NCBI GenBank assembly: GCA_015709315.1
Contig: JACCQI010000006.1
Location: 52,943 to 116,942, forward strand
From: Desulfovibrionaceae bacterium
Lineage (GTDB): Bacteria; Desulfobacterota; Desulfovibrionia; Desulfovibrionales; Desulfovibrionaceae
DNA length: 64,000 bases
Direction: 5' to 3'
Below the pieces are notes generated by a model. It ran no database searches and had not been told where the DNA came from. It was given only the letters and a program-made list of their open reading frames with translations. The position numbers were made by a program, and so were the translations under genes. Of the stretch, positions 1-64,000 are shown in pieces (the stretch's first letter is position 1; each line of letters starts with the position of its first letter).

Positions 1-904
1 TCCTCACCGTGACCTCACCGTCCGTGGAGGGGGACGCCTGCCGGTCGGCTCCCAGGGTGAACTCCCATTTTTCGCGGTGGTAGGTGCCGCTCAGGTCAAA
101 GCTGAAATATGTCTCGGTCGCGTCCACGTCCGACAGCCTATTGAACGTGACGTCCGAGCGGGAATGTCCGAGACCGATGAAGCCGGTGACGTCAAGCAGC
201 TCCGACGGCTTGTAGCGCATGCCGCCCAGCAGGTTGTATACGTCCTGGTCCGTGTACCCGTCCGGCCTGTTGAAATGGTAGTTGGTGTAGGAGAACTGGC
301 CCAGCAGACTGGTCCGCTCGTTGTTCAGGACGCGCGACCAGCTCGCCGTCCCCCCCTTGGATACATAGTCCGCGTTGTCGCTGCCGGTATAGACGGTTTC
401 CGAAAAAGGAAGCGACAGGCTCAGGTTGTCCTTTTCCGTCATGGCCCAGGACAGGCCGGGCGTCAGGCTGTACCTGCGGCGCAGGGCCTGGGCCGTGACG
501 GTGCCCGACTCGGTCAGCTCGTCCTCGAACGTGTGGTCGTAATCGAAGGACCCCGCGCAGCTGATCCGCAGCCGCTCGGTGAGTTCCTTTTCCCCCTCGG
601 CCCAAAGAGCGTAATTCTCGCGGTCGTATTCCGTCAGATCGGAATAGCGGAAGAGGCTGGCCCGGGCGCCCGAGGACAGGGTCCAGTCCTCCTGCCCGTA
701 CTCCACCTTCACGGTCGGCACGGCCAGCCACTCGAAATCCGATCGGTCGTCGAAGTGGACGTTGTCGTTATAGGTCGACTTGACCGTGATGCCGGGGGTG
801 ATCACCCCCTTCTCTGCCAGGGCGGGACAGGGTGCGACGCACATTGCGAACAGAAGCGGCAGCAGGCTCCAGATCGAGAGAAAACGAGAAAAAGGGCAAT
901 GCAT
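1..904 (-). CDS. outer-membrane beta-barrel protein, 3' part cut by window edge
   Basis: The frame opens at the ATG at 904 and runs off the left edge without a stop, so about 301 residues are visible. A signal peptide is clear: a hydrophobic run at about residues 9-27 ends in PALA followed by EK. Soon after comes TYNDNV, followed by many short alternating polar/aromatic strands, as in the beta-barrel porin-2-like proteins of exopolysaccharide loci. An AGGTAA ribosome site lies upstream. It is the last visible gene of a minus-strand run behind the polysaccharide export protein, 43 bp away, which supports a role in polysaccharide passage through the outer membrane. The family assignment rests on strand pattern and context only. 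Confidence 0.65.
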   Translation of the reverse strand, partial: MHCPFSRFLSIWSLLPLLFAMCVAPCPALAEKGVITPGITVKSTYNDNVHFDDRSDFEWLAVPTVKVEYGQEDWTLSSGARASLFRYSDLTEYDRENYALWAEGEKELTERLRISCAGSFDYDHTFEDELTESGTVTAQALRRRYSLTPGLSWAMTEKDNLSLSLPFSETVYTGSDNADYVSKGGTASWSRVLNNERTSLLGQFSYTNYHFNRPDGYTDQDVYNLLGGMRYKPSELLDVTGFIGLGHSRSDVTFNRLSDVDATETYFSFDLSGTYHREKWEFTLGADRQASPSTDGEVTVR

Positions 905-947
905 GTCGATTTCGTTACCTGGGGTAATGGATCACGGAGCCGCCCGC

Positions 948-1532
948 CTAGGGAACCAGCACCGTGTCGCCCGGTTTAAGCGCGATGTTCTGCTCCAGCC
1001 CTTTGCCGGCAACGGCCTTGACGTAGTCGAAGGGAAGATAGCGCTGGTTCCCGCCATCCTCCGTGCGGACCACCAGGATATCGTCGCTGTCGGCATAGGG
1101 CGTCATGCCTCCCGCCAACGCCAGCGCCTGAAGGACCGTTGTCTGGCCGCTCATCAGATACACGCCCGGCCGGTTGACCTTGCCGACAATGTAGACCTGG
1201 GTGCTCCCAAGCTGCTGCAGCATGATGGTCACCGGCGCATCGGAAACGTATTCTCCTATACGCGTTTCAAATTCTTTTCGCAACTGTTCCACGGTCTTAC
1301 CGGCCGCCTGCATGTCGCCTATCAACGGAAACGATATCTTGCCGTCGGGCCTGACGATCACATTGGGCCGGGTCAGGCTTTCGTCGCCCCAGACCGACAC
1401 CTCCAGCACGTCCCCCGCCCCCAGGGTATAGGACATCGCGGGTCCGGCCTGGGCCGACCAGGCAAGGACCAGGCAGACGGCACAGGCCGCGGCAACGGTC
1501 AATGAAACGCGAAACGGGTTCAAGACGCTCAT
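948..1532 (-). CDS. polysaccharide export protein (Wza/Poly_export + SLBB type)
   Basis: About 194 residues. After a signal peptide (hydrophobic run ending in WSAQA) comes the Poly_export pattern: YTLGAGDVLEVSVWGDESL, then RPDGKISFPLIGD, then an SLBB-like segment with VYIVGKVNRPGVY and ALALAGGMTPYA. Such proteins form the periplasmic/outer-membrane outlet of capsule and exopolysaccharide secretion. I use the ATG at 1532 rather than the one at 1586 because GGGAGA lies just upstream and the signal peptide begins there. No lipobox cysteine sits at the cleavage site, so it may be non-lipidated, and it is shorter than E. coli Wza. It lies in line with the downstream barrel gene. Confidence 0.88.
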   Translation of the reverse strand: MSVLNPFRVSLTVAAACAVCLVLAWSAQAGPAMSYTLGAGDVLEVSVWGDESLTRPNVIVRPDGKISFPLIGDMQAAGKTVEQLRKEFETRIGEYVSDAPVTIMLQQLGSTQVYIVGKVNRPGVYLMSGQTTVLQALALAGGMTPYADSDDILVVRTEDGGNQRYLPFDYVKAVAGKGLEQNIALKPGDTVLVP

Positions 1533-1601
1533 ACATTCTCCCTGTTCCCCGCCTGCAACAGCGGGATTTGGCTGCAACTTGTTCATTACGTCCGCGGCCT
1601 G

Positions 1602-2120
1602 TCAGCACAGGCCGCTGCTCACGATCTTGTCGTAAAGCGCCCCGCCCTCCGCATCGGAGGAAACAATTCGGGTTCCGATATGCAATTCCTCTGCCACGAC
1701 CTCCATGCGGGCCGCCCGGCAGCGAAACCTGATCGGCTTCATGTCTTCGGAAAAGGAAAAGATCACGTCGAACTCGACATCCGGCGCGAAATCCGAGGCC
1801 AGCCGTCCGCACAGCTTCCGCCCCGAGCAGACGATCCGCATGCCCCCTGGAGAAACGTCCCGTATGCGCGCGGGCTGGTACCGGACCGACGCCTCGCCGT
1901 CCTCTTCGATGTAGACCATGGCCGGAATCGAAATGTCCACCCGGGGGAAGGCCCGCCGCTCCTCCGCGCCGTCGGGCAGGCCACCGTGCCGTCCGGCGTA
2001 TTGAGCCACAATGCTCTCGAGCAACGCCTCGGGCGAACTATCCACCTTTGCCGCCATGATTTCCAGGGCCTCGGCAAGTTCTCCTGAGAGACTGTATGTT
2101 TTCTGGTGTTCCACTGTCAT
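1602..2120 (-). CDS. PilZ-domain protein with helical N-terminal extension
   Basis: 172 residues. The C-terminal two thirds is a PilZ domain, the common c-di-GMP receptor fold: RRAFPRV at about residue 60 supplies the RxxxR element and DVSPGGM at about residue 88 the (D/N)xSxxG element, so c-di-GMP binding is likely. The first 40 residues (TYSLSGELAEALEIMA...) look like a ribbon-helix-helix-type strand plus two helices. It sits 69 bp upstream of the export protein gene on the same strand, so it may couple c-di-GMP to exopolysaccharide secretion. A second protein of the same layout is encoded at 4075-4566. Confidence 0.85.
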   Translation of the reverse strand: MTVEHQKTYSLSGELAEALEIMAAKVDSSPEALLESIVAQYAGRHGGLPDGAEERRAFPRVDISIPAMVYIEEDGEASVRYQPARIRDVSPGGMRIVCSGRKLCGRLASDFAPDVEFDVIFSFSEDMKPIRFRCRAARMEVVAEELHIGTRIVSSDAEGGALYDKIVSSGLC

Positions 2121-2531
2121 CTCACATTGTTTGAGGCGTACTATTTAAAAGACTACGCAAACGCTCTTTTGTCAAACTGTTACGGGATAAAACCGTTTCA
2201 TGGCAATGGCTAATCCTCCATACCTCCGACTATCTGAAAAAACCAGACGGCCTTCTCCCGAATTGCGTTGAAATGTCGGGATATATTCCCAAATCGACAA
2301 GAAAATGGCCTTTTTTTGATTTGAAAAAGCAGCTAGTCCTTGCCAAGAGGCGCGAAAATCTGACAAGAAATAAAGAGAATGCGTCTGCTGCAAGGCCAAA
2401 CTGAGTGTGAATTCAGGACGGAAAGCCACGGGTCTCCGAGAGACAGCCGGGCTGCCAGCGTTAGTGTTACTGTTAGCAATTGCAGATAATTACAAGCAAT
2501 CGGCACGCTCTCCGGGCTGAACACGGATTCA
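2121..2531. other. AT-rich intergenic region with divergent starts
   Basis: About 410 bp between the divergent PilZ gene and the sigma-54-type regulator. It is clearly more AT-rich than its surroundings and should hold both promoters. Two short open frames cross it, but neither has a ribosome site or a recognisable protein pattern. I found no convincing -24/-12 element and no strong palindrome. Confidence 0.5.
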
Positions 2532-3968
2532 ATGGCCAGAATACTGCTCATCGACGACGGCGAAGACTTTCGCCTCCTTTTCGAGAACATGATAACCCGA
2601 CTCGGGTTGAAGTGCGTCTGCGCGCCGACCCTGGCCGAGGGCATGGAGGAATTGTACCAGCTGCCCTATGATATCGTGTTTCTCGACGTGGACCTGGGCG
2701 ACCACAACGGGTTGAACCACCTCCCCGAAATCCAATCCACTCCGGGAAACCCGGACGTCATCGTGGTGTCCGCCTCCCGGGACAGCCAGCATGCCGAGTC
2801 CGCCATCCAGATGGGGGCCTGGGATTATCTGGTCAAACCGTTCCGGTTCGTCGATTTCGAGCAGTGCCTGACCCGCTGCGTCAAACACAGGGACGCCCGA
2901 AACCGCTTCATCTCCGAATCCACGTTCCACAGGGGGCCCATCATCGGCTCCAGCCCGAAGCTGCTGCGCGCCATCCAGTGGGTGGGCATCGTGGCCCGCA
3001 CCAAGAACAACGTCCTGCTCCTGGGCGAGACCGGGACGGGCAAGGAACTGTTCGCCCGCGCCGTCCACGAAAACAGCGACCGGCGCAAGAAGCCCTTCAC
3101 CGTGGTGGACTGCACCAACCTTCCCGACACGCTGGCCCAGTCCATCCTCTTCGGCCATGAGAAGGGCACGTTCACCGATGCCAAGGAAAGCCGCGAGGGG
3201 CTGTTCAAGCAGGCCGACGGCGGCACCATCTTTCTCGACGAGATCGCCGACCTCGCCCTGCCCACCCAGCGCTCCCTGCTCCGCGTGCTCCAGGAGCACT
3301 CCTTCAGGCCGCTCAGTTCCAAGCAGGAAGTGTCGAGCGACTTCCGGCTGGTCGCGGCCACCAACAGGGACCTGGCCCACATGGTCCAGGAAGGCACCTT
3401 CCGCAAGGACCTCTATTTCCGTCTCAAGTCCTGCCTCATCAACCTGCCCACCCTTCGGGAACGCCCAGAGGACGTCGAGCCCATGGCCCGGCACTACATC
3501 AAGAAAATCTGTGAGGAACAGGGATTCCCGGTCAAGCGCATGTCCCAGGACTGCCTCGAGGCGCTCAAGCAGTACTCCTGGCCGGGCAACGTCCGGGAAT
3601 TGATCAATACGATCAACTACGCCATTTCCAACTCCTATGACGCAAAGACCCTGACCTCCTACCACCTGCCCCGCGAGGTACGGATATGCATGGTCAAGTC
3701 CACGGTTGAAAAAACCAAGGACGCCCCGGTCCGGCAGCCGGTCACGGTCATGCCCGAACCCGAATCGCCCATCGAGGCCCTGCCGACCTTCAAGGAGGTC
3801 CGCAACATGGTCGTGAACCAGATGGAGGCCGAATACCTCATCGAGCTCATCAAGCAGACGGACGGCGACCTCAAGAAAGCCTGCAAGGTGGCCGACTTGT
3901 CCCGGGCGCGCCTCTACGAGCTGCTGCAAAAGCACGACATCGACTACAAACAGACGACCAGGGCATAG
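2532..3968 (+). CDS. response regulator, REC + AAA+ + Fis-type HTH (NtrC family)
   Basis: 478 residues. A receiver domain (about 1-120) has the acidic pair DD near residue 9, the phospho-acceptor Asp in FLDVDLG and the Lys in VKPFR. The AAA+ domain (about 138-365) has Walker A GETGTGKE, Walker B GGTIFLDEIADL, and an arginine region RKDLYFRL. A Fis-type helix-turn-helix closes the protein (LKKACKVADLSRARLYELL). The sigma-54 contact loop, usually GAFTGA, reads GTFTDA here, so contact with RNA polymerase may be altered. No cognate kinase is adjacent; the nearest genes on both sides encode PilZ proteins, which suggests control of surface polysaccharide or motility. The ATG at 2532 has only a weak ribosome site. 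Confidence 0.93.
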   Translation: MARILLIDDGEDFRLLFENMITRLGLKCVCAPTLAEGMEELYQLPYDIVFLDVDLGDHNGLNHLPEIQSTPGNPDVIVVSASRDSQHAESAIQMGAWDYLVKPFRFVDFEQCLTRCVKHRDARNRFISESTFHRGPIIGSSPKLLRAIQWVGIVARTKNNVLLLGETGTGKELFARAVHENSDRRKKPFTVVDCTNLPDTLAQSILFGHEKGTFTDAKESREGLFKQADGGTIFLDEIADLALPTQRSLLRVLQEHSFRPLSSKQEVSSDFRLVAATNRDLAHMVQEGTFRKDLYFRLKSCLINLPTLRERPEDVEPMARHYIKKICEEQGFPVKRMSQDCLEALKQYSWPGNVRELINTINYAISNSYDAKTLTSYHLPREVRICMVKSTVEKTKDAPVRQPVTVMPEPESPIEALPTFKEVRNMVVNQMEAEYLIELIKQTDGDLKKACKVADLSRARLYELLQKHDIDYKQTTRA

Positions 3969-3981
3969 CAGGCCAAACGGG

Positions 3982-4006
3982 AAGAGGCGGGACAAACCCG
4001 CCTCTT
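3982..4006 (+). terminator. hairpin after the NtrC-family regulator
   Basis: A perfect 10-bp stem (AAGAGGCGGG / CCCGCCTCTT) with a 5-nt loop begins 13 bp after the stop codon. There is no long T-run after it, so termination may be partial. It lies between convergent genes and may serve both. Confidence 0.6.
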
Positions 4007-4074
4007 GCAACTCGGCGTATGGGGGAGAAGGCCGCGGCCGGACGCCGCGCCTCACTCGAAAAACGGACGGCCCG

Positions 4075-4566
4075 TCAATTCGCGTTGGCCGAAAGGATGG
4101 CCTTGAGCGAATCGAAGTTCTCGTTGCTCGCGTCCACGAACTCGCAGCCCAGTTCCGAGGAGGCCTTGCGATAGATGTGGCGCACCTCGCAAGTGAAGCA
4201 GACCGGATACTCCTTGTCGGGCACGGTGAAGATGATCTCCACCTGGCCGCCCACCTTCACGACTTCTTCAATGTCGTCGAATTCGCTGTGACACTGGAGC
4301 TTCAGCCCGCCCTCGGAGATGTCGAGAATCCGGCCGGGCAGGATGGCGGTGCCGATCTCGCCGTCGATGGGCCGGGCCACCGCCGACATATCGACATCGA
4401 CGCGGCCATGCAGCCTGCGATTGACAAGCTGATGCCCGGTAAGGAATTGTTCGATGGCGCGATTGATGATCTCGTCCACTTTGACATCACGCGCTTCGGC
4501 TTCGTGCTCAAGGGCTTCCCGGGTGGAGTCCGTCGCGTCGAAACAAATGGTAACCGTCTTTGGCAA
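4075..4566 (-). CDS. PilZ-domain protein with ribbon-helix-helix-like N-terminus
   Basis: 163 residues. The N-terminus (KTVTICFDATDSTREALEHE then two helices) resembles a ribbon-helix-helix segment. The rest is PilZ-like: NRRLHGRVDVD at about residue 49 gives the arginine motif and DISEGGLKL the (D/N)xSxxG motif, followed by the beta-barrel ending in GCEFVDAS. A c-di-GMP effector role is inferred. It is convergent with the response regulator and separated from it by a hairpin. It shares its two-part design with the protein at 1602-2120 although overall similarity looks modest. Confidence 0.83.
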   Translation of the reverse strand: MPKTVTICFDATDSTREALEHEAEARDVKVDEIINRAIEQFLTGHQLVNRRLHGRVDVDMSAVARPIDGEIGTAILPGRILDISEGGLKLQCHSEFDDIEEVVKVGGQVEIIFTVPDKEYPVCFTCEVRHIYRKASSELGCEFVDASNENFDSLKAILSANAN

Positions 4567-4959
4567 AGTGCTATCCTTACATTTTTACAGTAATGATACA
4601 CAAGCTCGCCACACCGGCTCCGGCCGGCCGCTCCGAAGCTGCGATCCGCACCGTGAAAACGGCACTTTCCAGCCCGGATGATGGCATTGAGCAGTCGATG
4701 AAAATATGCGATTTTCATGCCAATTTTCAGAAATCGCTGTATTCAGGGACGTTACTCGTACAACAACAGGGTGTATAATCAAAAAATGGCATTTTTCCGA
4801 AATTTCAAGACTATTTCAATATAAAAGCGGTCCAAGGCTGTGGAAAACTCAAAGGTCGGCTAAAATATCCCTGAATTTCCCTGCCGGGTTCTACCCGGCA
4901 CAGCGCGGCATTGCCCGCACAGAACCAATAGATCGATAATAAAACGGATATAAATTCAG
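4567..4959. other. intergenic region upstream of the VanZ-like gene
   Basis: About 390 bp, AT-rich, without a supported gene. It should carry the promoters of the divergent PilZ gene and of the VanZ-like gene. A short perfect hairpin (TGCCGGG, loop TTCTA, CCCGGCA) lies at 4882-4900, about 60 bp before the VanZ-like start; it has no T-run, so it may be a leader structure rather than a terminator. Confidence 0.5.
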
Positions 4960-5340
4960 ATGAATACAAATTTCAAACAATACATCATCCGATTTTCCCG
5001 GATGCTTTGGCTCATCTGTCTGGTTTTTGTTTCAATAGTGTCCATAATGCCCGGAAATCCCAGTTTTCAGCAGTTTTTAGCTTATGACAAGCTCTTACAC
5101 CTGATTTCCTACGCCGGGACCGCTTTCTTCCCGCCGTTGTTCCTCCCGACCAAACGCCTATGCTTCCTTTTGGCCGCCTTGATGGTCCTCTGGGGAGTGG
5201 TCCTGGAGGGCGTCCAGGGATTCTCCCCGCACAGGTATCCTTCGCTCGGCGACATCGCGGCCAACACCGCAGGCGTCATCCTGGGGACCGGGGTCGGCCT
5301 GATGGCAAGGAAATGGCTGAATCGTCCAAAATCCGACTAG
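4960..5340 (+). CDS. VanZ-like family membrane protein
   Basis: 126 residues with about four hydrophobic segments (roughly 13-30, 56-63, 68-85, 98-115). The VanZ-family pattern is visible: DKLLHLISYAGTAF, then LEGVQGFSPHRYPSLGD and AANTAGVILG. The molecular function of most VanZ-like proteins is unknown; similar genes are frequent in exopolysaccharide/exosortase regions, which fits the export genes to the left and the two PEP-CTERM-like proteins to the right. It is probably monocistronic. Confidence 0.82.
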   Translation: MNTNFKQYIIRFSRMLWLICLVFVSIVSIMPGNPSFQQFLAYDKLLHLISYAGTAFFPPLFLPTKRLCFLLAALMVLWGVVLEGVQGFSPHRYPSLGDIAANTAGVILGTGVGLMARKWLNRPKSD

Positions 5341-5466
5341 CCCGGCCCGAATGGACTCGACAGCAAAGCTTTTGGGAACATGCCCTTATCCGGCATGCGG
5401 CCATGAGCGGGATAGTAGAAATTCCCCGGACCGGAAAACCCGTCCCCCAGGGCGGTCCCGGGCCGT

Positions 5467-5495
5467 AAAAAACCGGCAGCCCGAAGGCTGCCGGT
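5467..5495 (-). terminator. rho-independent terminator of the left PEP-CTERM-like gene
   Basis: Read on the minus strand, a 10-bp stem (ACCGGCAGCC / GGCTGCCGGT) with a 4-nt loop is followed by six T. It sits about 27 bp past the stop of the gene ending at 5522. Confidence 0.88.
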
Positions 5496-5521
5496 CGTGT
5501 TGCCGCAAGGGATCAAATCAG

Positions 5522-6211
5522 TCAGGAGCTAAAACGCCTTCTCAATCCGACAAGGCCGACCAGGCCGGAACCGAGCAGCCAGGCCGCGCCGGGAATCGGC
5601 GTCGGCGTGGCGATGGTGCTGCCCTCCGCATAGCTGCCGTCCGCATTAATGGGCCAGTCCTCCGGGATAAAGCCTTCCGGTATCTCGACGGCCTGGAACC
5701 GGCCGAGAAACGGTGCGAACATTTCCGCATCCAGGGAGATGTTGCCGGGATTGATCACGGTGAAGGCGAATTCCACCCAGTCGGTGCCGTTGGCTATCCC
5801 GTCCTTGGGGTTGCCGCCGCCAGTGAAGGTGCTTCCTGACAGCAGCGCGGCGTCGAGAACCCCTTCATAGTCCTTGAGACCCCCGCCCGAGGAGAAGTCC
5901 ACGGACTCAGAATAAGTCCAGCCCAAAGGATTGGGGGCGGCGTCCAGGGTCACGCCGTCGGGAAGGGAAAAGGCCAAAGCCGTCATCCAGGAGGAGGCCA
6001 TGGACGTGTTTTGTACTTCAATGCTCAATGTGGTTGTTTCGTTTGCGTCAACGTCAAGGGTTGCCTTGATTTCAGCGCTTATGAACTTGTCATATTCCAT
6101 GTTCCCGCTGGGAGTACCCAACAGAGTGATGGTATATATCGAGGCGGCCTGGGAATTGGCCGCAGCCAGCAACAGCGTCAGCAGACTCAAGGTCATCATG
6201 ATTTTCTTCAT
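5522..6211 (-). CDS. PEP-CTERM-like (PxPxxxWLLGSG) exported protein
   Basis: 229 residues. The signal peptide (MKKIMMTLSLLTLLLAAANSQA) sets the start at 6211, with GGGGGA upstream, rather than the longer frame from 6322. The C-terminus is a sorting signal: PTPIPGAAWLLGSG, a hydrophobic stretch, then RRR. This is the VPLPA/PEP-CTERM type cut by exosortases. The middle is a cysteine-poor beta-rich extracellular domain with no recognised fold. It is divergent from a second protein with almost the same tail (6775-7518). No exosortase is encoded in the window; it may lie in the exopolysaccharide locus to the left. Confidence 0.8.
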   Translation of the reverse strand: MKKIMMTLSLLTLLLAAANSQAASIYTITLLGTPSGNMEYDKFISAEIKATLDVDANETTTLSIEVQNTSMASSWMTALAFSLPDGVTLDAAPNPLGWTYSESVDFSSGGGLKDYEGVLDAALLSGSTFTGGGNPKDGIANGTDWVEFAFTVINPGNISLDAEMFAPFLGRFQAVEIPEGFIPEDWPINADGSYAEGSTIATPTPIPGAAWLLGSGLVGLVGLRRRFSS

Positions 6212-6774
6212 TAAGTCCCCCGATAGGTACTTTGTTATCGATACAATCTCGCCTCGCGGCGTCAACGTATCGATAAATGAAATATTCATGCCAAAATTCA
6301 GCAGTCTCATAAATACACGCAATTGCGGATTCAGGATGCCGTGAAAGCGGCTCTGGACGGTGGTTTTCCGATTTTTTCAGACTTCTGCGGTAGACTTTTT
6401 TGCAGGTTGCCGCCGGCTTTAATCAGCAATGATTATCATCCAAACAATAGTTTGAATTAAACGGACGTATATTCGATAACGCATCGGCGAATGCCCGATG
6501 CCCGGATAAAATGTTCACCTCGACCATCCGGCGTCGAAATGTTCATGGCGATCAATGCACTACGGGGGCCATGGGCTTGGACGGCCGTCATCCATGGGCC
6601 AAAGGCTGAATCCTTTCGGGAAAAACCAGCGCTTGTCCGGCATTTCCGGAAATCGGGCCTCGCTCAGCGACGATTTCCCATTTGGCGATGCAACACCATG
6701 GAATAACGGGCACTATCCTTTTTGGCATGTTTGTTCCATATTATGAACAACACAGAACCCCCAAGGAGCGCCCC
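6212..6774. other. long divergent regulatory region between two PEP-CTERM-like genes
   Basis: About 560 bp without a supported gene. Close to the left gene there is an exact 10-bp inverted repeat, TTATCGATAC at 6235-6244 and GTATCGATAA at 6267-6276, 22 bp apart; each arm is itself built on TATCGATA. At 6429-6439 a small perfect palindrome ATGATTATCAT resembles the centre of a Fur box but is too short to call. Short frames at 6491-6746 lack support. Confidence 0.5.
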
Positions 6775-7518
6775 ATGAACAAACCGATTTTCGGCCTCAT
6801 CATCGCCCTGGTCACGCTGGCCGCCTCGCCCGCCCTGGCCAGCCTGACATACATCTACGGCGGCAGTGAAATCACCGCCGGGACCACGAGCACATACACG
6901 GCCTACAATACCGTTGAAGCGGCCTACAATGATTTCAGCGGCCGGTATGCGAGTCTTCAGACCGAAACCTTCGAGGGATTCGGCAGCCTGGTCGATCAGC
7001 CCAACTCCAGCCTGGGCATCGCCTTCGGCACCATCACATCCGGCTCTGCCGGATACATCGGCAGCACCACGACCACCCAGGCCGATTACGACGAAACGCC
7101 CCTGGCCAACAGCCTGTACTATTACTCCAACGGCACTCCGGGGTCCGCCTCGGGCAAGGGCGACTTCACCCTCGATCTGGACCAGGCGCACCACGCCCTC
7201 GGCTTTTACGCCACCGACTGGCATGACCAGGGCGGCACGGTCATCCTGGAGGTCGGCGGCGTGGACGGCACCGGTGCCGGCTGGACCGAATTCATCAACG
7301 TCCGCGACCTGACCGGGACCATGGACTCCGGCTCCCTGGTCTACTTCTCCTTTTTCAGCGACCTGGCCTTCGACACCGTGACCTTCAAGGCCAGCGGCGG
7401 CGACGGCTACGGCATCGACAACCTGACCGTGGGCGCGCCGACCCCCATTCCTGGAGCCGTCTGGCTGCTCGGCTCCGGCCTGATCGGCCTGATCGGCCTG
7501 CGTCGACGCTCCGCCTGA
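6775..7518 (+). CDS. PEP-CTERM-like (PxPxxxWLLGSG) exported protein
   Basis: 247 residues. The ATG at 6775 is preceded by AAGGAG and begins a signal peptide ending in SPALA. The C-terminus PTPIPGAVWLLGSGLIGL plus an arginine cluster is nearly identical to that of the divergent protein at 5522-6211, so both should be handled by the same exosortase. The body is rich in Gly, Thr and Tyr and looks like a beta-sandwich of surface type (for example TFEGFG and GYGIDNLTVG, as in ice-binding/PEP-CTERM domain proteins). No catalytic motif is seen; it may be a matrix or cell-surface component. Confidence 0.8.
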   Translation: MNKPIFGLIIALVTLAASPALASLTYIYGGSEITAGTTSTYTAYNTVEAAYNDFSGRYASLQTETFEGFGSLVDQPNSSLGIAFGTITSGSAGYIGSTTTTQADYDETPLANSLYYYSNGTPGSASGKGDFTLDLDQAHHALGFYATDWHDQGGTVILEVGGVDGTGAGWTEFINVRDLTGTMDSGSLVYFSFFSDLAFDTVTFKASGGDGYGIDNLTVGAPTPIPGAVWLLGSGLIGLIGLRRRSA

Positions 7519-7544
7519 TCCGCGCACACGCGCACGAAAAAACC

Positions 7545-7585
7545 GCAAAGAGGCCGCCCCCTTGTTCCGGGGGCGGCCTCTTTGC
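7545..7585. terminator. strong bidirectional-looking terminator hairpin
   Basis: A perfect 17-bp stem (GCAAAGAGGCCGCCCCC and its complement) with a 7-nt loop begins 27 bp after the PEP-CTERM-like gene. A six-A run precedes it, so the better T-tail is on the minus strand, but the stem itself should stop plus-strand transcription before the ars promoter. Confidence 0.85.
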
Positions 7586-7651
7586 ATCCGGCCACGGCCT
7601 CCGCCCTTTCGTCGCCACGCTCCTTGTCGCGCAATCGTCACAATAATGCCG

Positions 7652-7679
7652 TTGACATATCCGCCTACCCGGATATACA
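7652..7679 (+). promoter_or_regulatory. ars promoter, -35 TTGACA / -10 TATACA
   Basis: TTGACA at 7652-7657 and TATACA at 7674-7679 are separated by 16 bp, a near-consensus housekeeping promoter. The expected start point (about 7686) falls within two or three bases of the arsR ATG at 7688, so the transcript should be leaderless or nearly so; this agrees with the lack of a ribosome site before arsR. Confidence 0.72.
7657..7676. promoter_or_regulatory. putative ArsR operator overlapping the promoter
   Basis: An exact inverted repeat ATATCCG - 6 nt - CGGATAT fills the spacer and overlaps the -10 box. Its position suits autorepression by the ArsR protein encoded immediately downstream, with release by arsenite. 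Confidence 0.7.
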
Positions 7680-7687
7680 AAATTGAA

Positions 7688-8062
7688 ATGGAACACCTCG
7701 CACAAAGCTTCAAGGGATTGTCCGAGCCCATCCGGCTGCGGGCGCTCCGGCTCATGGAACACGGCAAGCTGTGCATCTGCGACCTGGTGCATGGGCTGGG
7801 CCTGCCCCAATCCACCGTATCGCGGCACATGGCCTTTTTAAAACAGGCGGGCTGGGTGACCAGCCAACGCCAGGGCCAATGGGTGTACTATTCCCTGGCC
7901 GAGCCGCAGTCCGGGCTGCAGGCCATGGTCCTCGAGGCCCTCAGGCAGAACCTGCCCGCCATGGAGGAGGCGCAACGGGACTACATCCGGCTGATGCGTT
8001 TTCTTGAAACCAAACACGAGGACCGATGCCCCGACCGGGCGCATCCAAAGGAGGCCCCGTGA
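7688..8062 (+). CDS. arsR: ArsR-family arsenite-responsive repressor
   Basis: 124 residues, a winged-helix ArsR/SmtB protein. The metal site LCICDL (Cys29 and Cys31) matches the CxC of arsenite-sensing ArsR proteins, and the recognition helix follows ([17 protein letters not shown]), then the wing [10 protein letters not shown]. The upstream frame to 7562 would place the start before the promoter and inside the terminator, so the ATG at 7688 is chosen although it has no ribosome site. Its stop overlaps the start of acr3 by 4 bp (GTGA). It should repress its own operon through the palindrome at 7657-7676. Confidence 0.93.
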
Positions 8063-9174
8063 GCGCAACGACCATAAAACGGCTGTCCTTTCTGGACCGC
8101 TACCTGACCCTCTGGATTTTCCTGGCCATGTTCGTCGGCGTCGGGAGCGGCTTCCTTTTCCCGGACATGAAGAACGTCATCGACGCCTTCCAGGTGGGGA
8201 CCACCAACATCCCCATCGCCGTGGGCCTGATACTGATGATGTATCCCCCGCTGGCCAAGGTGAAATACGAACAGCTCGGCCAGGTTTTCCGCAACCGCAA
8301 GGTGCTCGCCCTCTCCCTGGTCCAGAACTGGGTCATCGGCCCGCTGCTCATGTTCGGGCTGGCCGTCGCCTTCCTGTCCGGCCACCACGACTACATGGTC
8401 GGCCTCATCCTCATCGGCCTGGCCCGCTGCATCGCCATGGTCATCGTCTGGAACGAACTGGCGGGCGGCGATTCCGAGTACTGCGCCGGGCTGGTGGCCT
8501 TCAACTCCATCTTCCAGGTGCTGCTCTTCCCGGTCTACGCCTACGTCTTCATCACCGTCATGCCCGGCTGGTTCGGGCTTGAGGGCGCGGCCGTGGACAT
8601 CTCCATGGGCCAGATCGCCCAATCCGTGTTCGTCTACCTGGGCATCCCGTTCCTGGGCGGCATGCTGACCCGGCTCGTGGGTCTTCGCCTCAAGGGCAGG
8701 GAATGGTACGAGACCGTCTTCCTGCCCAAGATCGGGCCGCTGACGCTCATCTTCCTCCTGTTCACCATCTTCGTCATGTTCTCGCTCAAGGGCGACAGGA
8801 TGGTGGCCCTGCCGCTCGACGTCATCCGCATCGCCATACCGCTATCCGTCTACTTCCTGGTCATGTTCCTGGCGTCGTTCTACCTGTCGTGGAAGGTCGG
8901 GGCCAACTACGAGCAGAGCACCACGCTCAGCTTCACGGCCGCGTCCAACAACTTCGAGCTGGCCATCGCCGTGGCCATCGCGGTCTTCGGCATCAATTCC
9001 GGGGAGGCATTCGCCGCGGTCATCGGCCCGCTGGTCGAGGTGCCGGTGCTCATCGGCCTGGTCAACGTGGCGGTCCGCTTCAAGCAGAAATATTATCCCC
9101 TGGAACAAAAAACCCTGATCGGCGTCTGCCATGTCCGGCGGACGCCCGGCGACCGGCAAGGAGACCGTCCATGA
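8059..9174 (+). CDS. acr3: ACR3-family arsenite efflux permease
   Basis: 371 residues, about ten hydrophobic segments, a member of the bile/arsenite/riboflavin transporter superfamily. The ACR3 signature [12 protein letters not shown] is present, with the conserved Cys of the transport path. It extrudes arsenite across the inner membrane using the proton motive force. I take the GTG at 8059, which has AAAGGAGG at the right distance and overlaps the arsR stop as GTGA; an in-frame ATG at 8026 lies inside arsR and lacks such a site. It ends in a 4-bp ATGA overlap with arsC, so the three genes are translationally coupled. Confidence 0.95.
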
Positions 9175-9599
9175 ACATCCTCTTTCTTTGCACCGGCAAC
9201 TCGTGCCGCAGCCAGATGGCCGAGGGGTGGACCAACCGCCTCAAGGTGCCCGGCCTGGCCGCCTGGTCCGCGGGCGTGGAGACCCACGGCGTCAACCCGC
9301 GGGCCGTGGAGGTCATGGCCGAGGCGGGCGTGGACATCTCGGGCCACACCTCCAAGCTGGCCGCCGACCTGCCCGAAGACCTCGAATTCGACTATGTGGT
9401 CACGCTCTGCGGCCACGCCAATGAAAACTGTCCCTACTTCCCGGCCAAGACCAAGCTGGCGCACGTGGGCTTCGACGACCCGCCGTCCCTGGCCCGGGAC
9501 ATGACCGATCCCGAAGAGATCCTGGACGTGTACCGCCGCGTGCGGGACGAAATCCGAGCCTTTGTCGAGACCCTGCCCGAGTCCCTGGACAAGGGATAG
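9171..9599 (+). CDS. arsC: arsenate reductase, low-molecular-weight phosphatase (thioredoxin) type
   Basis: 142 residues. The phosphatase loop CTGNSCRS starts at Cys7, and a second Cys pair (Cys80 in TLCGH and Cys87 in NENCPYF) matches the redox relay of the S. aureus pI258-type enzyme, including a DPP loop (FDDPPSLA). It reduces arsenate to arsenite, which acr3 then exports; electrons should come from thioredoxin. The start at 9171 has AAGGAG and a 4-bp overlap with acr3. No ArsA, ArsD or methylase is next to it. Confidence 0.95.
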
Positions 9600-9621
9600 C
9601 GTCCGCCCGCCATTGCAACGA

Positions 9622-9655
9622 AAAGCCCCGGAAGGATGCATCCTTCCGGGGCTTT
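9622..9655. terminator. bidirectional terminator between arsC and the UDP-glucose pyrophosphorylase gene
   Basis: A perfect 15-bp stem (AAAGCCCCGGAAGGA and its complement, loop TGCA) ends in a T-rich run on the plus strand and has an A-rich flank that gives T on the minus strand. It lies between two convergent genes. Confidence 0.9.
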
Positions 9656-9676
9656 CTTTCTCTGGGATATGGCGCG

Positions 9677-11113
9677 CTAGGCCAGGGCCACCTCGCCGCT
9701 CAGGTTGAGGCCCGAGGGGATGACCGCCTGGCGGCCGGTCCTGTTGACGATGTTCACCCTGCCGTTGAGCGTGATGTCGCCCTGGAAGCGGACATCGCCC
9801 AGGACGGACAGTCCCCGGCAATGCGACATGGAAGGCACGCCCTCGGGGAAGCGGGAAAAGAAATTGTTCACCGTGGAATAGACGCTGGGGTCCAGGCTGA
9901 CCGTGGGCAGCTTGCGCCAGTCCGTGCGGCAGATCACCGAGCTGCGCCGGGTGACCCGGTAGCAGTCGGACATGGCCAGCATCAGGTCGCCGATGGTCTT
10001 GACCGGGGAGAAGCGGCTCCGGGGCACGACCACGGCCTGCGCGCCGGGGAACAGCGAAATGGCGGACCCCATGGCGGTCTCCAACTGGATCACCTCCGGG
10101 GAGTCCGGGTCGCCGGGGATGGCCCGCTTGGGATTGACGATGGGTTCCAGGTCGATCTGGCGGTAGGTGAGGAACGCCTGTTCCACGGCCTTCAGGTCGA
10201 GCCAGATGGAGTTGGTGTTGAAATAGGAATACGTGTCCACGTCCTGGAACCGGTCCATGTCCTCGGGCGCGCACTGGGCCACTTCACGCAGACCCAGCCG
10301 CCCGTTGCGCTTCATCAGATGCCCGCCCTTGCGGTCCTGGTGGGTCCGGCGGCACACCTCCATGAGGAAGGGCACCTGCTTCTTGACCATGTAGCCGAGC
10401 AGCCCGGCGTCAAAGCCCGCGCCCAGGTTGTCGGAGTTGGACACGAACACGTAGCGGTACCCGGAGAGCAGCAACCGGCGCAAGGTGCCCGTGGTCAGGA
10501 GCGACGTGTAGATGTCGCCGTGTCCCGGAGGGTTCCATTCCAATTCCGGGGCCTGGTCCATGGCCAGCGGGGCCAGCGTGTCCCGGCGGATGCGCGGGTA
10601 GCGGTGCTGCATGAAGGTCATGGCCACGTTCGGGTCGCCGTTGATCTCGTCCTCCAGCCTTCTGCGGGTGGGCGCGTCGGTCCAGAAGCTGTTCATGAGC
10701 ACCAGCGGCAGCGCGGCGTCGAACTCCTCGCGCATGGACTTGACCTGGCTCAGGATGAGGTCCAGAAAGGTCCGCCCTTCCCTGACCGGCAGGAAGGACT
10801 TGGGGCCTTCCAGCCCCATGCTGGTCCCCAGCCCGCCGTTGAGCTTGATGATGGCCGTCCTGGGCAGCGCGGCGTATCCCGCGTCCCGATACGCCTCCGT
10901 CTCGCCGATCTCGGGAATCTCCCCGTCCATGACCGGGGATATGTCCCGTTCGCCCAAAAAGGCTTGGCCGCCCTCGAAGAACCGGCGCATCTGCTCCTTG
11001 AACCCGTTGATGACGATGGCGGGCGTCCCGTCCATGGCCATCTTCTGGGCAAAGGAAGCGAAGCGGGCGTGAAAATCGTACTCTTTCGTCTGTTCTTCGT
11101 TGCGCTCGGTCAT
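9677..11113 (-). CDS. UTP--glucose-1-phosphate uridylyltransferase, eukaryote-type (UDPGP family)
   Basis: 478 residues. The nucleotide-binding loop KLNGGLGTSMG (about residue 90) and the UDPGP-family motifs GPKSFLPVREG, NSFWTDAPT, FVSNSDNLGA and NTNSIWLDL are present, and the C-terminus is a left-handed beta-helix-like tail. It makes UDP-glucose for polysaccharide and glycan synthesis. Length and motifs match the eukaryotic-type enzyme, not the shorter GalU type. GGAGG precedes the ATG at 11113. It is not in an obvious operon. Confidence 0.92.
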   Translation of the reverse strand: MTERNEEQTKEYDFHARFASFAQKMAMDGTPAIVINGFKEQMRRFFEGGQAFLGERDISPVMDGEIPEIGETEAYRDAGYAALPRTAIIKLNGGLGTSMGLEGPKSFLPVREGRTFLDLILSQVKSMREEFDAALPLVLMNSFWTDAPTRRRLEDEINGDPNVAMTFMQHRYPRIRRDTLAPLAMDQAPELEWNPPGHGDIYTSLLTTGTLRRLLLSGYRYVFVSNSDNLGAGFDAGLLGYMVKKQVPFLMEVCRRTHQDRKGGHLMKRNGRLGLREVAQCAPEDMDRFQDVDTYSYFNTNSIWLDLKAVEQAFLTYRQIDLEPIVNPKRAIPGDPDSPEVIQLETAMGSAISLFPGAQAVVVPRSRFSPVKTIGDLMLAMSDCYRVTRRSSVICRTDWRKLPTVSLDPSVYSTVNNFFSRFPEGVPSMSHCRGLSVLGDVRFQGDITLNGRVNIVNRTGRQAVIPSGLNLSGEVALA

Positions 11114-11489
11114 CCGGGACCTCCGGCTGTTTCACTGGCGTCGGGAAAAATCCGACGTGTGATCTCTTTTCACTTGAAAACACCCAAAGCAGGTGCTCCG
11201 ACCACCCCTTAGCCAGGATCATGCCAACAAACGCAACAGATTAATTTACCTTATATTTCATCCCGGATAAAAGTATCCTTGCCCCCGGCGGGCGTGTTAT
11301 CCACTTTTTTCGGACATGCGGCTGGAAAGGGCCGCAGACAGGGGGCGTTTGGCCCTCCATCGGCCAGGCGGCGGACACGGCAAAGGGGAGCGCGGACAGG
11401 CCGCGCCCCCCCTTTGTGCGCCCACGCCGGGAAACGGCGGGGCCGGTCGCCGGGACCCGTGCGGTGACGGGTCCCGCCAACGGGGAACT
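11114..11489. other. intergenic region between the pyrophosphorylase gene and the signalling operon
   Basis: About 375 bp, no supported gene. A 9-bp hairpin (GGGACCCGT / ACGGGTCCC) at 11452-11475 lies just past the end of the minus-strand signalling operon; it lacks a T-run. The AT-rich stretch near 11230-11280 probably holds the promoter of the pyrophosphorylase gene. Confidence 0.45.
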
Positions 11490-11918
11490 CTACCAGCCTT
11501 TGTGGGAGAGGATGTCGCTGACCTTGTCGGCGGCCCGCTTCTCGACGATGACCATCTTCTTGGCCTGGGCCTTCTTGATCTTTTCGGTCAGGGAGTCGAT
11601 GTCGGCGGGCTTTTCCATGAAGTCCATGGCGCCGAGTTTCATGGCCTGGATACCGGCCTCCACGGTGGCGTGGCCGGTCAGCAGGATGACCTGCATGTCC
11701 GGGTGGCGCACCTTGATCGCCTTGAGCATCTCGATGCCGTTCATGTCCGGCATCTGAAGGTCCAGGACAATGGCGTCGTAATCGTTCCCGTCCAGGGCGG
11801 ACACGGCGGAATCGGCGGTGGCGGCGGTCTTCACCTGCATGCCCCGCAACTCCATCCGCTCGGACAGGTTCGTCAGGAATTCCTTTTCGTCATCAATAAG
11901 CAGCACTTTTTCAGGCAT
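11490..11918 (-). CDS. single-domain response regulator (CheY-like)
   Basis: 142 residues, receiver domain only: acidic pair DDE at 9-11, phospho-acceptor Asp in VLDLQMPDMNG, Thr in LLTGHA and Lys in MEKPAD. About 20 charged C-terminal residues follow. It has no output domain, so it probably passes phosphate on or acts by protein contact. It is the last gene of the minus-strand operon that starts with the TetR gene, 29 bp after a degenerate kinase. GAGGAG precedes the start. Confidence 0.9.
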   Translation of the reverse strand: MPEKVLLIDDEKEFLTNLSERMELRGMQVKTAATADSAVSALDGNDYDAIVLDLQMPDMNGIEMLKAIKVRHPDMQVILLTGHATVEAGIQAMKLGAMDFMEKPADIDSLTEKIKKAQAKKMVIVEKRAADKVSDILSHKGW

Positions 11919-11947
11919 TGTATTTCTCCTCTGGGATGGCTGTCGTG

Positions 11948-12595
11948 TTACCGGGTTCCGGCCGCCCTGAGCCGCAGCAGGCTGGTCCCGGACGCCTCGT
12001 CCACGCTCACGGCGGCCCCCATGGACCGGGCAAGGGCGGAAAAGGCTTCATCGTTTGCAAGCGGCGCGTCCTTTCCGGGAGCGGAAAGGGAGAACGACGC
12101 GCCGTGGCCTGCGGGTTCGACGCCCACGACAAGGGAATCGCCCGCCGACAGGGAATCCAGGGCCGCCGCGATGGAGGAGTGCAGCAGCCGCATCAGATCA
12201 AAGGGGTTGGCCTTGAGGGAGACCGGCTCGCAATGGCCGGCGATCAGCCTGATCTGTTTCATGTCGGCAAGGCGTGTAGTCAGGGCAAGGGTCAATTGGA
12301 GGATTTCCCCGAGGTTCACCTCGCGGACGTCCTCGTCCGTGGAATGGGCAAAGGCGTTCATGTTCTTGACGATGGCGTCGCCGCGCCGGATTTGCCCCTG
12401 GATGGCGTCGGAGGCGCGCTTGAGCCTTTCGGGCTTGATGGGCATGCCCCGCTCGGCCATGGTCGTCAGGTCCCCGATCAGCCCCGCCGCCTCGTTGATG
12501 ACGGCGAAGACGTTCTTGATCTCATGGGACACGGAGGCGCTGACGCGCCCGAAAAATTGCAGCCCCTCGCGGGACGCGGCTTCGGATTGGTTCAT
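11948..12595 (-). CDS. histidine-kinase-like protein with H-box but degenerate ATPase
   Basis: 215 residues. The H-box is intact (SVSHEIKNVFAVINEAAGL, His24) and closely resembles that of the full kinase encoded two genes upstream. The rest has the size of an ATPase domain, but the N-box is reduced to LMRLLHSSIAAALDS (no NxxxN) and the glycine-rich G boxes are missing. It is more likely a phosphotransfer or phosphatase partner, in the manner of Spo0B, than an autokinase. Its start overlaps the stop of the upstream receiver gene by 4 bp. Confidence 0.78.
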   Translation of the reverse strand: MNQSEAASREGLQFFGRVSASVSHEIKNVFAVINEAAGLIGDLTTMAERGMPIKPERLKRASDAIQGQIRRGDAIVKNMNAFAHSTDEDVREVNLGEILQLTLALTTRLADMKQIRLIAGHCEPVSLKANPFDLMRLLHSSIAAALDSLSAGDSLVVGVEPAGHGASFSLSAPGKDAPLANDEAFSALARSMGAAVSVDEASGTSLLRLRAAGTR

Positions 12596-12954
12596 TGTGC
12601 GTCCTCCCCGGCGACCTCGCGGATCATATCCACAAGGTCCTCAAGCTGGATGGGTTTGATCAGGTAGTTGCACCCGGCGGCGCGGCCGGCCTTGAAGTCC
12701 GCCTCCGACCCGTGGCCGGAAAGAAAGATGAACCGCATTCCGGGATGGCGGGCGACCAGCTTCTCCTGAAGCTCCAGGCCGCCCATCCTGGGCATCTTCA
12801 TGTCCAGTACCGCGACCGCGTAATCCGTTTCACCGGCCATCTTCAGCGCGTCCTCGCCGTTTTCGGCCCAGTCCGCGTCCAGGCCGCGATAACCGAGCCG
12901 CTCGGCCATGGCGGAAACCAGTTCCACTTCGTCGTCAACCAGCAATATCTTCAT
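12592..12954 (-). CDS. single-domain response regulator
   Basis: 120 residues, receiver only: LLVDDE, phospho-acceptor in VLDMKMPRMGG, FLSGHG and the Lys in LIKPIQ. It overlaps both neighbours by 4 bp (sensor kinase upstream, degenerate kinase downstream), so the three products should be made in fixed ratio. This suits a phosphorelay in which the sensor kinase phosphorylates this protein, with the degenerate kinase as next partner. Confidence 0.9.
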   Translation of the reverse strand: MKILLVDDEVELVSAMAERLGYRGLDADWAENGEDALKMAGETDYAVAVLDMKMPRMGGLELQEKLVARHPGMRFIFLSGHGSEADFKAGRAAGCNYLIKPIQLEDLVDMIREVAGEDAQ

Positions 12955-14690
12955 TTCTTGTCCGCCTTCTCAAACCCCTTGGTGGGCAGCGTTATCGTAA
13001 AAATGGTTCCCTTCCCCACCTCGCTCTCCACGGCCATGTTGCCGCCCAGCTCCTGAACGAGTCCATAGGTGATGGACAGGCCCAGCCCGGTGCCGCCGAC
13101 CTTCTTCTTGGTGGAGAAAAAGGGGTCGAAAATGCGCTTGATGTCCCCTTCCGGGATGCCGCAGCCGTCGTCCTCCACGGTGAAGACCATGCGGTCCTCG
13201 GTGATGGCGCGGGCGGCGATGTACAGGTCTCCCCCGTCGTTCATGGCCTGGAACGCGTTGTTGATCAGGTTGAGGAATATCTGTTGCAGCTTGCCCCGGT
13301 CGGACACGAATTCCGGCAGGTCGTCCGGGATGTCCAGGGTGATGGAAATGGACCGGTACTCGGCTTCCTTGCGCAGGAAGTCCATCACCTCGTCGGCCAG
13401 GTCCTTGAACACGATGGAGGCCATCTCCACGTCGATGTGGCGGGCGAAGCTCAAGAGCCGCTTGGTGATCCGTCCGCAGCGGGCAACTGAATCAATGATG
13501 GAGCGGATGTTGGCCATAAGCCGCTCGTCGTGGACATACTCCTTGCGGTAGGTGAACAGGTCGCTGATCAGCCCGGCCTTCTCGTTGATGATGGCCAGGG
13601 GGTTGTTGATCTCGTGGGCGACCCCGGCGGCCAGCCGTCCGATGGAGGCCATGCGGTTGGTGTGCTCCATGCGGTGCAGGGTACGCGCCCTGGTCTGGTC
13701 CGCGATGTATATCTTGTCGACCATGTAGGTGGCCACCCAGACGATGACCACCAGGATGGCGGCGATGCACAGGGTGAGCATCCACAGGAGTTCCATGCGG
13801 ATGGCCTGCAGGGGCTTCATCAGTTCGGCCGTTTCCTTGACCACCATGACGATGAACGGGGTGCCGCGCACATACGCGTAGCCCACGGTATATTCCGTGC
13901 CGTCCATGTCCTTGGTCTGGCGGACGCTGGTCTTCTCGGAATACTCCGGGATGTTCAACAGGTTCACCTCGTGCAGCAGGTCGCCGTGGCTCTTGGACGG
14001 GGTCTGGATGATCCCGTCCCGGTCCACCAGGAAGGCGTCGCCGCCGCCGGGCAAATCCAGGGAGGTCAGCATATCGTTGAACTGGCCGGTGTCGAGCGTG
14101 GCCCGCAGGATGAAGACCTCGTCGGTCTTGGCGTCGTAGACCTTGCGGGCCACCACCAGGTGCGGCTCGTCCCGGAAGCCGAGGAAGACCTTGCTGATGT
14201 AGGTGCCCTGGGTCATGGTGTTTTCGAACCACTCCTGGCGGCTGTAATCCAGGCCGAGCAGGTCGTGGGGACCGTTGTAGGCCACCTGCCTGCCCCGGCT
14301 GTCGATGATGCCGATGTCCACGAATCCGCCGAAGCTCGACTTGAGCGACTGGAGGACGTGGGCGAAGTTGGCCGGGTTCATCAGGTTGGCGATGCCCTGG
14401 TGCTCGGCAAGGAACTGGAGGGCCTTGGTCCGCTCCTCCAGGAAGTAGGCCACGGTCCGCCGGGCGTTGGAGGTGGTCCGGGAGGTCCGCAGGAGGTTCT
14501 CGAATTCCAGGGAATGCCGGGTGACGCTGTAGTCGATGGAGGCCAGCACGCACAGCGGCACCAGGGCGACCAGCGCCAGGACGACGACGGCCTTGCGCCA
14601 GATGCGCCTGTAGTCGAACAGGCTCTTGGCCGGGCCGGTCCCCGGGTCGGTTTCCCAGAACTGCGGTTTGATCTTCTCGAACAGCTTCAT
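12951..14690 (-). CDS. membrane sensor histidine kinase, dCache-like periplasmic sensor
   Basis: 579 residues. Two membrane segments (about 33-53 and 301-324) frame a periplasmic domain of about 245 residues of dCache type (FVDIGIIDSRGRQVAYNGP, WFENTM, GDAFLVDRDGIIQT). The cytoplasmic part has HisKA with VAHEINNPLAI (His359), N-box NLINNAFQAM, and G boxes DDGCGIPEGD and GGTGLGLSITYGL. The ligand is unknown; the neighbouring SulP transporter suggests a small anion. It overlaps the downstream lone receiver by 4 bp and lies 24 bp after the fusion receiver gene. Confidence 0.93.
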   Translation of the reverse strand: MKLFEKIKPQFWETDPGTGPAKSLFDYRRIWRKAVVVLALVALVPLCVLASIDYSVTRHSLEFENLLRTSRTTSNARRTVAYFLEERTKALQFLAEHQGIANLMNPANFAHVLQSLKSSFGGFVDIGIIDSRGRQVAYNGPHDLLGLDYSRQEWFENTMTQGTYISKVFLGFRDEPHLVVARKVYDAKTDEVFILRATLDTGQFNDMLTSLDLPGGGDAFLVDRDGIIQTPSKSHGDLLHEVNLLNIPEYSEKTSVRQTKDMDGTEYTVGYAYVRGTPFIVMVVKETAELMKPLQAIRMELLWMLTLCIAAILVVIVWVATYMVDKIYIADQTRARTLHRMEHTNRMASIGRLAAGVAHEINNPLAIINEKAGLISDLFTYRKEYVHDERLMANIRSIIDSVARCGRITKRLLSFARHIDVEMASIVFKDLADEVMDFLRKEAEYRSISITLDIPDDLPEFVSDRGKLQQIFLNLINNAFQAMNDGGDLYIAARAITEDRMVFTVEDDGCGIPEGDIKRIFDPFFSTKKKVGGTGLGLSITYGLVQELGGNMAVESEVGKGTIFTITLPTKGFEKADKK

Positions 14691-14714
14691 TGCGCCACCC
14701 GGTTCCTTGTACGC

Positions 14715-15932
14715 CTACTCGGCGTTGCGAATCTTTTCGTTGGCGGCCTTGAGGGTGCTGCTCAACAGTTCGATGTCCACCGGCTTGTGCAGGTAGGCGA
14801 AGGCCCCCAGTCCCATGCACACCTCGCGGTCCTTTTCCGAACCGTGGCCGGTCAGGATGATGACCTCGATATTCGGGTGTTCCGCCTTGACGCGGCGCAG
14901 CACCTCGATGCCGTCGATGCCGGGCATCTTGAGGTCCAGGACCATGACTTCGGGCTCGTCCTCGCGCATCAGGTCGAGGGCGGCCTCGCCGTCGTAGACC
15001 ACGGCGGAACCCATGTCGCGCATCATCAGCCGCTCGGACAGGGTCTCGGCGAACTCGCGCTCGTCGTCCACCAGCAGAACCTTGGACGGCACCTCGAAAT
15101 CCACCTTCCGGTAGATGTCGGTCTGGTGGAAGCCCTTGCCCACGCCGGTCTCGACCTTTTTGACGCCCTCCACGCCGGACACGATCTCCTTGAGTTCGCG
15201 CTCCAGCCGCTCCAGGAGCAGGACGTGCTTGTTGATGGTCAGGGTGACGGCGCCCGCCTTGGCCGCGACCTTGATGCTGTGGCCCTCGGCGGCCAGCACG
15301 GTCTCGACCCGGGCGGCCAGGGCGAAGTCCTCCACCTTGGCGCGGGAAACGTCCGTGACCTTGACCGCGGGATTGGAGAACTGCTCGACGATCAGGTCGG
15401 CGGCCTTGTCCACCCCGGACGTGCCCACGGGCACGATCAGGTCGTAGAGGCTGCGGTCCCAGGGGTCCTTGGACCCCCTGACGCACTCCACCCAGGCGGC
15501 GCGGTCCTCGTCGTCCTTGCGGATGAGCTTCAGGGCGTGCTTCTCGGCGAACCCCTCGGAGTTCTCGGCCGAGGCCAGCCGTTCCTTCATGCCGGAGATG
15601 AGGCAGACCTTGAGGATGTGGTCGATGCCCGGATCAGGCAACTGGGAGGCGAAGCCGTTGAAAAGCAGCTCGTCCCGGCCCAGGAGCTTGTCGGCCATGG
15701 CCAGCCTGAGCCAGGCGATGGCGCGCTCCTTTTCGTGGCTGAAGGAATTGAATACCGAAGCCTTGGCCTGGAAGGCGCGGGCGATCTTGTCTTCGGCCAT
15801 GCCGGAAAGACCGGCCGCGTCGGCCACGATCTCCTGGTCCGTGACCAGACGGCAGCCCGTGGAGTCGAGCACGCGCTTGACGACCAGGCCGGCCTCAGAG
15901 AACAAACCATTGAATACGGTGATGACAGACAT
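14715..15932 (-). CDS. cytidylate-kinase-like + BON-like + receiver fusion protein
   Basis: 405 residues with three parts. Residues about 1-185 resemble the cytidylate-kinase-like family (HALKLIRKDDEDRAAW, then DRSLYDLIVPV), but the N-terminal P-loop reads FNGLFSEAG and is degenerate. Residues about 195-265 look like a BON domain (RVETVLAAEGHSIKV, then EGVKKVETGVG). Residues about 284-400 are a normal receiver (LLVDDE, VLDLKMPGIDG, LTGHG, LHKPVD). It may sense a nucleotide or bind at the membrane under phosphorylation control. It lies between the SulP gene and the sensor kinase in one operon; AAGGAG precedes the start. Confidence 0.75.
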   Translation of the reverse strand: MSVITVFNGLFSEAGLVVKRVLDSTGCRLVTDQEIVADAAGLSGMAEDKIARAFQAKASVFNSFSHEKERAIAWLRLAMADKLLGRDELLFNGFASQLPDPGIDHILKVCLISGMKERLASAENSEGFAEKHALKLIRKDDEDRAAWVECVRGSKDPWDRSLYDLIVPVGTSGVDKAADLIVEQFSNPAVKVTDVSRAKVEDFALAARVETVLAAEGHSIKVAAKAGAVTLTINKHVLLLERLERELKEIVSGVEGVKKVETGVGKGFHQTDIYRKVDFEVPSKVLLVDDEREFAETLSERLMMRDMGSAVVYDGEAALDLMREDEPEVMVLDLKMPGIDGIEVLRRVKAEHPNIEVIILTGHGSEKDREVCMGLGAFAYLHKPVDIELLSSTLKAANEKIRNAE

Positions 15933-15950
15933 GATGACTCCTTGTTCGTC

Positions 15951-18077
15951 CTAGGCGATGCGACAGACCGTGGTCAGCGGACAGCTGTCCTCTTCGGCGT
16001 CGGCATGTGCGCTCTCATGGGTGGCGCAAATGGCGGTTTCCATGGTCGTGTAAACGTGGTCCTTGCCGATCTTCTCCAGCAGATGGGTGCGTTCGAGCAC
16101 GGCCATGACCGCCTCGTTGACGCCGCACAGGGAGATGTCCAGCCCGGCGGAGCGGACCCGGTCCACGATCAGGGACAGGGCTTCCTCGCCGGATGCGTCC
16201 ATGTCGTTGATGCCGTTGGCCACGATGATGATGTGCCTGAGCTTGTCGTTCTCCATCATCCGGTCGGTGATCTGGTCCTCCAGGAAGCTGGCGTTGGCGA
16301 AGAACAGCGGGCCGTCGAAGCGGACCAGGGCGATGTGCTTGCACTCCCTGAGGCCGAAGACCGTGGCGTCGCGCAGGGACTCGTCGTCCGAGCGGGACAG
16401 GGTGGCGACCTTGGGGCGCATGGACTTGTACAGGAAGACCAGGAGCGACAGGGCCACGCCGATCATGATGCCCTTGTCCAGGTGTGGGGCGAAGGCCAGG
16501 GTGGCCACGAAGGAGAGAATGGAGATGGCCCCGTCGTACCACTGGGCCTTCCAGGCGTGGATGAAGCCCGAGGCGTTGATCAGGCCGATGACGGCCATCA
16601 TGATGACCGCGGCCAGCACGGCCTGGGGCAGGTGGTGGAGCAGCGGGGTGAAAAAGAGCAGCACAACGACCACCATGAGCGAGGTGAACACGCTGGACAT
16701 GCCGGTGACCGCGCCCGCCTGGAGATTGACCGCCGAGCGGGAGAAGGAGCCGGAGGCCGGGTAGGACTTGCCGCACGCGCCGAGCATGTTGGCCAGCCCC
16801 TGGCCGATGAGTTCCTGGTTGGGGTCGAGCCGCTGGCCGGTCTTGGCGGCCATGGCCTTGGCGATGGAGATGGCCTCCATGAAGCCCAGAAGCGAGATGA
16901 TGGCCGCGAACGGGATCAGGTGCAGCATGACCTTGAAGTCCAGGGAGGGCGCGGTGATGGCCGGGATGCCGGAGGGCACGGCGCCGACGATGGCCCCGCC
17001 GCCGAGCATCGTGAGCCCGGCCGTGTCGAGCCGGGAATTGCCGACCTTGACGCGCCAGGTGCGGCCGTCGGCGGCCATTCCGGCCGGGGCCTCGCCCTGC
17101 CGGTAGAAGGCCATGGAGCCGCCCGCCTCTTCCACGCCGTCCATGAGCACGTCTCGCAGCTCCGCGCGCAGGACGTGGCCCTCATGCTTGAGCCGCGAAA
17201 TCCGGATGTTGATGACGTTCAGGTCGTGTTCCACGTCGAGCACGCCGACCACGTCGCCCGACTGCTTGACGCTTTCGAGCTTCCGGGTCAGTGCGGTGCG
17301 CTCCATGGACAGGTCCTCGATGCCGACCACCGTGGCGTTGAACAGGCCGATGGATTCGCGCACCTCGGGAATCTGGATGGACTCCACCGGGGCCTTGACG
17401 TCGTGGTTGAAGCCCACGGCCCAGGAAAGGGCGGTGGTCAGGGCCACGGCCACCAGGACGTTGGGGATCTTGGGATTGACGCGCTTGAGTACGATCATGA
17501 TGCCGAAGGCCAGCGCGCCCATGCCCAGCGTGGGCCAGTGGGTGTAGTGGAACGCCCCCTCGACCACGCGAAGAATGGTTTCGTAGTGATGATCCGCCTT
17601 GTCCACGTACACGCCGAACAGCTTGGAAAGCTGGGAGGAGGCGATGATGATGGCCGCCGCGTTGGTGAAGCCGTTGACCACCGGGTGGGACAGGAAGTTG
17701 ACCACCAGGCCGAGCTTGAGCACGCCCAGCAGGAACTGGAAGATGCCGACCATGAGCGCCAGCAGGATGGCGTAGGCGATGTAGCCTTCGCTGCCCGCCG
17801 TGGCCAGCGGTTCGAGCGAGGCGGCGGTCATGAGCGAGACCACGGCCACCGGGCCGGTGGCCAGCTGGCGGCTGGAGCCGAACAGCGCGGCGATGAGCGG
17901 CGGCAGGAATGAGGCGTACAGGCCGTAGTAGGCGGGCATTCCCGCCAACTGCGCGTACGCCATGGATTGCGGGATGAGCACAAGGGCGACGGTCAGCCCC
18001 GAGATGGCGTCCGCGCGCAGGGCCGCCATGTTGTACCCTTTGAACCAGTCGATGAACGGGAATATTCTGGAAAGCAT
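15951..18077 (-). CDS. SulP-family anion transporter with STAS domain and inserted soluble segment
   Basis: 708 residues. The SulP core is clear (ADAISGLTVALVLIPQSMAY at about 22-41, then SYPASGSFSRSAVNLQAG), with about a dozen membrane segments, and a C-terminal STAS domain (about 580-680, DMDASGEEAL). Substrates in the family are sulfate, bicarbonate or other anions; here it is not decided. Residues about 227-358 form a charged, partly coiled-coil segment inserted between two membrane segments, which accounts for the length above the usual 550-600. It follows the TetR gene by 19 bp and leads the signalling genes, so its expression is probably TetR-controlled. Confidence 0.92.
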   Translation of the reverse strand: MLSRIFPFIDWFKGYNMAALRADAISGLTVALVLIPQSMAYAQLAGMPAYYGLYASFLPPLIAALFGSSRQLATGPVAVVSLMTAASLEPLATAGSEGYIAYAILLALMVGIFQFLLGVLKLGLVVNFLSHPVVNGFTNAAAIIIASSQLSKLFGVYVDKADHHYETILRVVEGAFHYTHWPTLGMGALAFGIMIVLKRVNPKIPNVLVAVALTTALSWAVGFNHDVKAPVESIQIPEVRESIGLFNATVVGIEDLSMERTALTRKLESVKQSGDVVGVLDVEHDLNVINIRISRLKHEGHVLRAELRDVLMDGVEEAGGSMAFYRQGEAPAGMAADGRTWRVKVGNSRLDTAGLTMLGGGAIVGAVPSGIPAITAPSLDFKVMLHLIPFAAIISLLGFMEAISIAKAMAAKTGQRLDPNQELIGQGLANMLGACGKSYPASGSFSRSAVNLQAGAVTGMSSVFTSLMVVVVLLFFTPLLHHLPQAVLAAVIMMAVIGLINASGFIHAWKAQWYDGAISILSFVATLAFAPHLDKGIMIGVALSLLVFLYKSMRPKVATLSRSDDESLRDATVFGLRECKHIALVRFDGPLFFANASFLEDQITDRMMENDKLRHIIIVANGINDMDASGEEALSLIVDRVRSAGLDISLCGVNEAVMAVLERTHLLEKIGKDHVYTTMETAICATHESAHADAEEDSCPLTTVCRIA

Positions 18078-18096
18078 TCAGCCAGATCCTTCTCTC

Positions 18097-18678
18097 TTAT
18101 GCCTGCAACATGCGGCGGCACATGAGCATCAGCTCATTGAACAGCGCCCCGGCGTCGTACAGGTTATGGTTCTTGAAACGCACCAGGCCATCGACCATGG
18201 TGAACAGAACGAGTGCGGATTTCCGGGTGTGTATCTCCCCGGAAATGGAACCGTCCCCCTGCCCCATGCTGATCGCCCGCTCGAAGATGTCGACCAGGCA
18301 GTTGTAGATGGACTCCAGGTTTTCCCTGAACCCCGGATTGGACTCCGAGAGCCGGTAGAGAAAATGCCTGTGCAGCAGCAGGAACTTGTCCTCCATCAAT
18401 CCGGCCAGGTAGAGATAGAACGAGACGACCTCCTCCGCCATCTCCAGACCCGAGTTGAACGGCCTGTTCTCGAAGAACCGCTCGAACTGGTCCACGATCT
18501 CGTCCCTGGTCTGCTCCAGAACCGCCAGCAGCAACCCCTCCTTGCTCTTGAAATGATAGAAGACGGTGCCCTCGGCCACCCCGGTCAAACGGGCCAACTC
18601 CTGGACCGACGTGTCCGTGAACCCCTTGTTCGCGAACAGCACGGTGGCGACCTTGAGTATGGCTTCCTTCTTCTTCAT
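18097..18678 (-). CDS. TetR-family transcriptional regulator
   Basis: 193 residues. The N-terminal TetR helix-turn-helix is intact (ILKVATVLFANKGFTDTSV, then GVAEGTVFYHFKSKEGLL). The C-terminal ligand domain is all-helical and typical in length; the ligand is unknown. It is the first gene of the minus-strand operon leading into SulP. Two palindromes of TetR type lie directly upstream (18705-18726 and 18766-18801), so autoregulation of the whole operon is likely. Confidence 0.93.
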   Translation of the reverse strand: MKKKEAILKVATVLFANKGFTDTSVQELARLTGVAEGTVFYHFKSKEGLLLAVLEQTRDEIVDQFERFFENRPFNSGLEMAEEVVSFYLYLAGLMEDKFLLLHRHFLYRLSESNPGFRENLESIYNCLVDIFERAISMGQGDGSISGEIHTRKSALVLFTMVDGLVRFKNHNLYDAGALFNELMLMCRRMLQA

Positions 18679-18704
18679 AACGCGGCGATCCTACCTTGTT
18701 CAAA

Positions 18705-18726
18705 AAACCGAGTGTTCACTCAGTTT
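18705..18726. promoter_or_regulatory. putative TetR operator 1
   Basis: Inverted repeat with core GAGTG-TT-CACTC and near-symmetric flanks (AAACC / CAGTTT, one mismatch). It lies 27 bp before the TetR start codon and shares its core with the larger palindrome at 18766-18801. Confidence 0.72.
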
Positions 18727-18765
18727 CGTTACCACTAGCTTCCAATCAGCTTGAATGTCAAAAAA

Positions 18766-18801
18766 AACCGTAAAACTGAGTGTCCACTCAGTTTTACGGT
18801 T
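18766..18801. promoter_or_regulatory. putative TetR operator 2, perfect 36-bp palindrome
   Basis: Arms AACCGTAAAACTGAGTG and its exact complement are separated by only 2 bp. The centre repeats the GAGTG-NN-CACTC core of operator 1, 68 bp away centre to centre. Because the arms are long and nearly loop-free it is a protein site rather than a terminator. Confidence 0.75.
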
Positions 18802-18958
18802 AACCGGCCGGGAATCATTGGACAAGTCGCGGCGCGCATCGTGGCCGAGGCAGGGAAAACGCAAAAAAATATCGCTTTTCCGCTCCGACGGACGCATTTC
18901 CATGGCCTGATGGGGCGGGCGGCCCGCCCGAGCAACGCGCCAAGTTGCCCGCACCCGA

Positions 18959-18987
18959 TTGACAGGCCGGGAACGGCGGGATAGTCT
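18959..18987 (+). promoter_or_regulatory. candidate promoter of the LytTR regulator gene
   Basis: TTGACA at 18959-18964, a 17-bp spacer, then TAGTCT at 18982-18987, about 45 bp before the start codon at 19032. The -10 is imperfect. Confidence 0.45.
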
Positions 18988-19031
18988 TTTGGCAAAAGTA
19001 TATACAACCGCCTAATTTCGTTGCAATCAGC

Positions 19032-19799
19032 ATGAAGATACACACGCTTATCGTTGACGACGAGGCCCCGGCCCGCAATGAGCTTTCCTTTCTCCTGGAA
19101 AGCTTCCCGGACATCGAGGCCCGTGAGGCGCGAACCGGACGGGAAGCGCTGGACATGATCCGGTCGGCCTCGCCGGACCTGGTCTTCCTGGACATCCAGA
19201 TGCCCGGGGCCGACGGGTTCGACGTGCTCCGTGAGGCCCGCTGCATGCCCAACCCGCCCCTGTTCATCTTCGTCACGGCCTTTGACCAGTACGCCATCCG
19301 CGCTTTCGAGAAGAACGCGGTGGACTACCTGCTCAAGCCCGTGGAGTCCCGGCGGCTCAGGGTCAGCGTGGAGCGGGTCCGCGAAATGCTCGGCCGCAAA
19401 GCGCCCGGCAGCGACCCCCAGCCCGAGATGAACGACCTGCTCACCGCCGTGGGCAGGCCCCTCACCCGGCTGACCGTGGAAAAGACCGGCAGGCTCCAGC
19501 TCATCGACTTCAAGGACGTGGTCTATTTCGAGCTTTCCGACCGCAAGATCATGGTCAACACCTTTGACGGCTGCCACCCCTGCCACGGCCTGGCCACCCT
19601 GGACGACGTGGAGGCGCGGGTGGCCGAGTTCCCCTTCCTGCGGGTCAACCGCAGCGCCGTGGTCAACCTGAACCGGGTCAAGGAATTCTCGCCCTGGGAC
19701 GGCGGCAGGTACACCCTGGTGCTGGACGACGACGGGTCCACGGAGCTGACGCTCAGCCGGGGGCGGGTCAAGGACTTCAAGAAGCGCCTCGGCCTCTAG
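19032..19799 (+). CDS. LytTR-family response regulator (BtsR/YpdB-like)
   Basis: 255 residues. The receiver domain (about 1-120) has VDDEAP, phospho-acceptor FLDIQMPGADG, FVTAFDQYAI and Lys in LLKPVE. The LytTR DNA-binding domain (about 150-252) shows IDFKDVVYFELSDRK, FLRVNRSAVVNLNRV and LTLSRGRVKDF. The partner is the LytS-type sensor 24 bp downstream. In E. coli such pairs (BtsSR, YpdAB) respond to pyruvate and switch on transporters; here a CstA-family transporter gene follows and has matching direct repeats in front. Confidence 0.95.
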   Translation: MKIHTLIVDDEAPARNELSFLLESFPDIEAREARTGREALDMIRSASPDLVFLDIQMPGADGFDVLREARCMPNPPLFIFVTAFDQYAIRAFEKNAVDYLLKPVESRRLRVSVERVREMLGRKAPGSDPQPEMNDLLTAVGRPLTRLTVEKTGRLQLIDFKDVVYFELSDRKIMVNTFDGCHPCHGLATLDDVEARVAEFPFLRVNRSAVVNLNRVKEFSPWDGGRYTLVLDDDGSTELTLSRGRVKDFKKRLGL

Positions 19800-19823
19800 C
19801 CGGGCCGGGACAAGAGACCGCGC

Positions 19824-21542
19824 ATGCTCGAATACATCCTCACGCTCCTGGTGACCCTGGTGGGACGGTTCGGGGCCATGCTGGCCATCGGCCTGTTCGT
19901 GCTCACCCTGGCCCCGGTGGGCAAGCTGGGGGTGGGCCGCAGCCCGGAACGGCAGTACCGCTGGATGCTCGGGCTGATCTTCGGCCTGCTCGGCATCATG
20001 GGCACCTACGGCGGCGACATCGTGCTCGGCTCGTACGCCAATCTGCGCGGCGTGTACGTCATCACCGGCGGGCTGCTCGGCGGCCCCCTGGTGGGATTTT
20101 TGGCGGGCCTCATCGCGGGCGGGCACAGGTTCCTCATCGACATCGGCGGGTTTTCCACCATCCCCTGCTCCCTGGCCACGTTCCTCGAGGGCATCGCCGC
20201 GGGCTACGTGTCCCTACATCTCAAGGGCAACAACCTCAACTGGCGGGCCGCCCTGGTCTTCGGCCTGGTGGCGGAAAGCCTGCACCAGCTCATGGTCCTG
20301 TCCATGGCCAAGCCCTTTGACCAGGCCCTGGAACTGGTCAAGGTCATCGCCCTGCCCATGGTCGCGGTGAACACGTTCGGCGCGGTGCTGTTCGTCCAGA
20401 CACTGTACCTGCTCTTCGAGTACCGATCCAACCGGGACTCCAGCCGCATCAGCCAGGTCATGGAGATCGCCAATCGGACCCTGGCCCACCTCCGCTTCGG
20501 GCTGAACGAGGACTCGGCCCTGAAAACCGCCCGGATCATCTGGGACCACGTGCCCGTGGCCGCCGTGGACATCACCGGCACGGACTCGGTCCTGGCCCAC
20601 CTGGGCGTGGGCGACGACCACCACGGGCCGGGGCAGCCCCTGCGGACCAGGGCCACCCGCAAGGTGCTTCAGACGGGCGTGCCGGTCTTCCTCCGAACCA
20701 AGTCGGCCATCGGCTGCGACAACCCGGACTGCCCGCTCGACTCGGCGGTCATCGTGCCCCTGCGAAAAAGCGGCCGGATCGTGGGCTGCCTCAAGCTCTA
20801 CGGCACCGAGGACATCCGGCTGCAAAAGGTCCATTTCGAGCTGGCCAAGGGGCTGGGCGACCTCTTTTCCACCCAGTTGGAGCTGCAGGACATCCAGACC
20901 AAGAACCAGCTTCTGGCCAAGGCCGAAATCCGGCGGCTGCAAACCCAGATCAACCCCCACTTCCTGTTCAACGCCCTGAACACCATCGGCTCCTTCACCC
21001 GCACCAAGCCGGAGAGGGCGCGCTCGCTGCTGGCCGAGCTGGCCATGTACATGCGCCGCAACCTGGACGCGGGCGACGGGTTCACCCGGCTGGGCGAGGA
21101 GCTGGACCAGATCCGCTCCTACCTCAAGATCGAACAGGCCCGGTTCGGCGACCGGGTCCGCAGCCGGTGGCGGCTGGACACGGGCGTGGAGGACATCCGC
21201 ATCCCCGCCCTGATCATCCAGCCCCTGGTGGAGAACGGGGTCAAGCACGGCATCCTGGGCAAGGACGAGGGCGGGACCATCGCCATCCGCATCCTGCGCG
21301 AGGACGACAGATTGCGCGTGGAGATCGAGGACGACGGCGTGGGCATGACCCGCGAGACCCTGCACAGCGTGCTGGTGGGCCGGGACGAGTTCGACGGCGA
21401 CGACCACATCGGGGTGCGCAACTGCAACCAGCGGCTGGAGCAGATATACGGCTCCAGCCACACCCTTTCCATCACCAGCCGTCCGGGCCGGGGCACCCTG
21501 GTTTCCTTCACCATACCGCAGCCCGAGGCGGCGGCCGCCTGA
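19824..21542 (+). CDS. LytS-type sensor histidine kinase (5TM-LYT + GAF + His_kinase)
   Basis: 572 residues. The N-terminal 190 residues form the 5TM-LYT sensor (GGLLGGPLVGFLAGLIAGGHR is its hallmark region). A GAF-like domain follows (about 225-350) with three Cys (about residues 300-305, CDNPDCPLD). The kinase core has INPHFLFNALNTIG with the phospho-acceptor His, the N-box PLVENGVKHG, and G boxes DDGVGM and GVRNCNQRL. It should sense an external or transported metabolite and phosphorylate the LytTR protein encoded upstream. Its stop is 187 bp before cstA. Confidence 0.95.
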   Translation: MLEYILTLLVTLVGRFGAMLAIGLFVLTLAPVGKLGVGRSPERQYRWMLGLIFGLLGIMGTYGGDIVLGSYANLRGVYVITGGLLGGPLVGFLAGLIAGGHRFLIDIGGFSTIPCSLATFLEGIAAGYVSLHLKGNNLNWRAALVFGLVAESLHQLMVLSMAKPFDQALELVKVIALPMVAVNTFGAVLFVQTLYLLFEYRSNRDSSRISQVMEIANRTLAHLRFGLNEDSALKTARIIWDHVPVAAVDITGTDSVLAHLGVGDDHHGPGQPLRTRATRKVLQTGVPVFLRTKSAIGCDNPDCPLDSAVIVPLRKSGRIVGCLKLYGTEDIRLQKVHFELAKGLGDLFSTQLELQDIQTKNQLLAKAEIRRLQTQINPHFLFNALNTIGSFTRTKPERARSLLAELAMYMRRNLDAGDGFTRLGEELDQIRSYLKIEQARFGDRVRSRWRLDTGVEDIRIPALIIQPLVENGVKHGILGKDEGGTIAIRILREDDRLRVEIEDDGVGMTRETLHSVLVGRDEFDGDDHIGVRNCNQRLEQIYGSSHTLSITSRPGRGTLVSFTIPQPEAAAA

Positions 21543-21548
21543 ATCGGC

Positions 21549-21578
21549 TGCATTTCAACCGAACCTACGTGCATTTCA
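21549..21578 (+). promoter_or_regulatory. putative LytTR-regulator binding site: direct repeats upstream of cstA
   Basis: TGCATTTCA occurs at 21549-21557 and again at 21570-21578, exactly 21 bp apart. Known for the E. coli YpdB system: two GGCATTTCAT direct repeats with an 11-bp spacer, which is also a 21-bp period. The site lies about 150 bp before cstA and just after the kinase stop codon. Confidence 0.72.
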
Positions 21579-21729
21579 GCCCGCAAAATCGCAATTTACC
21601 CCCTCCCTCGTATCCATATTGTCCCCGAAAGGATATCCTGGCTCCGATTGTGAGAGGAGCCGCGCCGTGCGCGCGGGACCCGGCCTGGGGGGGCCGGGCC
21701 GGTTCAACGCTTTGACAAAGGAGTATTGA

Positions 21730-23466
21730 ATGGATGCCATGCTCATGATGCTCGTGGCCTTTGCCGGGTACATTCTCATGTACCAGGTCTACGGCCGCTA
21801 CATCGGAAAAAAAATCTTCGCCCTGTCCCAGGAGAACAAGGTCCCTTCGGTGGAGATGGAGGACGGCACCGACTACGTGCCGACCAAGAAGGAAATCATC
21901 TTCGGCCATCACTTCACCTCCATCGCGGGCACCGGCCCCATCGTCGGCCCGGCCATCGCCATCATCTGGGGATGGGTCCCGGCCATGATCTGGATTTTCG
22001 TCGGTTCCATCATGATGGGCGCGGTCCATGACTTCGGCGCGCTCATCGTGTCCATGCGAAACCAGGGCAAGTCCGTGTCCGAAATCACGGCCAAGTACAT
22101 CAACGCCCGCACCAAGCTGTTCTTCTTCGTGGTGCTCTTCCTCAACCTGCTGATCGTCACCGCCATCTTCGGCCTGGTCATCGCGGTCATCTTCAACATG
22201 TACCCCGCGTCCGTTCTGCCGGTGTGGCTGGAAGTGCCCCTCGCCATGGTGCTCGGCTGGATCATCTACAAGCGCGGCGGCAACGCCATGACCTGGTCCA
22301 TCGTGGCCCTGGCCCTCATGTACGTGACCGTGGTCATCGGCACCTACGTACCCATCAAGCTCGGCAGCTTTGCGGGCATCCCGCCGACCGGCCTGTGGAC
22401 CATCGCGCTGCTGGTGTACGCCTTCATCGCGTCCACCCTGCCCGTCACCCTGTTGCTGCAGCCGCGCGACTTCATCAACTCGCACCAGTTGATCGTGGCG
22501 CTCGCCCTGATGGTCATCGGCGTATTCGCCGCGTCCTTCTCCGGCGTCCACCTGAACATCGTGGCCCCGGCCGTCCAGGCGACACCCGCGGGCGCGCCGC
22601 CCATGCTGCCCTTCCTGTTCATCACCATCGCCTGCGGCGCCATCTCCGGCTTCCACTCCCTGGTCTCCTCCGGCACCACCGCCAAGCAGGTGGCCTCCGA
22701 GCCGGACGCCCTGTTCGTGGGCTACGGCTCCATGCTGACCGAGGCCGTGCTGGCCACCCTGGTGGTCATCGCCGTGGCCGCGGGCATCGGCCTGGGCTAC
22801 ACCACCAAGGACGGCGCGGCCCTGACCGGCCTGGCCGCCTGGACCCAGCACTACTCCTCTTGGGCCGCCGCCGCGGGCCTGGGCTCCAAGATCGCCGCGT
22901 TCGTCGTGGGCGCGGCCAACATGATCGAGACCGTGGGCATCCCGCACGGCGTGGCCATGGCCATCATGGGCGTGTTCGTCGCCTCGTTCGCGGGCACCAC
23001 CATGGACACCGCCACCCGCATCGAGCGCTACGCCCTGACCGAGCTGTTCAGCTCCACCCCGATCCGCATCTTCGACAACAAGTACGTGGCCACCGGCGTG
23101 GCCGTGTTCCTGGCGGGCTGCCTGGCCTTCTCGTCCGGCGCGAACGGCGCGGGAGCCCTGTCCCTGTGGCCCCTGTTCGGCTGCATCAACCAGATCCTGG
23201 CCGCGCTCGTGCTGGCCACCCTGACGGTGTACCTGAAGCAACGCGGCGGACTGGCCTGGATCGTCTCCGGCATCCCGGCCGTGTTCCTCGGAGCCATGAC
23301 CGTCTGGGCCATCCTGCTCAACCAGTCCATCTACATGGCCGGCGGCAAGACGCTCCTGGCCGTGCTGAACGTGGTTGTGCTCGTGGTCTCCCTGTGGGTG
23401 CTCATCGAAGCGCTCATGCAGTTCCTCAAGACCGACGCCGCCACACCGGCGGTCGACGCCTCCTAA
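21730..23466 (+). CDS. cstA: CstA-family carbon starvation / pyruvate-type transporter
   Basis: 578 residues, about 15 membrane segments. CstA hallmarks: GRYIGKKIFAL near the start, FGHHFTSIAGTGPIVGPAIA at about 57-76, IMMGAVHDFGAL, ISGFHSLVSSGTTAKQ and TMDTATRIERY. Family members import pyruvate or peptides. It is shorter than E. coli CstA/BtsT (about 700 residues), as is usual in many non-enteric bacteria. The LytS/LytTR pair upstream and the direct repeats before the gene point to induction by an external carbon source, most likely pyruvate. AAAGGAG precedes the start. Confidence 0.94.
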   Translation: MDAMLMMLVAFAGYILMYQVYGRYIGKKIFALSQENKVPSVEMEDGTDYVPTKKEIIFGHHFTSIAGTGPIVGPAIAIIWGWVPAMIWIFVGSIMMGAVHDFGALIVSMRNQGKSVSEITAKYINARTKLFFFVVLFLNLLIVTAIFGLVIAVIFNMYPASVLPVWLEVPLAMVLGWIIYKRGGNAMTWSIVALALMYVTVVIGTYVPIKLGSFAGIPPTGLWTIALLVYAFIASTLPVTLLLQPRDFINSHQLIVALALMVIGVFAASFSGVHLNIVAPAVQATPAGAPPMLPFLFITIACGAISGFHSLVSSGTTAKQVASEPDALFVGYGSMLTEAVLATLVVIAVAAGIGLGYTTKDGAALTGLAAWTQHYSSWAAAAGLGSKIAAFVVGAANMIETVGIPHGVAMAIMGVFVASFAGTTMDTATRIERYALTELFSSTPIRIFDNKYVATGVAVFLAGCLAFSSGANGAGALSLWPLFGCINQILAALVLATLTVYLKQRGGLAWIVSGIPAVFLGAMTVWAILLNQSIYMAGGKTLLAVLNVVVLVVSLWVLIEALMQFLKTDAATPAVDAS

Positions 23467-23480
23467 AACGACCAACCCTC

Positions 23481-23507
23481 CCCCGGCCGGGCCTGTCCCG
23501 GCCGGGG
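23481..23507 (+). other. intercistronic hairpin between cstA and the next gene
   Basis: A perfect 11-bp stem (CCCCGGCCGGG and its complement) with loop CCTGT, no T-run. It starts 14 bp after the cstA stop and 19 bp before the next start codon. It may protect the cstA message or lower downstream expression. Confidence 0.7.
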
Positions 23508-23525
23508 AACCAAAGAGGTCCCCGC

Positions 23526-23999
23526 ATGGCCGACGCACCGAACATCGAAACCATCCGCAAGCCGCTGATGCGCCGCTACCTGGTCACGCTGACACCCGCG
23601 GCCGTCCTGCTCGCCGCCTGGGCCGCCTGCCGCCAGGCCGGTCTCGTCCGACCTCTGGGCGCGGAATACACCACCGTCATCGGGCCTGCGGTCTTCATAG
23701 CGGCCATCATCCTGGCCGTGGCCCTGCCCCTGCTCTACCGGGTGCTTTTCGTCAAAAGCGTGGAAGGCCGTCCGGGCGTCAGCGCCGAGACCTTCCTGCC
23801 CTTCCAGTGCAACCTCATGTCCCTGGCCCTGCTCGCGTCCTACGCGGCCACGGCGGGCTACATGGCGGGCGTGGCCAACTTCCACTTCGGCGGCGCGTTC
23901 CTGGCCGGGCTGTACGGCGCATACTACTATTTCCCGTCCAGAAGGAGGGTGGCGCAGGAACTGCGCCTCTTCCGCGTGGACCGCGAGGGCGCTCGATGA
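23526..23999 (+). CDS. small membrane protein of the CstA operon, function unknown
   Basis: 157 residues. Four hydrophobic segments are visible (about 20-38, 51-71, 96-114, 118-135) with short charged ends; the C-terminus (SRRRVAQELRLFRVDREG) should be cytoplasmic. I do not recognise a family. The gene follows cstA by 59 bp with a hairpin between and overlaps the next gene by 4 bp (ATGA), so it belongs to the same unit as the small protein and the ArsA-like ATPase. A membrane partner or accessory subunit of CstA is a reasonable guess. Confidence 0.75.
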   Translation: MADAPNIETIRKPLMRRYLVTLTPAAVLLAAWAACRQAGLVRPLGAEYTTVIGPAVFIAAIILAVALPLLYRVLFVKSVEGRPGVSAETFLPFQCNLMSLALLASYAATAGYMAGVANFHFGGAFLAGLYGAYYYFPSRRRVAQELRLFRVDREGAR

Positions 24000-24286
24000 C
24001 GGACTACCTCCGGCGGATCGCCCGCGCGATCCGCAACGCCTACAGATTCGCGGACGAAGTCTACAAATCAAAGGCCACGGAACGGCTGGAATGGGAGACC
24101 CGCGAGTTGGAGAACATCTTCAGCCTGCTCACCCTGGGCGCGTTCGTGGGCATGCAGGCCCCGCCCATGCACATCTCCCTGGAACTGCTCCCCCTGATGG
24201 AGGACGAGTTGACCTGCATGACCAACCGCGTGTGCATGTCCCAGGACCCGCTGGCCGACCTCTTCTCCATGTTCGACGGCATCTAG
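23996..24286 (+). CDS. small conserved-looking protein upstream of an ArsA-like ATPase
   Basis: 96 residues, soluble, mostly helical. It begins with a basic amphipathic stretch (DYLRRIARAIRNAYRFADEV), continues with a charged helix, then a hydrophobic segment (FSLLTLGAFVGMQAPP) and two Cys near the end (LTCMTNRVCMS). No family recognised. The start overlaps the membrane protein gene by 4 bp and the stop is 9 bp before the ATPase start. The mix of amphipathic and hydrophobic helices would fit a client or adaptor of the ATPase; this is a guess. Confidence 0.7.
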   Translation: MTDYLRRIARAIRNAYRFADEVYKSKATERLEWETRELENIFSLLTLGAFVGMQAPPMHISLELLPLMEDELTCMTNRVCMSQDPLADLFSMFDGI

Positions 24287-24295
24287 GATTCAGGC

Positions 24296-25195
24296 ATGAC
24301 CGGACAGCAATACCATTTCCATGTGGGCAAGGGCGGCGTGGGCAAGTCCACGACCTCGTCCCTGTCCGCCCTCCGGATGGCCCGGCAGGGATTCGACGTG
24401 CTCCTGGTGTCCCTGGACCCGGCGCACAACCAGGTCGACATCTTCGACGCCGAGTTCACGGGCAAGCCCGTCCGCATGGCCGACAACCTCCGGGTGGCCC
24501 AGGCCGACGTGGAAAAGTGGATCAAGGAGTACATCAAGGGCGTGGAACGGCAGATGCGCGCCAACTACACCTACCAGACCGCCTTCAACCTGGAAAAGCA
24601 CCTGAACGTGGTCAAGCACTCGCCGGGCATCGAGGAATACGGCCTGCTCCTGGCCTTCCAGCACTACCGCAAGGCGTTTTCGGGCGCCGACGTCATCCTC
24701 TTCGACATGCCGCCCACGGCCCTGGCGCTCAAGTTCTTCAACCTGCCCGCCCTCTCCCTGGTCTGGCTGGAGCATCTCCAGAAGCTCCGCAGGGAGATCA
24801 TGGACAAGAAGGAGATCATCACCAAAATCCAGTTGGGAAAAAGGGAAATCCAGACCGACAAGGTCATGGGCAGGCTGGAGCAGCAGCTCGCGTTCTTCAC
24901 GGAGCTGCGGAGCATCTTCCAGAGCCGGGACCGCTGCTCGGTCAACCTGGTGGTCAACCCGGACCGGCTCTCCTTTGCCGAGGCCGAGCGCATCGACAAG
25001 ACGCTGGGCGAAATGGGCATGCGGCTGTCCCGGGTCATCATGAACAAGATGACCGAGACATGCACCTGGGACGAATGCTCTACCCTCATGCAACACTACG
25101 AGGTCTGTCGGCTCCCGCTCTCGCCCACGCCGCTCATCGGCGTTCAGGCGCTCGAAACCTACCTCGACGAATACGGGAGCTGTCTGGGCCTGTAG
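24296..25195 (+). CDS. ArsA/Get3-like (deviant Walker A) ATPase
   Basis: 299 residues. It begins with the deviant Walker A motif KGGVGKST at about 12-19; switch and Walker B-like elements follow (LVSLDPAHNQVDIFD, then VILFDMPPTALALKF). SLDPAHN is typical of the ArsA/Get3 branch rather than of ParA or MinD. There is a helical, charged middle (about 165-215) as in Get3-type proteins. It is a single-copy ATPase, not the tandem form of plasmid ArsA, and it is not next to the ars operon. Position behind cstA and two unknown genes suggests it assists that transporter or delivers a membrane client. The neighbouring FmdE gene converges 3 bp away. Confidence 0.85.
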   Translation: MTGQQYHFHVGKGGVGKSTTSSLSALRMARQGFDVLLVSLDPAHNQVDIFDAEFTGKPVRMADNLRVAQADVEKWIKEYIKGVERQMRANYTYQTAFNLEKHLNVVKHSPGIEEYGLLLAFQHYRKAFSGADVILFDMPPTALALKFFNLPALSLVWLEHLQKLRREIMDKKEIITKIQLGKREIQTDKVMGRLEQQLAFFTELRSIFQSRDRCSVNLVVNPDRLSFAEAERIDKTLGEMGMRLSRVIMNKMTETCTWDECSTLMQHYEVCRLPLSPTPLIGVQALETYLDEYGSCLGL

Positions 25196-25198
25196 CGG

Positions 25199-25810
25199 CT
25201 AAACCTTCTGCTCCCGGCGCTCGAAGCACGGGATGCAGAACGTCTCGCCGCCCATGCGCCGGGTGCGCGACTCCATGACGGTTTCCCCGCACCCCTTGCA
25301 GACCAGGCTCTCCAGGATTCGCGCGGGCCTCGGCGGGCCGTCGGTCAGCACGGCGACCAGGAACATGTCGTCCAGGTCCAGGTCCATGTAGCGGTCCTGC
25401 ATGCGGCGGCGCGTTTCCATGAGGCGCTCGCGGATTTCGGGCGTTCCCTTGCCCGAGGCGTCCAGGGAGGTCAGCTCGCCCATCTCGCGGCCGATCTCGC
25501 CCCATGCCTCGGGGTTGAGCACGGCCCTGAACCCCTTGCCCGTGTTCCGGTCAAAGAAGGAAAAGGCCATCTTGCCGTAGTCGCGGTGCAGGAAGTTGCC
25601 CTTGCCGTAGGTGCAGTCGGTCAGAAACTGGATGGCGTCCACGCCGCACATGTCGGTTTCGGCCACGGCGACCATGTTGGTGTCCTCCGGGCGGCCCAGT
25701 TCGCGGAAGGCCAACTCGACGGCCCGTATGCCGATGGCCAGGCCGGGGCAGGAGTGGCCGTGAAAGGCGATGGTTTCCTTGATGAGGGCGTCTGGAAAAG
25801 CGCAGGGCAT
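25199..25810 (-). CDS. FmdE-family protein with C-terminal zinc ribbon
   Basis: 203 residues. The FmdE domain is marked by FHGHSCPGLAIG near the N-terminus, AETDMCGVDAIQFLTDCTYGKG and FFDRNTGKGFR; the C-terminus holds a CxxC...CxxC zinc ribbon (VCKGCGE and CIPCFE). FmdE was named from formylmethanofuran dehydrogenase operons, but its role in bacteria is unclear; a link to molybdenum or tungsten enzymes is known from context. Here it is the last gene of a minus-strand run that begins with formate dehydrogenase and continues with an ABC importer, 23 bp after the ATPase gene. AAGGAGA precedes the start. Confidence 0.9.
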   Translation of the reverse strand: MPCAFPDALIKETIAFHGHSCPGLAIGIRAVELAFRELGRPEDTNMVAVAETDMCGVDAIQFLTDCTYGKGNFLHRDYGKMAFSFFDRNTGKGFRAVLNPEAWGEIGREMGELTSLDASGKGTPEIRERLMETRRRMQDRYMDLDLDDMFLVAVLTDGPPRPARILESLVCKGCGETVMESRTRRMGGETFCIPCFERREQKV

Positions 25811-25833
25811 GGTGTCTCCTTATGATGGTATGG

Positions 25834-26589
25834 TCAGGCCGCAGGAACCACGAGCGGGCTGCCGTTCACGGTCAGGATGTCCACGGGCAGGCCGTAGACT
25901 TCCTCGACCACGGCGGGCGTCACCTCGCTGGTCAGGCCGGAGGAATGAATCCGCCCGTCCTTGAGAAACAGGACGCGGTCCGCGTAGCGGAAGGCGGTGT
26001 TCAGGTCGTGCATGGTCATTATGGCGCAGATGGCGTGCTCGTCCACCACCCGCCGAATCAGGGTCAGGATGTCCACCTGGCTCTTCAGGTCGAGCGAGCT
26101 GGTGGGCTCGTCCAGCAGCATCAGCTTCGGCTCCTGGACCAGGGTCCGGGCAATGGCCACCTTTTGCAGCTCGCCGCCGCTCAGTTGGTCGATGTAGCGC
26201 AGGGTCAGGTGATCCAGATGCAGCCGCTTGAGGGCGGCGTCCACGATGCGCAGGTCCTCGTCGCGCACCTTCCAGCGGATGTGCGGCTTGCGCCCCATGA
26301 GCACGGCGTCGAACACGGTCAGCCGCGCGGACTCGGACTTTTGGGCCACGTAGCCGATGCGCAGGGCGATCTCGTCGGGCCGCATCCTGAGGACGTTGCG
26401 CTCCTCGACCATGATCGCGCCGCCGGACGGCCGGTGGATGGCGTTGATGCACTTGAGCAGCGTGGTCTTGCCCACCCCGTTGGGGCCGAGGATGGCCAGC
26501 AGTTCGCCGCCCGCAAGCTCGAAATCCACGCCGTCCAGCACCTTGTGCCCGTTGTAGCCGAAGGCCACCCTGGATACGGAAAGGCTCAT
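25834..26589 (-). CDS. ABC transporter ATP-binding protein (FecE/BtuD type)
   Basis: 251 residues. Walker A GPNGVGKTT at about 35-43, signature LSGGELQKVAIART, Walker B LMLLDEPTSSLD and the switch His in MTMHDLN are all present, so it should be active. It couples to the permease encoded upstream, whose last codons overlap this start by 4 bp. The substrate-binding protein is two genes upstream. The import substrate is not shown by this subunit. Confidence 0.94.
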   Translation of the reverse strand: MSLSVSRVAFGYNGHKVLDGVDFELAGGELLAILGPNGVGKTTLLKCINAIHRPSGGAIMVEERNVLRMRPDEIALRIGYVAQKSESARLTVFDAVLMGRKPHIRWKVRDEDLRIVDAALKRLHLDHLTLRYIDQLSGGELQKVAIARTLVQEPKLMLLDEPTSSLDLKSQVDILTLIRRVVDEHAICAIMTMHDLNTAFRYADRVLFLKDGRIHSSGLTSEVTPAVVEEVYGLPVDILTVNGSPLVVPAA

Positions 26590-27656
26590 GCGCGTTGCCC
26601 CCTGAGTATGAGATAGATGAATACCGGCGCGCCCAGAAAAGCCGTGAGCACGGACACCGGCAGAACGTGCGGCGCCAGCGCCAGCCGGGCCACGGTGTCG
26701 GCCAGCAAAAGCAGCAGCCCGCCGCCCAGGATGGTGGCGGGCAACAGGAAACGGTGGTCCGAGCCGATGATCCTGCGGCACATGTGCGGCACCACCAGGC
26801 CGACAAAGCCGATGATGCCCAAAAAGGCGATGATCACGGCCGTGAGCAGGGTCGCCAGCAGCATGCCGACCATGCGCACCCGATCCACGCGCACGCCGAG
26901 CCCCTTGGCGGTCTCGTCGCCCGCGTCGATGGCGTTGTAGTTCCAGCCGTTGCAGAGGAAGTACGCGCAGCAGACCAGCGTCACCACGCTGACCACGCCC
27001 AGCTCGGACCAGGACGCCCTGGCCGTGTCGCCGAAGGTCCAGAAGACCATGGCCGCCAACTGCACGTCGTCCGCGAAGAACTGGAGCAGCATGGTCCCGG
27101 CCGTGAACAGCGACCCCAGGGCCACGCCGGTCAGGATCATGACCTCCGGGGTGGCCCCGCGCAGCCGGGACACGCCGATGATGACGCCCGCCGCGAGCAG
27201 GCTGAAGAAAAAGGCCATGCCCGTGGTCACGTAGGGGCTGGTGATGGTCACCGCGTCCGTGTGCGTGGAGGCCATGACGCCGCCGTCCAGGATCATCACG
27301 GAAAAGGCCGCGCCGAACGCCGCCGCGTGGGAGATGCCGAGCGTGAACGGCGACCCCAGCGGGTTCCGCAGGATGGACTGCATGGCGGTGCCGGCCACGG
27401 CCAGCCCGGCTCCGGCCACGATGGCGGCCAGGGCCTGGGGCAGCCGGATGTTCCACAGGATCATCTCGAACCGCTTGGACACCGCCCCGCCCGCCAGGGA
27501 CCGGGCCACGTCGGCCAGGGGGATGTGGGCCGCGCCCAGGGACACGGCCACCAGGAGCGACAGGGCCAGCACCCCGGCCGTCACGAACAGGAAGCCGGAC
27601 TTCCAGCCGATGTAGCGGCGGTACTCCTCGGGTATGATTCCGTCCGTAAAATGCAT
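26586..27656 (-). CDS. FecCD/BtuC-type ABC transporter permease
   Basis: 356 residues, about ten membrane segments. FecCD-family motifs: RLPQALAAIVAGAGLAVAGT, QSILRNPLGSPFTLGIS, and GFVGLVVPHMCRRIIGSDHR near the C-terminus. This is a type II importer permease; substrates in the family include ferric siderophores, cobalamin, haem and, for MolB-type systems, molybdate and tungstate. The start follows the binding-protein stop directly, so they are translationally coupled. Context (formate dehydrogenase, FmdE) favours a metal or oxyanion. Confidence 0.94.
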   Translation of the reverse strand: MHFTDGIIPEEYRRYIGWKSGFLFVTAGVLALSLLVAVSLGAAHIPLADVARSLAGGAVSKRFEMILWNIRLPQALAAIVAGAGLAVAGTAMQSILRNPLGSPFTLGISHAAAFGAAFSVMILDGGVMASTHTDAVTITSPYVTTGMAFFFSLLAAGVIIGVSRLRGATPEVMILTGVALGSLFTAGTMLLQFFADDVQLAAMVFWTFGDTARASWSELGVVSVVTLVCCAYFLCNGWNYNAIDAGDETAKGLGVRVDRVRMVGMLLATLLTAVIIAFLGIIGFVGLVVPHMCRRIIGSDHRFLLPATILGGGLLLLLADTVARLALAPHVLPVSVLTAFLGAPVFIYLILRGQRA

Positions 27657-27657
27657 G

Positions 27658-28764
27658 CTACTTCACGGGAATCCGTTTGTAGGCGAGATTGCCGAACATG
27701 GCGTTCATGTCCTTGAACACCGGCTTGCCCACCAGGAAGGTGAATATCTCGTCCGCCTTGGCCGCCGGGTCCACGTCCGCGAAGCGGTCCGGGTAGAGCA
27801 GCTTGCCGATGAACCAGGCGTTGGCCAGGATGCAGCCGAAATTCTGGGTGTACCAGTTGTAGGGCAGCAGGCCGTAGACCTTGCCCTCCTTCACCGCGGT
27901 CAGGGTCTGGTAGGCGGGGTCGGTGCGCAGCTCGTGCAGACCGCCCGCCTGGCCGCCCATCTGGAGGGTGGACAGGTCGAGGAACAGGTAATCGGGATTC
28001 CACTGGACGATCATTTCCTTGGCCACGTCGGCATGGCGCAATTCCTTGCCGGACATCCTGGCGTCGTAGGCCAGGTTGTTGGTCTTGACAAAGGCGAACG
28101 GCGGATAGGTCGGCTCCGTGGACTGGTACCCGTGGGGTCCCTTGAAGGCCACGCCGCCCACGAAGACCGAGGGGCGTCCCTCGTCGGGCACGTCGGCGGT
28201 CCGCTTTTCCAGGTCCGCGATCTGCGCCTCGATGAACGCGATGACCGCCTCGGCCCGGTCCTGCCTGCCGACCACCTCGGCCATGATGCGCAGGGACTTG
28301 AACAGCTCGGGCCGCAGTTTGCCCAGGTCGCCGTAGTTGAGCACCACCACGGGGATGCCCGTCTTTTCATGCAGTTCCACCGGGTCATGGCCCATGGTGC
28401 CGTAGGTCTTGAGGATCACGTCCGGCTGCGTTTCCAGGCTCAGGATCAGCTCCGGGTTGTCGAAGCCCCGGAACTGGCCGAAGATGGGCATTTCCTTGAA
28501 CTGCGGGTTGGCGATGGCGTACGGCCGGGCGTCGAACTGGCGGCGGCGGCCCTCGATGTCGTCCACGGCCGCGATCCGGTCCTGGGCCTGGAGGTAGGTC
28601 AGCAGGCGCAGGCTGCCCGGACCGGAGCAGATGACGTGATCGACCTTTTCCGCAATGGTCACGGACTCCCCTCGGGAATCGGTCACGGACCGCGTGCCGG
28701 CGGCCGCCGGGGCCGCCACGGCCAGGAGCAACAGACAGGTGAGCAGGCGATTCAGGCAATGCAT
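27658..28764 (-). CDS. periplasmic substrate-binding protein of a FecB/BtuF-type importer
   Basis: 368 residues. A Sec signal peptide ends at about residue 22 (VAAPAAAG). The mature part has the two-lobed FecB fold: TRSVTDSRGESVTI, ICSGPGSLRLLTYLQ, PDVILKT, then NYGDLGKL and a long connecting helix, and ends KDMNAMFGNLAYKRIPV. No lipobox, so it should be soluble. Such proteins with this C-terminal pattern are usually annotated as iron ABC transporter binding proteins. Molybdate/tungstate is an alternative because the upstream genes encode a formate dehydrogenase and its accessory proteins. GGGAGG precedes the ATG. Confidence 0.9.
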   Translation of the reverse strand: MHCLNRLLTCLLLLAVAAPAAAGTRSVTDSRGESVTIAEKVDHVICSGPGSLRLLTYLQAQDRIAAVDDIEGRRRQFDARPYAIANPQFKEMPIFGQFRGFDNPELILSLETQPDVILKTYGTMGHDPVELHEKTGIPVVVLNYGDLGKLRPELFKSLRIMAEVVGRQDRAEAVIAFIEAQIADLEKRTADVPDEGRPSVFVGGVAFKGPHGYQSTEPTYPPFAFVKTNNLAYDARMSGKELRHADVAKEMIVQWNPDYLFLDLSTLQMGGQAGGLHELRTDPAYQTLTAVKEGKVYGLLPYNWYTQNFGCILANAWFIGKLLYPDRFADVDPAAKADEIFTFLVGKPVFKDMNAMFGNLAYKRIPVK

Positions 28765-28808
28765 GGGGCCTCCCGGTCAAGACGTTTTTAAATTTAATGA
28801 CTTGTGTA

Positions 28809-28833
28809 TGTTACAAATTGTATTTTGATAACA
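28809..28833. promoter_or_regulatory. inverted repeat upstream of the ABC importer genes
   Basis: TGTTA - 15 nt - TAACA, with further partial symmetry (CAAAT / ATTTTG) inside, 45 bp before the start of the substrate-binding protein gene, in an AT-rich stretch. The half-sites equal those of the shorter palindrome upstream of fdhA (34667-34688), which suggests a shared regulator, possibly the ModE-type protein encoded at 34708-35103. Confidence 0.45.
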
Positions 28834-28979
28834 CGATAGACGTGTAAAATATTGATTGATCTGCGTCAAGAGAAGCCGAAAATGAAATGGATAAAACGAC
28901 GGCGCGGGTGGGAAATAGCGTTTCCCCCCTACCGGACGGGCGCTTTCGTGAAAAAAAGCGGATCAGGCTGCGGTATGCA

Positions 28980-29765
28980 TCAGGGCAGAATGCGCCAGCC
29001 GTTGGAATAGAGGTAGAAGGAACGGTCGCGCAACCGGCCTACCAGGGTCAGGTTGTTGCGCTCGGCATAGTCGATGCCGGAGCTGGTGGCCGCGGAAAAA
29101 CCGCACAGGATGGGAATGTTGGCGGCCTGCGCCTTGACCGCCAGCTCCAGGGCCAGGCGCGAGGAGAGCATGGCGATGGCCACCCGGTCCAGGGTCCCTT
29201 CCAGCAAGGCCCGCCCCACGGCCTTGTCAAGGGCGTTGTGCCTGCCCACGTCCTCGCCGAAGGCGATCATCTCCTCCCGATCCGAGAACAGGGCGGCCGC
29301 ATGGGTCGATCCCGTGGATTTGAACAGGTTCTGACGGTGCTCGAAGGTTTCCTTGAGGTCGAACAGTCGCTCGGCCCTGATCCGCACGGGACGCGGCGAA
29401 GGGTACAGCCGCCGCATGGTCCCGGTGGTCTTCAAGACGACCGTCACCCGGGTCCGCCCCCGGTAGCTGAAGCTTACGTCGGCCAGATCCTCCGGCCCGC
29501 TGATGAGGTTCAGCGAGAAGAGGTGCCCGGCCACCAGGTTCATGTCGTCGCCCGGCGTCCGGGACAGGGTGGTGTCGAGCAGCCCGTCCACCATGAGCCT
29601 GAGCGGCGCTTCCACCGCGATGGCGTCCTTGTGGAAGGCGAGCCTGCCGTCCTCGTACCGCTGCGGGGTCGCCGGGCAGGTCAGCCGCGACGAACCGGCG
29701 TCGGGCTGTTCGCCGGACCGCCGGTCCTGTTGCGGGGATATGATCCTGAGAGGAAAGGTCGCCAT
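28980..29765 (-). CDS. fdhD: formate dehydrogenase accessory protein FdhD
   Basis: 261 residues. FdhD motifs are clear: VEAPLRLMVDG, TPGDDMNLVAGHLFSLNLI, STGSTHAAALF, EDVGRHNALDKAVG and SSRLALELAVKA, then GFSAATSSGIDYA. FdhD moves sulfur from a cysteine desulfurase to the molybdenum/tungsten cofactor. The CxxC loop that carries sulfur in E. coli FdhD (near residue 121) is absent: the matching stretch reads RRLYPSPRPV, and the protein has only two cysteines overall. It lies 10 bp after fdhE. Mechanism may therefore differ; the family call is firm. Confidence 0.92.
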   Translation of the reverse strand: MATFPLRIISPQQDRRSGEQPDAGSSRLTCPATPQRYEDGRLAFHKDAIAVEAPLRLMVDGLLDTTLSRTPGDDMNLVAGHLFSLNLISGPEDLADVSFSYRGRTRVTVVLKTTGTMRRLYPSPRPVRIRAERLFDLKETFEHRQNLFKSTGSTHAAALFSDREEMIAFGEDVGRHNALDKAVGRALLEGTLDRVAIAMLSSRLALELAVKAQAANIPILCGFSAATSSGIDYAERNNLTLVGRLRDRSFYLYSNGWRILP

Positions 29766-29775
29766 GGCGCCCGTC

Positions 29776-30690
29776 CTAGTCCAGACCGTTCCACAGGGTC
29801 GGGGTCACCGGGGTCAGTTCGCTGTTGCGGGCGAAGATGTCCAGGTGGATGAGGCCCATCTGGACCACGTCCAGGTGCGGCTGCGGCTCGCATTCCCTGA
29901 GATCCACGTTCAGGCAGTACTTGCCGCACTTGTGGCACGCCTCGATGCGCTCGTGGCGGACGTCGTCCACGTAGAAGACCTCGCGCGTCTGGTTGTCGTC
30001 GTTGCCGCAGGACACGCAGGCGTTGCGCTTGAAGCGCCAGTCATGGCCGCACAGGGAACAGTGCAGGAACTTCTTGCCGCCGCCGCCCACCAGTTGGTCG
30101 AGGTCGGAGACCTCCCTGGGCGAGAGATAGGAGATGGACGGCGAGGAGCCGCACACGGGACAGTATCCCCGATCCCAGGCGATGCCGGAAAGGGACTCGC
30201 CCATGCCGTCGACCATAGCACGGAGGACGGGGCCGGAAACGACCTCTGAAATATACAGCAGTGAAGATGCCTGCTCAATGCCGAGCTGTACGGAGGTGTT
30301 CTCAAAGTGCTTCCGGTTGCCCTCAATCCGGGCCTGGGCAAGTCCCACAAGATTGGCGGAGTCGGCCAGGTGGGCCGTGACGGCCCCGGCCGCGTCCGCA
30401 TCCAGCCTAAGCACGTCGACGACTGTTGGCAACACCGCGTCCCGCGACGCCGCAAAGGCTTCCGACCAGGCGGAAAGATCCTCGTCGACGAGCAGGGGAA
30501 CCCCGGCCACCAGGCGGGCCGTATCCAGCCCGGGCGCGTCGATCCCCTTGGCGCGGAGATCGTCGCGCGCCTTGCCCTCGGCCATGAAGAGCGGGCCGAA
30601 CCTGTCGGCAAGCTCCGAATAGGCGGGGACGCGCCTGCGGATGGATTCCAGGGTCGAATCAACTTTTTTCTGTGCCGAAGCCGTCTTCAT
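29776..30690 (-). CDS. fdhE: formate dehydrogenase accessory protein FdhE
   Basis: 304 residues. The C-terminal half has four rubredoxin-like CxxC pairs (YCPVCGSSP, HCSLCGHDW, ACVSCGND and ACHKCGKYC), the iron-binding signature of FdhE, and the N-terminal half is helical. FdhE is a cytoplasmic factor needed for maturation of exported formate dehydrogenases. The gene lies between fdhB and fdhD; a strong hairpin separates it from fdhB. GGAGC is upstream of the ATG. Confidence 0.94.
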   Translation of the reverse strand: MKTASAQKKVDSTLESIRRRVPAYSELADRFGPLFMAEGKARDDLRAKGIDAPGLDTARLVAGVPLLVDEDLSAWSEAFAASRDAVLPTVVDVLRLDADAAGAVTAHLADSANLVGLAQARIEGNRKHFENTSVQLGIEQASSLLYISEVVSGPVLRAMVDGMGESLSGIAWDRGYCPVCGSSPSISYLSPREVSDLDQLVGGGGKKFLHCSLCGHDWRFKRNACVSCGNDDNQTREVFYVDDVRHERIEACHKCGKYCLNVDLRECEPQPHLDVVQMGLIHLDIFARNSELTPVTPTLWNGLD

Positions 30691-30713
30691 GTCTGTGCTC
30701 CATGCCCCCCTGG

Positions 30714-30752
30714 GGGCCGGGACGCCGAAATCTCCGGCGGGCGTCCCGGCCC
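30714..30752 (-). other. intercistronic hairpin between fdhB and fdhE
   Basis: A 13-bp perfect stem (GGGCCGGGACGCC and its complement) with a 13-nt loop and no T-run. It probably separates expression of the abundant enzyme subunits from that of the accessory genes, by processing or partial termination. Confidence 0.7.
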
Positions 30753-30774
30753 TGGAGGGAGAGGTGGTTGTCGT

Positions 30775-31509
30775 TTAAGCCTTCATTGCCTTGAAGGGTC
30801 TCGCCAGGGTGGCGAGGAACTGCTTCTTCGACATCGGGCCGAGGTCGGCCTGGGCCACGGCGAACTCGTGATAGTTCTCCGGCTTGTCGATGAGCAGGTA
30901 GATGACGTTGACTTCATCGGGGTCGGCCAGGCGCGCCTCGGGGTATTTGCCCTTCAGCGAGGCCAGCCGGGACTCGGCCAGCTTGAGCATGTCGGCGCGC
31001 TCGCCGAAGTTCATGGTCCCGGTGGGGCAGACCTTGACGCAGGCCGGAAGCAGCCCGTTGTGTACGCGGTCGTTGCACATGGTGCATTTGGTGAACACGC
31101 GGGTTTCCGGGTTGCGCCTGGGGATGTTGTAGGGACAGGACTGGCGGATTTCCTCGAACTGCTCGTCCGTGAACTCCTTGGTCTTCTCGGTGTAGAGCAC
31201 CGCGCCGGTCATCTCGTCCCTGACGATGGCCCCTTCCAGATACACGTCGCCCAGCTCCTTGCAGGGAGCCAGCTCGCAGTGGCGGCACTGGTCCGGGAAG
31301 AAGTTCCAGCGGACCACGCCGTTTTCCAGGTGCTCGCTGAAACGGACGAGTTTATAGTTGTAGGCGTTCAAGTCCTGCGGATTCTGATGGCTGCCCCATT
31401 TGTACTGGGTAGTCTTGTTGGCGGGCAGCTCATGCCATTCCTTGCAGGCTATCTGACAACCGCGGCACGCTGTGCAGCGGGACGTATCTACGAATATCGT
31501 CTTGGGCAT
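30775..31509 (-). CDS. fdhB: formate dehydrogenase beta subunit, 4x[4Fe-4S]
   Basis: 244 residues. It has the expected iron-sulfur pattern: CTACRGCQIAC near the N-terminus, CRHCELAPC, then CTMCNDRVHNGLLPACVKVCP, plus SCPYNIP. No membrane anchor or signal peptide of its own, so it is probably carried to the periplasm with FdhA by the Tat system. It passes electrons from the catalytic subunit to cytochrome c3-type carriers in related sulfate reducers. It starts 12 bp after fdhA; AAAGGAG precedes the ATG. Confidence 0.95.
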   Translation of the reverse strand: MPKTIFVDTSRCTACRGCQIACKEWHELPANKTTQYKWGSHQNPQDLNAYNYKLVRFSEHLENGVVRWNFFPDQCRHCELAPCKELGDVYLEGAIVRDEMTGAVLYTEKTKEFTDEQFEEIRQSCPYNIPRRNPETRVFTKCTMCNDRVHNGLLPACVKVCPTGTMNFGERADMLKLAESRLASLKGKYPEARLADPDEVNVIYLLIDKPENYHEFAVAQADLGPMSKKQFLATLARPFKAMKA

Positions 31510-31520
31510 GGCGTTCTCCT

Positions 31521-34500
31521 TTAGGTTGCCAGCTCGGTGAGCTTGTCGGCCTTGCGGATGTTCACGCAGCAGGCCTTGAATTCCGGGATGGTGGTGTTCG
31601 GGTCGCCAACAAACGGGGTAAGCCTGTTGGTGGAATCACCGGTACCCGGCGTGGTCCAGCCGAAGCAGAACGGCATGCCGATTTCGTGGATGACGCGTCC
31701 ATGCACCTTGAACGGGCGCATGCGGACCGTGACCATGGCTATGGCCTCGACCCTGCCGCGGATGGACTCGACAACCACGCCGTCGCCGTTGTTGATGCCC
31801 TTTTCCTTGGCCAGTTCCGGGCTCATCTCCACATAGAGCTGAGGCTCGGCCTCGAGCAGGTTGGGGATGTTGCGGGTCTCGCCGCCGCCGCACCAGTGCT
31901 CGGTCACGCTGTAGGTGGTCAGCACGACGGGGTACTTCGGATCGGCGGGCTTGCACAGCTTGTCCATGTCGCTCGAAACGAACTTGTAGACCGGGCTGTT
32001 GAGCTGGCCGGAGAACAGGTTCTTGGTCACGGGCGTTTCCACCGGCTCATAGTGCTCGGAGAACGGGCCGTCCTGTCGGCCGGGGCCGAAGAGCTGGCCG
32101 AAGCCGTGCTTGTGCATGATGAACGGATACCGTCCCTTGCCGGTGGCCATGGGCGGCCAGCCGCCGTCGGGCACGTCGCCCACCCACTTGCCGTCCTTCC
32201 ATTCGATGACGGCCTTGGCCTTGTTGTAAGGCTTGCCGTTCAGGTCCACGGAGGCGCGGTTGTAGAGGATGCGGCGGTTGACGGGCCAACACCAGGCCCA
32301 CTTGGGATACAGGCCGATGTTCTTCTGCATTTCGGTCTGCTCGGTGGAGCGGCGCTTGGCCTTGTTGCCGTCCTCCTCGGTATAGGAGCCGGCGTAGAGC
32401 CAGTTCAGGCTCATGGTGGAGCCGTCGTCCTTGAGGGCCGTGAAGGTGGGAACCTGCTGGCCCTTCTTGTACATCTTGCCCTTGAACTCGGTGTCCTTGG
32501 TGAAGCGGCCGTTGATGCGGGCGCACAGGTCGTCCGGGTCGTATTTTTCCGGGTAGTCGAGCCAGGTGACCGCCTCGGGCAGCTTGCCGCCTTCCTTGGC
32601 ATACAGTTTCTTCACACGGCCCATGAAGCCGCAGAACATGTCGCCGAACGGCTTGGCCTCGAAGGCGGGTTCCACGGCCTTGTAGTGCCAGAGCAGCCAG
32701 CGCCCGGAGTTGGTCACCGAGCCTTCCTTTTCCAGCCGATGCGCCGACGGCAGCAGGAACACCTCGGTCTTGACCTTCTTGGGGTCGACGCCGGGGCGGT
32801 GCCAGTTGTCCGTGGTCTCGGAGTGATGGAGTTCGGAAGTGACGAGCCACTCCAGGTTGTCCAGGGCCTTGCGGAGCTTGTTGGAGTTGGGCACGGAGTT
32901 CATCGGGTTCAGGCCGATGATGATGCCGCCCCGGATCTTGCCCCGGTACATGCGGTCGAAGAGGAAGAGGTACGAATAGTCCCCGCCCTTCTCGATCTTG
33001 GGCAGCAGCTCGTAGCAGAAGCCGTTTTCCTTGGTGGCGTGATCGCCGTACCACGCCTTCAGGAGCGAGGCGAAGTACTTGGGCTTATGCTGCCACCAGT
33101 TGGCGGACATCGGGTCCTTGGAGACCGGGGTGTTGCCCTTGACGTACTCGTCGTAGGTCTGCCAGCCGTTGTGCGGCATGGCCATGTAGCCCGGAATGAT
33201 GTGGTAGAGCAGGGTGTGGTCGGTGGAACCCTGGACGTTGGGTTCGCCGCGCAGGGCGTTGATTCCGCCGCCCGCCACGCCGATGTTGCCCAGCAGAAGC
33301 TGGATGATGCCGGCGGAGCGAATGTTCTGCACGCCCACGGTGTGCTGGGTCCAGCCCAGGGCGTACATGACGGTCCCGGCCTTGTCGCCGCGTCCCGTGG
33401 CCGCGAAGTTTTCGTAGACCTTCAGCAGGTCCTTGGCCGGAACGCCCGTGGTGGCCGACACGGCGTCGACGCCGTAGCGGCTGTAGTGCTTCCGCATCAG
33501 TTGGAGGACGCACCGGGGATTCTTCAACGACTTGTCCCGCTTGGGCACGCCGTTGGCATCCATTTCAAAGCCCCATTTGGACTTGTCGTAGGTCCGGGTC
33601 TTCGGGTCGTACCCCGTGAAAAGACCGTCCTTGAATCCGAACTCCTTGCCCACGACGAGCGCGGCGTTGGTGTATTCAACGACGTATTCCTTGAAGTATT
33701 TCTCGTTGTCGAGGATGTACTTGATCATGCCCCCCAAAAAGGCGATGTCCGTGCCGGACCGCAGGGGAACATGGAAGTCTGATCTGGCGGATGTGCGCGA
33801 GAACTTCGGGTCCACGTGCATGACGGTGGCTCCCGCGTCCTTGGCCTTCAACACCCACTTGAACGAGATCGGATGATGTTCGGCAGCATTACTGCCCATT
33901 ATAAGGATGGAATCGGCATTCTTGATGTCGATCCAGTGGTTGGTCATCGCACCGCGTCCGAACGACTCTCCCAGAGCCGCAACTGTGGCGCTGTGTCAAA
34001 TACGCGCCTGGTGGTCCATGTGGACGACGCCCAGGCTGCGCATCGCCTGATGGGCGATGGCACATTCTTCGTTGCCCGCGTGGGAGGTGCCCAGCAGGAA
34101 CATGGATTCGAGACGGTTGACCGTGTCGCCCTTCTCGTTCTTGAGGATGAGATCCTTGTCGCGGGTGTCCTTGATGCGCCGCGCGATGCGGTCGAGCATC
34201 CAGTCCCAGTCCTTCTCTTCCCACTTGTCGCTGTAGGGAGCGCGGTACAGGGGCTTCTGCAGCCGGTGCTTGCCGGTGGTCATGCTGAACATGGCCGCGC
34301 CCTTGGCGCACAGCGCGCCCTCGTTGATGGGATAGTCCGGGTCGCCTTCGGCGTTGACGAGCTTCCCGTCCTTGACATGACCGATCACATGGCAGCTCAC
34401 CGAACAGAACGGACAGACTGTCACCACCTCTTTGGCACCGGAAATCTTGATTCCGGACGCATAGGCTTTGACCGGAGCCAGACTGACTCCGAGCTGCCCG

Positions 34501-34562
34501 AGGGTGAGACACGCCGCTGACGAGCCTGCGAGCTTGATGAAGCTTCGGCGGTCGAGTTTCAT
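31521..34562 (-). CDS. fdhA: formate dehydrogenase alpha subunit, selenoprotein (TGA = Sec at 33996-33998)
   Basis: About 1013 residues when the in-frame TGA is read as selenocysteine. Start at 34562, with AAGGAGG upstream, gives a Tat signal (KLDRRSFIKLAG). A [4Fe-4S] site follows (CPFCSVSC and CAKGAA). The two open pieces join at DHQARI-U-HSATVAALG, exactly the position of Sec in FdnG/FdhA (here residue 189). The molybdopterin-binding regions continue (MGSNAAEHHP, then IPGYMAM and YSVTEHWCGGG). It oxidises formate in the periplasm using Mo or W bis-MGD. The operon continues with fdhB, fdhE and fdhD. Confidence 0.95.
33971..33998 (-). other. Sec codon TGA and candidate SECIS hairpin in fdhA
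   Basis: The TGA (33998-33996 on the minus strand) is followed by CAC, as in E. coli fdhF and fdnG. Bases 11-28 from the TGA can form a short stem (CCACAG / CTCTGG, one mismatch) with loop TTGCGG, near the place of a bacterial SECIS. The fold is only sketched by eye. Confidence 0.65.
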
Positions 34563-34666
34563 ACCTGTGGCCTCCTTGCTGTTTGCCGCGCGCACTCCGC
34601 CCGGCAAGGTTTTCTTCGAACCCGATGTTCGAGCATTGCCACCATATCATAAAATTCAATTAATAC

Positions 34667-34688
34667 AATATGTTATATTTAACACATT
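34667..34688. promoter_or_regulatory. palindrome in the fdhA upstream region
   Basis: AATATGTTA - TATT - TAACACATT: 9-bp arms with one mismatch, about 105 bp before the fdhA start, in an AT-rich gap after the ModE-type gene. GTTATAT half-sites resemble ModE boxes. The same TGTTA/TAACA halves recur before the ABC importer at 28809-28833. Confidence 0.5.
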
Positions 34689-34707
34689 GAAAAGGCGCAC
34701 GTTCCCC

Positions 34708-35103
34708 TCACTCGTATTTTTCAAGGGGAAAAGGAAGGAATTCGCGGCTCTTGGATAGGGCGTACGCCTCGACTTCATGGAACCACGCATCAAAGCTTTT
34801 CGCTATGCCCTGTCCGAAGGGCGTAAGGTGGTAGCCCGCCCGGCGGCTGGCTGCCCGCTCAATGAGCTTTTGGCCCATCAATTCCTCGGTGGCCTTGATC
34901 TTGCCCCAGGCGCCCCGGTAGGACATGCCCAGGGATTCGGCCGCGGCCTTGAGGGAGCCGCACTGCTCAACCTGACGGAGGAGCTGCAGCCGTCCAAGGC
35001 CGAAAATAACGCCGCCGCTGGTCTCGAACCACAGATGCATACGCATGGTGGGTCCGGTCGAGGTGGGGGATTCGGCCGACGAAACGGATTCAGGGTTGTA
35101 CAT
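34708..35103 (-). CDS. ModE-type winged HTH regulator without effector domain
   Basis: 131 residues. The core (about 27-115) is the LysR/ModE-type winged helix: GLGRLQLLRQVEQCGSLKAA, LGMSYRGAWGKIKATEELMG and a wing GYHLTPFGQGI. The molybdate-binding TOBE/MOP domains of full ModE are missing, so the signal may come another way. It lies directly upstream of, and in line with, the formate dehydrogenase genes, which suits control of them by metal supply. GGGAGG precedes the ATG. Four alternate N-terminal residues sets are possible because a second Met lies at about residue 20. Confidence 0.85.
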   Translation of the reverse strand: MYNPESVSSAESPTSTGPTMRMHLWFETSGGVIFGLGRLQLLRQVEQCGSLKAAAESLGMSYRGAWGKIKATEELMGQKLIERAASRRAGYHLTPFGQGIAKSFDAWFHEVEAYALSKSREFLPFPLEKYE

Positions 35104-35671
35104 GATCTACCTCCCGAAAACGCGGTTGGGGAGCGTGCCCGGCGCACGTCCCGTAAACATGCCGCCCTGGCCGGACGCGGGACAGGCGCGGGACCCGTAC
35201 GTCGAATACCGCGATCTTTTCGGAGATGAATGGCCGGCTCATCCCTGTTGGGATTCCGGCGTGTCCCTTGATCTGCTGCAACATGGTCCTTCCGTGGGCG
35301 ACAATTATGCTCTTTCGAGCACAATTCATCACTACGGAACCACGGACCGCGCCGACAATGAACTTACAACTTGCTCACGTTTTGGCACTAAAAACAAATA
35401 TGCCGTAATTTCGAATAATTAGTAACCTTCAAACTGCATTGGTATTTTTTCAAGCGGCATGAACGGCATCTTTTTCCAAAAAATTAATACCGTATTACAA
35501 ATGGATGCATGGATAATTTCACTCAATGGAATTATTTTGTGCCAAAACATGAGCAAGTCTGCAAAAGCAGCTATTTTTGGAAGCCGTATAATTCACTTGA
35601 ACTATGTTGAATATAGGTAAAATCGATTTGAAACAGACCGCGAACCGGCCCGGCCTCCCCGCGCCGACAGA
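35104..35671. other. gene-free AT-rich region with a 19-bp inverted repeat
   Basis: About 570 bp between the ModE-type gene and the end of the hybrid kinase gene. Short frames here have no support. Two 19-bp arms, CTTGCTCACGTTTTGGCAC (35370-35388) and its complement with one mismatch (35539-35557), stand 150 bp apart. The section from about 35390 to 35640 is much more AT-rich than the genome around it. Confidence 0.55.
35370..35557. repeat. 188-bp segment bounded by 19-bp inverted repeats
   Basis: The arms match in 18 of 19 positions. Similarity fades quickly outside them and I see no clear target-site duplication. It may be a pair of operators for one regulator or the remains of a small non-coding transposable element. 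Confidence 0.5.
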
Positions 35672-37783
35672 TCAGGCGCGTGCGGGGCCTCCGGCCCGGA
35701 CGGTGGAACTCAACACGGACCTGAGGGTCTCGGCGTCCAGGGGCTTGGCGGCATAGCCGTCCATGCCCGCCGCGAGAAACCGCTCCCTGTCCCCGTCCAT
35801 GGCATGGGCGGTCAGGGCGATCACCGGAACATCCCTGTTCTCTTCACCGGCCATGCCCTGCCGGATGGAGGCCAGCACATCCATGCCGTCCAGGACCGGC
35901 ATCTGGATGTCCAGAAGCACGGCGTCGTAGGGGCCGCCCTTGAGTTCGTCCAGGACCTTGAGGCCGTCGGCCACGGCCGTCACCGCGTGCCCGTCCTTTT
36001 CCAGCGTACGCTGAACGAACAGCCGGGACGTCAGGTCGTCCTCGGCCAGCAGGACACGCAGGCTGCCCGGGTCCACGGCATCCGCCTCCGGCTCGATCCG
36101 GCGGACAGGGGGTTCTGCCTTGCCGAACGGGAGGCAGCAATGAAAGACCGAACCCGTTCCGGCGTCGCTTTCCACGGCCATGGTGCCGTTCATCAGGTTC
36201 ACCAGGCGCGCGCAGATGGCCAGGCCCAGGCCCGCGCCCAAAAACCGCCGCCGGTAGGTTCCGCCCACCTGGGTGAAGGGCGAGAACATCTTGCTCATCT
36301 GTTCGTCGGTCAGGCCCGGGCCGGAGTCCGAAATCGAGAAAAGCACCCTCACCTCCCCTTCGGACAATTCGGGCAGGGGGCACACCTCGATGCCCACGCT
36401 TCCCTCGTCCGTGAACTTGATGGCGTTGCCCACCAGGTTGCCGAGAATCTGCTGGAGACGCAGCACGTCGCCCGCCAGGACGTTCGGGGTGGCGGGATCG
36501 AGGTTCACGCTCAACCCGACGCCCTTTTCCCTGGCCACGGGAATGAAAAGCTGTCGAATGCCTTCGATGACCTCGGCGAGATCGAAGGGCTCGGCCGTGA
36601 TCTCCATTCGGCCCGATTCCACCCGCGTCAGGTCGAGGATGTCCGACAGCAGGCGGGTCAGCCGCTCCCCCGCCTGAAAGGCGTAGTCGATGAGTTCCTT
36701 CTGATCGGGGGATAGGTCCGTGTCGCCGACGAGTTGCAGCATGCCCATGATGCCGTTGATGGGCGTGCGGATTTCGTGACTCATGTTGGCCAGGAACTCG
36801 CTTTTGACCCTGGAGGCGGACTCGGCCGCCCGCTTGGCCTCCACCAGGGCGGCCTCGGCGCGCTTGCGGCCGGAGATGTCCCGGCAGATGACCAGGATGA
36901 GCGGCACCCCGTTCACCAGCAGTCCGCTCGCGCTCACCTCCACGTCGTAGGTGGAACCGTCCCTGCGGCGATGGACCGACTCGAACACCCTGTTGACGGT
37001 CGGCAGGTCCTCGAAATTGGCGACCACGTCCTCTTTGTCCATCAGGGCGTCGTAATCCCAGGTATACAGGCCCAGGACTTCCTTCGGGGAGTACCCCAGC
37101 ATGGCCGCGAACCGCTCGTTGGCCTCGATGACCCGGTGGCCCTGGTCGATGATGGCGATGCCGTCGTTGCTCTTTTCCAGGAGCGCCTTGCGCCGCTGCT
37201 CCTCGCTGGCCAGCAGCGATTCGACCCGCTTCTGATGGGATATGCTGATCACGGTTTCCAGGAGCTTCTCCTTCCCGTCGATGACGATGCGCTTGACGGA
37301 GCGGAGGATCGGAATCGGAGGGCCGTTTGCGGCCGGCAGGACGCCTTCGTCCTTTTCCGGGGACAGCCCGTTTCCGGCGGGGGCGGCGTGGTCGTCGGGC
37401 CGGACGAACGATCCGGCGGGCTTGCCGACCACCTCGTCGATTCCCATGCCCAGAAGATCCAGGGCGTACCTGCTGGCGTCCTCGACCACGTGGGTCGCGG
37501 TGTCGACGATGAACACGCCCGCGTCGATGCTCTCGATCAGGGTCCTGTAGCGGGCCTCCTTTTCGGCGAGCCTGGCGTTGATCGCCCGGACCCTGAGGAC
37601 GAACCATCCGAAAAGCCCGCCGACCACCCCGCCCGCGATGAACGGGATCACGTAGGATTCCGGCATGTAGGGGGTGGTGCCGATGGCCAGCTTCTGGACG
37701 AGCGAAAGGGCACAGAAGAATACGGCACCCAAAAGGGAGGCTGGTCCGATGAGAATCAGTCTGGATGGATACGGTCTGCTCAT
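35672..37783 (-). CDS. hybrid sensor histidine kinase (TM - PAS - PAS - HisKA - HATPase - REC)
   Basis: About 703 residues from the ATG at 37783, which has GGAAAG upstream; the frame could open at 37840. Two membrane segments lie near the N-terminus with a very short loop between. Two PAS-like domains follow ([16 protein letters not shown] and [20 protein letters not shown]), then HisKA ([19 protein letters not shown]), HATPase ([40 protein letters not shown]) and a receiver ([37 protein letters not shown]). No partner output gene is adjacent, so it probably feeds a remote Hpt or regulator. The signal is unknown. Confidence 0.93.
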
Positions 37784-37978
37784 CTTTCCAAACGAATTGC
37801 GCGCGGCTCCAACCCGCAGTCGCGCCGGCGGACATTTCACCTACGTGACGGGAATACCTGAAACGCCAGAAACCTTACCGGGTAAGGTATACACATCGCG
37901 ACCTTTTCGTCCAGCTATTTGAATTGCCCGCTTTCCATGAAACGGGCCGTGCCAAAGAAAAAACGGGAAAAGGAAAGG

Positions 37979-38443
37979 TCAGCGGATCACGGAAACGAAC
38001 GAGGCGCGCGTCAGGGCGGCCAAATCGCGCGGGGACAGCTCGATGTCCAGGCCCCGGCGTCCCCCGCTGACGAAAATGGTGTCGAAGCCCTCGGCGGATT
38101 GGTCGATGACCGTGGCCAACCTTTTTTTCTGGCCCAGGGGGCTGACGCCGCCCACCACGTAGCCGGTGGTCCGCTCAACCTGCTTGACGTCGGCCATGGC
38201 CGCCTTTTTTGCGCCCACGGCCCTGGCCAGGCGCTTCAGGTTGAGGTGCTCGGCCACGGGCAACACAGCCACTACAAGGTCCGGCCCGGCGGTCACCACC
38301 AGGGTCTTGAACACCCTGGCCGGGTCCAGCCCCAGCTTCCCGGCGGCCTCCAGGCCCCAGGATTCGGCCGAGGGATCGTGCTCGTACTCGTGGATGGAAA
38401 AATCTATCTTCGCTCTCTTGGCTGCCTGGATGGCCGGGGTCAT
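37979..38443 (-). CDS. ybaK: YbaK-type Cys-tRNA(Pro)/aminoacyl-tRNA deacylase
   Basis: 154 residues, the full length of the YbaK/EbsC family. Motifs: FSIHEYEHDP, VFKTLVV, VAVLPVAEHLNLKRLA and the family Lys/Gly-rich loop GYVVGGVSPLGQKK. It hydrolyses Cys-tRNA(Pro) made in error by prolyl-tRNA synthetase. AGGAG lies upstream. It is probably a single-gene unit between the hybrid kinase and corA. Confidence 0.94.
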   Translation of the reverse strand: MTPAIQAAKRAKIDFSIHEYEHDPSAESWGLEAAGKLGLDPARVFKTLVVTAGPDLVVAVLPVAEHLNLKRLARAVGAKKAAMADVKQVERTTGYVVGGVSPLGQKKRLATVIDQSAEGFDTIFVSGGRRGLDIELSPRDLAALTRASFVSVIR

Positions 38444-38506
38444 GGTGCGCTCCTGTGTTGCCGGGGCACCATAGCGGACTTGGCGGCGGCCCTCAATCCC
38501 CTTTGG

Positions 38507-39598
38507 TCAGAGCATTTTCTTCCGGTTGAAGAACCAGAGCATGCCCACCCCGATCACGGCCATGACCCCCAGGACGATGAAATACCCGTACCGCCATTCC
38601 AGCTCGGGCATGTACCGGAAGTTCATGCCGTACAGCCCCGCGATGAAGGTCAGCGGGATGAAGATGGTGGCGATGACGGTCAGAAGCTGCATGGTCTTGT
38701 TGGTCCTGATGCCGAACAGGGAAATCTGGTAGTCGATCATGGACTTGAGAATGTCGTGCAGGGAAACGGCCCCTTCCATGGCCTGCTCGGAATGCCCGAC
38801 AACGTCCTCCAGAAAGGGCTGCACTGCGGCCGGAACCTCCGCGTCGTCGGCCTGCAGGGACTTGAATATCTCCCGGTCGGGCAGCAGGGTGTTGCGAAGC
38901 AGGATGATCTCCCGCTTCAGCTCGTACAAGTCGCCCAGGAAATCGCTGCTCACGTCGGCCCCCAGGCGGCTTTCGAGCGCCTGGGCCGCTTCGCTGAAAC
39001 GGGCCAGGGCGAGCATGTGCTGGTCCACCAGCGCGTCCAGGATGGCCACCATGAGATAGGCCGCGTCGGAACGGCGGATGCGTCCCTTGCCCTTGCGGAT
39101 GCGCGCGAGCACGCCGCCCAGCAGGTCGCTTTCCCGCTCCAGGAAGACGGCCACCATGTTCTCCCGCCAGAACAGGCTGACCTGCTCGGTGGACAGAATC
39201 CCGCCGTTGACCATCAGATGCTTCATGACGATGAAGCCGGTGTCGTCGTCCGCCCAGACGAACTGCGCCCGCTGCCCGGTGTTGAGCACGTCCTCCAGGA
39301 ACAGCGGCGGGATGCTCAGCCGCGCGCCGATGCCCTTGACGAACTCCGGCTGATGGATGCCCACCGCCACCAGGAGATTGACGCGCCCCTCCTCCAGGAC
39401 GATCGCCTCCGGCGACTCCGGGCGCTGCTCGGCCAGGTCGTCCGGGCCATAGGCGAACGTGGCGACGTACGGCGTGAAATCCCGCTTTGCCCCGGCGTAG
39501 ACGAGGGTTCCGGGGGCCGCGTCCAGCTTGACCCTGTTCCACTTGATGAAATCGAACACGCTCCACTCCTTCGGCCGGGAAACGGCCTGCCTTTCCAT
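38507..39598 (-). CDS. corA: CorA-family magnesium/cobalt channel
   Basis: 363 residues. The long cytoplasmic alpha/beta and helical part is followed by two C-terminal membrane segments (about 303-323 and 334-356) with the CorA signature YGMNF at the end of the first. It takes up Mg2+ (and may pass Co2+ or Ni2+). I use the ATG at 39598 with GAGGGG upstream; a GTG two codons earlier is too near that site. It is divergent from the mscS-type gene, with only 58 bp between, so both could answer to cell ionic state. Confidence 0.94.
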   Translation of the reverse strand: MERQAVSRPKEWSVFDFIKWNRVKLDAAPGTLVYAGAKRDFTPYVATFAYGPDDLAEQRPESPEAIVLEEGRVNLLVAVGIHQPEFVKGIGARLSIPPLFLEDVLNTGQRAQFVWADDDTGFIVMKHLMVNGGILSTEQVSLFWRENMVAVFLERESDLLGGVLARIRKGKGRIRRSDAAYLMVAILDALVDQHMLALARFSEAAQALESRLGADVSSDFLGDLYELKREIILLRNTLLPDREIFKSLQADDAEVPAAVQPFLEDVVGHSEQAMEGAVSLHDILKSMIDYQISLFGIRTNKTMQLLTVIATIFIPLTFIAGLYGMNFRYMPELEWRYGYFIVLGVMAVIGVGMLWFFNRKKML

Positions 39599-39656
39599 TG
39601 CCACCCCTCATACAACGGTGCTAGGAATATTGTCCACCGAAGACGGGACCAATACA

Positions 39657-40487
39657 ATGATGAACGAACTCCTGAGCAACCCCCACGCGGTCAAGGGACT
39701 GCAATCCATCGCCCTGGCCGCCGTGATCCTGGTCCTGGCCCGGATCGCCATCTCCATGGCCACCCGCAAGGGGCGCAAAGCCACGGAAACCTCCTTTGCC
39801 GTCAAGTACGCGGCGCTGTTCCTCTTCGCGGTGTCCCTCGTCTACATCTGGGTGGACGGCTTCGGCCCCATCCTCACGGGCCTGTCCATCGTGGCCGCGG
39901 CCCTGACCATCGTGGCCAAGGAGCTGATCCTCAACTTCATCGGCTCCTTCGTCATCTTCTGGCGGGAGATATTCGCCATCGGCGACCGGGTGGAGATCGG
40001 CGAATACTCCGGCGACGTCATCGACAAGGGCATCCTCTACTTCACCCTCCTGGAGACCGGCCAAAACGCCCTCTCCGGGCACAGCACCGGCAGGCTCGTC
40101 AAGGTCCCCAACGGGCTGGCCCTGACCATGCCCATCGTCAACGCCACACGGGGCGCGGGATATGTCTGGGACGAAATCGGAATCGTGCTCACCCGGTCCA
40201 GCGACTGGGAAAAGGGGCGGGCACGCCTCCTGTCCCTGGTGGACGCCCACTACGAGCGCGAAGGGATCGACCTGGAACGCATCAAGCACACCTTCGAAAA
40301 GCGCGGCATCTTCTTCAACCGGCTGACGCCCAGGGCCTATGTGGACGTGGCCACCGGCGGCATCCGCCTCACCCTCCGCTACCTATGCCGGGCGCGCCTG
40401 AACCGGGAAAGCCGGGACTACATCCTGACCCGCTTCCTGGACGGCCTCCCCGGCTCCGGCATCGAGCTGGCGGACGAGCAGCCCTAG
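39657..40487 (+). CDS. small MscS-family mechanosensitive channel
   Basis: 276 residues. Membrane segments at about 12-29, 44-62 and 67-95; the pore-lining helix and beta domain pattern is FIGSFVIFWREIFAIGDRVE then GRLVKVPNGLALTMPIVNAT, typical of MscS. The C-terminal alpha/beta region continues to the end. It should release solutes upon hypo-osmotic shock. Start at ATG 39657 (or 39660) has only a weak ribosome site. It is divergent from corA. Confidence 0.9.
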   Translation: MMNELLSNPHAVKGLQSIALAAVILVLARIAISMATRKGRKATETSFAVKYAALFLFAVSLVYIWVDGFGPILTGLSIVAAALTIVAKELILNFIGSFVIFWREIFAIGDRVEIGEYSGDVIDKGILYFTLLETGQNALSGHSTGRLVKVPNGLALTMPIVNATRGAGYVWDEIGIVLTRSSDWEKGRARLLSLVDAHYEREGIDLERIKHTFEKRGIFFNRLTPRAYVDVATGGIRLTLRYLCRARLNRESRDYILTRFLDGLPGSGIELADEQP

Positions 40488-40798
40488 CCTCCACAAAGCC
40501 ATAACCGCCGGGCCTTTCCGGCCCTCCGCCGACCGCCCCGACAGGCGGCGGATGCGTTGCGCGCACCCGCCAAAACACCCGCGCCCGCCGCATCGCCGCC
40601 ACACCTTGACATGAATATCCTTTTTAAAATAGTAGTTCTATTGTGTTATTAATTTCATATTTGTGCTAACAGTCGCTGCCGTATCCGGCGGCAGCCGTTA
40701 GCCGAGGAGGGTATCCCATGTCAGGATGCACACCTAAGTCCGCACCGGCAGTGGTGCCGGTGGACTTGTCTTCAATCCACCCCAACAAGGAGGGAACG
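40488..40798. other. hydA upstream region with promoter-like elements and leader hairpin
   Basis: After the channel gene come GC-rich hairpins (GGGCC/GGCCC near 40520) that could end its transcription. A possible promoter TTGACA (40606-40611) - 17 bp - ATAGTA (40629-40634) lies in an AT-rich tract. The leader holds a 7-bp hairpin (GCTGCCG / CGGCAGC, 40675-40695) right before a strong GAGGAGG. An in-frame start with that site at 40718 would add 27 residues to HydA. Confidence 0.5.
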
Positions 40799-42058
40799 AT
40801 GAAAAAGATTGAAGGCGTGATGGCCCAAACCAACGCGCCCAAGGGCATCGACCCGGACGGCATCTTCTTCGTCCAGGTCGATCCCGCCAAGTGCGAGGCT
40901 TGCGGCACCTGCGAAGAGGTTTGCGCCACGGGCGCGATCCAGTCCATCAACGACGACGGCATCCGCGCGGTGGTGGACCCGGCGGCCTGCATGAACTGCG
41001 GCCAGTGCCTGGTCAACTGTCCCTACGGCGCCATCTACGAGGGCGTTTCCTTTGTGGACGAGATCTTCGAGAAACTCCAGGACCCGAACACCGTGGTCGT
41101 GTCCATGCCCGCCCCGGCGGTCCGTTACGGCCTGGGCGAAAGCTTCGGCGCGGCAACCGGCACCTATGTCGGCGGCCAGATGCACGCCGCCCTGCGGAAG
41201 CTCGGCTTCGACTACATCTGGGACAACGAGTTCACCGCCGACGTGACCATCATGGAGGAAGGCACCGAACTCATCCAGCGGGTCAAGGAGCAGGGCCAGA
41301 AGGACGCGCGGCCCCTGCCGCAGTTCACCTCCTGCTGCCCCGGATGGATCAAGTTCGCCGAGACCTTCTACCCGGACCTGCTGCCGAACCTCTCCAGCTG
41401 CAAGTCCCCCATCGGCATGCTCGGCCCCCTGTCCAAGACCTACGGCGCGCACGAGACCCACACTCCGGCGAAGGACATCTACACGGTCTCCATCATGCCG
41501 TGCATCGCCAAAAAGTACGAGGGACTCCGCCCGGAGATGGCCGACAGCGGCTTCCGCGACATCGACGCCACCATCACCACGCGCGAACTGGCCTACATGA
41601 TCAAGACCGCGGGCATCGACTTCAACACCCTGCCCTCCCAGCAGCCCGATCCGATCCTGGGCGACTCCACGGGCGCGGCCACCATCTTCGGCAACTCCGG
41701 CGGCGTCATGGAGGCGGCACTGCGTCTGGCCTACGAGGTTCTGTCCGGCAAGACCCTCAAGGACCCGGACATCAAGGTCGTCCGCACCCACGAGGGCATC
41801 AACGCGGCCGACGTCAAGGTACCCGGCTTCGGCACCGTCAAGGTGGCCGTGGCCAGCGGGCTCGCCAACGCGGCCAAGCTCTGCGAGGAAGTCAGGGCCG
41901 GGAAATCCCCGTACCACTTCATCGAGATCATGTCCTGCCCCGGCGGCTGCGTGAACGGCGGCGGCCAGCCGCTCGATCCCGATGTGCGCGCCTCCCTGTT
42001 CAAGAGCACCGTCGCCCAGATCAACAAGCGGTTCCGCGCCCGCCGCATCACCGCATAA
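40799..42058 (+). CDS. hydA: [FeFe] hydrogenase large subunit
   Basis: 419 residues from the ATG at 40799 (AAGGAGGG upstream), which matches the length and N-terminus of Desulfovibrio HydA; a start at 40718 also has a good site. Two ferredoxin-like clusters: Cys 32, 35, 38, 42 and 64, 67, 70, 74. H-cluster motifs: L1 FTSCCPGW (Cys179/180), L2 SIMPCIAKKYEG (Cys235), L3 MSCPGGCVNGGGQP (Cys380, Cys384). It takes up or evolves hydrogen in the periplasm together with HydB. It has no signal peptide, so it should travel with the Tat signal of HydB encoded 14 bp downstream. Confidence 0.97.
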   Translation: MKKIEGVMAQTNAPKGIDPDGIFFVQVDPAKCEACGTCEEVCATGAIQSINDDGIRAVVDPAACMNCGQCLVNCPYGAIYEGVSFVDEIFEKLQDPNTVVVSMPAPAVRYGLGESFGAATGTYVGGQMHAALRKLGFDYIWDNEFTADVTIMEEGTELIQRVKEQGQKDARPLPQFTSCCPGWIKFAETFYPDLLPNLSSCKSPIGMLGPLSKTYGAHETHTPAKDIYTVSIMPCIAKKYEGLRPEMADSGFRDIDATITTRELAYMIKTAGIDFNTLPSQQPDPILGDSTGAATIFGNSGGVMEAALRLAYEVLSGKTLKDPDIKVVRTHEGINAADVKVPGFGTVKVAVASGLANAAKLCEEVRAGKSPYHFIEIMSCPGGCVNGGGQPLDPDVRASLFKSTVAQINKRFRARRITA

Positions 42059-42072
42059 GGAGGATGGAAACC

Positions 42073-42405
42073 ATGAAAATGAACAGACGCAGCTTCATCA
42101 AGGCGTGCGGCGTCATGGCCGGGTACGCCGTGCTGGGCGTGAACATGACCAAGGAAGCCGCAGCGGCGGCCATGGGTTTCGTCGGCCTGCGCCAGAAATC
42201 CGTGTACGACGCCGACGCCAACGTCTACAAAATCCGCAAGTCCCAGGACAACCCCATGATCGCCAAGATCTACGACCACGAGACCGGCTTCCTGCATGAA
42301 GGTCCCTGCGGTCACATGTCCCACCACCTGCTGCACACCCACTACGTGGACCGCAGCGCCCGCGTGAAGGCCCTCAAGGCCAAGGGATTCAAGTTCAACC
42401 TGTAG
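42073..42405 (+). CDS. hydB: [FeFe] hydrogenase small subunit, Tat-exported
   Basis: 110 residues. The N-terminus is a Tat signal (KMNRRSFIKACGVMAGYAV), which exports the HydAB dimer. The mature part carries the Fe_hyd_SSU pattern (GLRQKSVYDADANVYKIRKS, then HHLLHTHYVDRS). It has no cysteine clusters and wraps around the large subunit in the Desulfovibrio enzyme. The ATG at 42073 has AAGGAGG nine bases upstream; an ATG at 42064 is too close to it. Confidence 0.95.
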   Translation: MKMNRRSFIKACGVMAGYAVLGVNMTKEAAAAAMGFVGLRQKSVYDADANVYKIRKSQDNPMIAKIYDHETGFLHEGPCGHMSHHLLHTHYVDRSARVKALKAKGFKFNL

Positions 42406-42604
42406 CGCCCAACAGCATCGACCTGCGGCAAGGATTTCTCTGAGCCTAGGGCCGACTGCTCACCCTCCTCGGTTCTCCCGATTTTTCCATTCCCGCCCTG
42501 CGCCCGTCCCGCGCTTTGTCTCATTTTCGTAATACTTTTTTTAAAAAGTTATGCGTTCAGTATAATTTTTTCTTGATTAGTAATATTTTTTCCCGTAAGC
42601 ATTG
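42406..42604. other. AT-rich gap after hydB
   Basis: About 200 bp, very AT-rich from 42530 to 42600. It probably contains the promoter of the maturation operon. No clear terminator after hydB was found. Confidence 0.4.
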
Positions 42605-42772
42605 GCTCGGAACACCTCCAATCGGAGAACATCTGCCTGCGGGAAGGGTTCGCCTGAACCACAGGGTGGAGCCCCTGGCCCTGCCCGATTTCCGCAGCAG
42701 GGAACACCGTCCAGAAGCTCCAACCTGATTCCCCCCAAGCAGAAGGCCCGGGAGTGCTTAACCGGGCTTTTC
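42605..42772 (+). ncRNA. candidate structured leader RNA with attenuator-like terminator
   Basis: Several helices fit together: CTCC/GGAG (42616-42627), GGTTC/GAACC (42647-42660), and a long nested arm made of TGGAGC/GCTCCA (42667-42672 with 42717-42722), CTGG/CCAG (42675-42678 with 42711-42714) and CCCTGC/GCAGGG (42679-42684 with 42697-42702). The octamer GGAACACC occurs twice (42609 and 42701). A GCCCGG/CCGGGC hairpin followed by T-rich sequence (42746-42772) ends just before the ribosome site of the next gene, as in a riboswitch or attenuator. No known riboswitch class was recognised by eye. Confidence 0.45.
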
Positions 42773-42809
42773 TCTTTGCGGAGACATTCACGAACAGGGA
42801 GGACATGCG

Positions 42810-43052
42810 ATGCAGAAACGACTCGGCATCATCGGCATCATCATCAAGGACAGACAAACGGCGGCCGCTACCGTCAACACCATCCTGAGCGATTACGGCG
42901 ACATCATCGTCGGGCGCATGGGTCTGCCCTTCAGAGACAGGGGCGTGAGCATCATCGACCTGATCATCGAGGCCACCACCGACGAGGTGGGCGCGCTGAC
43001 CGGCAAGCTCGGCAACCTCGACGGCGTTCGGGTCAAATCACTTCTGGTATAA
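42810..43052 (+). CDS. TM1266-type iron-only hydrogenase system regulator
   Basis: 80 residues, the size of the family. It is a single ferredoxin-fold, NikR C-terminal/ACT-like domain: KRLGIIGIIIKDRQTAA, then YGDIIVGRMGLPF and VSIIDLIIEAT. Members are found in [FeFe] hydrogenase maturation operons and are thought to sense a small ligand, but no mechanism is established. It is the first gene of the hydG-aspA-hydE-hydF run, 12 bp before hydG. GGGAGG precedes the ATG. Confidence 0.9.
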   Translation: MQKRLGIIGIIIKDRQTAAATVNTILSDYGDIIVGRMGLPFRDRGVSIIDLIIEATTDEVGALTGKLGNLDGVRVKSLLV

Positions 43053-43064
43053 ACGGAGGAATCT

Positions 43065-44489
43065 ATGAAACAGGACAGCACGCTGGGAAAAGGCCTGCAC
43101 AACTTCGTGGACGAGGCGACCATCCGGGAGGAAATGACCCGGTTCGAGAACCCGGAACCCGGCCGCATCCGGGAAATCCTGGCCAAGGCACGGGAGAAGC
43201 AGGGGTTGGACCCGGACGAGGCCGCCGCACTGCTGCACAACAAGGACCGCGACCTGGACGAGGCCATCTTCGAGACGGCCATAGCCATCAAGAAGGCCAT
43301 CTACGGCAACCGGCTGGTGGTCTTCGCGCCCCTGTACATCACCAATGAATGCAAGAACCGATGTCTCTACTGCGGCTTCAAGGCCTCCAACAAGGAGCTG
43401 GACCGCCGCACCCTGACCCCGGAGGAACTCAAACGCGAGGTCTCGGTGCTCGAGGACATCGGCCACAAGCGGTTGCTTCTGGTCTACGGCGAGCACCCCA
43501 GGTTCGGCGCTGACTGGATCGCCCAGACCGTGCGTGACGTCTACTCCGTGACCTCGGCCAAGAGCGGCGAGATCCGCCGGGTGAACATCAACTGCGCGCC
43601 CCTGGACGTGGACGGCTTCCGCCGGCTCCACGAGGTGGGCATCGGCACCTACCAGTGTTTCCAGGAGACCTACCACCGGCCCACCTACGAGAAGCTGCAT
43701 CTGTCCGGTCCCAAGTCCGATTTCCTGTGGCGGCTGCACGCCATGCATCGGGCCCAGGAGGCGGGCATCGACGACGTGGGCATGGGGGCGCTCTTCGGCC
43801 TGTACGACCCGATCTTCGAGGTCCTCGGCCTGCTGCACCACGCCAAACAGCTCGAAAAGGACTGGGGCGTGGGGCCGCACACCATTTCCTTCCCCCGGCT
43901 GGAGCCCGCGCTGAACGCGGACATCGCCTACAACCCGCCCTTCCCGACCACGGACCACCAATTCAAGAAGATCGTTTCCGTGCTCCGGCTGGCCGTGCCC
44001 TACACCGGGCTGATCCTGACCACCCGCGAAACGGCCGAATTCCGCAAGGAACTGCTGGAAGTGGGCGTGTCCCAGCTCTCGGGCGGATCGCGCACCTACC
44101 CCGGCGCCTACTCCGACCCGGAATACGACCGCCCGGACGTGCAGCAGTTCTGCGTCGGCGACAGCCGCAGCCTGGACCAGGTCATCCGCTCCATCGCGGG
44201 CGACAACGGATACGTGCCGTCCTGGTGTACGGCGTGCTACCGTCTGGGCCGCACAGGCGAGCACTTCATGGAACTGGCCAAGACGGGCTTCATCCAGAAG
44301 TTCTGCCTGCCCAACGGCCTTCTGACCTTCAAGGAATACCTGGAGGACTACGCCTCCGAAGAGACCAAGCGGATCGGCGAGGCGCTGATCCAAAACGAAG
44401 TGGACAACTATCCCGACCCCGACCGGAAACAGCTGCTCACCGATCGCCTGACCCGGATGGAAGCGGGAGAGCGCGACCTGTACCTCTAA
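43065..44489 (+). CDS. hydG: [FeFe] hydrogenase H-cluster radical SAM maturase HydG
   Basis: 474 residues. The radical SAM site is ECKNRCLYCG (Cys96, 100, 103), and the C-terminal auxiliary cluster motif CTAC ... FIQKFC (CX2CX22C) is present, which separates HydG from ThiH. HydG cleaves tyrosine to p-cresol, CO and CN- and builds the Fe(CO)2(CN)cysteine synthon of the H-cluster. GGAGGAA precedes the ATG. It is followed by aspA after 18 bp. Confidence 0.96.
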   Translation: MKQDSTLGKGLHNFVDEATIREEMTRFENPEPGRIREILAKAREKQGLDPDEAAALLHNKDRDLDEAIFETAIAIKKAIYGNRLVVFAPLYITNECKNRCLYCGFKASNKELDRRTLTPEELKREVSVLEDIGHKRLLLVYGEHPRFGADWIAQTVRDVYSVTSAKSGEIRRVNINCAPLDVDGFRRLHEVGIGTYQCFQETYHRPTYEKLHLSGPKSDFLWRLHAMHRAQEAGIDDVGMGALFGLYDPIFEVLGLLHHAKQLEKDWGVGPHTISFPRLEPALNADIAYNPPFPTTDHQFKKIVSVLRLAVPYTGLILTTRETAEFRKELLEVGVSQLSGGSRTYPGAYSDPEYDRPDVQQFCVGDSRSLDQVIRSIAGDNGYVPSWCTACYRLGRTGEHFMELAKTGFIQKFCLPNGLLTFKEYLEDYASEETKRIGEALIQNEVDNYPDPDRKQLLTDRLTRMEAGERDLYL

Positions 44490-44507
44490 CCCTGGCCGAG
44501 GCGGACA

Positions 44508-45947
44508 ATGCGGAACGGGAAGCCGGAGAACGCCCGAATCGAACGGGACGGAATCGGGGAACTGTTGCTGCCCGCGGATGCCTACTTCGGCATTCACACC
44601 TTGCGGGCCGTACGCAACTTTCCCTTCTCGGGATATCGGCTCCATCCGGCCTTCATCCGCGCGTTCGCCCAAGTAAAACAGGCCTGCGCCCGAACCAACG
44701 CGCTCCTCGGGTACCTGCCCGGGGAGCGCGGCCGGGCCGTGATCGACGCCTGTGCCGAGATCGCGGACGGAGCGCTGCACGACCAGATCGTGGTCGATGC
44801 CTTTCAGGGCGGGGCCGGGACCTCGACAAACATGAACTTCAACGAGGTCATCGCGGCCCGCGCCGCCGAACTGCTCGGCGGCCACCGGGGCGACCGGGAT
44901 CTGGTCGATCCCTTGCGCCACGTCAACATGCACCAATCCACCAACGACGTGTACCCCACCGCGCTCAGGGTGGCCGTGACCGTCCTGCTGGCCGGGCTGG
45001 AAGAGGCCGCGTCCGGTCTCCAGGCCGCCCTGCAGGAGAAGGAAGCCGCCTTCCGCAACGTGGTCAAGGTGGCGCGCACCCAGCTGACCGACGCCGTGCC
45101 CACCACGCTGGGCATGGCCTTCGGCGCCTTTGCCGAAGCCGTGTCCCGCGACCGCTGGCGTATCTTCAAGTGCCGCGAGCGCATAAAAAGAGTCAATCTC
45201 GGCGGCACGGCCATCGGCACCGGCCTGGGCGCTCCTCGCGACTATGTCCTGGCCGTGGCCGGGAACCTGGCCGCCGTCACGGGGCTGCCCGTGTCCCGTG
45301 CCGAGAACATGGTGGACGCCACGCAGAACGCGGACGTCTTCGCCGAGGTCTCGGGCCTGCTCAAGGCGTGCGCCGCCAACCTGCTCAAGATCGCCTCGGA
45401 CCTGCGCCTGCTGTCCAGCGGGCCGCGTGCCGGACTGGGGGAAATACGCCTGCCCCCGCTCCAGGCCGGGTCCTCCATCATGGCGGGCAAGATCAACCCG
45501 GTCATGCCCGAAGCCGTCACCCAGGCGGCCCTGCGGGTCATGGCCAACGACCAAACCGTCGGCCTGGCCGCCGGGTTGGGCCAGCTCGAACTCAACCACC
45601 TGCTGCCCCTTGTCGCCCACGCCCTGCCCGAATCCCTGACCCTGCTGACTGCCGCCTGCCGGGGGCTGGCCCGCGACTGCGTGCAAGGCATCGAGGCGCG
45701 CCCCGAACGCTGCCGTGAGCACGTGAACCACAGCTCCGCCCTGGCCACGGTCCTGGTTCCCGCCCTGGGTTACGAGGGAGTGGAGCGCATCGTCAGGGAC
45801 GCGCGCGAAAACGGCAGGACCGTCCCCGACCAGATCGCGGCTGCGGGCGTGGCCTCGGCCGAGACCGTAAAGCGCCTGCTGTCGCCCCGGCAATTGTGCA
45901 AGCTGGGCTTCACGCCCGGAGAATTCGAGGAGGTGGTAAAACCATGA
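44508..45947 (+). CDS. aspA: aspartate ammonia-lyase (fumarase/aspartase superfamily)
   Basis: 479 residues. Superfamily motifs: FQGGAGTSTNMNFNEV, VNMHQSTNDVYPTA, and the active-site loop GSSIMAGKINPVMPEA, plus TQLTDAVPT. The GAGTSTNMN form and length suit aspartase rather than fumarase or argininosuccinate lyase. It turns aspartate into fumarate and ammonia. Placement within hydrogenase maturation genes, with a 4-bp overlap to the next gene, suggests it serves H-cluster assembly, perhaps by giving ammonia for the bridging dithiolate amine; this is an inference. Confidence 0.9.
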   Translation: MRNGKPENARIERDGIGELLLPADAYFGIHTLRAVRNFPFSGYRLHPAFIRAFAQVKQACARTNALLGYLPGERGRAVIDACAEIADGALHDQIVVDAFQGGAGTSTNMNFNEVIAARAAELLGGHRGDRDLVDPLRHVNMHQSTNDVYPTALRVAVTVLLAGLEEAASGLQAALQEKEAAFRNVVKVARTQLTDAVPTTLGMAFGAFAEAVSRDRWRIFKCRERIKRVNLGGTAIGTGLGAPRDYVLAVAGNLAAVTGLPVSRAENMVDATQNADVFAEVSGLLKACAANLLKIASDLRLLSSGPRAGLGEIRLPPLQAGSSIMAGKINPVMPEAVTQAALRVMANDQTVGLAAGLGQLELNHLLPLVAHALPESLTLLTAACRGLARDCVQGIEARPERCREHVNHSSALATVLVPALGYEGVERIVRDARENGRTVPDQIAAAGVASAETVKRLLSPRQLCKLGFTPGEFEEVVKP

Positions 45948-46576
45948 AGATCGTCACCGGAATCGACCGGCTGAACACCCCCGCCCTGTTCGCGGCAAGC
46001 CGCCGCAGGATCATCCTCCACGCCGCGGTGTACGGGACGTTCGCCCGCTCCAGGCCGCACCGCGAGGGACTGGAGGCGGCCCTGGCAAAGCCCGGGTTCG
46101 AGCGGCTCGACATCATCGTTCTGGAGCCGGGCAACGACCAGGGCTGGGTCCGTCCCTTCCTGGACGCCCTGCGCTTCGGCATCTCCACCCAGGCGGCCGA
46201 CGACGAGGTCGCGCTGTCCCATCGGTTCATGACCGAACTGGCCCGGCGATACCCGGACAAGGTGCGGCTGCACCCGGCCCGGCGGCTGCCCTGCCTGCCC
46301 GTCATCATCGCGGACGACGTCATCATTTTCGGCCAATACGCCCACGCGGGCGTGCATGCGCCGCAGGGATTCTGGGGCATGATCCGGGCGGACGTGCCCA
46401 CGCTGCTGCAATGGACCAGGGCGGGCAAGCCACCGCCCCATTCGGGCGACGAGGAGATTGCCGCCTTCCGGCTCGTCAACGAGTGCGCCAGGGCCATGTG
46501 CGCCTGCCGCGCCCTCTCGCCCTTCACCGCCCAACACCTCGACCACCGGGATTTCCCGGCCTCCAACCCGACATGA
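45944..46576 (+). CDS. conserved-context protein of unknown function in the hyd maturation operon
   Basis: 210 residues, soluble, no signal peptide. I do not recognise the family. Visible features: a start KIVTGIDRLNTPALFAASRRR, DIIVLEPGNDQGWVRPFLDAL, VRLHPARRLPCLPVIIADDV, IIFGQYAHAG and a C-terminal pair CACRAL. The alternating beta/alpha pattern with HPARR suggests a Rossmann-like or phospholipase-D-like fold, without a clear HKD motif. ATGA overlaps on both sides (aspA and hydE) and GAGGAGG upstream show it is a true member of the operon. It may be an accessory factor for H-cluster assembly. Confidence 0.85.
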   Translation: MKIVTGIDRLNTPALFAASRRRIILHAAVYGTFARSRPHREGLEAALAKPGFERLDIIVLEPGNDQGWVRPFLDALRFGISTQAADDEVALSHRFMTELARRYPDKVRLHPARRLPCLPVIIADDVIIFGQYAHAGVHAPQGFWGMIRADVPTLLQWTRAGKPPPHSGDEEIAAFRLVNECARAMCACRALSPFTAQHLDHRDFPASNPT

Positions 46577-47571
46577 ACACACACGACATCCTCTCCTTCC
46601 TGACCGGCGCGGACGACGACGCCCTGTTCGCCGACGCCCATGAAGCCAGGCTCAAGGTCTTCGGCAAGGCGGTCTACATCCGGGCCATCGTCGAATTCTC
46701 CAACGTCTGCAACAAGCATTGCCGCTACTGCGGACTGCGCGCCGACAACCGGCGGCTCAGGCGCTACCGCATGGGTGCCCGGCAGATCCTCGAAGCCGCC
46801 TCCCTGGCTGCGGCCGAGGGCGCGGGAACCGTGGTCCTTCAGTCAGGGGACGACCTCGGCTGCTCCATGGAACTGATGGGCGAGCTGATCCGGGAAATCA
46901 AGGCGCGGCACGACGTGGCCGTGACCCTGTCCCTGGGCGACCGGGGCCTGGACGAATACGCCTTCTGGCGCGAATGCGGGGCGGACCGCTGCCTGATGAA
47001 GCTGGAAACCACGGACCGCCGCCTGTACAAGCGGCTGCGCCAGGGCGAGGACTTCAGCGCCAGACTGCACCGCCTGGAGGGGCTGCGCCGCCTGGGCTAC
47101 GAAGTCGGCTCGGGCGTCATTACCGGGCTGCCCGGCACCACGCCCGCGGACGCGCTGCGCGACATCGTGTTTCTCTCGGACCTGGATTTGGACATGATCG
47201 CGGTGGGCCCGTTCGTGCCCAACCCCGACACTCCCCTGGCCGGATGCGTGCCCGGCTCGGGGCTGCTCGCCAACCGCATGTCCGCTCTTCTGCGCCTGCT
47301 CAATCCAACGGCGAACATCCCGGCCACCTCTGCCCTGGACGCCCTGCGGCCGGGCGGCCGCGCCCTGGCCCTGACCAGGGGGTGCAATGTGCTCATGCCG
47401 TCCATGACCCCGGTGGGACTCAGGGAGGACTACGTCATCTACCCCGGAAAGAACGCCGATCCGCTGGACGGCATCCCGTCCCTGGCCCCCGCCCGCCGGA
47501 CCATCGAGGCATCCGGGCTGATCCCCTCGCCGGCCAAGGGATTCTCCCCGAGGAGGAGCCATGTCGGATAA
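46573..47571 (+). CDS. hydE: [FeFe] hydrogenase H-cluster radical SAM maturase HydE
   Basis: 332 residues. The radical SAM motif CNKHCRYCG (Cys46, 50, 53) is followed by the barrel strands VVLQSGDD, LKLETTD-like KLETTDRRLYKRL and GVITGLPGTT, and the C-terminal TLMPSMTP-like region VLMPSMTPVGLREDY and IYPGK. HydE processes the HydG product towards the diiron precursor. The start overlaps the stop of the unknown gene by 4 bp and the 3' end overlaps hydF by 11 bp. Confidence 0.95.
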   Translation: MNTHDILSFLTGADDDALFADAHEARLKVFGKAVYIRAIVEFSNVCNKHCRYCGLRADNRRLRRYRMGARQILEAASLAAAEGAGTVVLQSGDDLGCSMELMGELIREIKARHDVAVTLSLGDRGLDEYAFWRECGADRCLMKLETTDRRLYKRLRQGEDFSARLHRLEGLRRLGYEVGSGVITGLPGTTPADALRDIVFLSDLDLDMIAVGPFVPNPDTPLAGCVPGSGLLANRMSALLRLLNPTANIPATSALDALRPGGRALALTRGCNVLMPSMTPVGLREDYVIYPGKNADPLDGIPSLAPARRTIEASGLIPSPAKGFSPRRSHVG

Positions 47572-48766
47572 GGCACCCCGGGGAGTCCGCCTGGTCATCG
47601 CCCTGGCGGGCCGGCGCAACGCGGGCAAATCTTCCCTGATCAACGCCCTGACCGGCCAGGAAACGGCCATCGTCTCGGCCACGCCGGGCACCACCACGGA
47701 CCCGGTGGCCAAGCACTACGAGCTGCTGCCGCTGGGGCCGGTCACCTTCTACGACACCGCCGGGCTGGACGACGAGGGCGAGTTGGGCGCGCTGCGCGTC
47801 AAGGCCACCCGCAAGGTGCTGTACCGCTGCGACGTGGCCGTGGTCGTCCTGGGCGAGGAAGGGCTGACCGCATATGAGCGCGACCTGCTGGCCGCCATCC
47901 GGGAGATGGACATCCCGCACATCGTGGCCTGGAACAAGGCGGACCTCAGGGATGCCGGGGACGGGCCGCAACCGCCGAAGGACGTCCGCGCCCCGTTCGC
48001 GCACGTATCGGCCATGGACGGCACGGGCGTGGACCGGCTCAAGAGCATGATCATCGACGCCGCGCCCCCGGAATACCGGCAGGAGCGGCTGATCCTGGGC
48101 GACCTGATCGACGAGGGCGACTGGGTGCTCTGCGTGGTGCCCATCGACCTGGCCGCGCCCAAGGGCCGCCTGATCCTGCCCCAGGTGCAGGTGCTGCGCG
48201 AGATACTGGACTGCGACGCCGTGGGCACCGTGGTCAAGGAGCGGGAAATCCGCGCCGCGCTCGACGGCTTCGGCCGCAAGCCCGCCCTGGTGGTCACGGA
48301 CTCCCAGGTGGTCATGAGCGTGGCCGGGGACGTGCCCGACGACATCCCCATGACCACCTTCTCCACCCTGTTCGCCCGCTACAAGGGCGACCTGGGCCGT
48401 CTGGTCGGGGGGGCCTCGGCCATCGACGCGCTCAAGGACGGGGACACCGTGCTCATCGGCGAGGCGTGCTCGCACCACGACGTGGCCGACGACATCGGCC
48501 GGGTCAAGATTCCGCGCTGGATGACCCAATATACGGGAAGGGATTTGAACTTCGAGGTCTATGCGGGGCACGACTTCCCCGAAGACCTGGAAAAGTACGC
48601 GCTGGTGGTCCATTGCGGGGCGTGCATGCTGAACCGCACCGAGATGCTCCGCCGCATCGCCGAATGTTCCCGCCGGGGCGTGCCCGTGACCAACTACGGC
48701 GTGGCCATCTCCAAGCTGCAAGGGCTGCTCCCCCGCGTGCTCCGGCCCTTTGGCCTCATGCCCTGA
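47561..48766 (+). CDS. hydF: [FeFe] hydrogenase H-cluster maturation GTPase HydF
   Basis: 401 residues. GTPase motifs: GRRNAGKSS (about 17-25), DTAGLDD, NKAD. The C-terminal [4Fe-4S] site is made of ACSHH and HCGAC, as in HydF. It acts as the scaffold on which the diiron subcluster is completed and from which it is passed to HydA. It is the last gene of the operon; a terminator-like hairpin follows at 48786-48833. Confidence 0.96.
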   Translation: MSDKAPRGVRLVIALAGRRNAGKSSLINALTGQETAIVSATPGTTTDPVAKHYELLPLGPVTFYDTAGLDDEGELGALRVKATRKVLYRCDVAVVVLGEEGLTAYERDLLAAIREMDIPHIVAWNKADLRDAGDGPQPPKDVRAPFAHVSAMDGTGVDRLKSMIIDAAPPEYRQERLILGDLIDEGDWVLCVVPIDLAAPKGRLILPQVQVLREILDCDAVGTVVKEREIRAALDGFGRKPALVVTDSQVVMSVAGDVPDDIPMTTFSTLFARYKGDLGRLVGGASAIDALKDGDTVLIGEACSHHDVADDIGRVKIPRWMTQYTGRDLNFEVYAGHDFPEDLEKYALVVHCGACMLNRTEMLRRIAECSRRGVPVTNYGVAISKLQGLLPRVLRPFGLMP

Positions 48767-48785
48767 CCGCCCCCGAAGACACCAA

Positions 48786-48833
48786 AAAAACCGGGCAGCG
48801 CGCGTGCATGGCACACTGCGCGTCCCGGTTTTT
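48786..48833. terminator. terminator at the end of the hyd maturation operon
   Basis: Outer stem AAAAACCGGG / CCCGGTTTTT (10 bp) with an inner hairpin GTGC/GCAC. T-runs occur on both strands, so it can serve hydF and the convergent histidine-rich gene. Confidence 0.85.
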
Positions 48834-48894
48834 CCGCTCGCTCTGCCGAGCGCCGACGCCGGGATCTGGCCCCGGCGTCGCTGCCCGTCGTCCG

Positions 48895-49191
48895 TCAGCC
48901 GTGATTGTGGTCGTGGCCGTCGCCGCCGTCGTGGGCGTGGTCCGCGTCGTGGCTGTGCGTACCGTGATCGTGCTCATGGGAGCCGTCGGCCGCGTGGTCG
49001 TGCCCATGGACATGGGAATGGCTGTGAACATGGGTATGCTCATGGGTGTGGGTGGTGCCGTCGGCGTGGGTATGCTCATGCACGTGCGCGTGCTCATGCT
49101 CGTGCTCGTGATTATGCACATCCTGGCCGCCGTGCGCGTGCTGGTGGGCCACGCGATCCTTGCCGAGATTACAACCGCAGGTCTTGCACAT
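48895..49191 (-). CDS. histidine-rich metal-binding protein with HypB-like N-terminus
   Basis: 98 residues, about one third histidine (32). It begins CKTCGC, the same CxxCGC nickel motif that opens HypB proteins, followed by long HxH runs, but there is no GTPase domain. The start at 49191 has AAGGAG; the longer frame to 49449 has no support. It should bind several Ni2+, Zn2+ or Co2+ ions for storage or delivery. It is divergent from a nickel/peptide-type ABC importer, which strengthens the metal link. Low complexity limits further assignment. Confidence 0.82.
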   Translation of the reverse strand: MCKTCGCNLGKDRVAHQHAHGGQDVHNHEHEHEHAHVHEHTHADGTTHTHEHTHVHSHSHVHGHDHAADGSHEHDHGTHSHDADHAHDGGDGHDHNHG

Positions 49192-49563
49192 TATCGCTCT
49201 CCTTTTGGCTATCGTTTTTCTTCCGCCTCTTTTCAAATTGTAATCACTACTCGGTAAAAAACAAGCCCCGTGAATAAAATAAATGCAGTGTACACAGTAG
49301 GATACAAATAATTTATCCGTAACATTTGTTGCCACGCAACCGCTGATCGTCTGCCGAACAGGCGAGGCCCCGCGAGTTCGTCGTCCCATCGCGCCACCCA
49401 AGGACGCAAACCCGCACCCGGAACGGCACGTATCGCAAAAGCCTGGCACATGCTTGATTTGATTTAACCAATTTGATTTTCATTTGCGTTTATTGACACG
49501 ATTTTTAAAACAGTGCTATTTAGCGCAACATCTTCCTAAAATAGTATACAAAGCGAGGTGTCC
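49192..49563. other. divergent regulatory region before the ABC importer
   Basis: About 370 bp, AT-rich. A near-palindrome GGATACAAAT-A-ATTTATCC lies at 49300-49318. A good promoter for the importer is seen: TTGACA at 49493-49498, then TATTTA at 49517-49522 after 18 bp. No gene is supported inside. Confidence 0.55.
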
Positions 49564-51165
49564 ATGCATGTTCCGAAACGACTTTCGGTCGGTCGATCCC
49601 TGGCGATCCTGGCCGCGGGCCTGATAGTTTTCTGCGCCATGGCCGCGTCCCCGGCACTGGCCAGGGATACGCTCACCCTGGCCGTCAAGGGCGAGCCGGA
49701 CGACGGCTATGACCCCACACTGGGCTGGGGCCGCTACGGCAGCCCCCTGTTCCAGTCCACCCTGCTCAAGCGGGACGAAAACCTGAACATCGTCAACGAC
49801 CTGGCCACCTCGGCAGCCCTGTCCGCCGACGGCCTGGCCTGGTCCGTGGCCATCCGCGAGGACGCCAAGTTCTCGGACGGCACGCCTCTGACCGCCGAGG
49901 ACGTGGCCTACACCTTCAACACCGCGGCCAAGGCGGGCGGCAAGGTGGACCTCATCAATCTCGACAAGGCCGAGGCCACCGGCAAATACGCCGTGGAGTT
50001 CACGCTCGGAAAGCGCGACACGACCTTCATCAACCGGCTCATCAGCCTGGGCATCGTTCCCAAGGCCGCCCACGGCCCCGGATACGCGCGCAAGCCCGTG
50101 GGTTCCGGCCCGTACATGATGGTCGAATGGAACGAGGGCCAGCAGATGATCGCCGAGGCCAACCCGCATTATTACGGGCGCAAGCCCTTCTTCAAGCGGT
50201 TGGTCTTCCTGTTCACCGACGAGGACACCTCGTTCGCGGCCGCCAAGGCGGGCAAGGTGGACGTGGTGGTGGTCCCGCAGGCCCTGGCCGTGCAGACCAT
50301 CCCCGGCATGACCCTACATCCGGTGAAGAGCGTGGACAACCGGGGGCTGATGTTCCCCACCGTGCCCGACACCGGCAAGACCACGGACAAGGGCGCGCCC
50401 ATCGGCAACGACGTGACCGCCGACCTGGCCATTCGCCGCGCGGTCAACGTGGCCATTGACAGGAACGTGCTGGTCTCCGGTGTGCTGGAAGGCTTCGGCC
50501 GCCCGGCCTACGGCCCCTGCGACGGCCTGCCCTGGGACAATCCCGAGAACAAAATCAAGGACGGCGATCCCGAAGCCGCCCGCAAGATACTGGCCGACGC
50601 GGGCTGGAAGGACACGGACGGCGACGGCATCGTCGAGAAGGACGGCCTCAAGGCCGAGTTCACCGTCATCTACCCGGCCGGGCGCTCCATCCGCCAGTAC
50701 CTGGCCCTGGCCTGCGCCGACATGCTCAAGAAGATCGGCATCAACGCCAAGGTGGAGGGCAAGCGCAGTTGGGACGAGATCAAGCACCTCATGCACTCCT
50801 GCGTCATCGTCTTCGGCTGGGGCGCGCACGACCCCATCGAGGTGTACCAGCTCTACTCCAGCCACCATGCGGGCGACGGCTGGAACAACCCCGGCTACTA
50901 CACCAACGCCAAGGTGGACGAATACCTGGACGGTGCCATTTCCGCCCCCGGCTACGAAGCGTCCCTGGAATTGTGGAAGAAGGCGCAGTGGGACGGCGAG
51001 ACCGGCTCCAACGCGCACGGCGACGCCCCCTGGGCCTGGCTGGTCAACCTGGAGCACACCTACTTCATCAGCAACCACCTGGACGTCGGCGTTTCGCAGG
51101 TCGAACCGCACGGCCACGGCTGGCCCATCACGGCCAACATCCAGAAGTGGACCTGGAAAGACTAA
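49564..51165 (+). CDS. SBP_bac_5 substrate-binding protein of a nickel/peptide-type importer
   Basis: 533 residues. A signal peptide ends in ASPALA|RD. The mature part has the family 5 pattern: LTLAVKGEPDDGYDP, LATSAALSADGLAWSVAIRE, FSDGTPLTAEDVAYTFN, GSGPYMMVEWNEGQQM, and VNVAIDRNVLVSGVL. This family binds peptides, nickel-chelates and opines. Because the divergent gene encodes a HypB-like metal binder, nickel uptake is the first guess. ATG at 49564 has GAGG five bases upstream; a GTG at 49558 is inside that site. A strong hairpin separates it from the permease genes. Confidence 0.9.
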   Translation: MHVPKRLSVGRSLAILAAGLIVFCAMAASPALARDTLTLAVKGEPDDGYDPTLGWGRYGSPLFQSTLLKRDENLNIVNDLATSAALSADGLAWSVAIREDAKFSDGTPLTAEDVAYTFNTAAKAGGKVDLINLDKAEATGKYAVEFTLGKRDTTFINRLISLGIVPKAAHGPGYARKPVGSGPYMMVEWNEGQQMIAEANPHYYGRKPFFKRLVFLFTDEDTSFAAAKAGKVDVVVVPQALAVQTIPGMTLHPVKSVDNRGLMFPTVPDTGKTTDKGAPIGNDVTADLAIRRAVNVAIDRNVLVSGVLEGFGRPAYGPCDGLPWDNPENKIKDGDPEAARKILADAGWKDTDGDGIVEKDGLKAEFTVIYPAGRSIRQYLALACADMLKKIGINAKVEGKRSWDEIKHLMHSCVIVFGWGAHDPIEVYQLYSSHHAGDGWNNPGYYTNAKVDEYLDGAISAPGYEASLELWKKAQWDGETGSNAHGDAPWAWLVNLEHTYFISNHLDVGVSQVEPHGHGWPITANIQKWTWKD

Positions 51166-51176
51166 CCCTCTCCGGC

Positions 51177-51206
51177 GCGGCGGCGGGGCAGAGGCTCCGC
51201 CGCCGC
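51177..51206 (+). other. intercistronic hairpin behind the substrate-binding protein gene
   Basis: A perfect 10-bp GC stem (GCGGCGGCGG / CCGCCGCCGC) with a 10-nt loop, no T-run, between the binding-protein stop and the permease start. Such stems often keep the binding-protein message more abundant than the permease message. Confidence 0.7.
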
Positions 51207-51213
51207 CGGGACA

Positions 51214-52215
51214 ATGCCTATGCACGCCATTTCCGCATCCTTCTGCATGGCCAAGATCGGGCGGCTGGTCCTGATCCTGTCGCTGGTCTCGACCCTGGCC
51301 TTCACCCTGGTCTCCCTGTCGCCCGTGGACCCGGTTTCCGCCTACATCGGCATCGACCGGATGCAGATCAGCACGGAACAGGAGCAGCGGATCATCGAGC
51401 GCTGGGGGTTGGACCGGCCCGCGCCCGAGCGGTTCCTCATCTGGGCCGGCAACGTGCTCAGGGGCGATCTCGGCCAGTCCATGATCTTCAACGAGCCGGT
51501 AACCACGGTCATCGGCAAGCGGTTCGTGACCTCGCTCTGGCTCATGGCCTCTGCCTGGCTGCTGTCCGGGGTGCTCGGCTTTGTGCTGGGCGTGGTGGCG
51601 GGCACCAACAGGGGGTCCCCGGCCGACCGGGTCATCCGTTTGTACAGCTACACGCTCGCCTCGACCCCCTCCTTCTGGATGGGGCTGGTGCTGCTGGCCG
51701 TGTTCTCCGTATCGCTGGGCCTCACGCCCATCTGCTGCGCCACCCCGCCGGGCGTGTCGCCCGATGACGCCACCCTGTGGCAGCGCCTCCACCACCTGAT
51801 TCTCCCGGCCGCAACCCTGTCGCTCATCGGCGTGGCCCAGATCGCCCTGCACACCAGGGAAAAGACCATCGACGCCATGAACAGCGAATACGCCCTGTTC
51901 GCCTTTGCCCAGGGCGAGTCCAGGGCCGGCGTGGCCTGGCGGCACGCGGTCCGCAACGTGGCCCTGCCCGCCGTCACCCTCCAGTTCGCCTCCCTGGGCG
52001 AGCTGTTCGGCGGCTCGGTGCTGGCCGAGCAGGTCTTCTCCTATCCCGGCCTGGGCAAGGCCACGGTGGAGGCGGGCATACGCGGCGACGTGCCGCTCCT
52101 GCTGGGCATCACCCTGTTCAGCGCCCTGTTCGTCTTCACCGGCAACCTCGTCGCGGACATCCTGTACGGCGTGCTGGACCCGCGCATCCGCATCGGCACG
52201 GAGGAGGCGAAATGA
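51214..52215 (+). CDS. ABC transporter permease, DppB/NikB type
   Basis: 333 residues, six membrane segments. BPD_transp_1 features: GRLVLILSLVSTLAF at the N-terminus, FLIWAGNVLRGDLGQS, the EAA-like loop REKTIDAMNSEYALFAFAQG and the end IRIGTEEA. It pairs with the second permease, whose start overlaps this stop by 4 bp. Two Cys (ICCATPP) lie in a periplasmic loop. The start codon could also be the ATG three codons in. Confidence 0.92.
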   Translation: MPMHAISASFCMAKIGRLVLILSLVSTLAFTLVSLSPVDPVSAYIGIDRMQISTEQEQRIIERWGLDRPAPERFLIWAGNVLRGDLGQSMIFNEPVTTVIGKRFVTSLWLMASAWLLSGVLGFVLGVVAGTNRGSPADRVIRLYSYTLASTPSFWMGLVLLAVFSVSLGLTPICCATPPGVSPDDATLWQRLHHLILPAATLSLIGVAQIALHTREKTIDAMNSEYALFAFAQGESRAGVAWRHAVRNVALPAVTLQFASLGELFGGSVLAEQVFSYPGLGKATVEAGIRGDVPLLLGITLFSALFVFTGNLVADILYGVLDPRIRIGTEEAK

Positions 52216-53075
52216 GCACCCTCGCCCGCACTCCGGCCCTGGCGGAACGGCTGGGAATCACGGACGGCCGGGGCCGGGCAATGTGGGTCCTCGGCCTGTG
52301 CCTGGCCTATTTCGCCACGCTCCTGCTCGCCGCCGCCTTCATGGGCGACGCGGGGTTGTCCACGGATTTCCCGAACAAAAAGCTCGCCCCGTGCTTCGAG
52401 TTCCCCTTCGGCACGGACTGGCTGGGCCGCGACATGCTCGTGCGCACGGTCAAGGGGCTGTGCCGCAGCCTGGGCATCGGGCTGCTGGCGGCCACGGTCA
52501 GCTCCGTGGTCTCGGCCGCGCTCGGCACCCTGTCCGCCACCATGGGCAAGCGGACCGACGCCGTGGTCACCACGCTCATCGACCTGGTCATGGCCACCCC
52601 GCACCTGGTGCTGCTCATCCTGGTGTCCTTCGCCTGCGGCGGCGGAGCCACCGGCGTCATCATCGCCGTGGCGGTCTCCCACTGGACGCGGCTGGCGCGC
52701 ATCATACGGGCCGAAATCCTGCAACTGAAGCAGGCGGAATTCGTCATGGTCTCGCGCAAGCTCGGCCGCTCCCCCTGGTGGATCGCCCGCCGCCACATGC
52801 TGCCGCACATCGCGCCCCAGTTCACCATCGGCCTGATCCTGCTCTTTCCGCACGCCATCCTCCACTCCGCCGGGCTGACCTTCCTGGGATTCGGGCTTTC
52901 CCCGCACAATCCGTCCATCGGCATCCTGCTCTCCGAATCCATGCGGCACATTTCCACCGGCTACTGGTGGCTGGCCATCCTTCCGGGGCTGTCCCTGCTG
53001 GTCACCGTCAAGCTCTTCGACGTCCTGGGCAACAGCCTGCGCGTCATCACCGATCCCAAAACCAGCCAGGAGTGA
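52212..53075 (+). CDS. ABC transporter permease, DppC/NikC type
   Basis: 287 residues, five to six membrane segments. DppC/NikC features: FPFGTDWLGRDMLVRTVKG, ATVSSVVSAALGTLSA, and the coupling loop REFVMVSRKLG-like EFVMVSRKLGRSPWWIARR followed by HMLPHIAPQ. The end LTFLGFGLSPHNPSIGILL is typical. GAGGAGGC precedes the ATG. With the preceding permease it forms the membrane channel of the importer. Confidence 0.92.
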   Translation: MSTLARTPALAERLGITDGRGRAMWVLGLCLAYFATLLLAAAFMGDAGLSTDFPNKKLAPCFEFPFGTDWLGRDMLVRTVKGLCRSLGIGLLAATVSSVVSAALGTLSATMGKRTDAVVTTLIDLVMATPHLVLLILVSFACGGGATGVIIAVAVSHWTRLARIIRAEILQLKQAEFVMVSRKLGRSPWWIARRHMLPHIAPQFTIGLILLFPHAILHSAGLTFLGFGLSPHNPSIGILLSESMRHISTGYWWLAILPGLSLLVTVKLFDVLGNSLRVITDPKTSQE

Positions 53076-53078
53076 CCC

Positions 53079-54005
53079 GTGCTTTCGGTCAAGAACCTGT
53101 CCATCGAATTCAGCCGGTACGGCTCGGCCCGGCGGCGCACGATCATCCATCCGGTCCGGGACCTGTCCCTGGACATCGGGGACGGCGAAATCGTGGCCGT
53201 GGTCGGCTCCAGCGGGTCCGGCAAAAGCCTGCTCGCCCACGCCGTGCTCGGCCTGCTGCCGGGGAACGCCCGCACCTCCGGCGAAATCCTGTTCAAGGGA
53301 ACGCCGCTGACAAGCGCGTCCATGGCTGCCCTGCGGGGACGGGCCATCGCCCTCATCCCGCAGTCCGTGGCCTACCTGAATCCCCTGTCGCGGGTGGGCA
53401 GGCAGGTCTACCGGGCCTCGCGTCTGAGCGGCAAATGCCGCGCCACGGCGGCCCGGAGCACGGACCGGGCATTCGCCCGCTACCGGCTCGACGAAAGCGT
53501 GAAATCCTTGTTCCCCTTCCAGGTGTCCGGCGGCATGGCCCGCCGCGTGCTCACTGCCACGGCCACGGCGGGTGACGCCGACCTGCTCATTGCGGACGAG
53601 CCGACCACCGGCCTGGACCCCGTGGTGGCCCGACAGTCGCTTTCGCACCTCAGGGAACTGGCCGACCTCGGCAAGGCCGTGATGCTCATCACCCACGACA
53701 TCGACGCGGCCGTGACCGTGGCCGACAGGGTGGCGGTCATCTATGCGGGCACCACGGTGGAGCTGACGCCCGCCCGGAATTTCGCGGACGGCGCACTGCG
53801 CCACCCTTACTCGCGGGCGCTCTGGAACGCGTTGCCGCAGCAGGGATTCGGCTTCGTGCCCGGAAACCAGCCCATGGAGGACGACGCGGTCAACGGGTGC
53901 ATCTACCTGGACCGCTGCCCGGACCGGACCGGGGAATGCCGCTGCGCGCAACCCCTGCGCCCGGTCGGCAAAGGACACGTGAGGTGCTGCCATGCTCAAG
54001 GCTGA
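53079..54005 (+). CDS. ABC transporter ATP-binding protein, DppD/NikD type
   Basis: 308 residues from a GTG with AGGAG upstream. Walker A GSSGSGKS, a slightly unusual signature VSGGMARRVL, Walker B LLIADEPTTGLD and the His in LITHDID. A C-terminal oligopeptide-transporter tail with four Cys (CIYLDRCPDRTGECRCAQP) is present, known in DppD-type ATPases as an iron-sulfur site. It overlaps the next gene by 14 bp. Confidence 0.92.
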   Translation: MLSVKNLSIEFSRYGSARRRTIIHPVRDLSLDIGDGEIVAVVGSSGSGKSLLAHAVLGLLPGNARTSGEILFKGTPLTSASMAALRGRAIALIPQSVAYLNPLSRVGRQVYRASRLSGKCRATAARSTDRAFARYRLDESVKSLFPFQVSGGMARRVLTATATAGDADLLIADEPTTGLDPVVARQSLSHLRELADLGKAVMLITHDIDAAVTVADRVAVIYAGTTVELTPARNFADGALRHPYSRALWNALPQQGFGFVPGNQPMEDDAVNGCIYLDRCPDRTGECRCAQPLRPVGKGHVRCCHAQG

Positions 54006-54633
54006 ATCCGTTTCCTTTTGCTACGACAACACGCCCTGGATTCTGGAGGGGTTCGACTTCGGCGTCGGCCCCGGCGAGGTGGTGGGCCTTCCCGGCCCCA
54101 GCGGCCAGGGCAAATCGACCCTGGCGAAGGTCCTTGCCGGGCACCTTGCGCCGCAACAGGGCGCGGTGACCTGCGACGGCCGCCCGCTGCCCGAGGGCGT
54201 CTTCTCCCCGGTCCAACTGATCTTCCAGCACCCGGAGCTGACCATGAACCCGCGCTGGAAGCTCAGGGACAGCGTGGCCGAGGGGCACACCCCGGACGCG
54301 GCCGCGTTCAAGCGGCTGAACATCGAACCGGCCTGGCTTTCGCGCTACCCCCACGAACTGTCGGGCGGGGAATTGCAGCGCCTGGCCCTGGCCCGCGTCA
54401 TGTCGCCGCAGACCCGCTACCTGATCGCGGACGAGATGACGGCCATGCTCGACCCCAACACCCAGGCCCTGGTCTGGGACGCGGTGCTGCACTGGGCCAA
54501 GGCAAACGGCGTGGGCATTCTGGCCATCAGCCATGACCGCCATCTGCTGGACCGCATCGCCCACCGGGTGGACGAGTCCTTTGCGCCGCCCGGCCCGACC
54601 CCGCCGGAAACCACCTGCCGGGCCGCCGCGTAG
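53992..54633 (+). CDS. ABC transporter ATP-binding protein, NikE type (short)
   Basis: 213 residues, at the short end for the family. Walker A GPSGQGKST, signature ELSGGELQRLALAR, Walker B YLIADEMTAMLD (Met in place of the usual Pro after DE) and LAISHDRHLLD. The C-terminal OppF tail is absent. With NikD-like ATPase it powers the five-gene importer. The substrate is not fixed by sequence. Confidence 0.9.
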   Translation: MLKAESVSFCYDNTPWILEGFDFGVGPGEVVGLPGPSGQGKSTLAKVLAGHLAPQQGAVTCDGRPLPEGVFSPVQLIFQHPELTMNPRWKLRDSVAEGHTPDAAAFKRLNIEPAWLSRYPHELSGGELQRLALARVMSPQTRYLIADEMTAMLDPNTQALVWDAVLHWAKANGVGILAISHDRHLLDRIAHRVDESFAPPGPTPPETTCRAAA

Positions 54634-54812
54634 CGCACGCTTTCATGACGCAGGGCGTCGTTTATGGTGCGGCTCCCACGGCCGCCTGACTGCTACCGGG
54701 ACCAACCGACTTCCGCTTCACCCCTTCCCTCTGGCCATGCGCGGCAGGGGGGCTTTTCCGCAGGACCGCCGGGCGTTGTCCCCGGCGCTGCGGCATCGGC
54801 TTGAGGCAAGGC

Positions 54813-55781
54813 TTACCCCTCGGGAATTTCCTCCACGAGCTTTGCCGCCGTTTGGTCGTCCGTGATGAGGACGTCCGCGAGTCCGGCCCGGATGCCCGCG
54901 AGGATGATGTCCTTTTTCTGCACCCCTCCGGCCGCCAGAACGCACCGGGGGATGGCCCTAAGCGCCGACATGGGCGGCGCGATGGCCAAGCGGTTCAGCC
55001 GATGGTCCATGACGTTGCCGTCCGCGTCCAAAAAATAGCCGCAGATGCTGCCCACCGCACGGGATTCGAGAAGCGACCGCCGCTGTTCCTCGGTCAGCAC
55101 GTTGTACTTCGTGGCATTGGACACGTCGCTCAGGTCGATGGCCGTCAGCAGCGCGGTGGTGATGAGCGGCACCTGGTCGAGCACCGTTCGCACGGCCCGG
55201 CTGGCGATGAGCAGATCCCGCAGCTCCGGGGAATCCGCGTACATGGGCGCGGGGATGTAATAGCAGTGGGCATCCAGCGAGCGGGCGAAAAAGGCGGCGT
55301 TGTCGTAGGGATTGACCTGGCCGCTGCTGGCCAGTCCCCCGCACAGCGAGATGACCGTGGCCCCTTCCCCCGAACGGGGCCTCAGGGCCTGGGCCGCGCT
55401 GCTCGTCGTTCCGCCCCAGGTCAGGCCGAACACCTCGCCCGGCTCCAGGCTGTCGGAAAGATACCCGCCCGCGGCCTCGCCCACGACCTTCCGCACGTCC
55501 CCGTCCTCGGCCGGACCGGGAACCACCACGGCCCCCTTCAGGCCGAACCGATCGACGAGCTTCGCTTCCAGCTCCGGGCAGATGCCGAAAGGCGGAACAA
55601 TGGCGAAACGCACGAACCCGTTGGAGCGCGCCTCATTGAGAATCCGGTTCACCCGCATCCGGGGCAGGCCGAGCCGGTTCGCAATGGATTCCTGCGTTTG
55701 CCCCTCGATGTAATAATGCCAGCAGATGCGGGCCCACAGAAGTCCCTCTTCGCTCGAAAGCCGCCATTCATCAGTCTGCAT
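54813..55781 (-). CDS. SorC/DeoR-type transcriptional regulator
   Basis: 322 residues from the ATG at 55781, which has GGAG at the right distance; an ATG at 55793 lacks one. The N-terminal HTH is ARICWHYYIEGQTQESIANR then LGLPRMRVNRILNEA. The C-terminal sugar-phosphate-binding domain shows LEPGEVFGLTWGGTTSS and DVLITDDQTAAKLVEE. Members bind phosphorylated effectors and often control a neighbouring catabolic operon. It is divergent from the hydrolase/ABC cluster and likely controls it. Confidence 0.92.
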   Translation of the reverse strand: MQTDEWRLSSEEGLLWARICWHYYIEGQTQESIANRLGLPRMRVNRILNEARSNGFVRFAIVPPFGICPELEAKLVDRFGLKGAVVVPGPAEDGDVRKVVGEAAGGYLSDSLEPGEVFGLTWGGTTSSAAQALRPRSGEGATVISLCGGLASSGQVNPYDNAAFFARSLDAHCYYIPAPMYADSPELRDLLIASRAVRTVLDQVPLITTALLTAIDLSDVSNATKYNVLTEEQRRSLLESRAVGSICGYFLDADGNVMDHRLNRLAIAPPMSALRAIPRCVLAAGGVQKKDIILAGIRAGLADVLITDDQTAAKLVEEIPEG

Positions 55782-56048
55782 TTTTGTCTCCATTCAAACG
55801 GACAATATCCGCAACGATCAAAAATAGCTATAAAAATTATATCCTTATCAAAAATTGAAGTTGTTGCTGAATTGTCGTTATCCCGTCACCAACATGCCGT
55901 GAATCAATTGTAGGTTGGAAAAATCAAATGATCGAAAACACGTTGGCCCAATCGTCCTCATGGAGATAGTATAAATGTTCCAAATCACCAACTCTGCTTC
56001 GCGCTCCCGCTCGATCGCCCCCGAATCCCTCCGAAAGGGGAGGCCTGC
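55782..56048. promoter_or_regulatory. divergent promoter region of the SorC gene and hydrolase cluster
   Basis: About 265 bp, AT-rich. Related motifs GACAAT (about 55800) and ATTGTC (about 55872) lie in opposite orientation about 70 bp apart and could be regulator half-sites. No exact long palindrome was found. Confidence 0.35.
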
Positions 56049-57341
56049 ATGAGCGGCCCCGCGAAAACCCTCGCCATCCTCACCGTCTGTGACGGCCTGA
56101 ATCCCGATTGGATAAACAAGGAGCACACTCCGGTCATCGCCGGACTGCGCACTGAAGGCATGTGGTGCGCCGACCACGGCAGCGTTTTTCCTAGCGTGAC
56201 CCGGAACGCATCGGCCAGCCTGACCACCGGATGCCGTTCCGTCGTGCACGGCCTGCACGGCAACACCATGGCCCTGAACGAAAAGGGCCGACTCGTGGTG
56301 CGCGACGTGGGCAGGCCCGACTTCCGGCACTACATGCGCCGGGCAACGGGTGCCACGCTGCGCGCCCCCTCCCTGGCGGAACGCATCAAAAAGACCGGCG
56401 TCGCCGCGGCCTACTCCAATGTATCCCCCGGAGCCGCCTACTTCCTGGACCCGGAGCATTTCGGGTGGGTCTACCACCGCGCCGGGTCGTTCGGCCCCGG
56501 CGGGGAAGCGCTCCCGAACGGGCGCGGCCTGGACGTCAGCCACGACTCCGCCGGGGACCAGGACATGACGGCGCGGTTTTGCGACGACGTGGCCACGCGC
56601 CCCGATCTGGCCCTGGGCATCCTCTGGCTCAGCAACCCGGACGCGACCATGCACCTGCACCCCCTCGGCTCCCCCGAGCACCTCAAGGCCCTTCGGGAAG
56701 CCGATGCGTGCGTCGGCCTGGTCGCCGAAACCGTTTCCCGGCTTCGGGCCAGGGGACACGATGTCCTGTTCCTCGTCGGCTCGGACCACGGGATGGAAAC
56801 GGTATGCGGCTACAAGGACATTCAGGCGGAACTGGCCGAGGCGGGCGTCGGCGACGCCTTTCTCCGGGGAGATGCGGCCGTTGCCCCCCAAGGCTCGGGC
56901 GCGCTGATCTACGCTTCCCCGGAAGCCCGGCCCCGGATCGGGGACGCACTAAAATTCCTTGCGGGCCGGCCGTGGGTGGACAGGGTCATTCCCCTGTCCG
57001 GGCTTCACGAAGTCGGGCACGGCCCCCTGGGCGGGCTGGTCGCGGCAGTGGACATGGGCAGGATCGACGAGGCCAACCCTTTTGGGGTGCCGGGCATGCG
57101 ATGGGGAGCCGCGAAGAGCGGCAAGGGCGACGTGTCCCCGCTGCCGACCGGAACCGGCATACACGGCGGTCTCGGCGCGGACGAAACCAGGCCGTTTCTG
57201 ATCGCGCTGGGCAGGGACTACGCCCCGGGGTCGAAAACGGACAAACGAACCGGCCTGGTGGACATCGCGCCCACCATTTTGGATTTTTTGAACATTTCGC
57301 AAACAGGCATGGAAGGCGGCCCGCTCCCGAAACGGGCATAG
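56049..57341 (+). CDS. alkaline-phosphatase-superfamily phosphodiesterase/hydrolase
   Basis: 430 residues, no signal peptide, so cytoplasmic. Metal and nucleophile residues of the type I phosphodiesterase/phosphonoacetate hydrolase branch can be read: Asp15 in TVCDGLNPD, Thr51 in FPSVTRNAS, Asp198 and His202 in SNPDATMHLH, Asp246/His247 in GSDHGME and His372 in GTGIHGG. It should hydrolyse a phospho- or phosphono-monoester/diester. It lacks the paired Lys of the second hydrolase in this cluster, so the substrate is probably different. GGGAGG precedes the ATG; the ABC importer follows 48 bp later. Confidence 0.88.
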   Translation: MSGPAKTLAILTVCDGLNPDWINKEHTPVIAGLRTEGMWCADHGSVFPSVTRNASASLTTGCRSVVHGLHGNTMALNEKGRLVVRDVGRPDFRHYMRRATGATLRAPSLAERIKKTGVAAAYSNVSPGAAYFLDPEHFGWVYHRAGSFGPGGEALPNGRGLDVSHDSAGDQDMTARFCDDVATRPDLALGILWLSNPDATMHLHPLGSPEHLKALREADACVGLVAETVSRLRARGHDVLFLVGSDHGMETVCGYKDIQAELAEAGVGDAFLRGDAAVAPQGSGALIYASPEARPRIGDALKFLAGRPWVDRVIPLSGLHEVGHGPLGGLVAAVDMGRIDEANPFGVPGMRWGAAKSGKGDVSPLPTGTGIHGGLGADETRPFLIALGRDYAPGSKTDKRTGLVDIAPTILDFLNISQTGMEGGPLPKRA

Positions 57342-57389
57342 GCCGCATCGCGACATCACAACGAACCACACTTTTGGAGGTAGTCAGAA

Positions 57390-58940
57390 ATGGTCCTTAA
57401 ACGAAACATCACATGGGGGAAACGACTGTCCGCCTGGGCCGTCGCGGCCCTGGTCTGTCTCATGGCCCTGCCGCTGTCCTCGGCGCGGGCCGAGACCCCG
57501 CAGAGAGGCGGAGCGCTGAAGATCGCCACCCTCGGCCTGGACACGTCCGATCCGCACCGCCACACCGGCTCCATCGGTGTCCAGCAGGTCTACGTCGAAG
57601 CCCTCACCAGCATTGCAGGCGACGGCAGCGTCAAGCCGTTTTTGGCCGAAAGCTACGAGGTATCTCCCGACGGCAAGACCTACACCTTCACCCTTCGCAA
57701 GGGCGTGCAGTTCCATAACGGCCGGGTCCTGACGGCCAAGGACGTGGCCGCCAACTTCGAACGCGTCCAGAAAAACGTGTCCAAGGGCTGGCTGGCCAGC
57801 GCCATGAAGCAGGTCCAAGGATTCGAAGCCAAGGACGACACGACCTTTGTCGTGCATATGGAAAACCCCTATGCCGCGTTCCTGAACCTCATCTCCGAAC
57901 TGTGGATCATCGCTCCCGAGTCCGACGGCTGGAACGAAACCATCACCAAGCCCCTCGGCACAGGTCCCTTCATGTTCGGCGAATGGGTTCCCAACGCCAC
58001 GTTCCACGCGCCCCGGTTCCCACACTACCGGCAGAAGGGCCTTCCCTATCTGGACGCCGTGGAGTTCGACCTGCGCGGCTCCAAGGACAACGACCTGGCC
58101 CTGCGCTCCGGCGACCTGCAGATCGCCATGGTCAACCGCGACAAAATCCCCTCCATGGCCAAGGACCCCAACATATCCATCCAGAACCTGAAGGACACCT
58201 CCTGGTACTTCTGGACATTCAACAACCGCCGCCCCAACAAGCCCCTGGACAACGTGCGCGTCCGCGAGGCCGTCAGCTACGCATTGGACAAGACGGCCTA
58301 CATGCGCTTCATCGCCGGTGAGCAGGGCGTCGTCGGCAACCAGATGGTCATCCCCGGAAACTTCTACTACGACGCGGAACTGAACAAGTCCGACAGGCAC
58401 GCCGAGAGCAATCTCGACAAGGCCAGGGAAATCCTCAAGCAGGAAGGCGTAAACCCCGAGGACATCACCCTCAAGGTCGTCTCCTGGCAGAAGCAGTACG
58501 CCGAGGTGGCCGTACAGATGATCAAGAAGCTCGGATTCAAGATCAACCATCTGTCCCTGGACGACCTGGGCGCGCAGAACGAGCTCGGCAAGTACGACTG
58601 GGACCTCTGCATCATGCACTCCGGCCCCCGCGCCGACATCTTCCTGCGCTACGTCCGCATGATGAGCGACGGCCCCAACCCCGTCCTTTGGGGCGGCGTG
58701 CAGGACCCCGAGTACGACAGGATCGTGAACCGGGCCATCACCACGGTGGACGCCGACAAGCGCCGCGCCCTCTACCTCGACGCCTGGAAGCGGGTCATGG
58801 ACAATTACTACACGGTCGTCGCGGGCCACGCGGCCAACGCCATCGGCGTGCGCTCCGAGGTCCACGGCTACGACACCGGCTTCACATGGTCTCAGAACCG
58901 GGCGGACAGCGGCCTGGCCTTCACCTGGATGGACCAATAA
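57390..58940 (+). CDS. SBP_bac_5 substrate-binding protein
   Basis: 516 residues. The signal peptide ends LSSARA|ET. Family 5 pattern: GGALKIATLGLDTSDPHRH, LAESYEVSPDGKTYTFTLRK, VQFHNGRVLTAKDVAANF, GTGPFMFGEWVPN, and VREAVSYALDKTAYM. It differs clearly from the binding protein at 49564-51165. Its position between two phosphoesterase-type genes suggests that it binds an organophosphorus compound or a peptide/amide that carries one. GGAGG precedes the ATG. Confidence 0.92.
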   Translation: MVLKRNITWGKRLSAWAVAALVCLMALPLSSARAETPQRGGALKIATLGLDTSDPHRHTGSIGVQQVYVEALTSIAGDGSVKPFLAESYEVSPDGKTYTFTLRKGVQFHNGRVLTAKDVAANFERVQKNVSKGWLASAMKQVQGFEAKDDTTFVVHMENPYAAFLNLISELWIIAPESDGWNETITKPLGTGPFMFGEWVPNATFHAPRFPHYRQKGLPYLDAVEFDLRGSKDNDLALRSGDLQIAMVNRDKIPSMAKDPNISIQNLKDTSWYFWTFNNRRPNKPLDNVRVREAVSYALDKTAYMRFIAGEQGVVGNQMVIPGNFYYDAELNKSDRHAESNLDKAREILKQEGVNPEDITLKVVSWQKQYAEVAVQMIKKLGFKINHLSLDDLGAQNELGKYDWDLCIMHSGPRADIFLRYVRMMSDGPNPVLWGGVQDPEYDRIVNRAITTVDADKRRALYLDAWKRVMDNYYTVVAGHAANAIGVRSEVHGYDTGFTWSQNRADSGLAFTWMDQ

Positions 58941-58959
58941 CCACAACACGAAGTACGCA

Positions 58960-59865
58960 ATGCAATCGACGCTTCTTGCAACAATCAACGCGTTCGGCGG
59001 GCGCCTTTTCAGGCGTCCGCCGTCCGGCTCCGCGCGGCGGGCGCGGCTCCCGGGCGGCCTGACCGTCACGGCGGGGATCATCCTCGCCGCCTCCTGCCTC
59101 GTGGCGCTGGCCGGCTCGCTGCTCATGCCCTACGACCCCATGGAGCAGATGCTCCTGGACACCAACCAGGGAATCAGCGCGGCCCACTGGCTCGGCACGG
59201 ACAATCTCGGGCGGGACGTGCTCTCACGGCTCATCTTCGGCACCCGCATAAGCCTGCTGGCCGGAACCGGCGGACTCCTGTTCGCCCTGATCCTCGGCGG
59301 GGGCCTCGGGCTTCTGGCCTCGGCCCTCGGCGGCGTGTTCGAGTACCTCGCCTACGGCTTCATCGACCTGCTGCGGACCATGCCGGGCATCCTCCTGGCG
59401 CTGACGCTGGTGGTATCCCTGGGGTCCGGGTTTCTCTCCGTGACCTTTGCCCTGGGCCTGGTCTTCGCGCCGGTATTCGCCCGCATCGCCAGGGCCGTCT
59501 ACCAAAGGGAGATGTCCTCGGAGTATTTCACCTACTCCCTCATAAACGGCGCTTCCAGGCTGTGGATATTGCGCAGGCACGTCCTGCCCAACGTGCTCGG
59601 CGCCTTCGTCACCCAGGCCGGGATCATCCTCCCCCGCTGCATCGTCACGGAATCGGTACTCAGCTTCCTCGGGGTGGGCATGTCTCCCGAAACGCCCACA
59701 TGGGGCCGCATGATCGCCGTTTCGAGCCGATACCTGGAACAAAACCCCGTCAGCGTCATCGCCCCGGTGCTGGCGCTTTCGCTGCTGACGCTGTCCATCG
59801 CCGTTCTCAGCAACAACCTGCGGCGCAACACCGACGTGCTGCGGCGCAATGCGGCGGAGGCATAA
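58960..59865 (+). CDS. ABC transporter permease, DppC type
   Basis: 301 residues, about six membrane segments. Typical DppC elements: PMEQMLLDTNQGISAAHWLG, TDNLGRDVLSRLIFGTRISL, IDLLRTMPGILLALTL, and the coupling loop SSEYFTYSLINGASRL. LSFLGVGMSPETPTWGRMI closes the pattern. The DppC-type gene precedes the DppB-type gene here, the reverse of the usual order. The start has only a weak ribosome site. Confidence 0.92.
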   Translation: MQSTLLATINAFGGRLFRRPPSGSARRARLPGGLTVTAGIILAASCLVALAGSLLMPYDPMEQMLLDTNQGISAAHWLGTDNLGRDVLSRLIFGTRISLLAGTGGLLFALILGGGLGLLASALGGVFEYLAYGFIDLLRTMPGILLALTLVVSLGSGFLSVTFALGLVFAPVFARIARAVYQREMSSEYFTYSLINGASRLWILRRHVLPNVLGAFVTQAGIILPRCIVTESVLSFLGVGMSPETPTWGRMIAVSSRYLEQNPVSVIAPVLALSLLTLSIAVLSNNLRRNTDVLRRNAAEA

Positions 59866-59866
59866 C

Positions 59867-59938
59867 ATGGCAAGACCGTTCAGCCGGGCCGGACAAGACC
59901 TCGGACGCCACGAAAAGGAAACGCCATGCAACTCCTGA
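59867..59938 (+). CDS. possible 23-codon leader ORF before the DppB-type gene
   Basis: An ATG preceded by GGAGG opens a 23-residue frame (MARPFSRAGQDLGRHEKETP...) that ends 13 bp inside the next gene in another frame. It could couple translation of the two permeases, or be accidental. Confidence 0.25.
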   Translation: MARPFSRAGQDLGRHEKETPCNS

Positions 59939-60840
59939 CCGCCATACTGCTCTCCGCCCTGCGGACCGCCGGGCTGGTCGTCAGCATCACCGTGCTGGTG
60001 TTTTTCCTGGTGCGGGTAATCCCCGGCGACGTCGTGGACCTCCTTTCCGCGGAAGGCGGCCTGGATGCGGCCATGCAGGAGGAGATGCGCCAGGAGCTGG
60101 GCCTCCAGCAAAGCCGGCCCGCACAGCTCGGCAACTGGGCGGCAAATGCCGTCCATGGCGACTTCGGCGACTCGCTGCGATTTCACAAGCCCGTGGGCGG
60201 CATGGTGTGCCAGGCCCTGCCCACCACGATCATCCTGAGCAGCCTGAGCTTCGCCTACGGACTGTTTCTGGGCTGCGCCGTGGCCGTTCTGGCCGTTTTG
60301 TGGCCCAAGTCCTTTTTTCCCAAGGCCGTTGAAACGCTCAACGCGTGGTCCGTGGCCATGCCGACCTTTTGCGCGGGCCTTCTGGGAATCCTCGTGGTGG
60401 TGCTCTGGCTTGAATGGATGCCCATGCTGGGCAACATGTTCCTCGCCGTGGTCGTGCTCGGCACGGACGTCGCGGGCCAGATCGCCAAGCCGCTGTACGA
60501 GGACCTCAAGGAAACCGCCACATCCAAATTCATCATGACCGCCAAGGCCAAGGGACTCGGGAAGACCCGCGTGATCCTCTTCCACCTGCTCCCCAATTCG
60601 CTCTCCGTGATCCTGGCGTTGAGCGGCATCATCCTGGGCGGGCTGGTGGGCGGCACCATCACCCTGGAAGTGCTGTTCGGCCTGCCGGGCATCGGCAAGC
60701 TGGCCTTGGACGGCGTCCTGGGCCGGGACTATCCCCTGGTGCAAGCCGTTATCCTGCTCCTGGCCGTGGCCGTGGTCTGCATCAACTGGTTCACGGACAT
60801 CATCGCCAAACTCATAGACCCCCGGCTTCGCAGCCATTGA
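59926..60840 (+). CDS. ABC transporter permease, DppB type
   Basis: 304 residues, six membrane segments. VFFLVRVIPGDVVDLLSAEG at the N-terminus, HGDFGDSLRFHKPVGG, the coupling loop KETATSKFIMTAKAKGLG and LEVLFGLPGIGKLALDGV are typical. AAGGAAA precedes the ATG. With the DppC-type gene it forms the channel; the fused ATPase gene follows 8 bp later. Confidence 0.92.
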   Translation: MQLLTAILLSALRTAGLVVSITVLVFFLVRVIPGDVVDLLSAEGGLDAAMQEEMRQELGLQQSRPAQLGNWAANAVHGDFGDSLRFHKPVGGMVCQALPTTIILSSLSFAYGLFLGCAVAVLAVLWPKSFFPKAVETLNAWSVAMPTFCAGLLGILVVVLWLEWMPMLGNMFLAVVVLGTDVAGQIAKPLYEDLKETATSKFIMTAKAKGLGKTRVILFHLLPNSLSVILALSGIILGGLVGGTITLEVLFGLPGIGKLALDGVLGRDYPLVQAVILLLAVAVVCINWFTDIIAKLIDPRLRSH

Positions 60841-60848
60841 GGAACACC

Positions 60849-62588
60849 ATGAACGCGCTGACATTCGAGGATTTCACCGTCACCTTCGCGGCCCGAAACG
60901 GCTCCAGCAGCCCTGTCCGGGGAGTGAACCTGCACCTGGCCAAGGGCCGGACCCTCGCCATCGTGGGCGAATCCGGCTCCGGCAAGACCCTGACCGGGAC
61001 CTCGGCCCTCGGCCTGCTGCCGGACACCGCCCGCACGAGCGGCCGCATCTTTCTGGACGACAATCCCATCCACGCCCTGTCGGAAAAGGAGCTGACCTCG
61101 CTGCGCGGACGGCGGATTTCCATCATCATGCAGGAACCCATGGCCGCCCTGAATCCGATCATGACCGTCGGCCGCCAGGTGGAAGAGGGTGTGCGGCTGC
61201 GGTCCGACGCGGCGGAACTCGACGTGCGGCAAAAGCTCGCCGACCTCTTCCGCGAAGTCGGGCTTAACGACGTGGAGAAATACCGCAGCGCATACCCCCA
61301 CGAGATGTCCGGCGGCCAGTTGCAGCGCGTTATGATCGCCATGGCCCTGGCCCGCGATCCCGAAGTGCTCATCGCCGACGAGCCGACCACCGCACTGGAC
61401 GTGACCATCCAGCGCCAGATTCTCCAGCTCCTCTCCAATCTCCAGCGGTCGCGGCGCATGGCGATTCTTTTCGTCAGCCACGACATCGCCGTGGTCGCGC
61501 AGATCGCCCACGACGTGGCGGTCATGTGCAACGGGGAGATCGTGGAGTACGGAACGGTGGAGGACGTCCTGCGCCGCCCCCGGCACCCCTACACGCGCCG
61601 CCTGCTGGCGAGCCATCCCGAAGGCAGGCCGCACAAGACCTTGCTGCCCATATCCCCGAACGACCGGTCTCCAGCCGAGCCGAAGCGACCGGAAAACGGA
61701 CCGGCCGCGATCCCGGCTCCCGCGCGAAAACCCCGGCAGGTGCTCAGGACCAGCGGCCTGGAAGTGGTTTATTCCAAAGGCCGGATCAACAAACGGAGCT
61801 TCGTCGCCCTGCGCGGGGTGGACGTAACCCTGAACGCGGGGGAAACGCTGGGCATCGTCGGCGAATCAGGGTCCGGCAAGAGTTCGCTCGCCAAGGCGAT
61901 CCTCGGCATCGCCCCGGTGACCGCCGGGCATGTAGAGCTTTTCGGAAAGCGGCTCGACAATCTGCCGGTCCGCGAGCGGGCGGCGCTTCGCCGACGCTGC
62001 CAGATCGTCTTTCAGAACTCGGCCTCCTCGTTGAACCCGAGGCTCAACGTCCTCCAGCTCCTGGCCGAGCCGTATCTCCTCCACGCCAAGCCGCCTGCCG
62101 GAACCATCGAAAAAAGCGCGGGCGCCCTCCTCGAAGAGGTGGGGCTGCCGAGGGAGATGCTCAATCGCTACCCCCACGAACTGTCCGGGGGCCAGCGCCA
62201 GCGCGTCAACATCGCCCGCGCCCTGGCAAGCGACCCCGAGATGGTGATCTGCGACGAGGCGGTCTCCGCCCTCGACATCTCGGCCCAGGCGCAGGTCATC
62301 AACCTGCTGCTGACCATCCAGCGGAAACGCCGCCTCGCCATGCTGTTCATCAGCCACGACCTGCAAGTGACCCAGCACGTTTCGGATCGGATCTGCGTGG
62401 TCAAGGACGGCGCTGTCATGGAGGAAGGACCGGCGCAGTCCGTGTTCTCCCCCCCCCGGTGCGCATACACCCGCAATCTCGTCGCCGCCAGCCCCAGCCT
62501 GCATGGGCCCGACGGTCCCGCGCCGGGGATGCCCGCCGCGACCGTTCGAGGCAGGATCGCGGAGCGGAACGCAAGCCCTCGGGCGTAA
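60849..62588 (+). CDS. fused DppD-DppF type ABC ATPase
   Basis: 579 residues, two complete ATPase domains in one chain. First domain: Walker A GESGSGKTL, signature MSGGQLQRVMIAMALA, Walker B LIADEPTTALD, VSHDIAV. Second domain (from about 310): GESGSGKSS, ELSGGQRQRVNIARALA, VICDEAVSALD, ISHDLQV. A Pro-rich linker of about 35 residues joins them. Fusion of this kind is known in the peptide/opine/nickel importer family. It powers the importer of the phosphohydrolase cluster. Confidence 0.94.
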   Translation: MNALTFEDFTVTFAARNGSSSPVRGVNLHLAKGRTLAIVGESGSGKTLTGTSALGLLPDTARTSGRIFLDDNPIHALSEKELTSLRGRRISIIMQEPMAALNPIMTVGRQVEEGVRLRSDAAELDVRQKLADLFREVGLNDVEKYRSAYPHEMSGGQLQRVMIAMALARDPEVLIADEPTTALDVTIQRQILQLLSNLQRSRRMAILFVSHDIAVVAQIAHDVAVMCNGEIVEYGTVEDVLRRPRHPYTRRLLASHPEGRPHKTLLPISPNDRSPAEPKRPENGPAAIPAPARKPRQVLRTSGLEVVYSKGRINKRSFVALRGVDVTLNAGETLGIVGESGSGKSSLAKAILGIAPVTAGHVELFGKRLDNLPVRERAALRRRCQIVFQNSASSLNPRLNVLQLLAEPYLLHAKPPAGTIEKSAGALLEEVGLPREMLNRYPHELSGGQRQRVNIARALASDPEMVICDEAVSALDISAQAQVINLLLTIQRKRRLAMLFISHDLQVTQHVSDRICVVKDGAVMEEGPAQSVFSPPRCAYTRNLVAASPSLHGPDGPAPGMPAATVRGRIAERNASPRA

Positions 62589-62668
62589 CTTGTCGTCTTT
62601 GTCAATGCGGCAGCCCGAATCCGCATCCGGCCCCGCAATTTCAACCAACCTCATACCAAGGGAACGTC

Positions 62669-63889
62669 ATGCTCCAACGTCCAATAAAAACAGCCATTTT
62701 CATGATAGACGGCTTTGACATGGCCTACTACCACACCACCGACATGCCGGTGATGCGCCAAATGGCCCGGGAAGGATTCTTCAAGCCCGGCAGCGCCATC
62801 TTTCCGTCCCTGACCAACGCCAACAACGTGTCCATCGCCTGCGGCAGTTGGCCGGAACGGCACGGTGTCACCACCAACTGCTACTACGACCAGGATCAGG
62901 ACAAGGCCGTCTACCTGGAATCCCCGGACTTCCTCCAGGCGCCGACCATCTTCGACTTCGCCGCTCTCGACGGCGGCCGGGAATCCGCGCTGCTGACCTG
63001 CAAGTCCAAGACGACGATGATCCTCGGGCAGTCGGCGACCATCGCCATCGCGGCGGAAAAGCCCAGCCCGGAAGTGGTGGAAAAATACGGGACCCCGCCG
63101 CCCATGTACTCCTCGGAGATCAACTACTGGCTTTTCGACGTAGCCATGGACCTGGCCTGCAACCGGCCGGAACTGGACGTCATCTACGTCCACACCACCG
63201 ACTACCCCATGCACATGTGGCCGCCCGAAGCGCCCGAATCGCAGGAGCACCTGAAAAAGCTCGACGAATATTTCGGCGCGTTCCACGAAGCCGCGCCGGA
63301 ATTCACCATAGCCGTCACCGCCGACCACGGCATGAACTACAAAAAGCGCTGCTGGAACCTGGCCAGGGCATGCGCCTCCCGGGGCGTGAACCTCAAGTTC
63401 GCCGTATCCCCCCTGGCGGACCGACTGCTCAAGCACCACGGCGGTTTCGGCGGCGTCGCCTATGTCTATCTCAATGATCCCGCCGACAGGGACCGGGCGG
63501 CCGAAACCCTCATGACCCTCGAAGGCGTGGAGGCCGTGCTCGATGCGGACGAGGCCGCGCACCGGTACAGCCTGATGCCGTCGCGCGTCGGCGACCTGGT
63601 TGTTCTTGCCGACCCGCACACCGTGTTCGGCGACCCGGAAGAGGAATGCAGGGAGCTGCCCGCCGAGTACCGGAGCCACGGCTCCCTCTACGACATGGAC
63701 GTCCCGCTGCTCCTCTTCAACTACGGCGACCTCGCCCCCCAATACCGGGACATCAACTACAACGTGGACCTGACCCGTGTCCTCTTCGGCACCGAACGCA
63801 CGATAGAGGGACATGGCCATCCCGAAGGCGGCCGAGGCAATGCCCCGCAGGACCGCCCGGCCGCCCCCTCGGAAGCGGCGGACAAATAG
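62669..63889 (+). CDS. phosphonoacetate-hydrolase-like alkaline phosphatase superfamily protein
   Basis: 406 residues, cytoplasmic. Catalytic residues: Asp14 in MIDGFD, Thr49 in FPSLTNANNVS (the PhnA form of the nucleophile loop), Asp178/His182 in TTDYPMHMW, Asp219/His220 in TADHGMN and His337 in YRSHGSL. A Lys pair in TCKSKTTMIL (112 and 114) corresponds in place to the Lys-x-Lys that holds the substrate carboxylate in Sinorhizobium PhnA. It probably cleaves the C-P bond of phosphonoacetate or a related carboxylated phospho-compound. AAGGGAA precedes the ATG at 62669. It lies 80 bp after the ATPase gene. Confidence 0.85.
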   Translation: MLQRPIKTAIFMIDGFDMAYYHTTDMPVMRQMAREGFFKPGSAIFPSLTNANNVSIACGSWPERHGVTTNCYYDQDQDKAVYLESPDFLQAPTIFDFAALDGGRESALLTCKSKTTMILGQSATIAIAAEKPSPEVVEKYGTPPPMYSSEINYWLFDVAMDLACNRPELDVIYVHTTDYPMHMWPPEAPESQEHLKKLDEYFGAFHEAAPEFTIAVTADHGMNYKKRCWNLARACASRGVNLKFAVSPLADRLLKHHGGFGGVAYVYLNDPADRDRAAETLMTLEGVEAVLDADEAAHRYSLMPSRVGDLVVLADPHTVFGDPEEECRELPAEYRSHGSLYDMDVPLLLFNYGDLAPQYRDINYNVDLTRVLFGTERTIEGHGHPEGGRGNAPQDRPAAPSEAADK

Positions 63890-64000
63890 CGAACGCATTA
63901 CTTGAATCCGCCATAAGGCACAAAAAAAGGTTCATCCGGTTCAAACGTACTTTTGACAAAATGAAAGGACATGGCGTCCAACCGTTGGAAGCATCACCAA
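63890..64000. other. right edge of the window
   Basis: AT-rich 60 bp, then ATG codons at 63964 and 63973 that may begin the next plus-strand gene; too little is visible to call it. Confidence 0.3.

What the first reader, a model, noticed from the sequence alone, without database searches (positions are those of the whole stretch)
54813..63889. SorC-controlled importer flanked by two different alkaline-phosphatase-superfamily hydrolases: candidate organophosphorus uptake and breakdown system
Seen: a divergent SorC-type regulator, then hydrolase 1, a family 5 binding protein, two permeases, a fused DppDF-type ATPase and hydrolase 2, all plus strand. Hydrolase 2 keeps the full PhnA residue set including a Lys-x-Lys pair; hydrolase 1 keeps the metal/nucleophile set but not the Lys pair. 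Neither has a signal peptide. Known: PhnA splits phosphonoacetate to acetate and phosphate. Inference: a compound with two phospho/phosphono bonds, or two related compounds, is imported whole and cut in two steps. A peptide-type importer instead of PhnCDE for this is unusual.
Basis: partly seen in the sequence, partly recalled or inferred. Interest (0 to 1): 0.7.

Follow-up and report, generated by a model that had tools for sequence, protein, structure and literature searches.

The report
Two-enzyme phosphonate uptake and breakdown cluster
This bacterium carries a gene cluster in which a peptide-type importer sits between two phosphatase-like enzymes, and because relatives of the same importer and first enzyme sit beside the phosphonoacetate-splitting enzyme PhnA in other bacteria, the cluster likely imports an esterified phosphonate and would cut it in two steps to free its phosphate.

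The parts
54813..55793 (-). SorC-type (sugar-binding domain) transcriptional regulator, divergent from the cluster
   Evidence: PF04198 184.8 bits; homologues of 44-46% identity near H2-family genes in L015, L018, L019 and of 51% near PhnA-H1 in L072; best-ranked of 87 matching records among 72,556 plasmid records 40%
55794..56048 (.). 255-bp divergent intergenic stretch, 44% GC against 64% for the window; likely promoter and operator region
   Evidence: composition; only one weak inverted repeat found, so no operator is claimed
56049..57341 (+). Hydrolase 1 (H1): NPP-type alkaline-phosphatase-superfamily enzyme, likely cytoplasmic phosphonate-ester or phosphodiester hydrolase
57390..58940 (+). 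Family-5 periplasmic binding protein, with an N-terminal secretion-signal-like stretch
   Evidence: PF00496 260.4 bits; 51-66% identical to binding proteins that abut H1 homologues in L053, L054, L074, L081, L082, L083
58960..59865 (+). Dpp/Nik-type permease (DppC/NikC-like)
   Evidence: PF00528 86.1 bits; below the cut-offs of all 20 NCBIfam families listed for it
59926..60840 (+). Dpp/Nik-type permease (DppB/NikB-like)
   Evidence: PF00528 84.2 bits; below the cut-offs of all 13 NCBIfam families listed for it
60849..62588 (+). Fused DppD-DppF-type ATPase, two ABC domains
   Evidence: two PF00005 stretches and one oligo_HPY; 43-46% identical to the fused ATPases of L053, L054, L074, L081, L082, L083
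62669..63889 (+). Hydrolase 2 (H2): PhnA-like, predicted C-P bond hydrolase of a clade beside PhnA

Best explanation
The cluster likely takes up an esterified phosphonate whole through its peptide-type importer and would break it down inside the cell in two hydrolytic steps. Inferred steps: (1) the family-5 binding protein catches a small phosphonate conjugate in the periplasm and the two permeases with the fused ATPase carry it in; (2) H1, an NPP-type enzyme, uses Thr51 and two metal ions to cut the P-O ester, leaving a free phosphonic acid; (3) H2, a PhnA-type enzyme, uses Thr49, two zinc ions and the Lys112/Lys114 pair to split the C-P bond of a carboxylate-bearing phosphonate such as phosphonoacetate, giving phosphate and acetate or a similar acid; (4) the SorC-type regulator would sense an intermediate and switch the genes. 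Shown here: gene content and order, residues, predicted folds, the recurrence of importer and H1 beside genuine PhnA, and the genome-level co-occurrence of H1 with PhnA. Not shown: any activity, the substrate, the transport, the regulation.
For: Divergent LysR, then phnA - H1 - binding protein - permease - permease - fused ATPase in Phyllobacterium (L053, annotated phnA), Microvirga (L054), L081 and L082; these four PhnAs pass the cut-off (512-603 bits). Rhizobium sp. 007 (L051) has phnA - H1 - phnD - phnE - phnC - amidase, i.e. PhnCDE in the peptide-type importer's place. Searches with the binding protein alone: 3 of 385 genomes at E <= 1e-100 and 2 of 72,556 plasmid records at E <= 1e-90; all 5 abut an H1 homologue, 4 also PhnA. 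PhnA is within 10 kb of H1 in 7 of 19 H1 loci. 12 of 13 Pseudomonadota genomes with H1 carry PhnA over the cut-off (3 adjacent, 9 elsewhere), 0 of 14 control genomes do; a published census gives 145 phnA in 1098 genomes of two alphaproteobacterial orders (PMC12366243, passages), binomial 3e-10 for 12 of 13, or 2e-8 for 10 of 11 with three closely related H1s counted once. H2's family: PhnDCE-type importer in 7 of 41 loci (in L045 on the other strand), Pst-type in 10, Pst-type permease only in 2 (types read from one representative each). H2 fold and residues; [quoted passage not shown] No PhnJ match in the genome. Precedent for family-5 import then phosphodiesterase: AccA and AccF for agrocinopine (PMC4526662, abstract; PMC7356202, start of abstract).
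Against: H2 is below the PhnA cut-off and outside the PhnA clade. 22 of 41 H2-family loci show no importer by my criterion, though several are truncated contigs. H1 occurs in only 1 of 40 searched genomes with an H2-family gene, so H1 with H2 is rare. 12 of 19 H1 loci lack PhnA within 10 kb, among them all seven whose H1 is 49-53% identical to the window's; H1 may be a general phosphodiesterase. In some searches only the best 3 or 4 candidates per genome were scored, so the counts are lower bounds. The fused ATPase passes the NikD, NikE, CntD and CntF cut-offs, its two domains being added together. Whether an amidase lies beyond the contig end is unknown.
Confidence: 0.5

Rival explanations
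1. The importer brings in ordinary phosphodiesters (sugar or glycerol phosphodiesters, as in the agrocinopine system); H1 is a general intracellular phosphodiesterase and H2 handles a second, separately imported phosphonate.
For: H1's fold is closest to NPP phosphodiesterases; H1 homologues occur near more distant peptide-type importers without PhnA nearby (L055, L073, L077, L078, L080, L084); AccA/AccF precedent (PMC4526662, abstract).
Against: Orthologues of this particular binding protein abut PhnA-H1 in 4 of 5 cases found by binding-protein searches, with PhnCDE in its place in L051; 12 of 13 H1 genomes carry PhnA.
Confidence: 0.25
2. H2's clade is not a C-P hydrolase but a hydrolase of a carboxylated phosphate or phosphodiester that kept the PhnA-like pocket; the cluster is for phosphate esters only.
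For: H2 is in a separate clade and far below the PhnA cut-off (189 against 408 bits); 10 of the 17 importer-linked loci have Pst-type, not PhnCDE-type importers.
Against: Both Lys residues are invariant in 52 rows and kept in 59 of 60 H2-family rows of the tree (the exception, L045, is a fragment); 7 of 41 loci have a PhnDCE-type importer, its permease above the PhnE cut-off in the one tested; in the H1-importer neighbourhoods of rhizobial plasmids the PhnA position is filled by genuine PhnA.
Confidence: 0.17
3. It is a peptide or nickel importer and the two hydrolases are unrelated neighbours.
For: All importer parts belong to the Dpp/Nik superfamily; the fused ATPase passes the NikD, NikE, CntD and CntF cut-offs, with its two domains added together.
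Against: No NCBIfam cut-off is reached by the binding protein or permeases; the H1-binding protein-permease-permease-ATPase order recurs in distant bacteria (L053, L054, L074, L081, L082).
Confidence: 0.05

Closest known systems
PhnA phosphonoacetate hydrolase (TIGR02335; PDB 1ei6, 3szy)
   Different: 28-32% identity, 189 bits against a 408-bit cut-off, separate clade, no PhnY above its cut-off in the genome
PhnA-H1-importer clusters of rhizobia (Phyllobacterium, Microvirga, Rhizobium sp. 007; found here)
   Same: H1 homologue and a PhnA-type enzyme; in Phyllobacterium and Microvirga also the orthologous family-5 importer in the same gene order
   Different: Their PhnA is genuine and first in the row, the regulator is LysR, two of the three end with an amidase; the window has an H2-clade enzyme last and a SorC regulator
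PhnWAY pathway for 2-aminoethylphosphonate
   Same: Ends with a PhnA-type hydrolase
   Different: No PhnY in the cluster; adds an NPP-type hydrolase and a peptide-type importer
Agrocinopine system AccA-AccF of Agrobacterium
   Same: Binding protein imports a phosphodiester, an intracellular phosphodiesterase cleaves it (PMC4526662, PMC7356202, abstracts); AccA chains are matched by the window's binding protein
   Different: Different phosphodiesterase family as I recall it (not tested here), no C-P hydrolase
Nucleotide pyrophosphatase/phosphodiesterases (Xac NPP, ENPPs)
   Same: H1 fold and metal set
   Different: H1 has no signal-peptide-like start, an invariant Arg beside the nucleophile where Xac NPP has Phe (alignment), about 20% identity

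Membership tests
PhnA (TIGR02335) | Score above the curated cut-off of 407.55 bits | tested here: not met
   H2 189.3 bits; H1 24.5 bits
PhnA (TIGR02335) | Catalytic Thr, two metal sites and the Lys pair | tested here: met
   H2: all present and invariant in 52 rows. H1: Lys pair absent
PhnA (TIGR02335) | Placement inside the clade of characterised PhnA | tested here: not met
   H2 lies among the 60 H2-family rows (SH-aLRT 89); PhnA clade of 13 rows with 1ei6 and 3szy has 100 (quick tree, distant root)
PhnA (TIGR02335) | PhnA fold | tested here: met
PhnA (TIGR02335) | Hydrolysis of phosphonoacetate | not testable with these tools
   needs purified enzyme
Type I phosphodiesterase / NPP (PF01663), for H1 | Pfam cut-off and NPP fold with its metal set | tested here: met
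PhnCDE phosphonate importer | PhnD-type binding protein, PhnE permease, PhnC ATPase | tested here: not met
   Binding protein is PF00496; one permease hits PhnE only at 22.2 against 216.7 bits
Dpp/Opp/Nik importer superfamily | SBP_bac_5 binding protein, two BPD_transp_1 permeases, DppD/F-type ATPases | tested here: met
   substrate subfamily not assignable: no binding-protein or permease cut-off reached, while the fused ATPase passes several (NikD, NikE, CntD, CntF) with two domains added together
C-P lyase | PhnJ in the genome | tested here: not met
   0 matches to PF06007 in G000, E. coli control rings
PhnWAY pathway | PhnY above cut-off in the genome | tested here: not met
   best 211 against 635.65 bits

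The most novel reading that the evidence does not exclude
A so far undescribed catabolic route for phosphonate esters: a peptide-type importer takes up a phosphonoacetate conjugate such as O-phosphonoacetic acid serine or a glyceryl or nucleotidyl phosphonoacetate, H1 is a dedicated phosphonate-ester hydrolase (a new step before PhnA), and H2 belongs to a large second family of C-P hydrolases, beside PhnA, spread over Thermodesulfobacteriota, Planctomycetota, Acidobacteriota, Bacteroidota and Methylophaga with exchangeable Phn, Pst and Dpp importers.
Probability: 0.3. Interest if true: 0.75.

Novelty: new variant of a known kind. Interest (0 to 1): 0.55.

Why it matters
If true, bacteria do not only use free small phosphonates: they import esterified ones and unwrap them inside the cell. 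That would give a function to a rare enzyme family now annotated only as 'alkaline phosphatase family protein' (H1), a phosphorus substrate to one subgroup of 'peptide' binding proteins, and a C-P hydrolase role to a broad clade beside PhnA. In a genome without a PhnJ match this would be a route to phosphonate phosphorus. A phosphonoacetate conjugate is known from an actinomycete (O-phosphonoacetic acid serine, PMC12723261 and PMC12288639, passages), so an obvious first substrate exists and the idea is directly testable.

Tried and rejected
PhnCDE, C-P lyase and PhnWAY membership were tested and not met (see Membership tests). Co-occurrence of H1 in H2-family genomes was looked for and is rare (1 of 40 at E <= 1e-20; L022's genome was not held). 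More copies of the set were sought in the window's phylum with the binding protein: 1 of 395, the window's own genome (at most 3 candidates scored per genome). An amidase, present in 5 of the 7 PhnA-H1 loci (L051, L052, L053, L072, L081), was sought in the own genome: one match only, 533 bits, on contig C86 about 13.7 kb from the nearer end; I did not classify it further. No convincing operator palindrome was found between SorC and H1. The SRB 'phnA' count in PMC4046663 (18 of 95, passage) was not used as support, because 'phnA' is also a name for the unrelated YjdM (PMC12506659, passages). PhnA is not in the 50 rows shown for H1; that is not taken as a difference of fold, since Foldseek lists 1ei6 at 6.4e-20. 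Seven of 12 plasmid records with H1 hits (27-29% identity) were not examined. Papers: no description of an H1-PhnA-peptide-importer cluster was met in the listings of searches or in the passages I read of some of those papers; this library is open-access only, and Kim 2011, Kulakova 2001 and Freestone 2017 were not held.
Full report
What is there. The described genes are all present and in the stated order: a divergent SorC-type regulator (54813-55793), H1 (56049-57341), a family-5 binding protein (57390-58940), two permeases (58960-59865, 59926-60840), a fused two-domain ATPase (60849-62588) and H2 (62669-63889), with gaps of 8 to 80 bp between the six plus-strand genes. The window ends at the end of its contig (116,942 bases), so anything downstream of H2 is unseen.

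H2's relatives elsewhere. A scan of genome contigs gave 41 loci in Thermodesulfobacteriota, Planctomycetota, Acidobacteriota, Bacteroidota, Methylophaga and others. By gene clusters, with types read from one representative of each importer type, 7 of 41 have a PhnDCE-type importer (in L045 on the other strand), 10 a Pst-type importer, 2 a Pst-type permease only and 22 none by this criterion, some being short contigs. Nine of 41 have two tandem copies, and L008 has a second copy cut by its contig end; the two kinds of copy fall in separate parts of the tree, so they look like old paralogues. Three loci (L015, L018, L019) also carry a SorC regulator 44-46% identical to the window's; the best-ranked SorC match in 72,556 plasmid records is 40%.

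The decisive neighbourhoods. On plasmids, H1 homologues of 40-45% identity occur in five records, all five of which I fetched (7 further records at 27-29% were not). Rhizobium sp. 007: LysR, then phnA - H1 - phnD - phnE - phnC - amidase. Phyllobacterium zundukense: LysR, then phnA - H1 - binding protein - permease - permease - ATPase - amidase. Microvirga VF16: the same, no amidase match. Variovorax: amidase - phnA - dehydrogenase - phnY - importer - phosphodiesterase - H1. Allorhizobium pseudoryzae: importer parts and H1, no PhnA match. In genomes, L081 and L082 repeat the Phyllobacterium order (amidase match in L081), L072 has amidase - PhnA - H1 with another importer class and a SorC regulator 51% identical to the window's beside a PhnY-family gene, and L074 (a Desulfobulbaceae genome that also has H2-family genes with a Phn-type importer on another contig) has H1 - binding protein - permease - permease - ATPase in the window's order. 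L083 has H1 and binding protein adjacent and the ATPase further on; permeases were not matched there. PhnA lies within 10 kb in 7 of these 19 H1 loci; the PhnAs scored (6 of the 7) pass the cut-off by 104 to 196 bits. The seven loci whose H1 is 49-53% identical to the window's (L071, L075-L080) have no PhnA match within the fetched stretch.

Independent test with the importer. Searching with the binding protein alone gave 3 of 385 genomes (E <= 1e-100; at most 3 candidates scored per genome) and 2 of 72,556 plasmid records (E <= 1e-90). All five sit directly beside an H1 homologue and four beside PhnA; the fifth genome (G657) has PhnA elsewhere. In the window's own phylum sample it was found in 1 of 395 genomes, the window's own. 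The protein database holds 333 relatives at E <= 1e-100; their neighbourhoods were not seen.

Genome-level link. Of the 13 H1 genomes, 12 have a PhnA above the cut-off (3 adjacent, 9 elsewhere; G579 has none), against 0 of 14 control genomes. In ten non-adjacent PhnA loci fetched from those nine genomes, 7 show a PhnY match of 63-70% identity nearby, so there the free phosphonate may instead feed 2-aminoethylphosphonate-type pathways. A published census counted 145 phnA genes in 1098 genomes of Hyphomicrobiales and Rhodobacterales (PMC12366243, passages); against that rate 12 of 13 has a binomial tail of 3e-10, and 2e-8 for 10 of 11 if three closely related H1s count once (5e-5 at a rate of 30%).

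Reading. The recurrent module is importer plus H1; the last step is filled by PhnA in rhizobia and by the H2-clade enzyme here, and the importer itself is exchanged for PhnCDE in one relative. The simplest account is that H1 makes the substrate of the PhnA-type enzyme: it would cut the P-O ester of a phosphonate conjugate, which PhnA or H2 then splits at the C-P bond. That NPP-type enzymes act on phosphonate monoesters such as p-nitrophenyl phenylphosphonate is recalled, not taken from a call. O-phosphonoacetic acid serine is a known phosphonoacetate conjugate (PMC12723261, section 11 and passages; PMC12288639, passages, which also mention a proposed nucleotidyl-phosphonoacetate intermediate); whether it is joined through P-O I infer from that intermediate only. 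The amidase in 5 of 7 PhnA-H1 loci hints at amide conjugates as well. Import of a phosphodiester by a binding protein of this broad family followed by an intracellular phosphodiesterase is known for agrocinopine (PMC4526662, abstract; PMC7356202, start of abstract).

Limits. No activity, ligand or regulation is shown. H2 in this setting is rare and apparently acquired (inference): 0 of 59 relatives have H2, and none of 59 has a full-length H1 (one has a 77-residue weak match). GC content does not set the cluster apart (genes 0.626-0.677 against 0.637 for the window). The genome has no PhnJ match and no PhnY above the cut-off; other C-P cleaving enzymes (PhnX, PhnZ, PalA) were not searched.

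Noticed in passing
window 63890-64000 and contig C53 end: The contig stops 111 bp after H2, so further genes of the cluster, such as the amidase that ends several relatives' clusters, may lie on another contig.
   Followed up: partly
L009, L010, L012, L013, L014, L016, L022, L026, L030: H2-family genes in tandem pairs whose two copies look like old paralogues (Cys in the first, Ser in the second at the position of H2 Cys71 in all nine pairs); why two PhnA-like enzymes are kept side by side is unexplained.
   Followed up: partly
window 49558-54633: A second, different family-5/Opp-type importer (binding protein, permeases, two separate ATPases) lies just upstream of the SorC gene; its substrate is unknown.
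   Followed up: partly
window 40718-48766: An [FeFe]-hydrogenase with maturases HydG, HydE-like (252.6 against 254.6 bits) and HydF, with an aspartate ammonia-lyase-type gene among them.
   Followed up: partly
L072:17826-19901: A SorC regulator 51% identical to the window's stands between a PhnY-family gene and a branched-chain-type importer that leads into amidase-PhnA-H1, hinting at a SorC branch tied to phosphonate use.
   Followed up: partly
L092:7001-8077 (Halomarina plasmid): A haloarchaeal PhnA-like protein with the full Lys-pair residue set, four genes before a PEP-mutase/isocitrate-lyase family gene; on a long branch outside both main clades of the tree.
   Followed up: no
L116 and L118 (G554, G238): PhnA genes in H1-carrying genomes beside a match to a Na/Pi cotransporter with no PhnY match (L118), or at a contig end (L116).
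   Followed up: no
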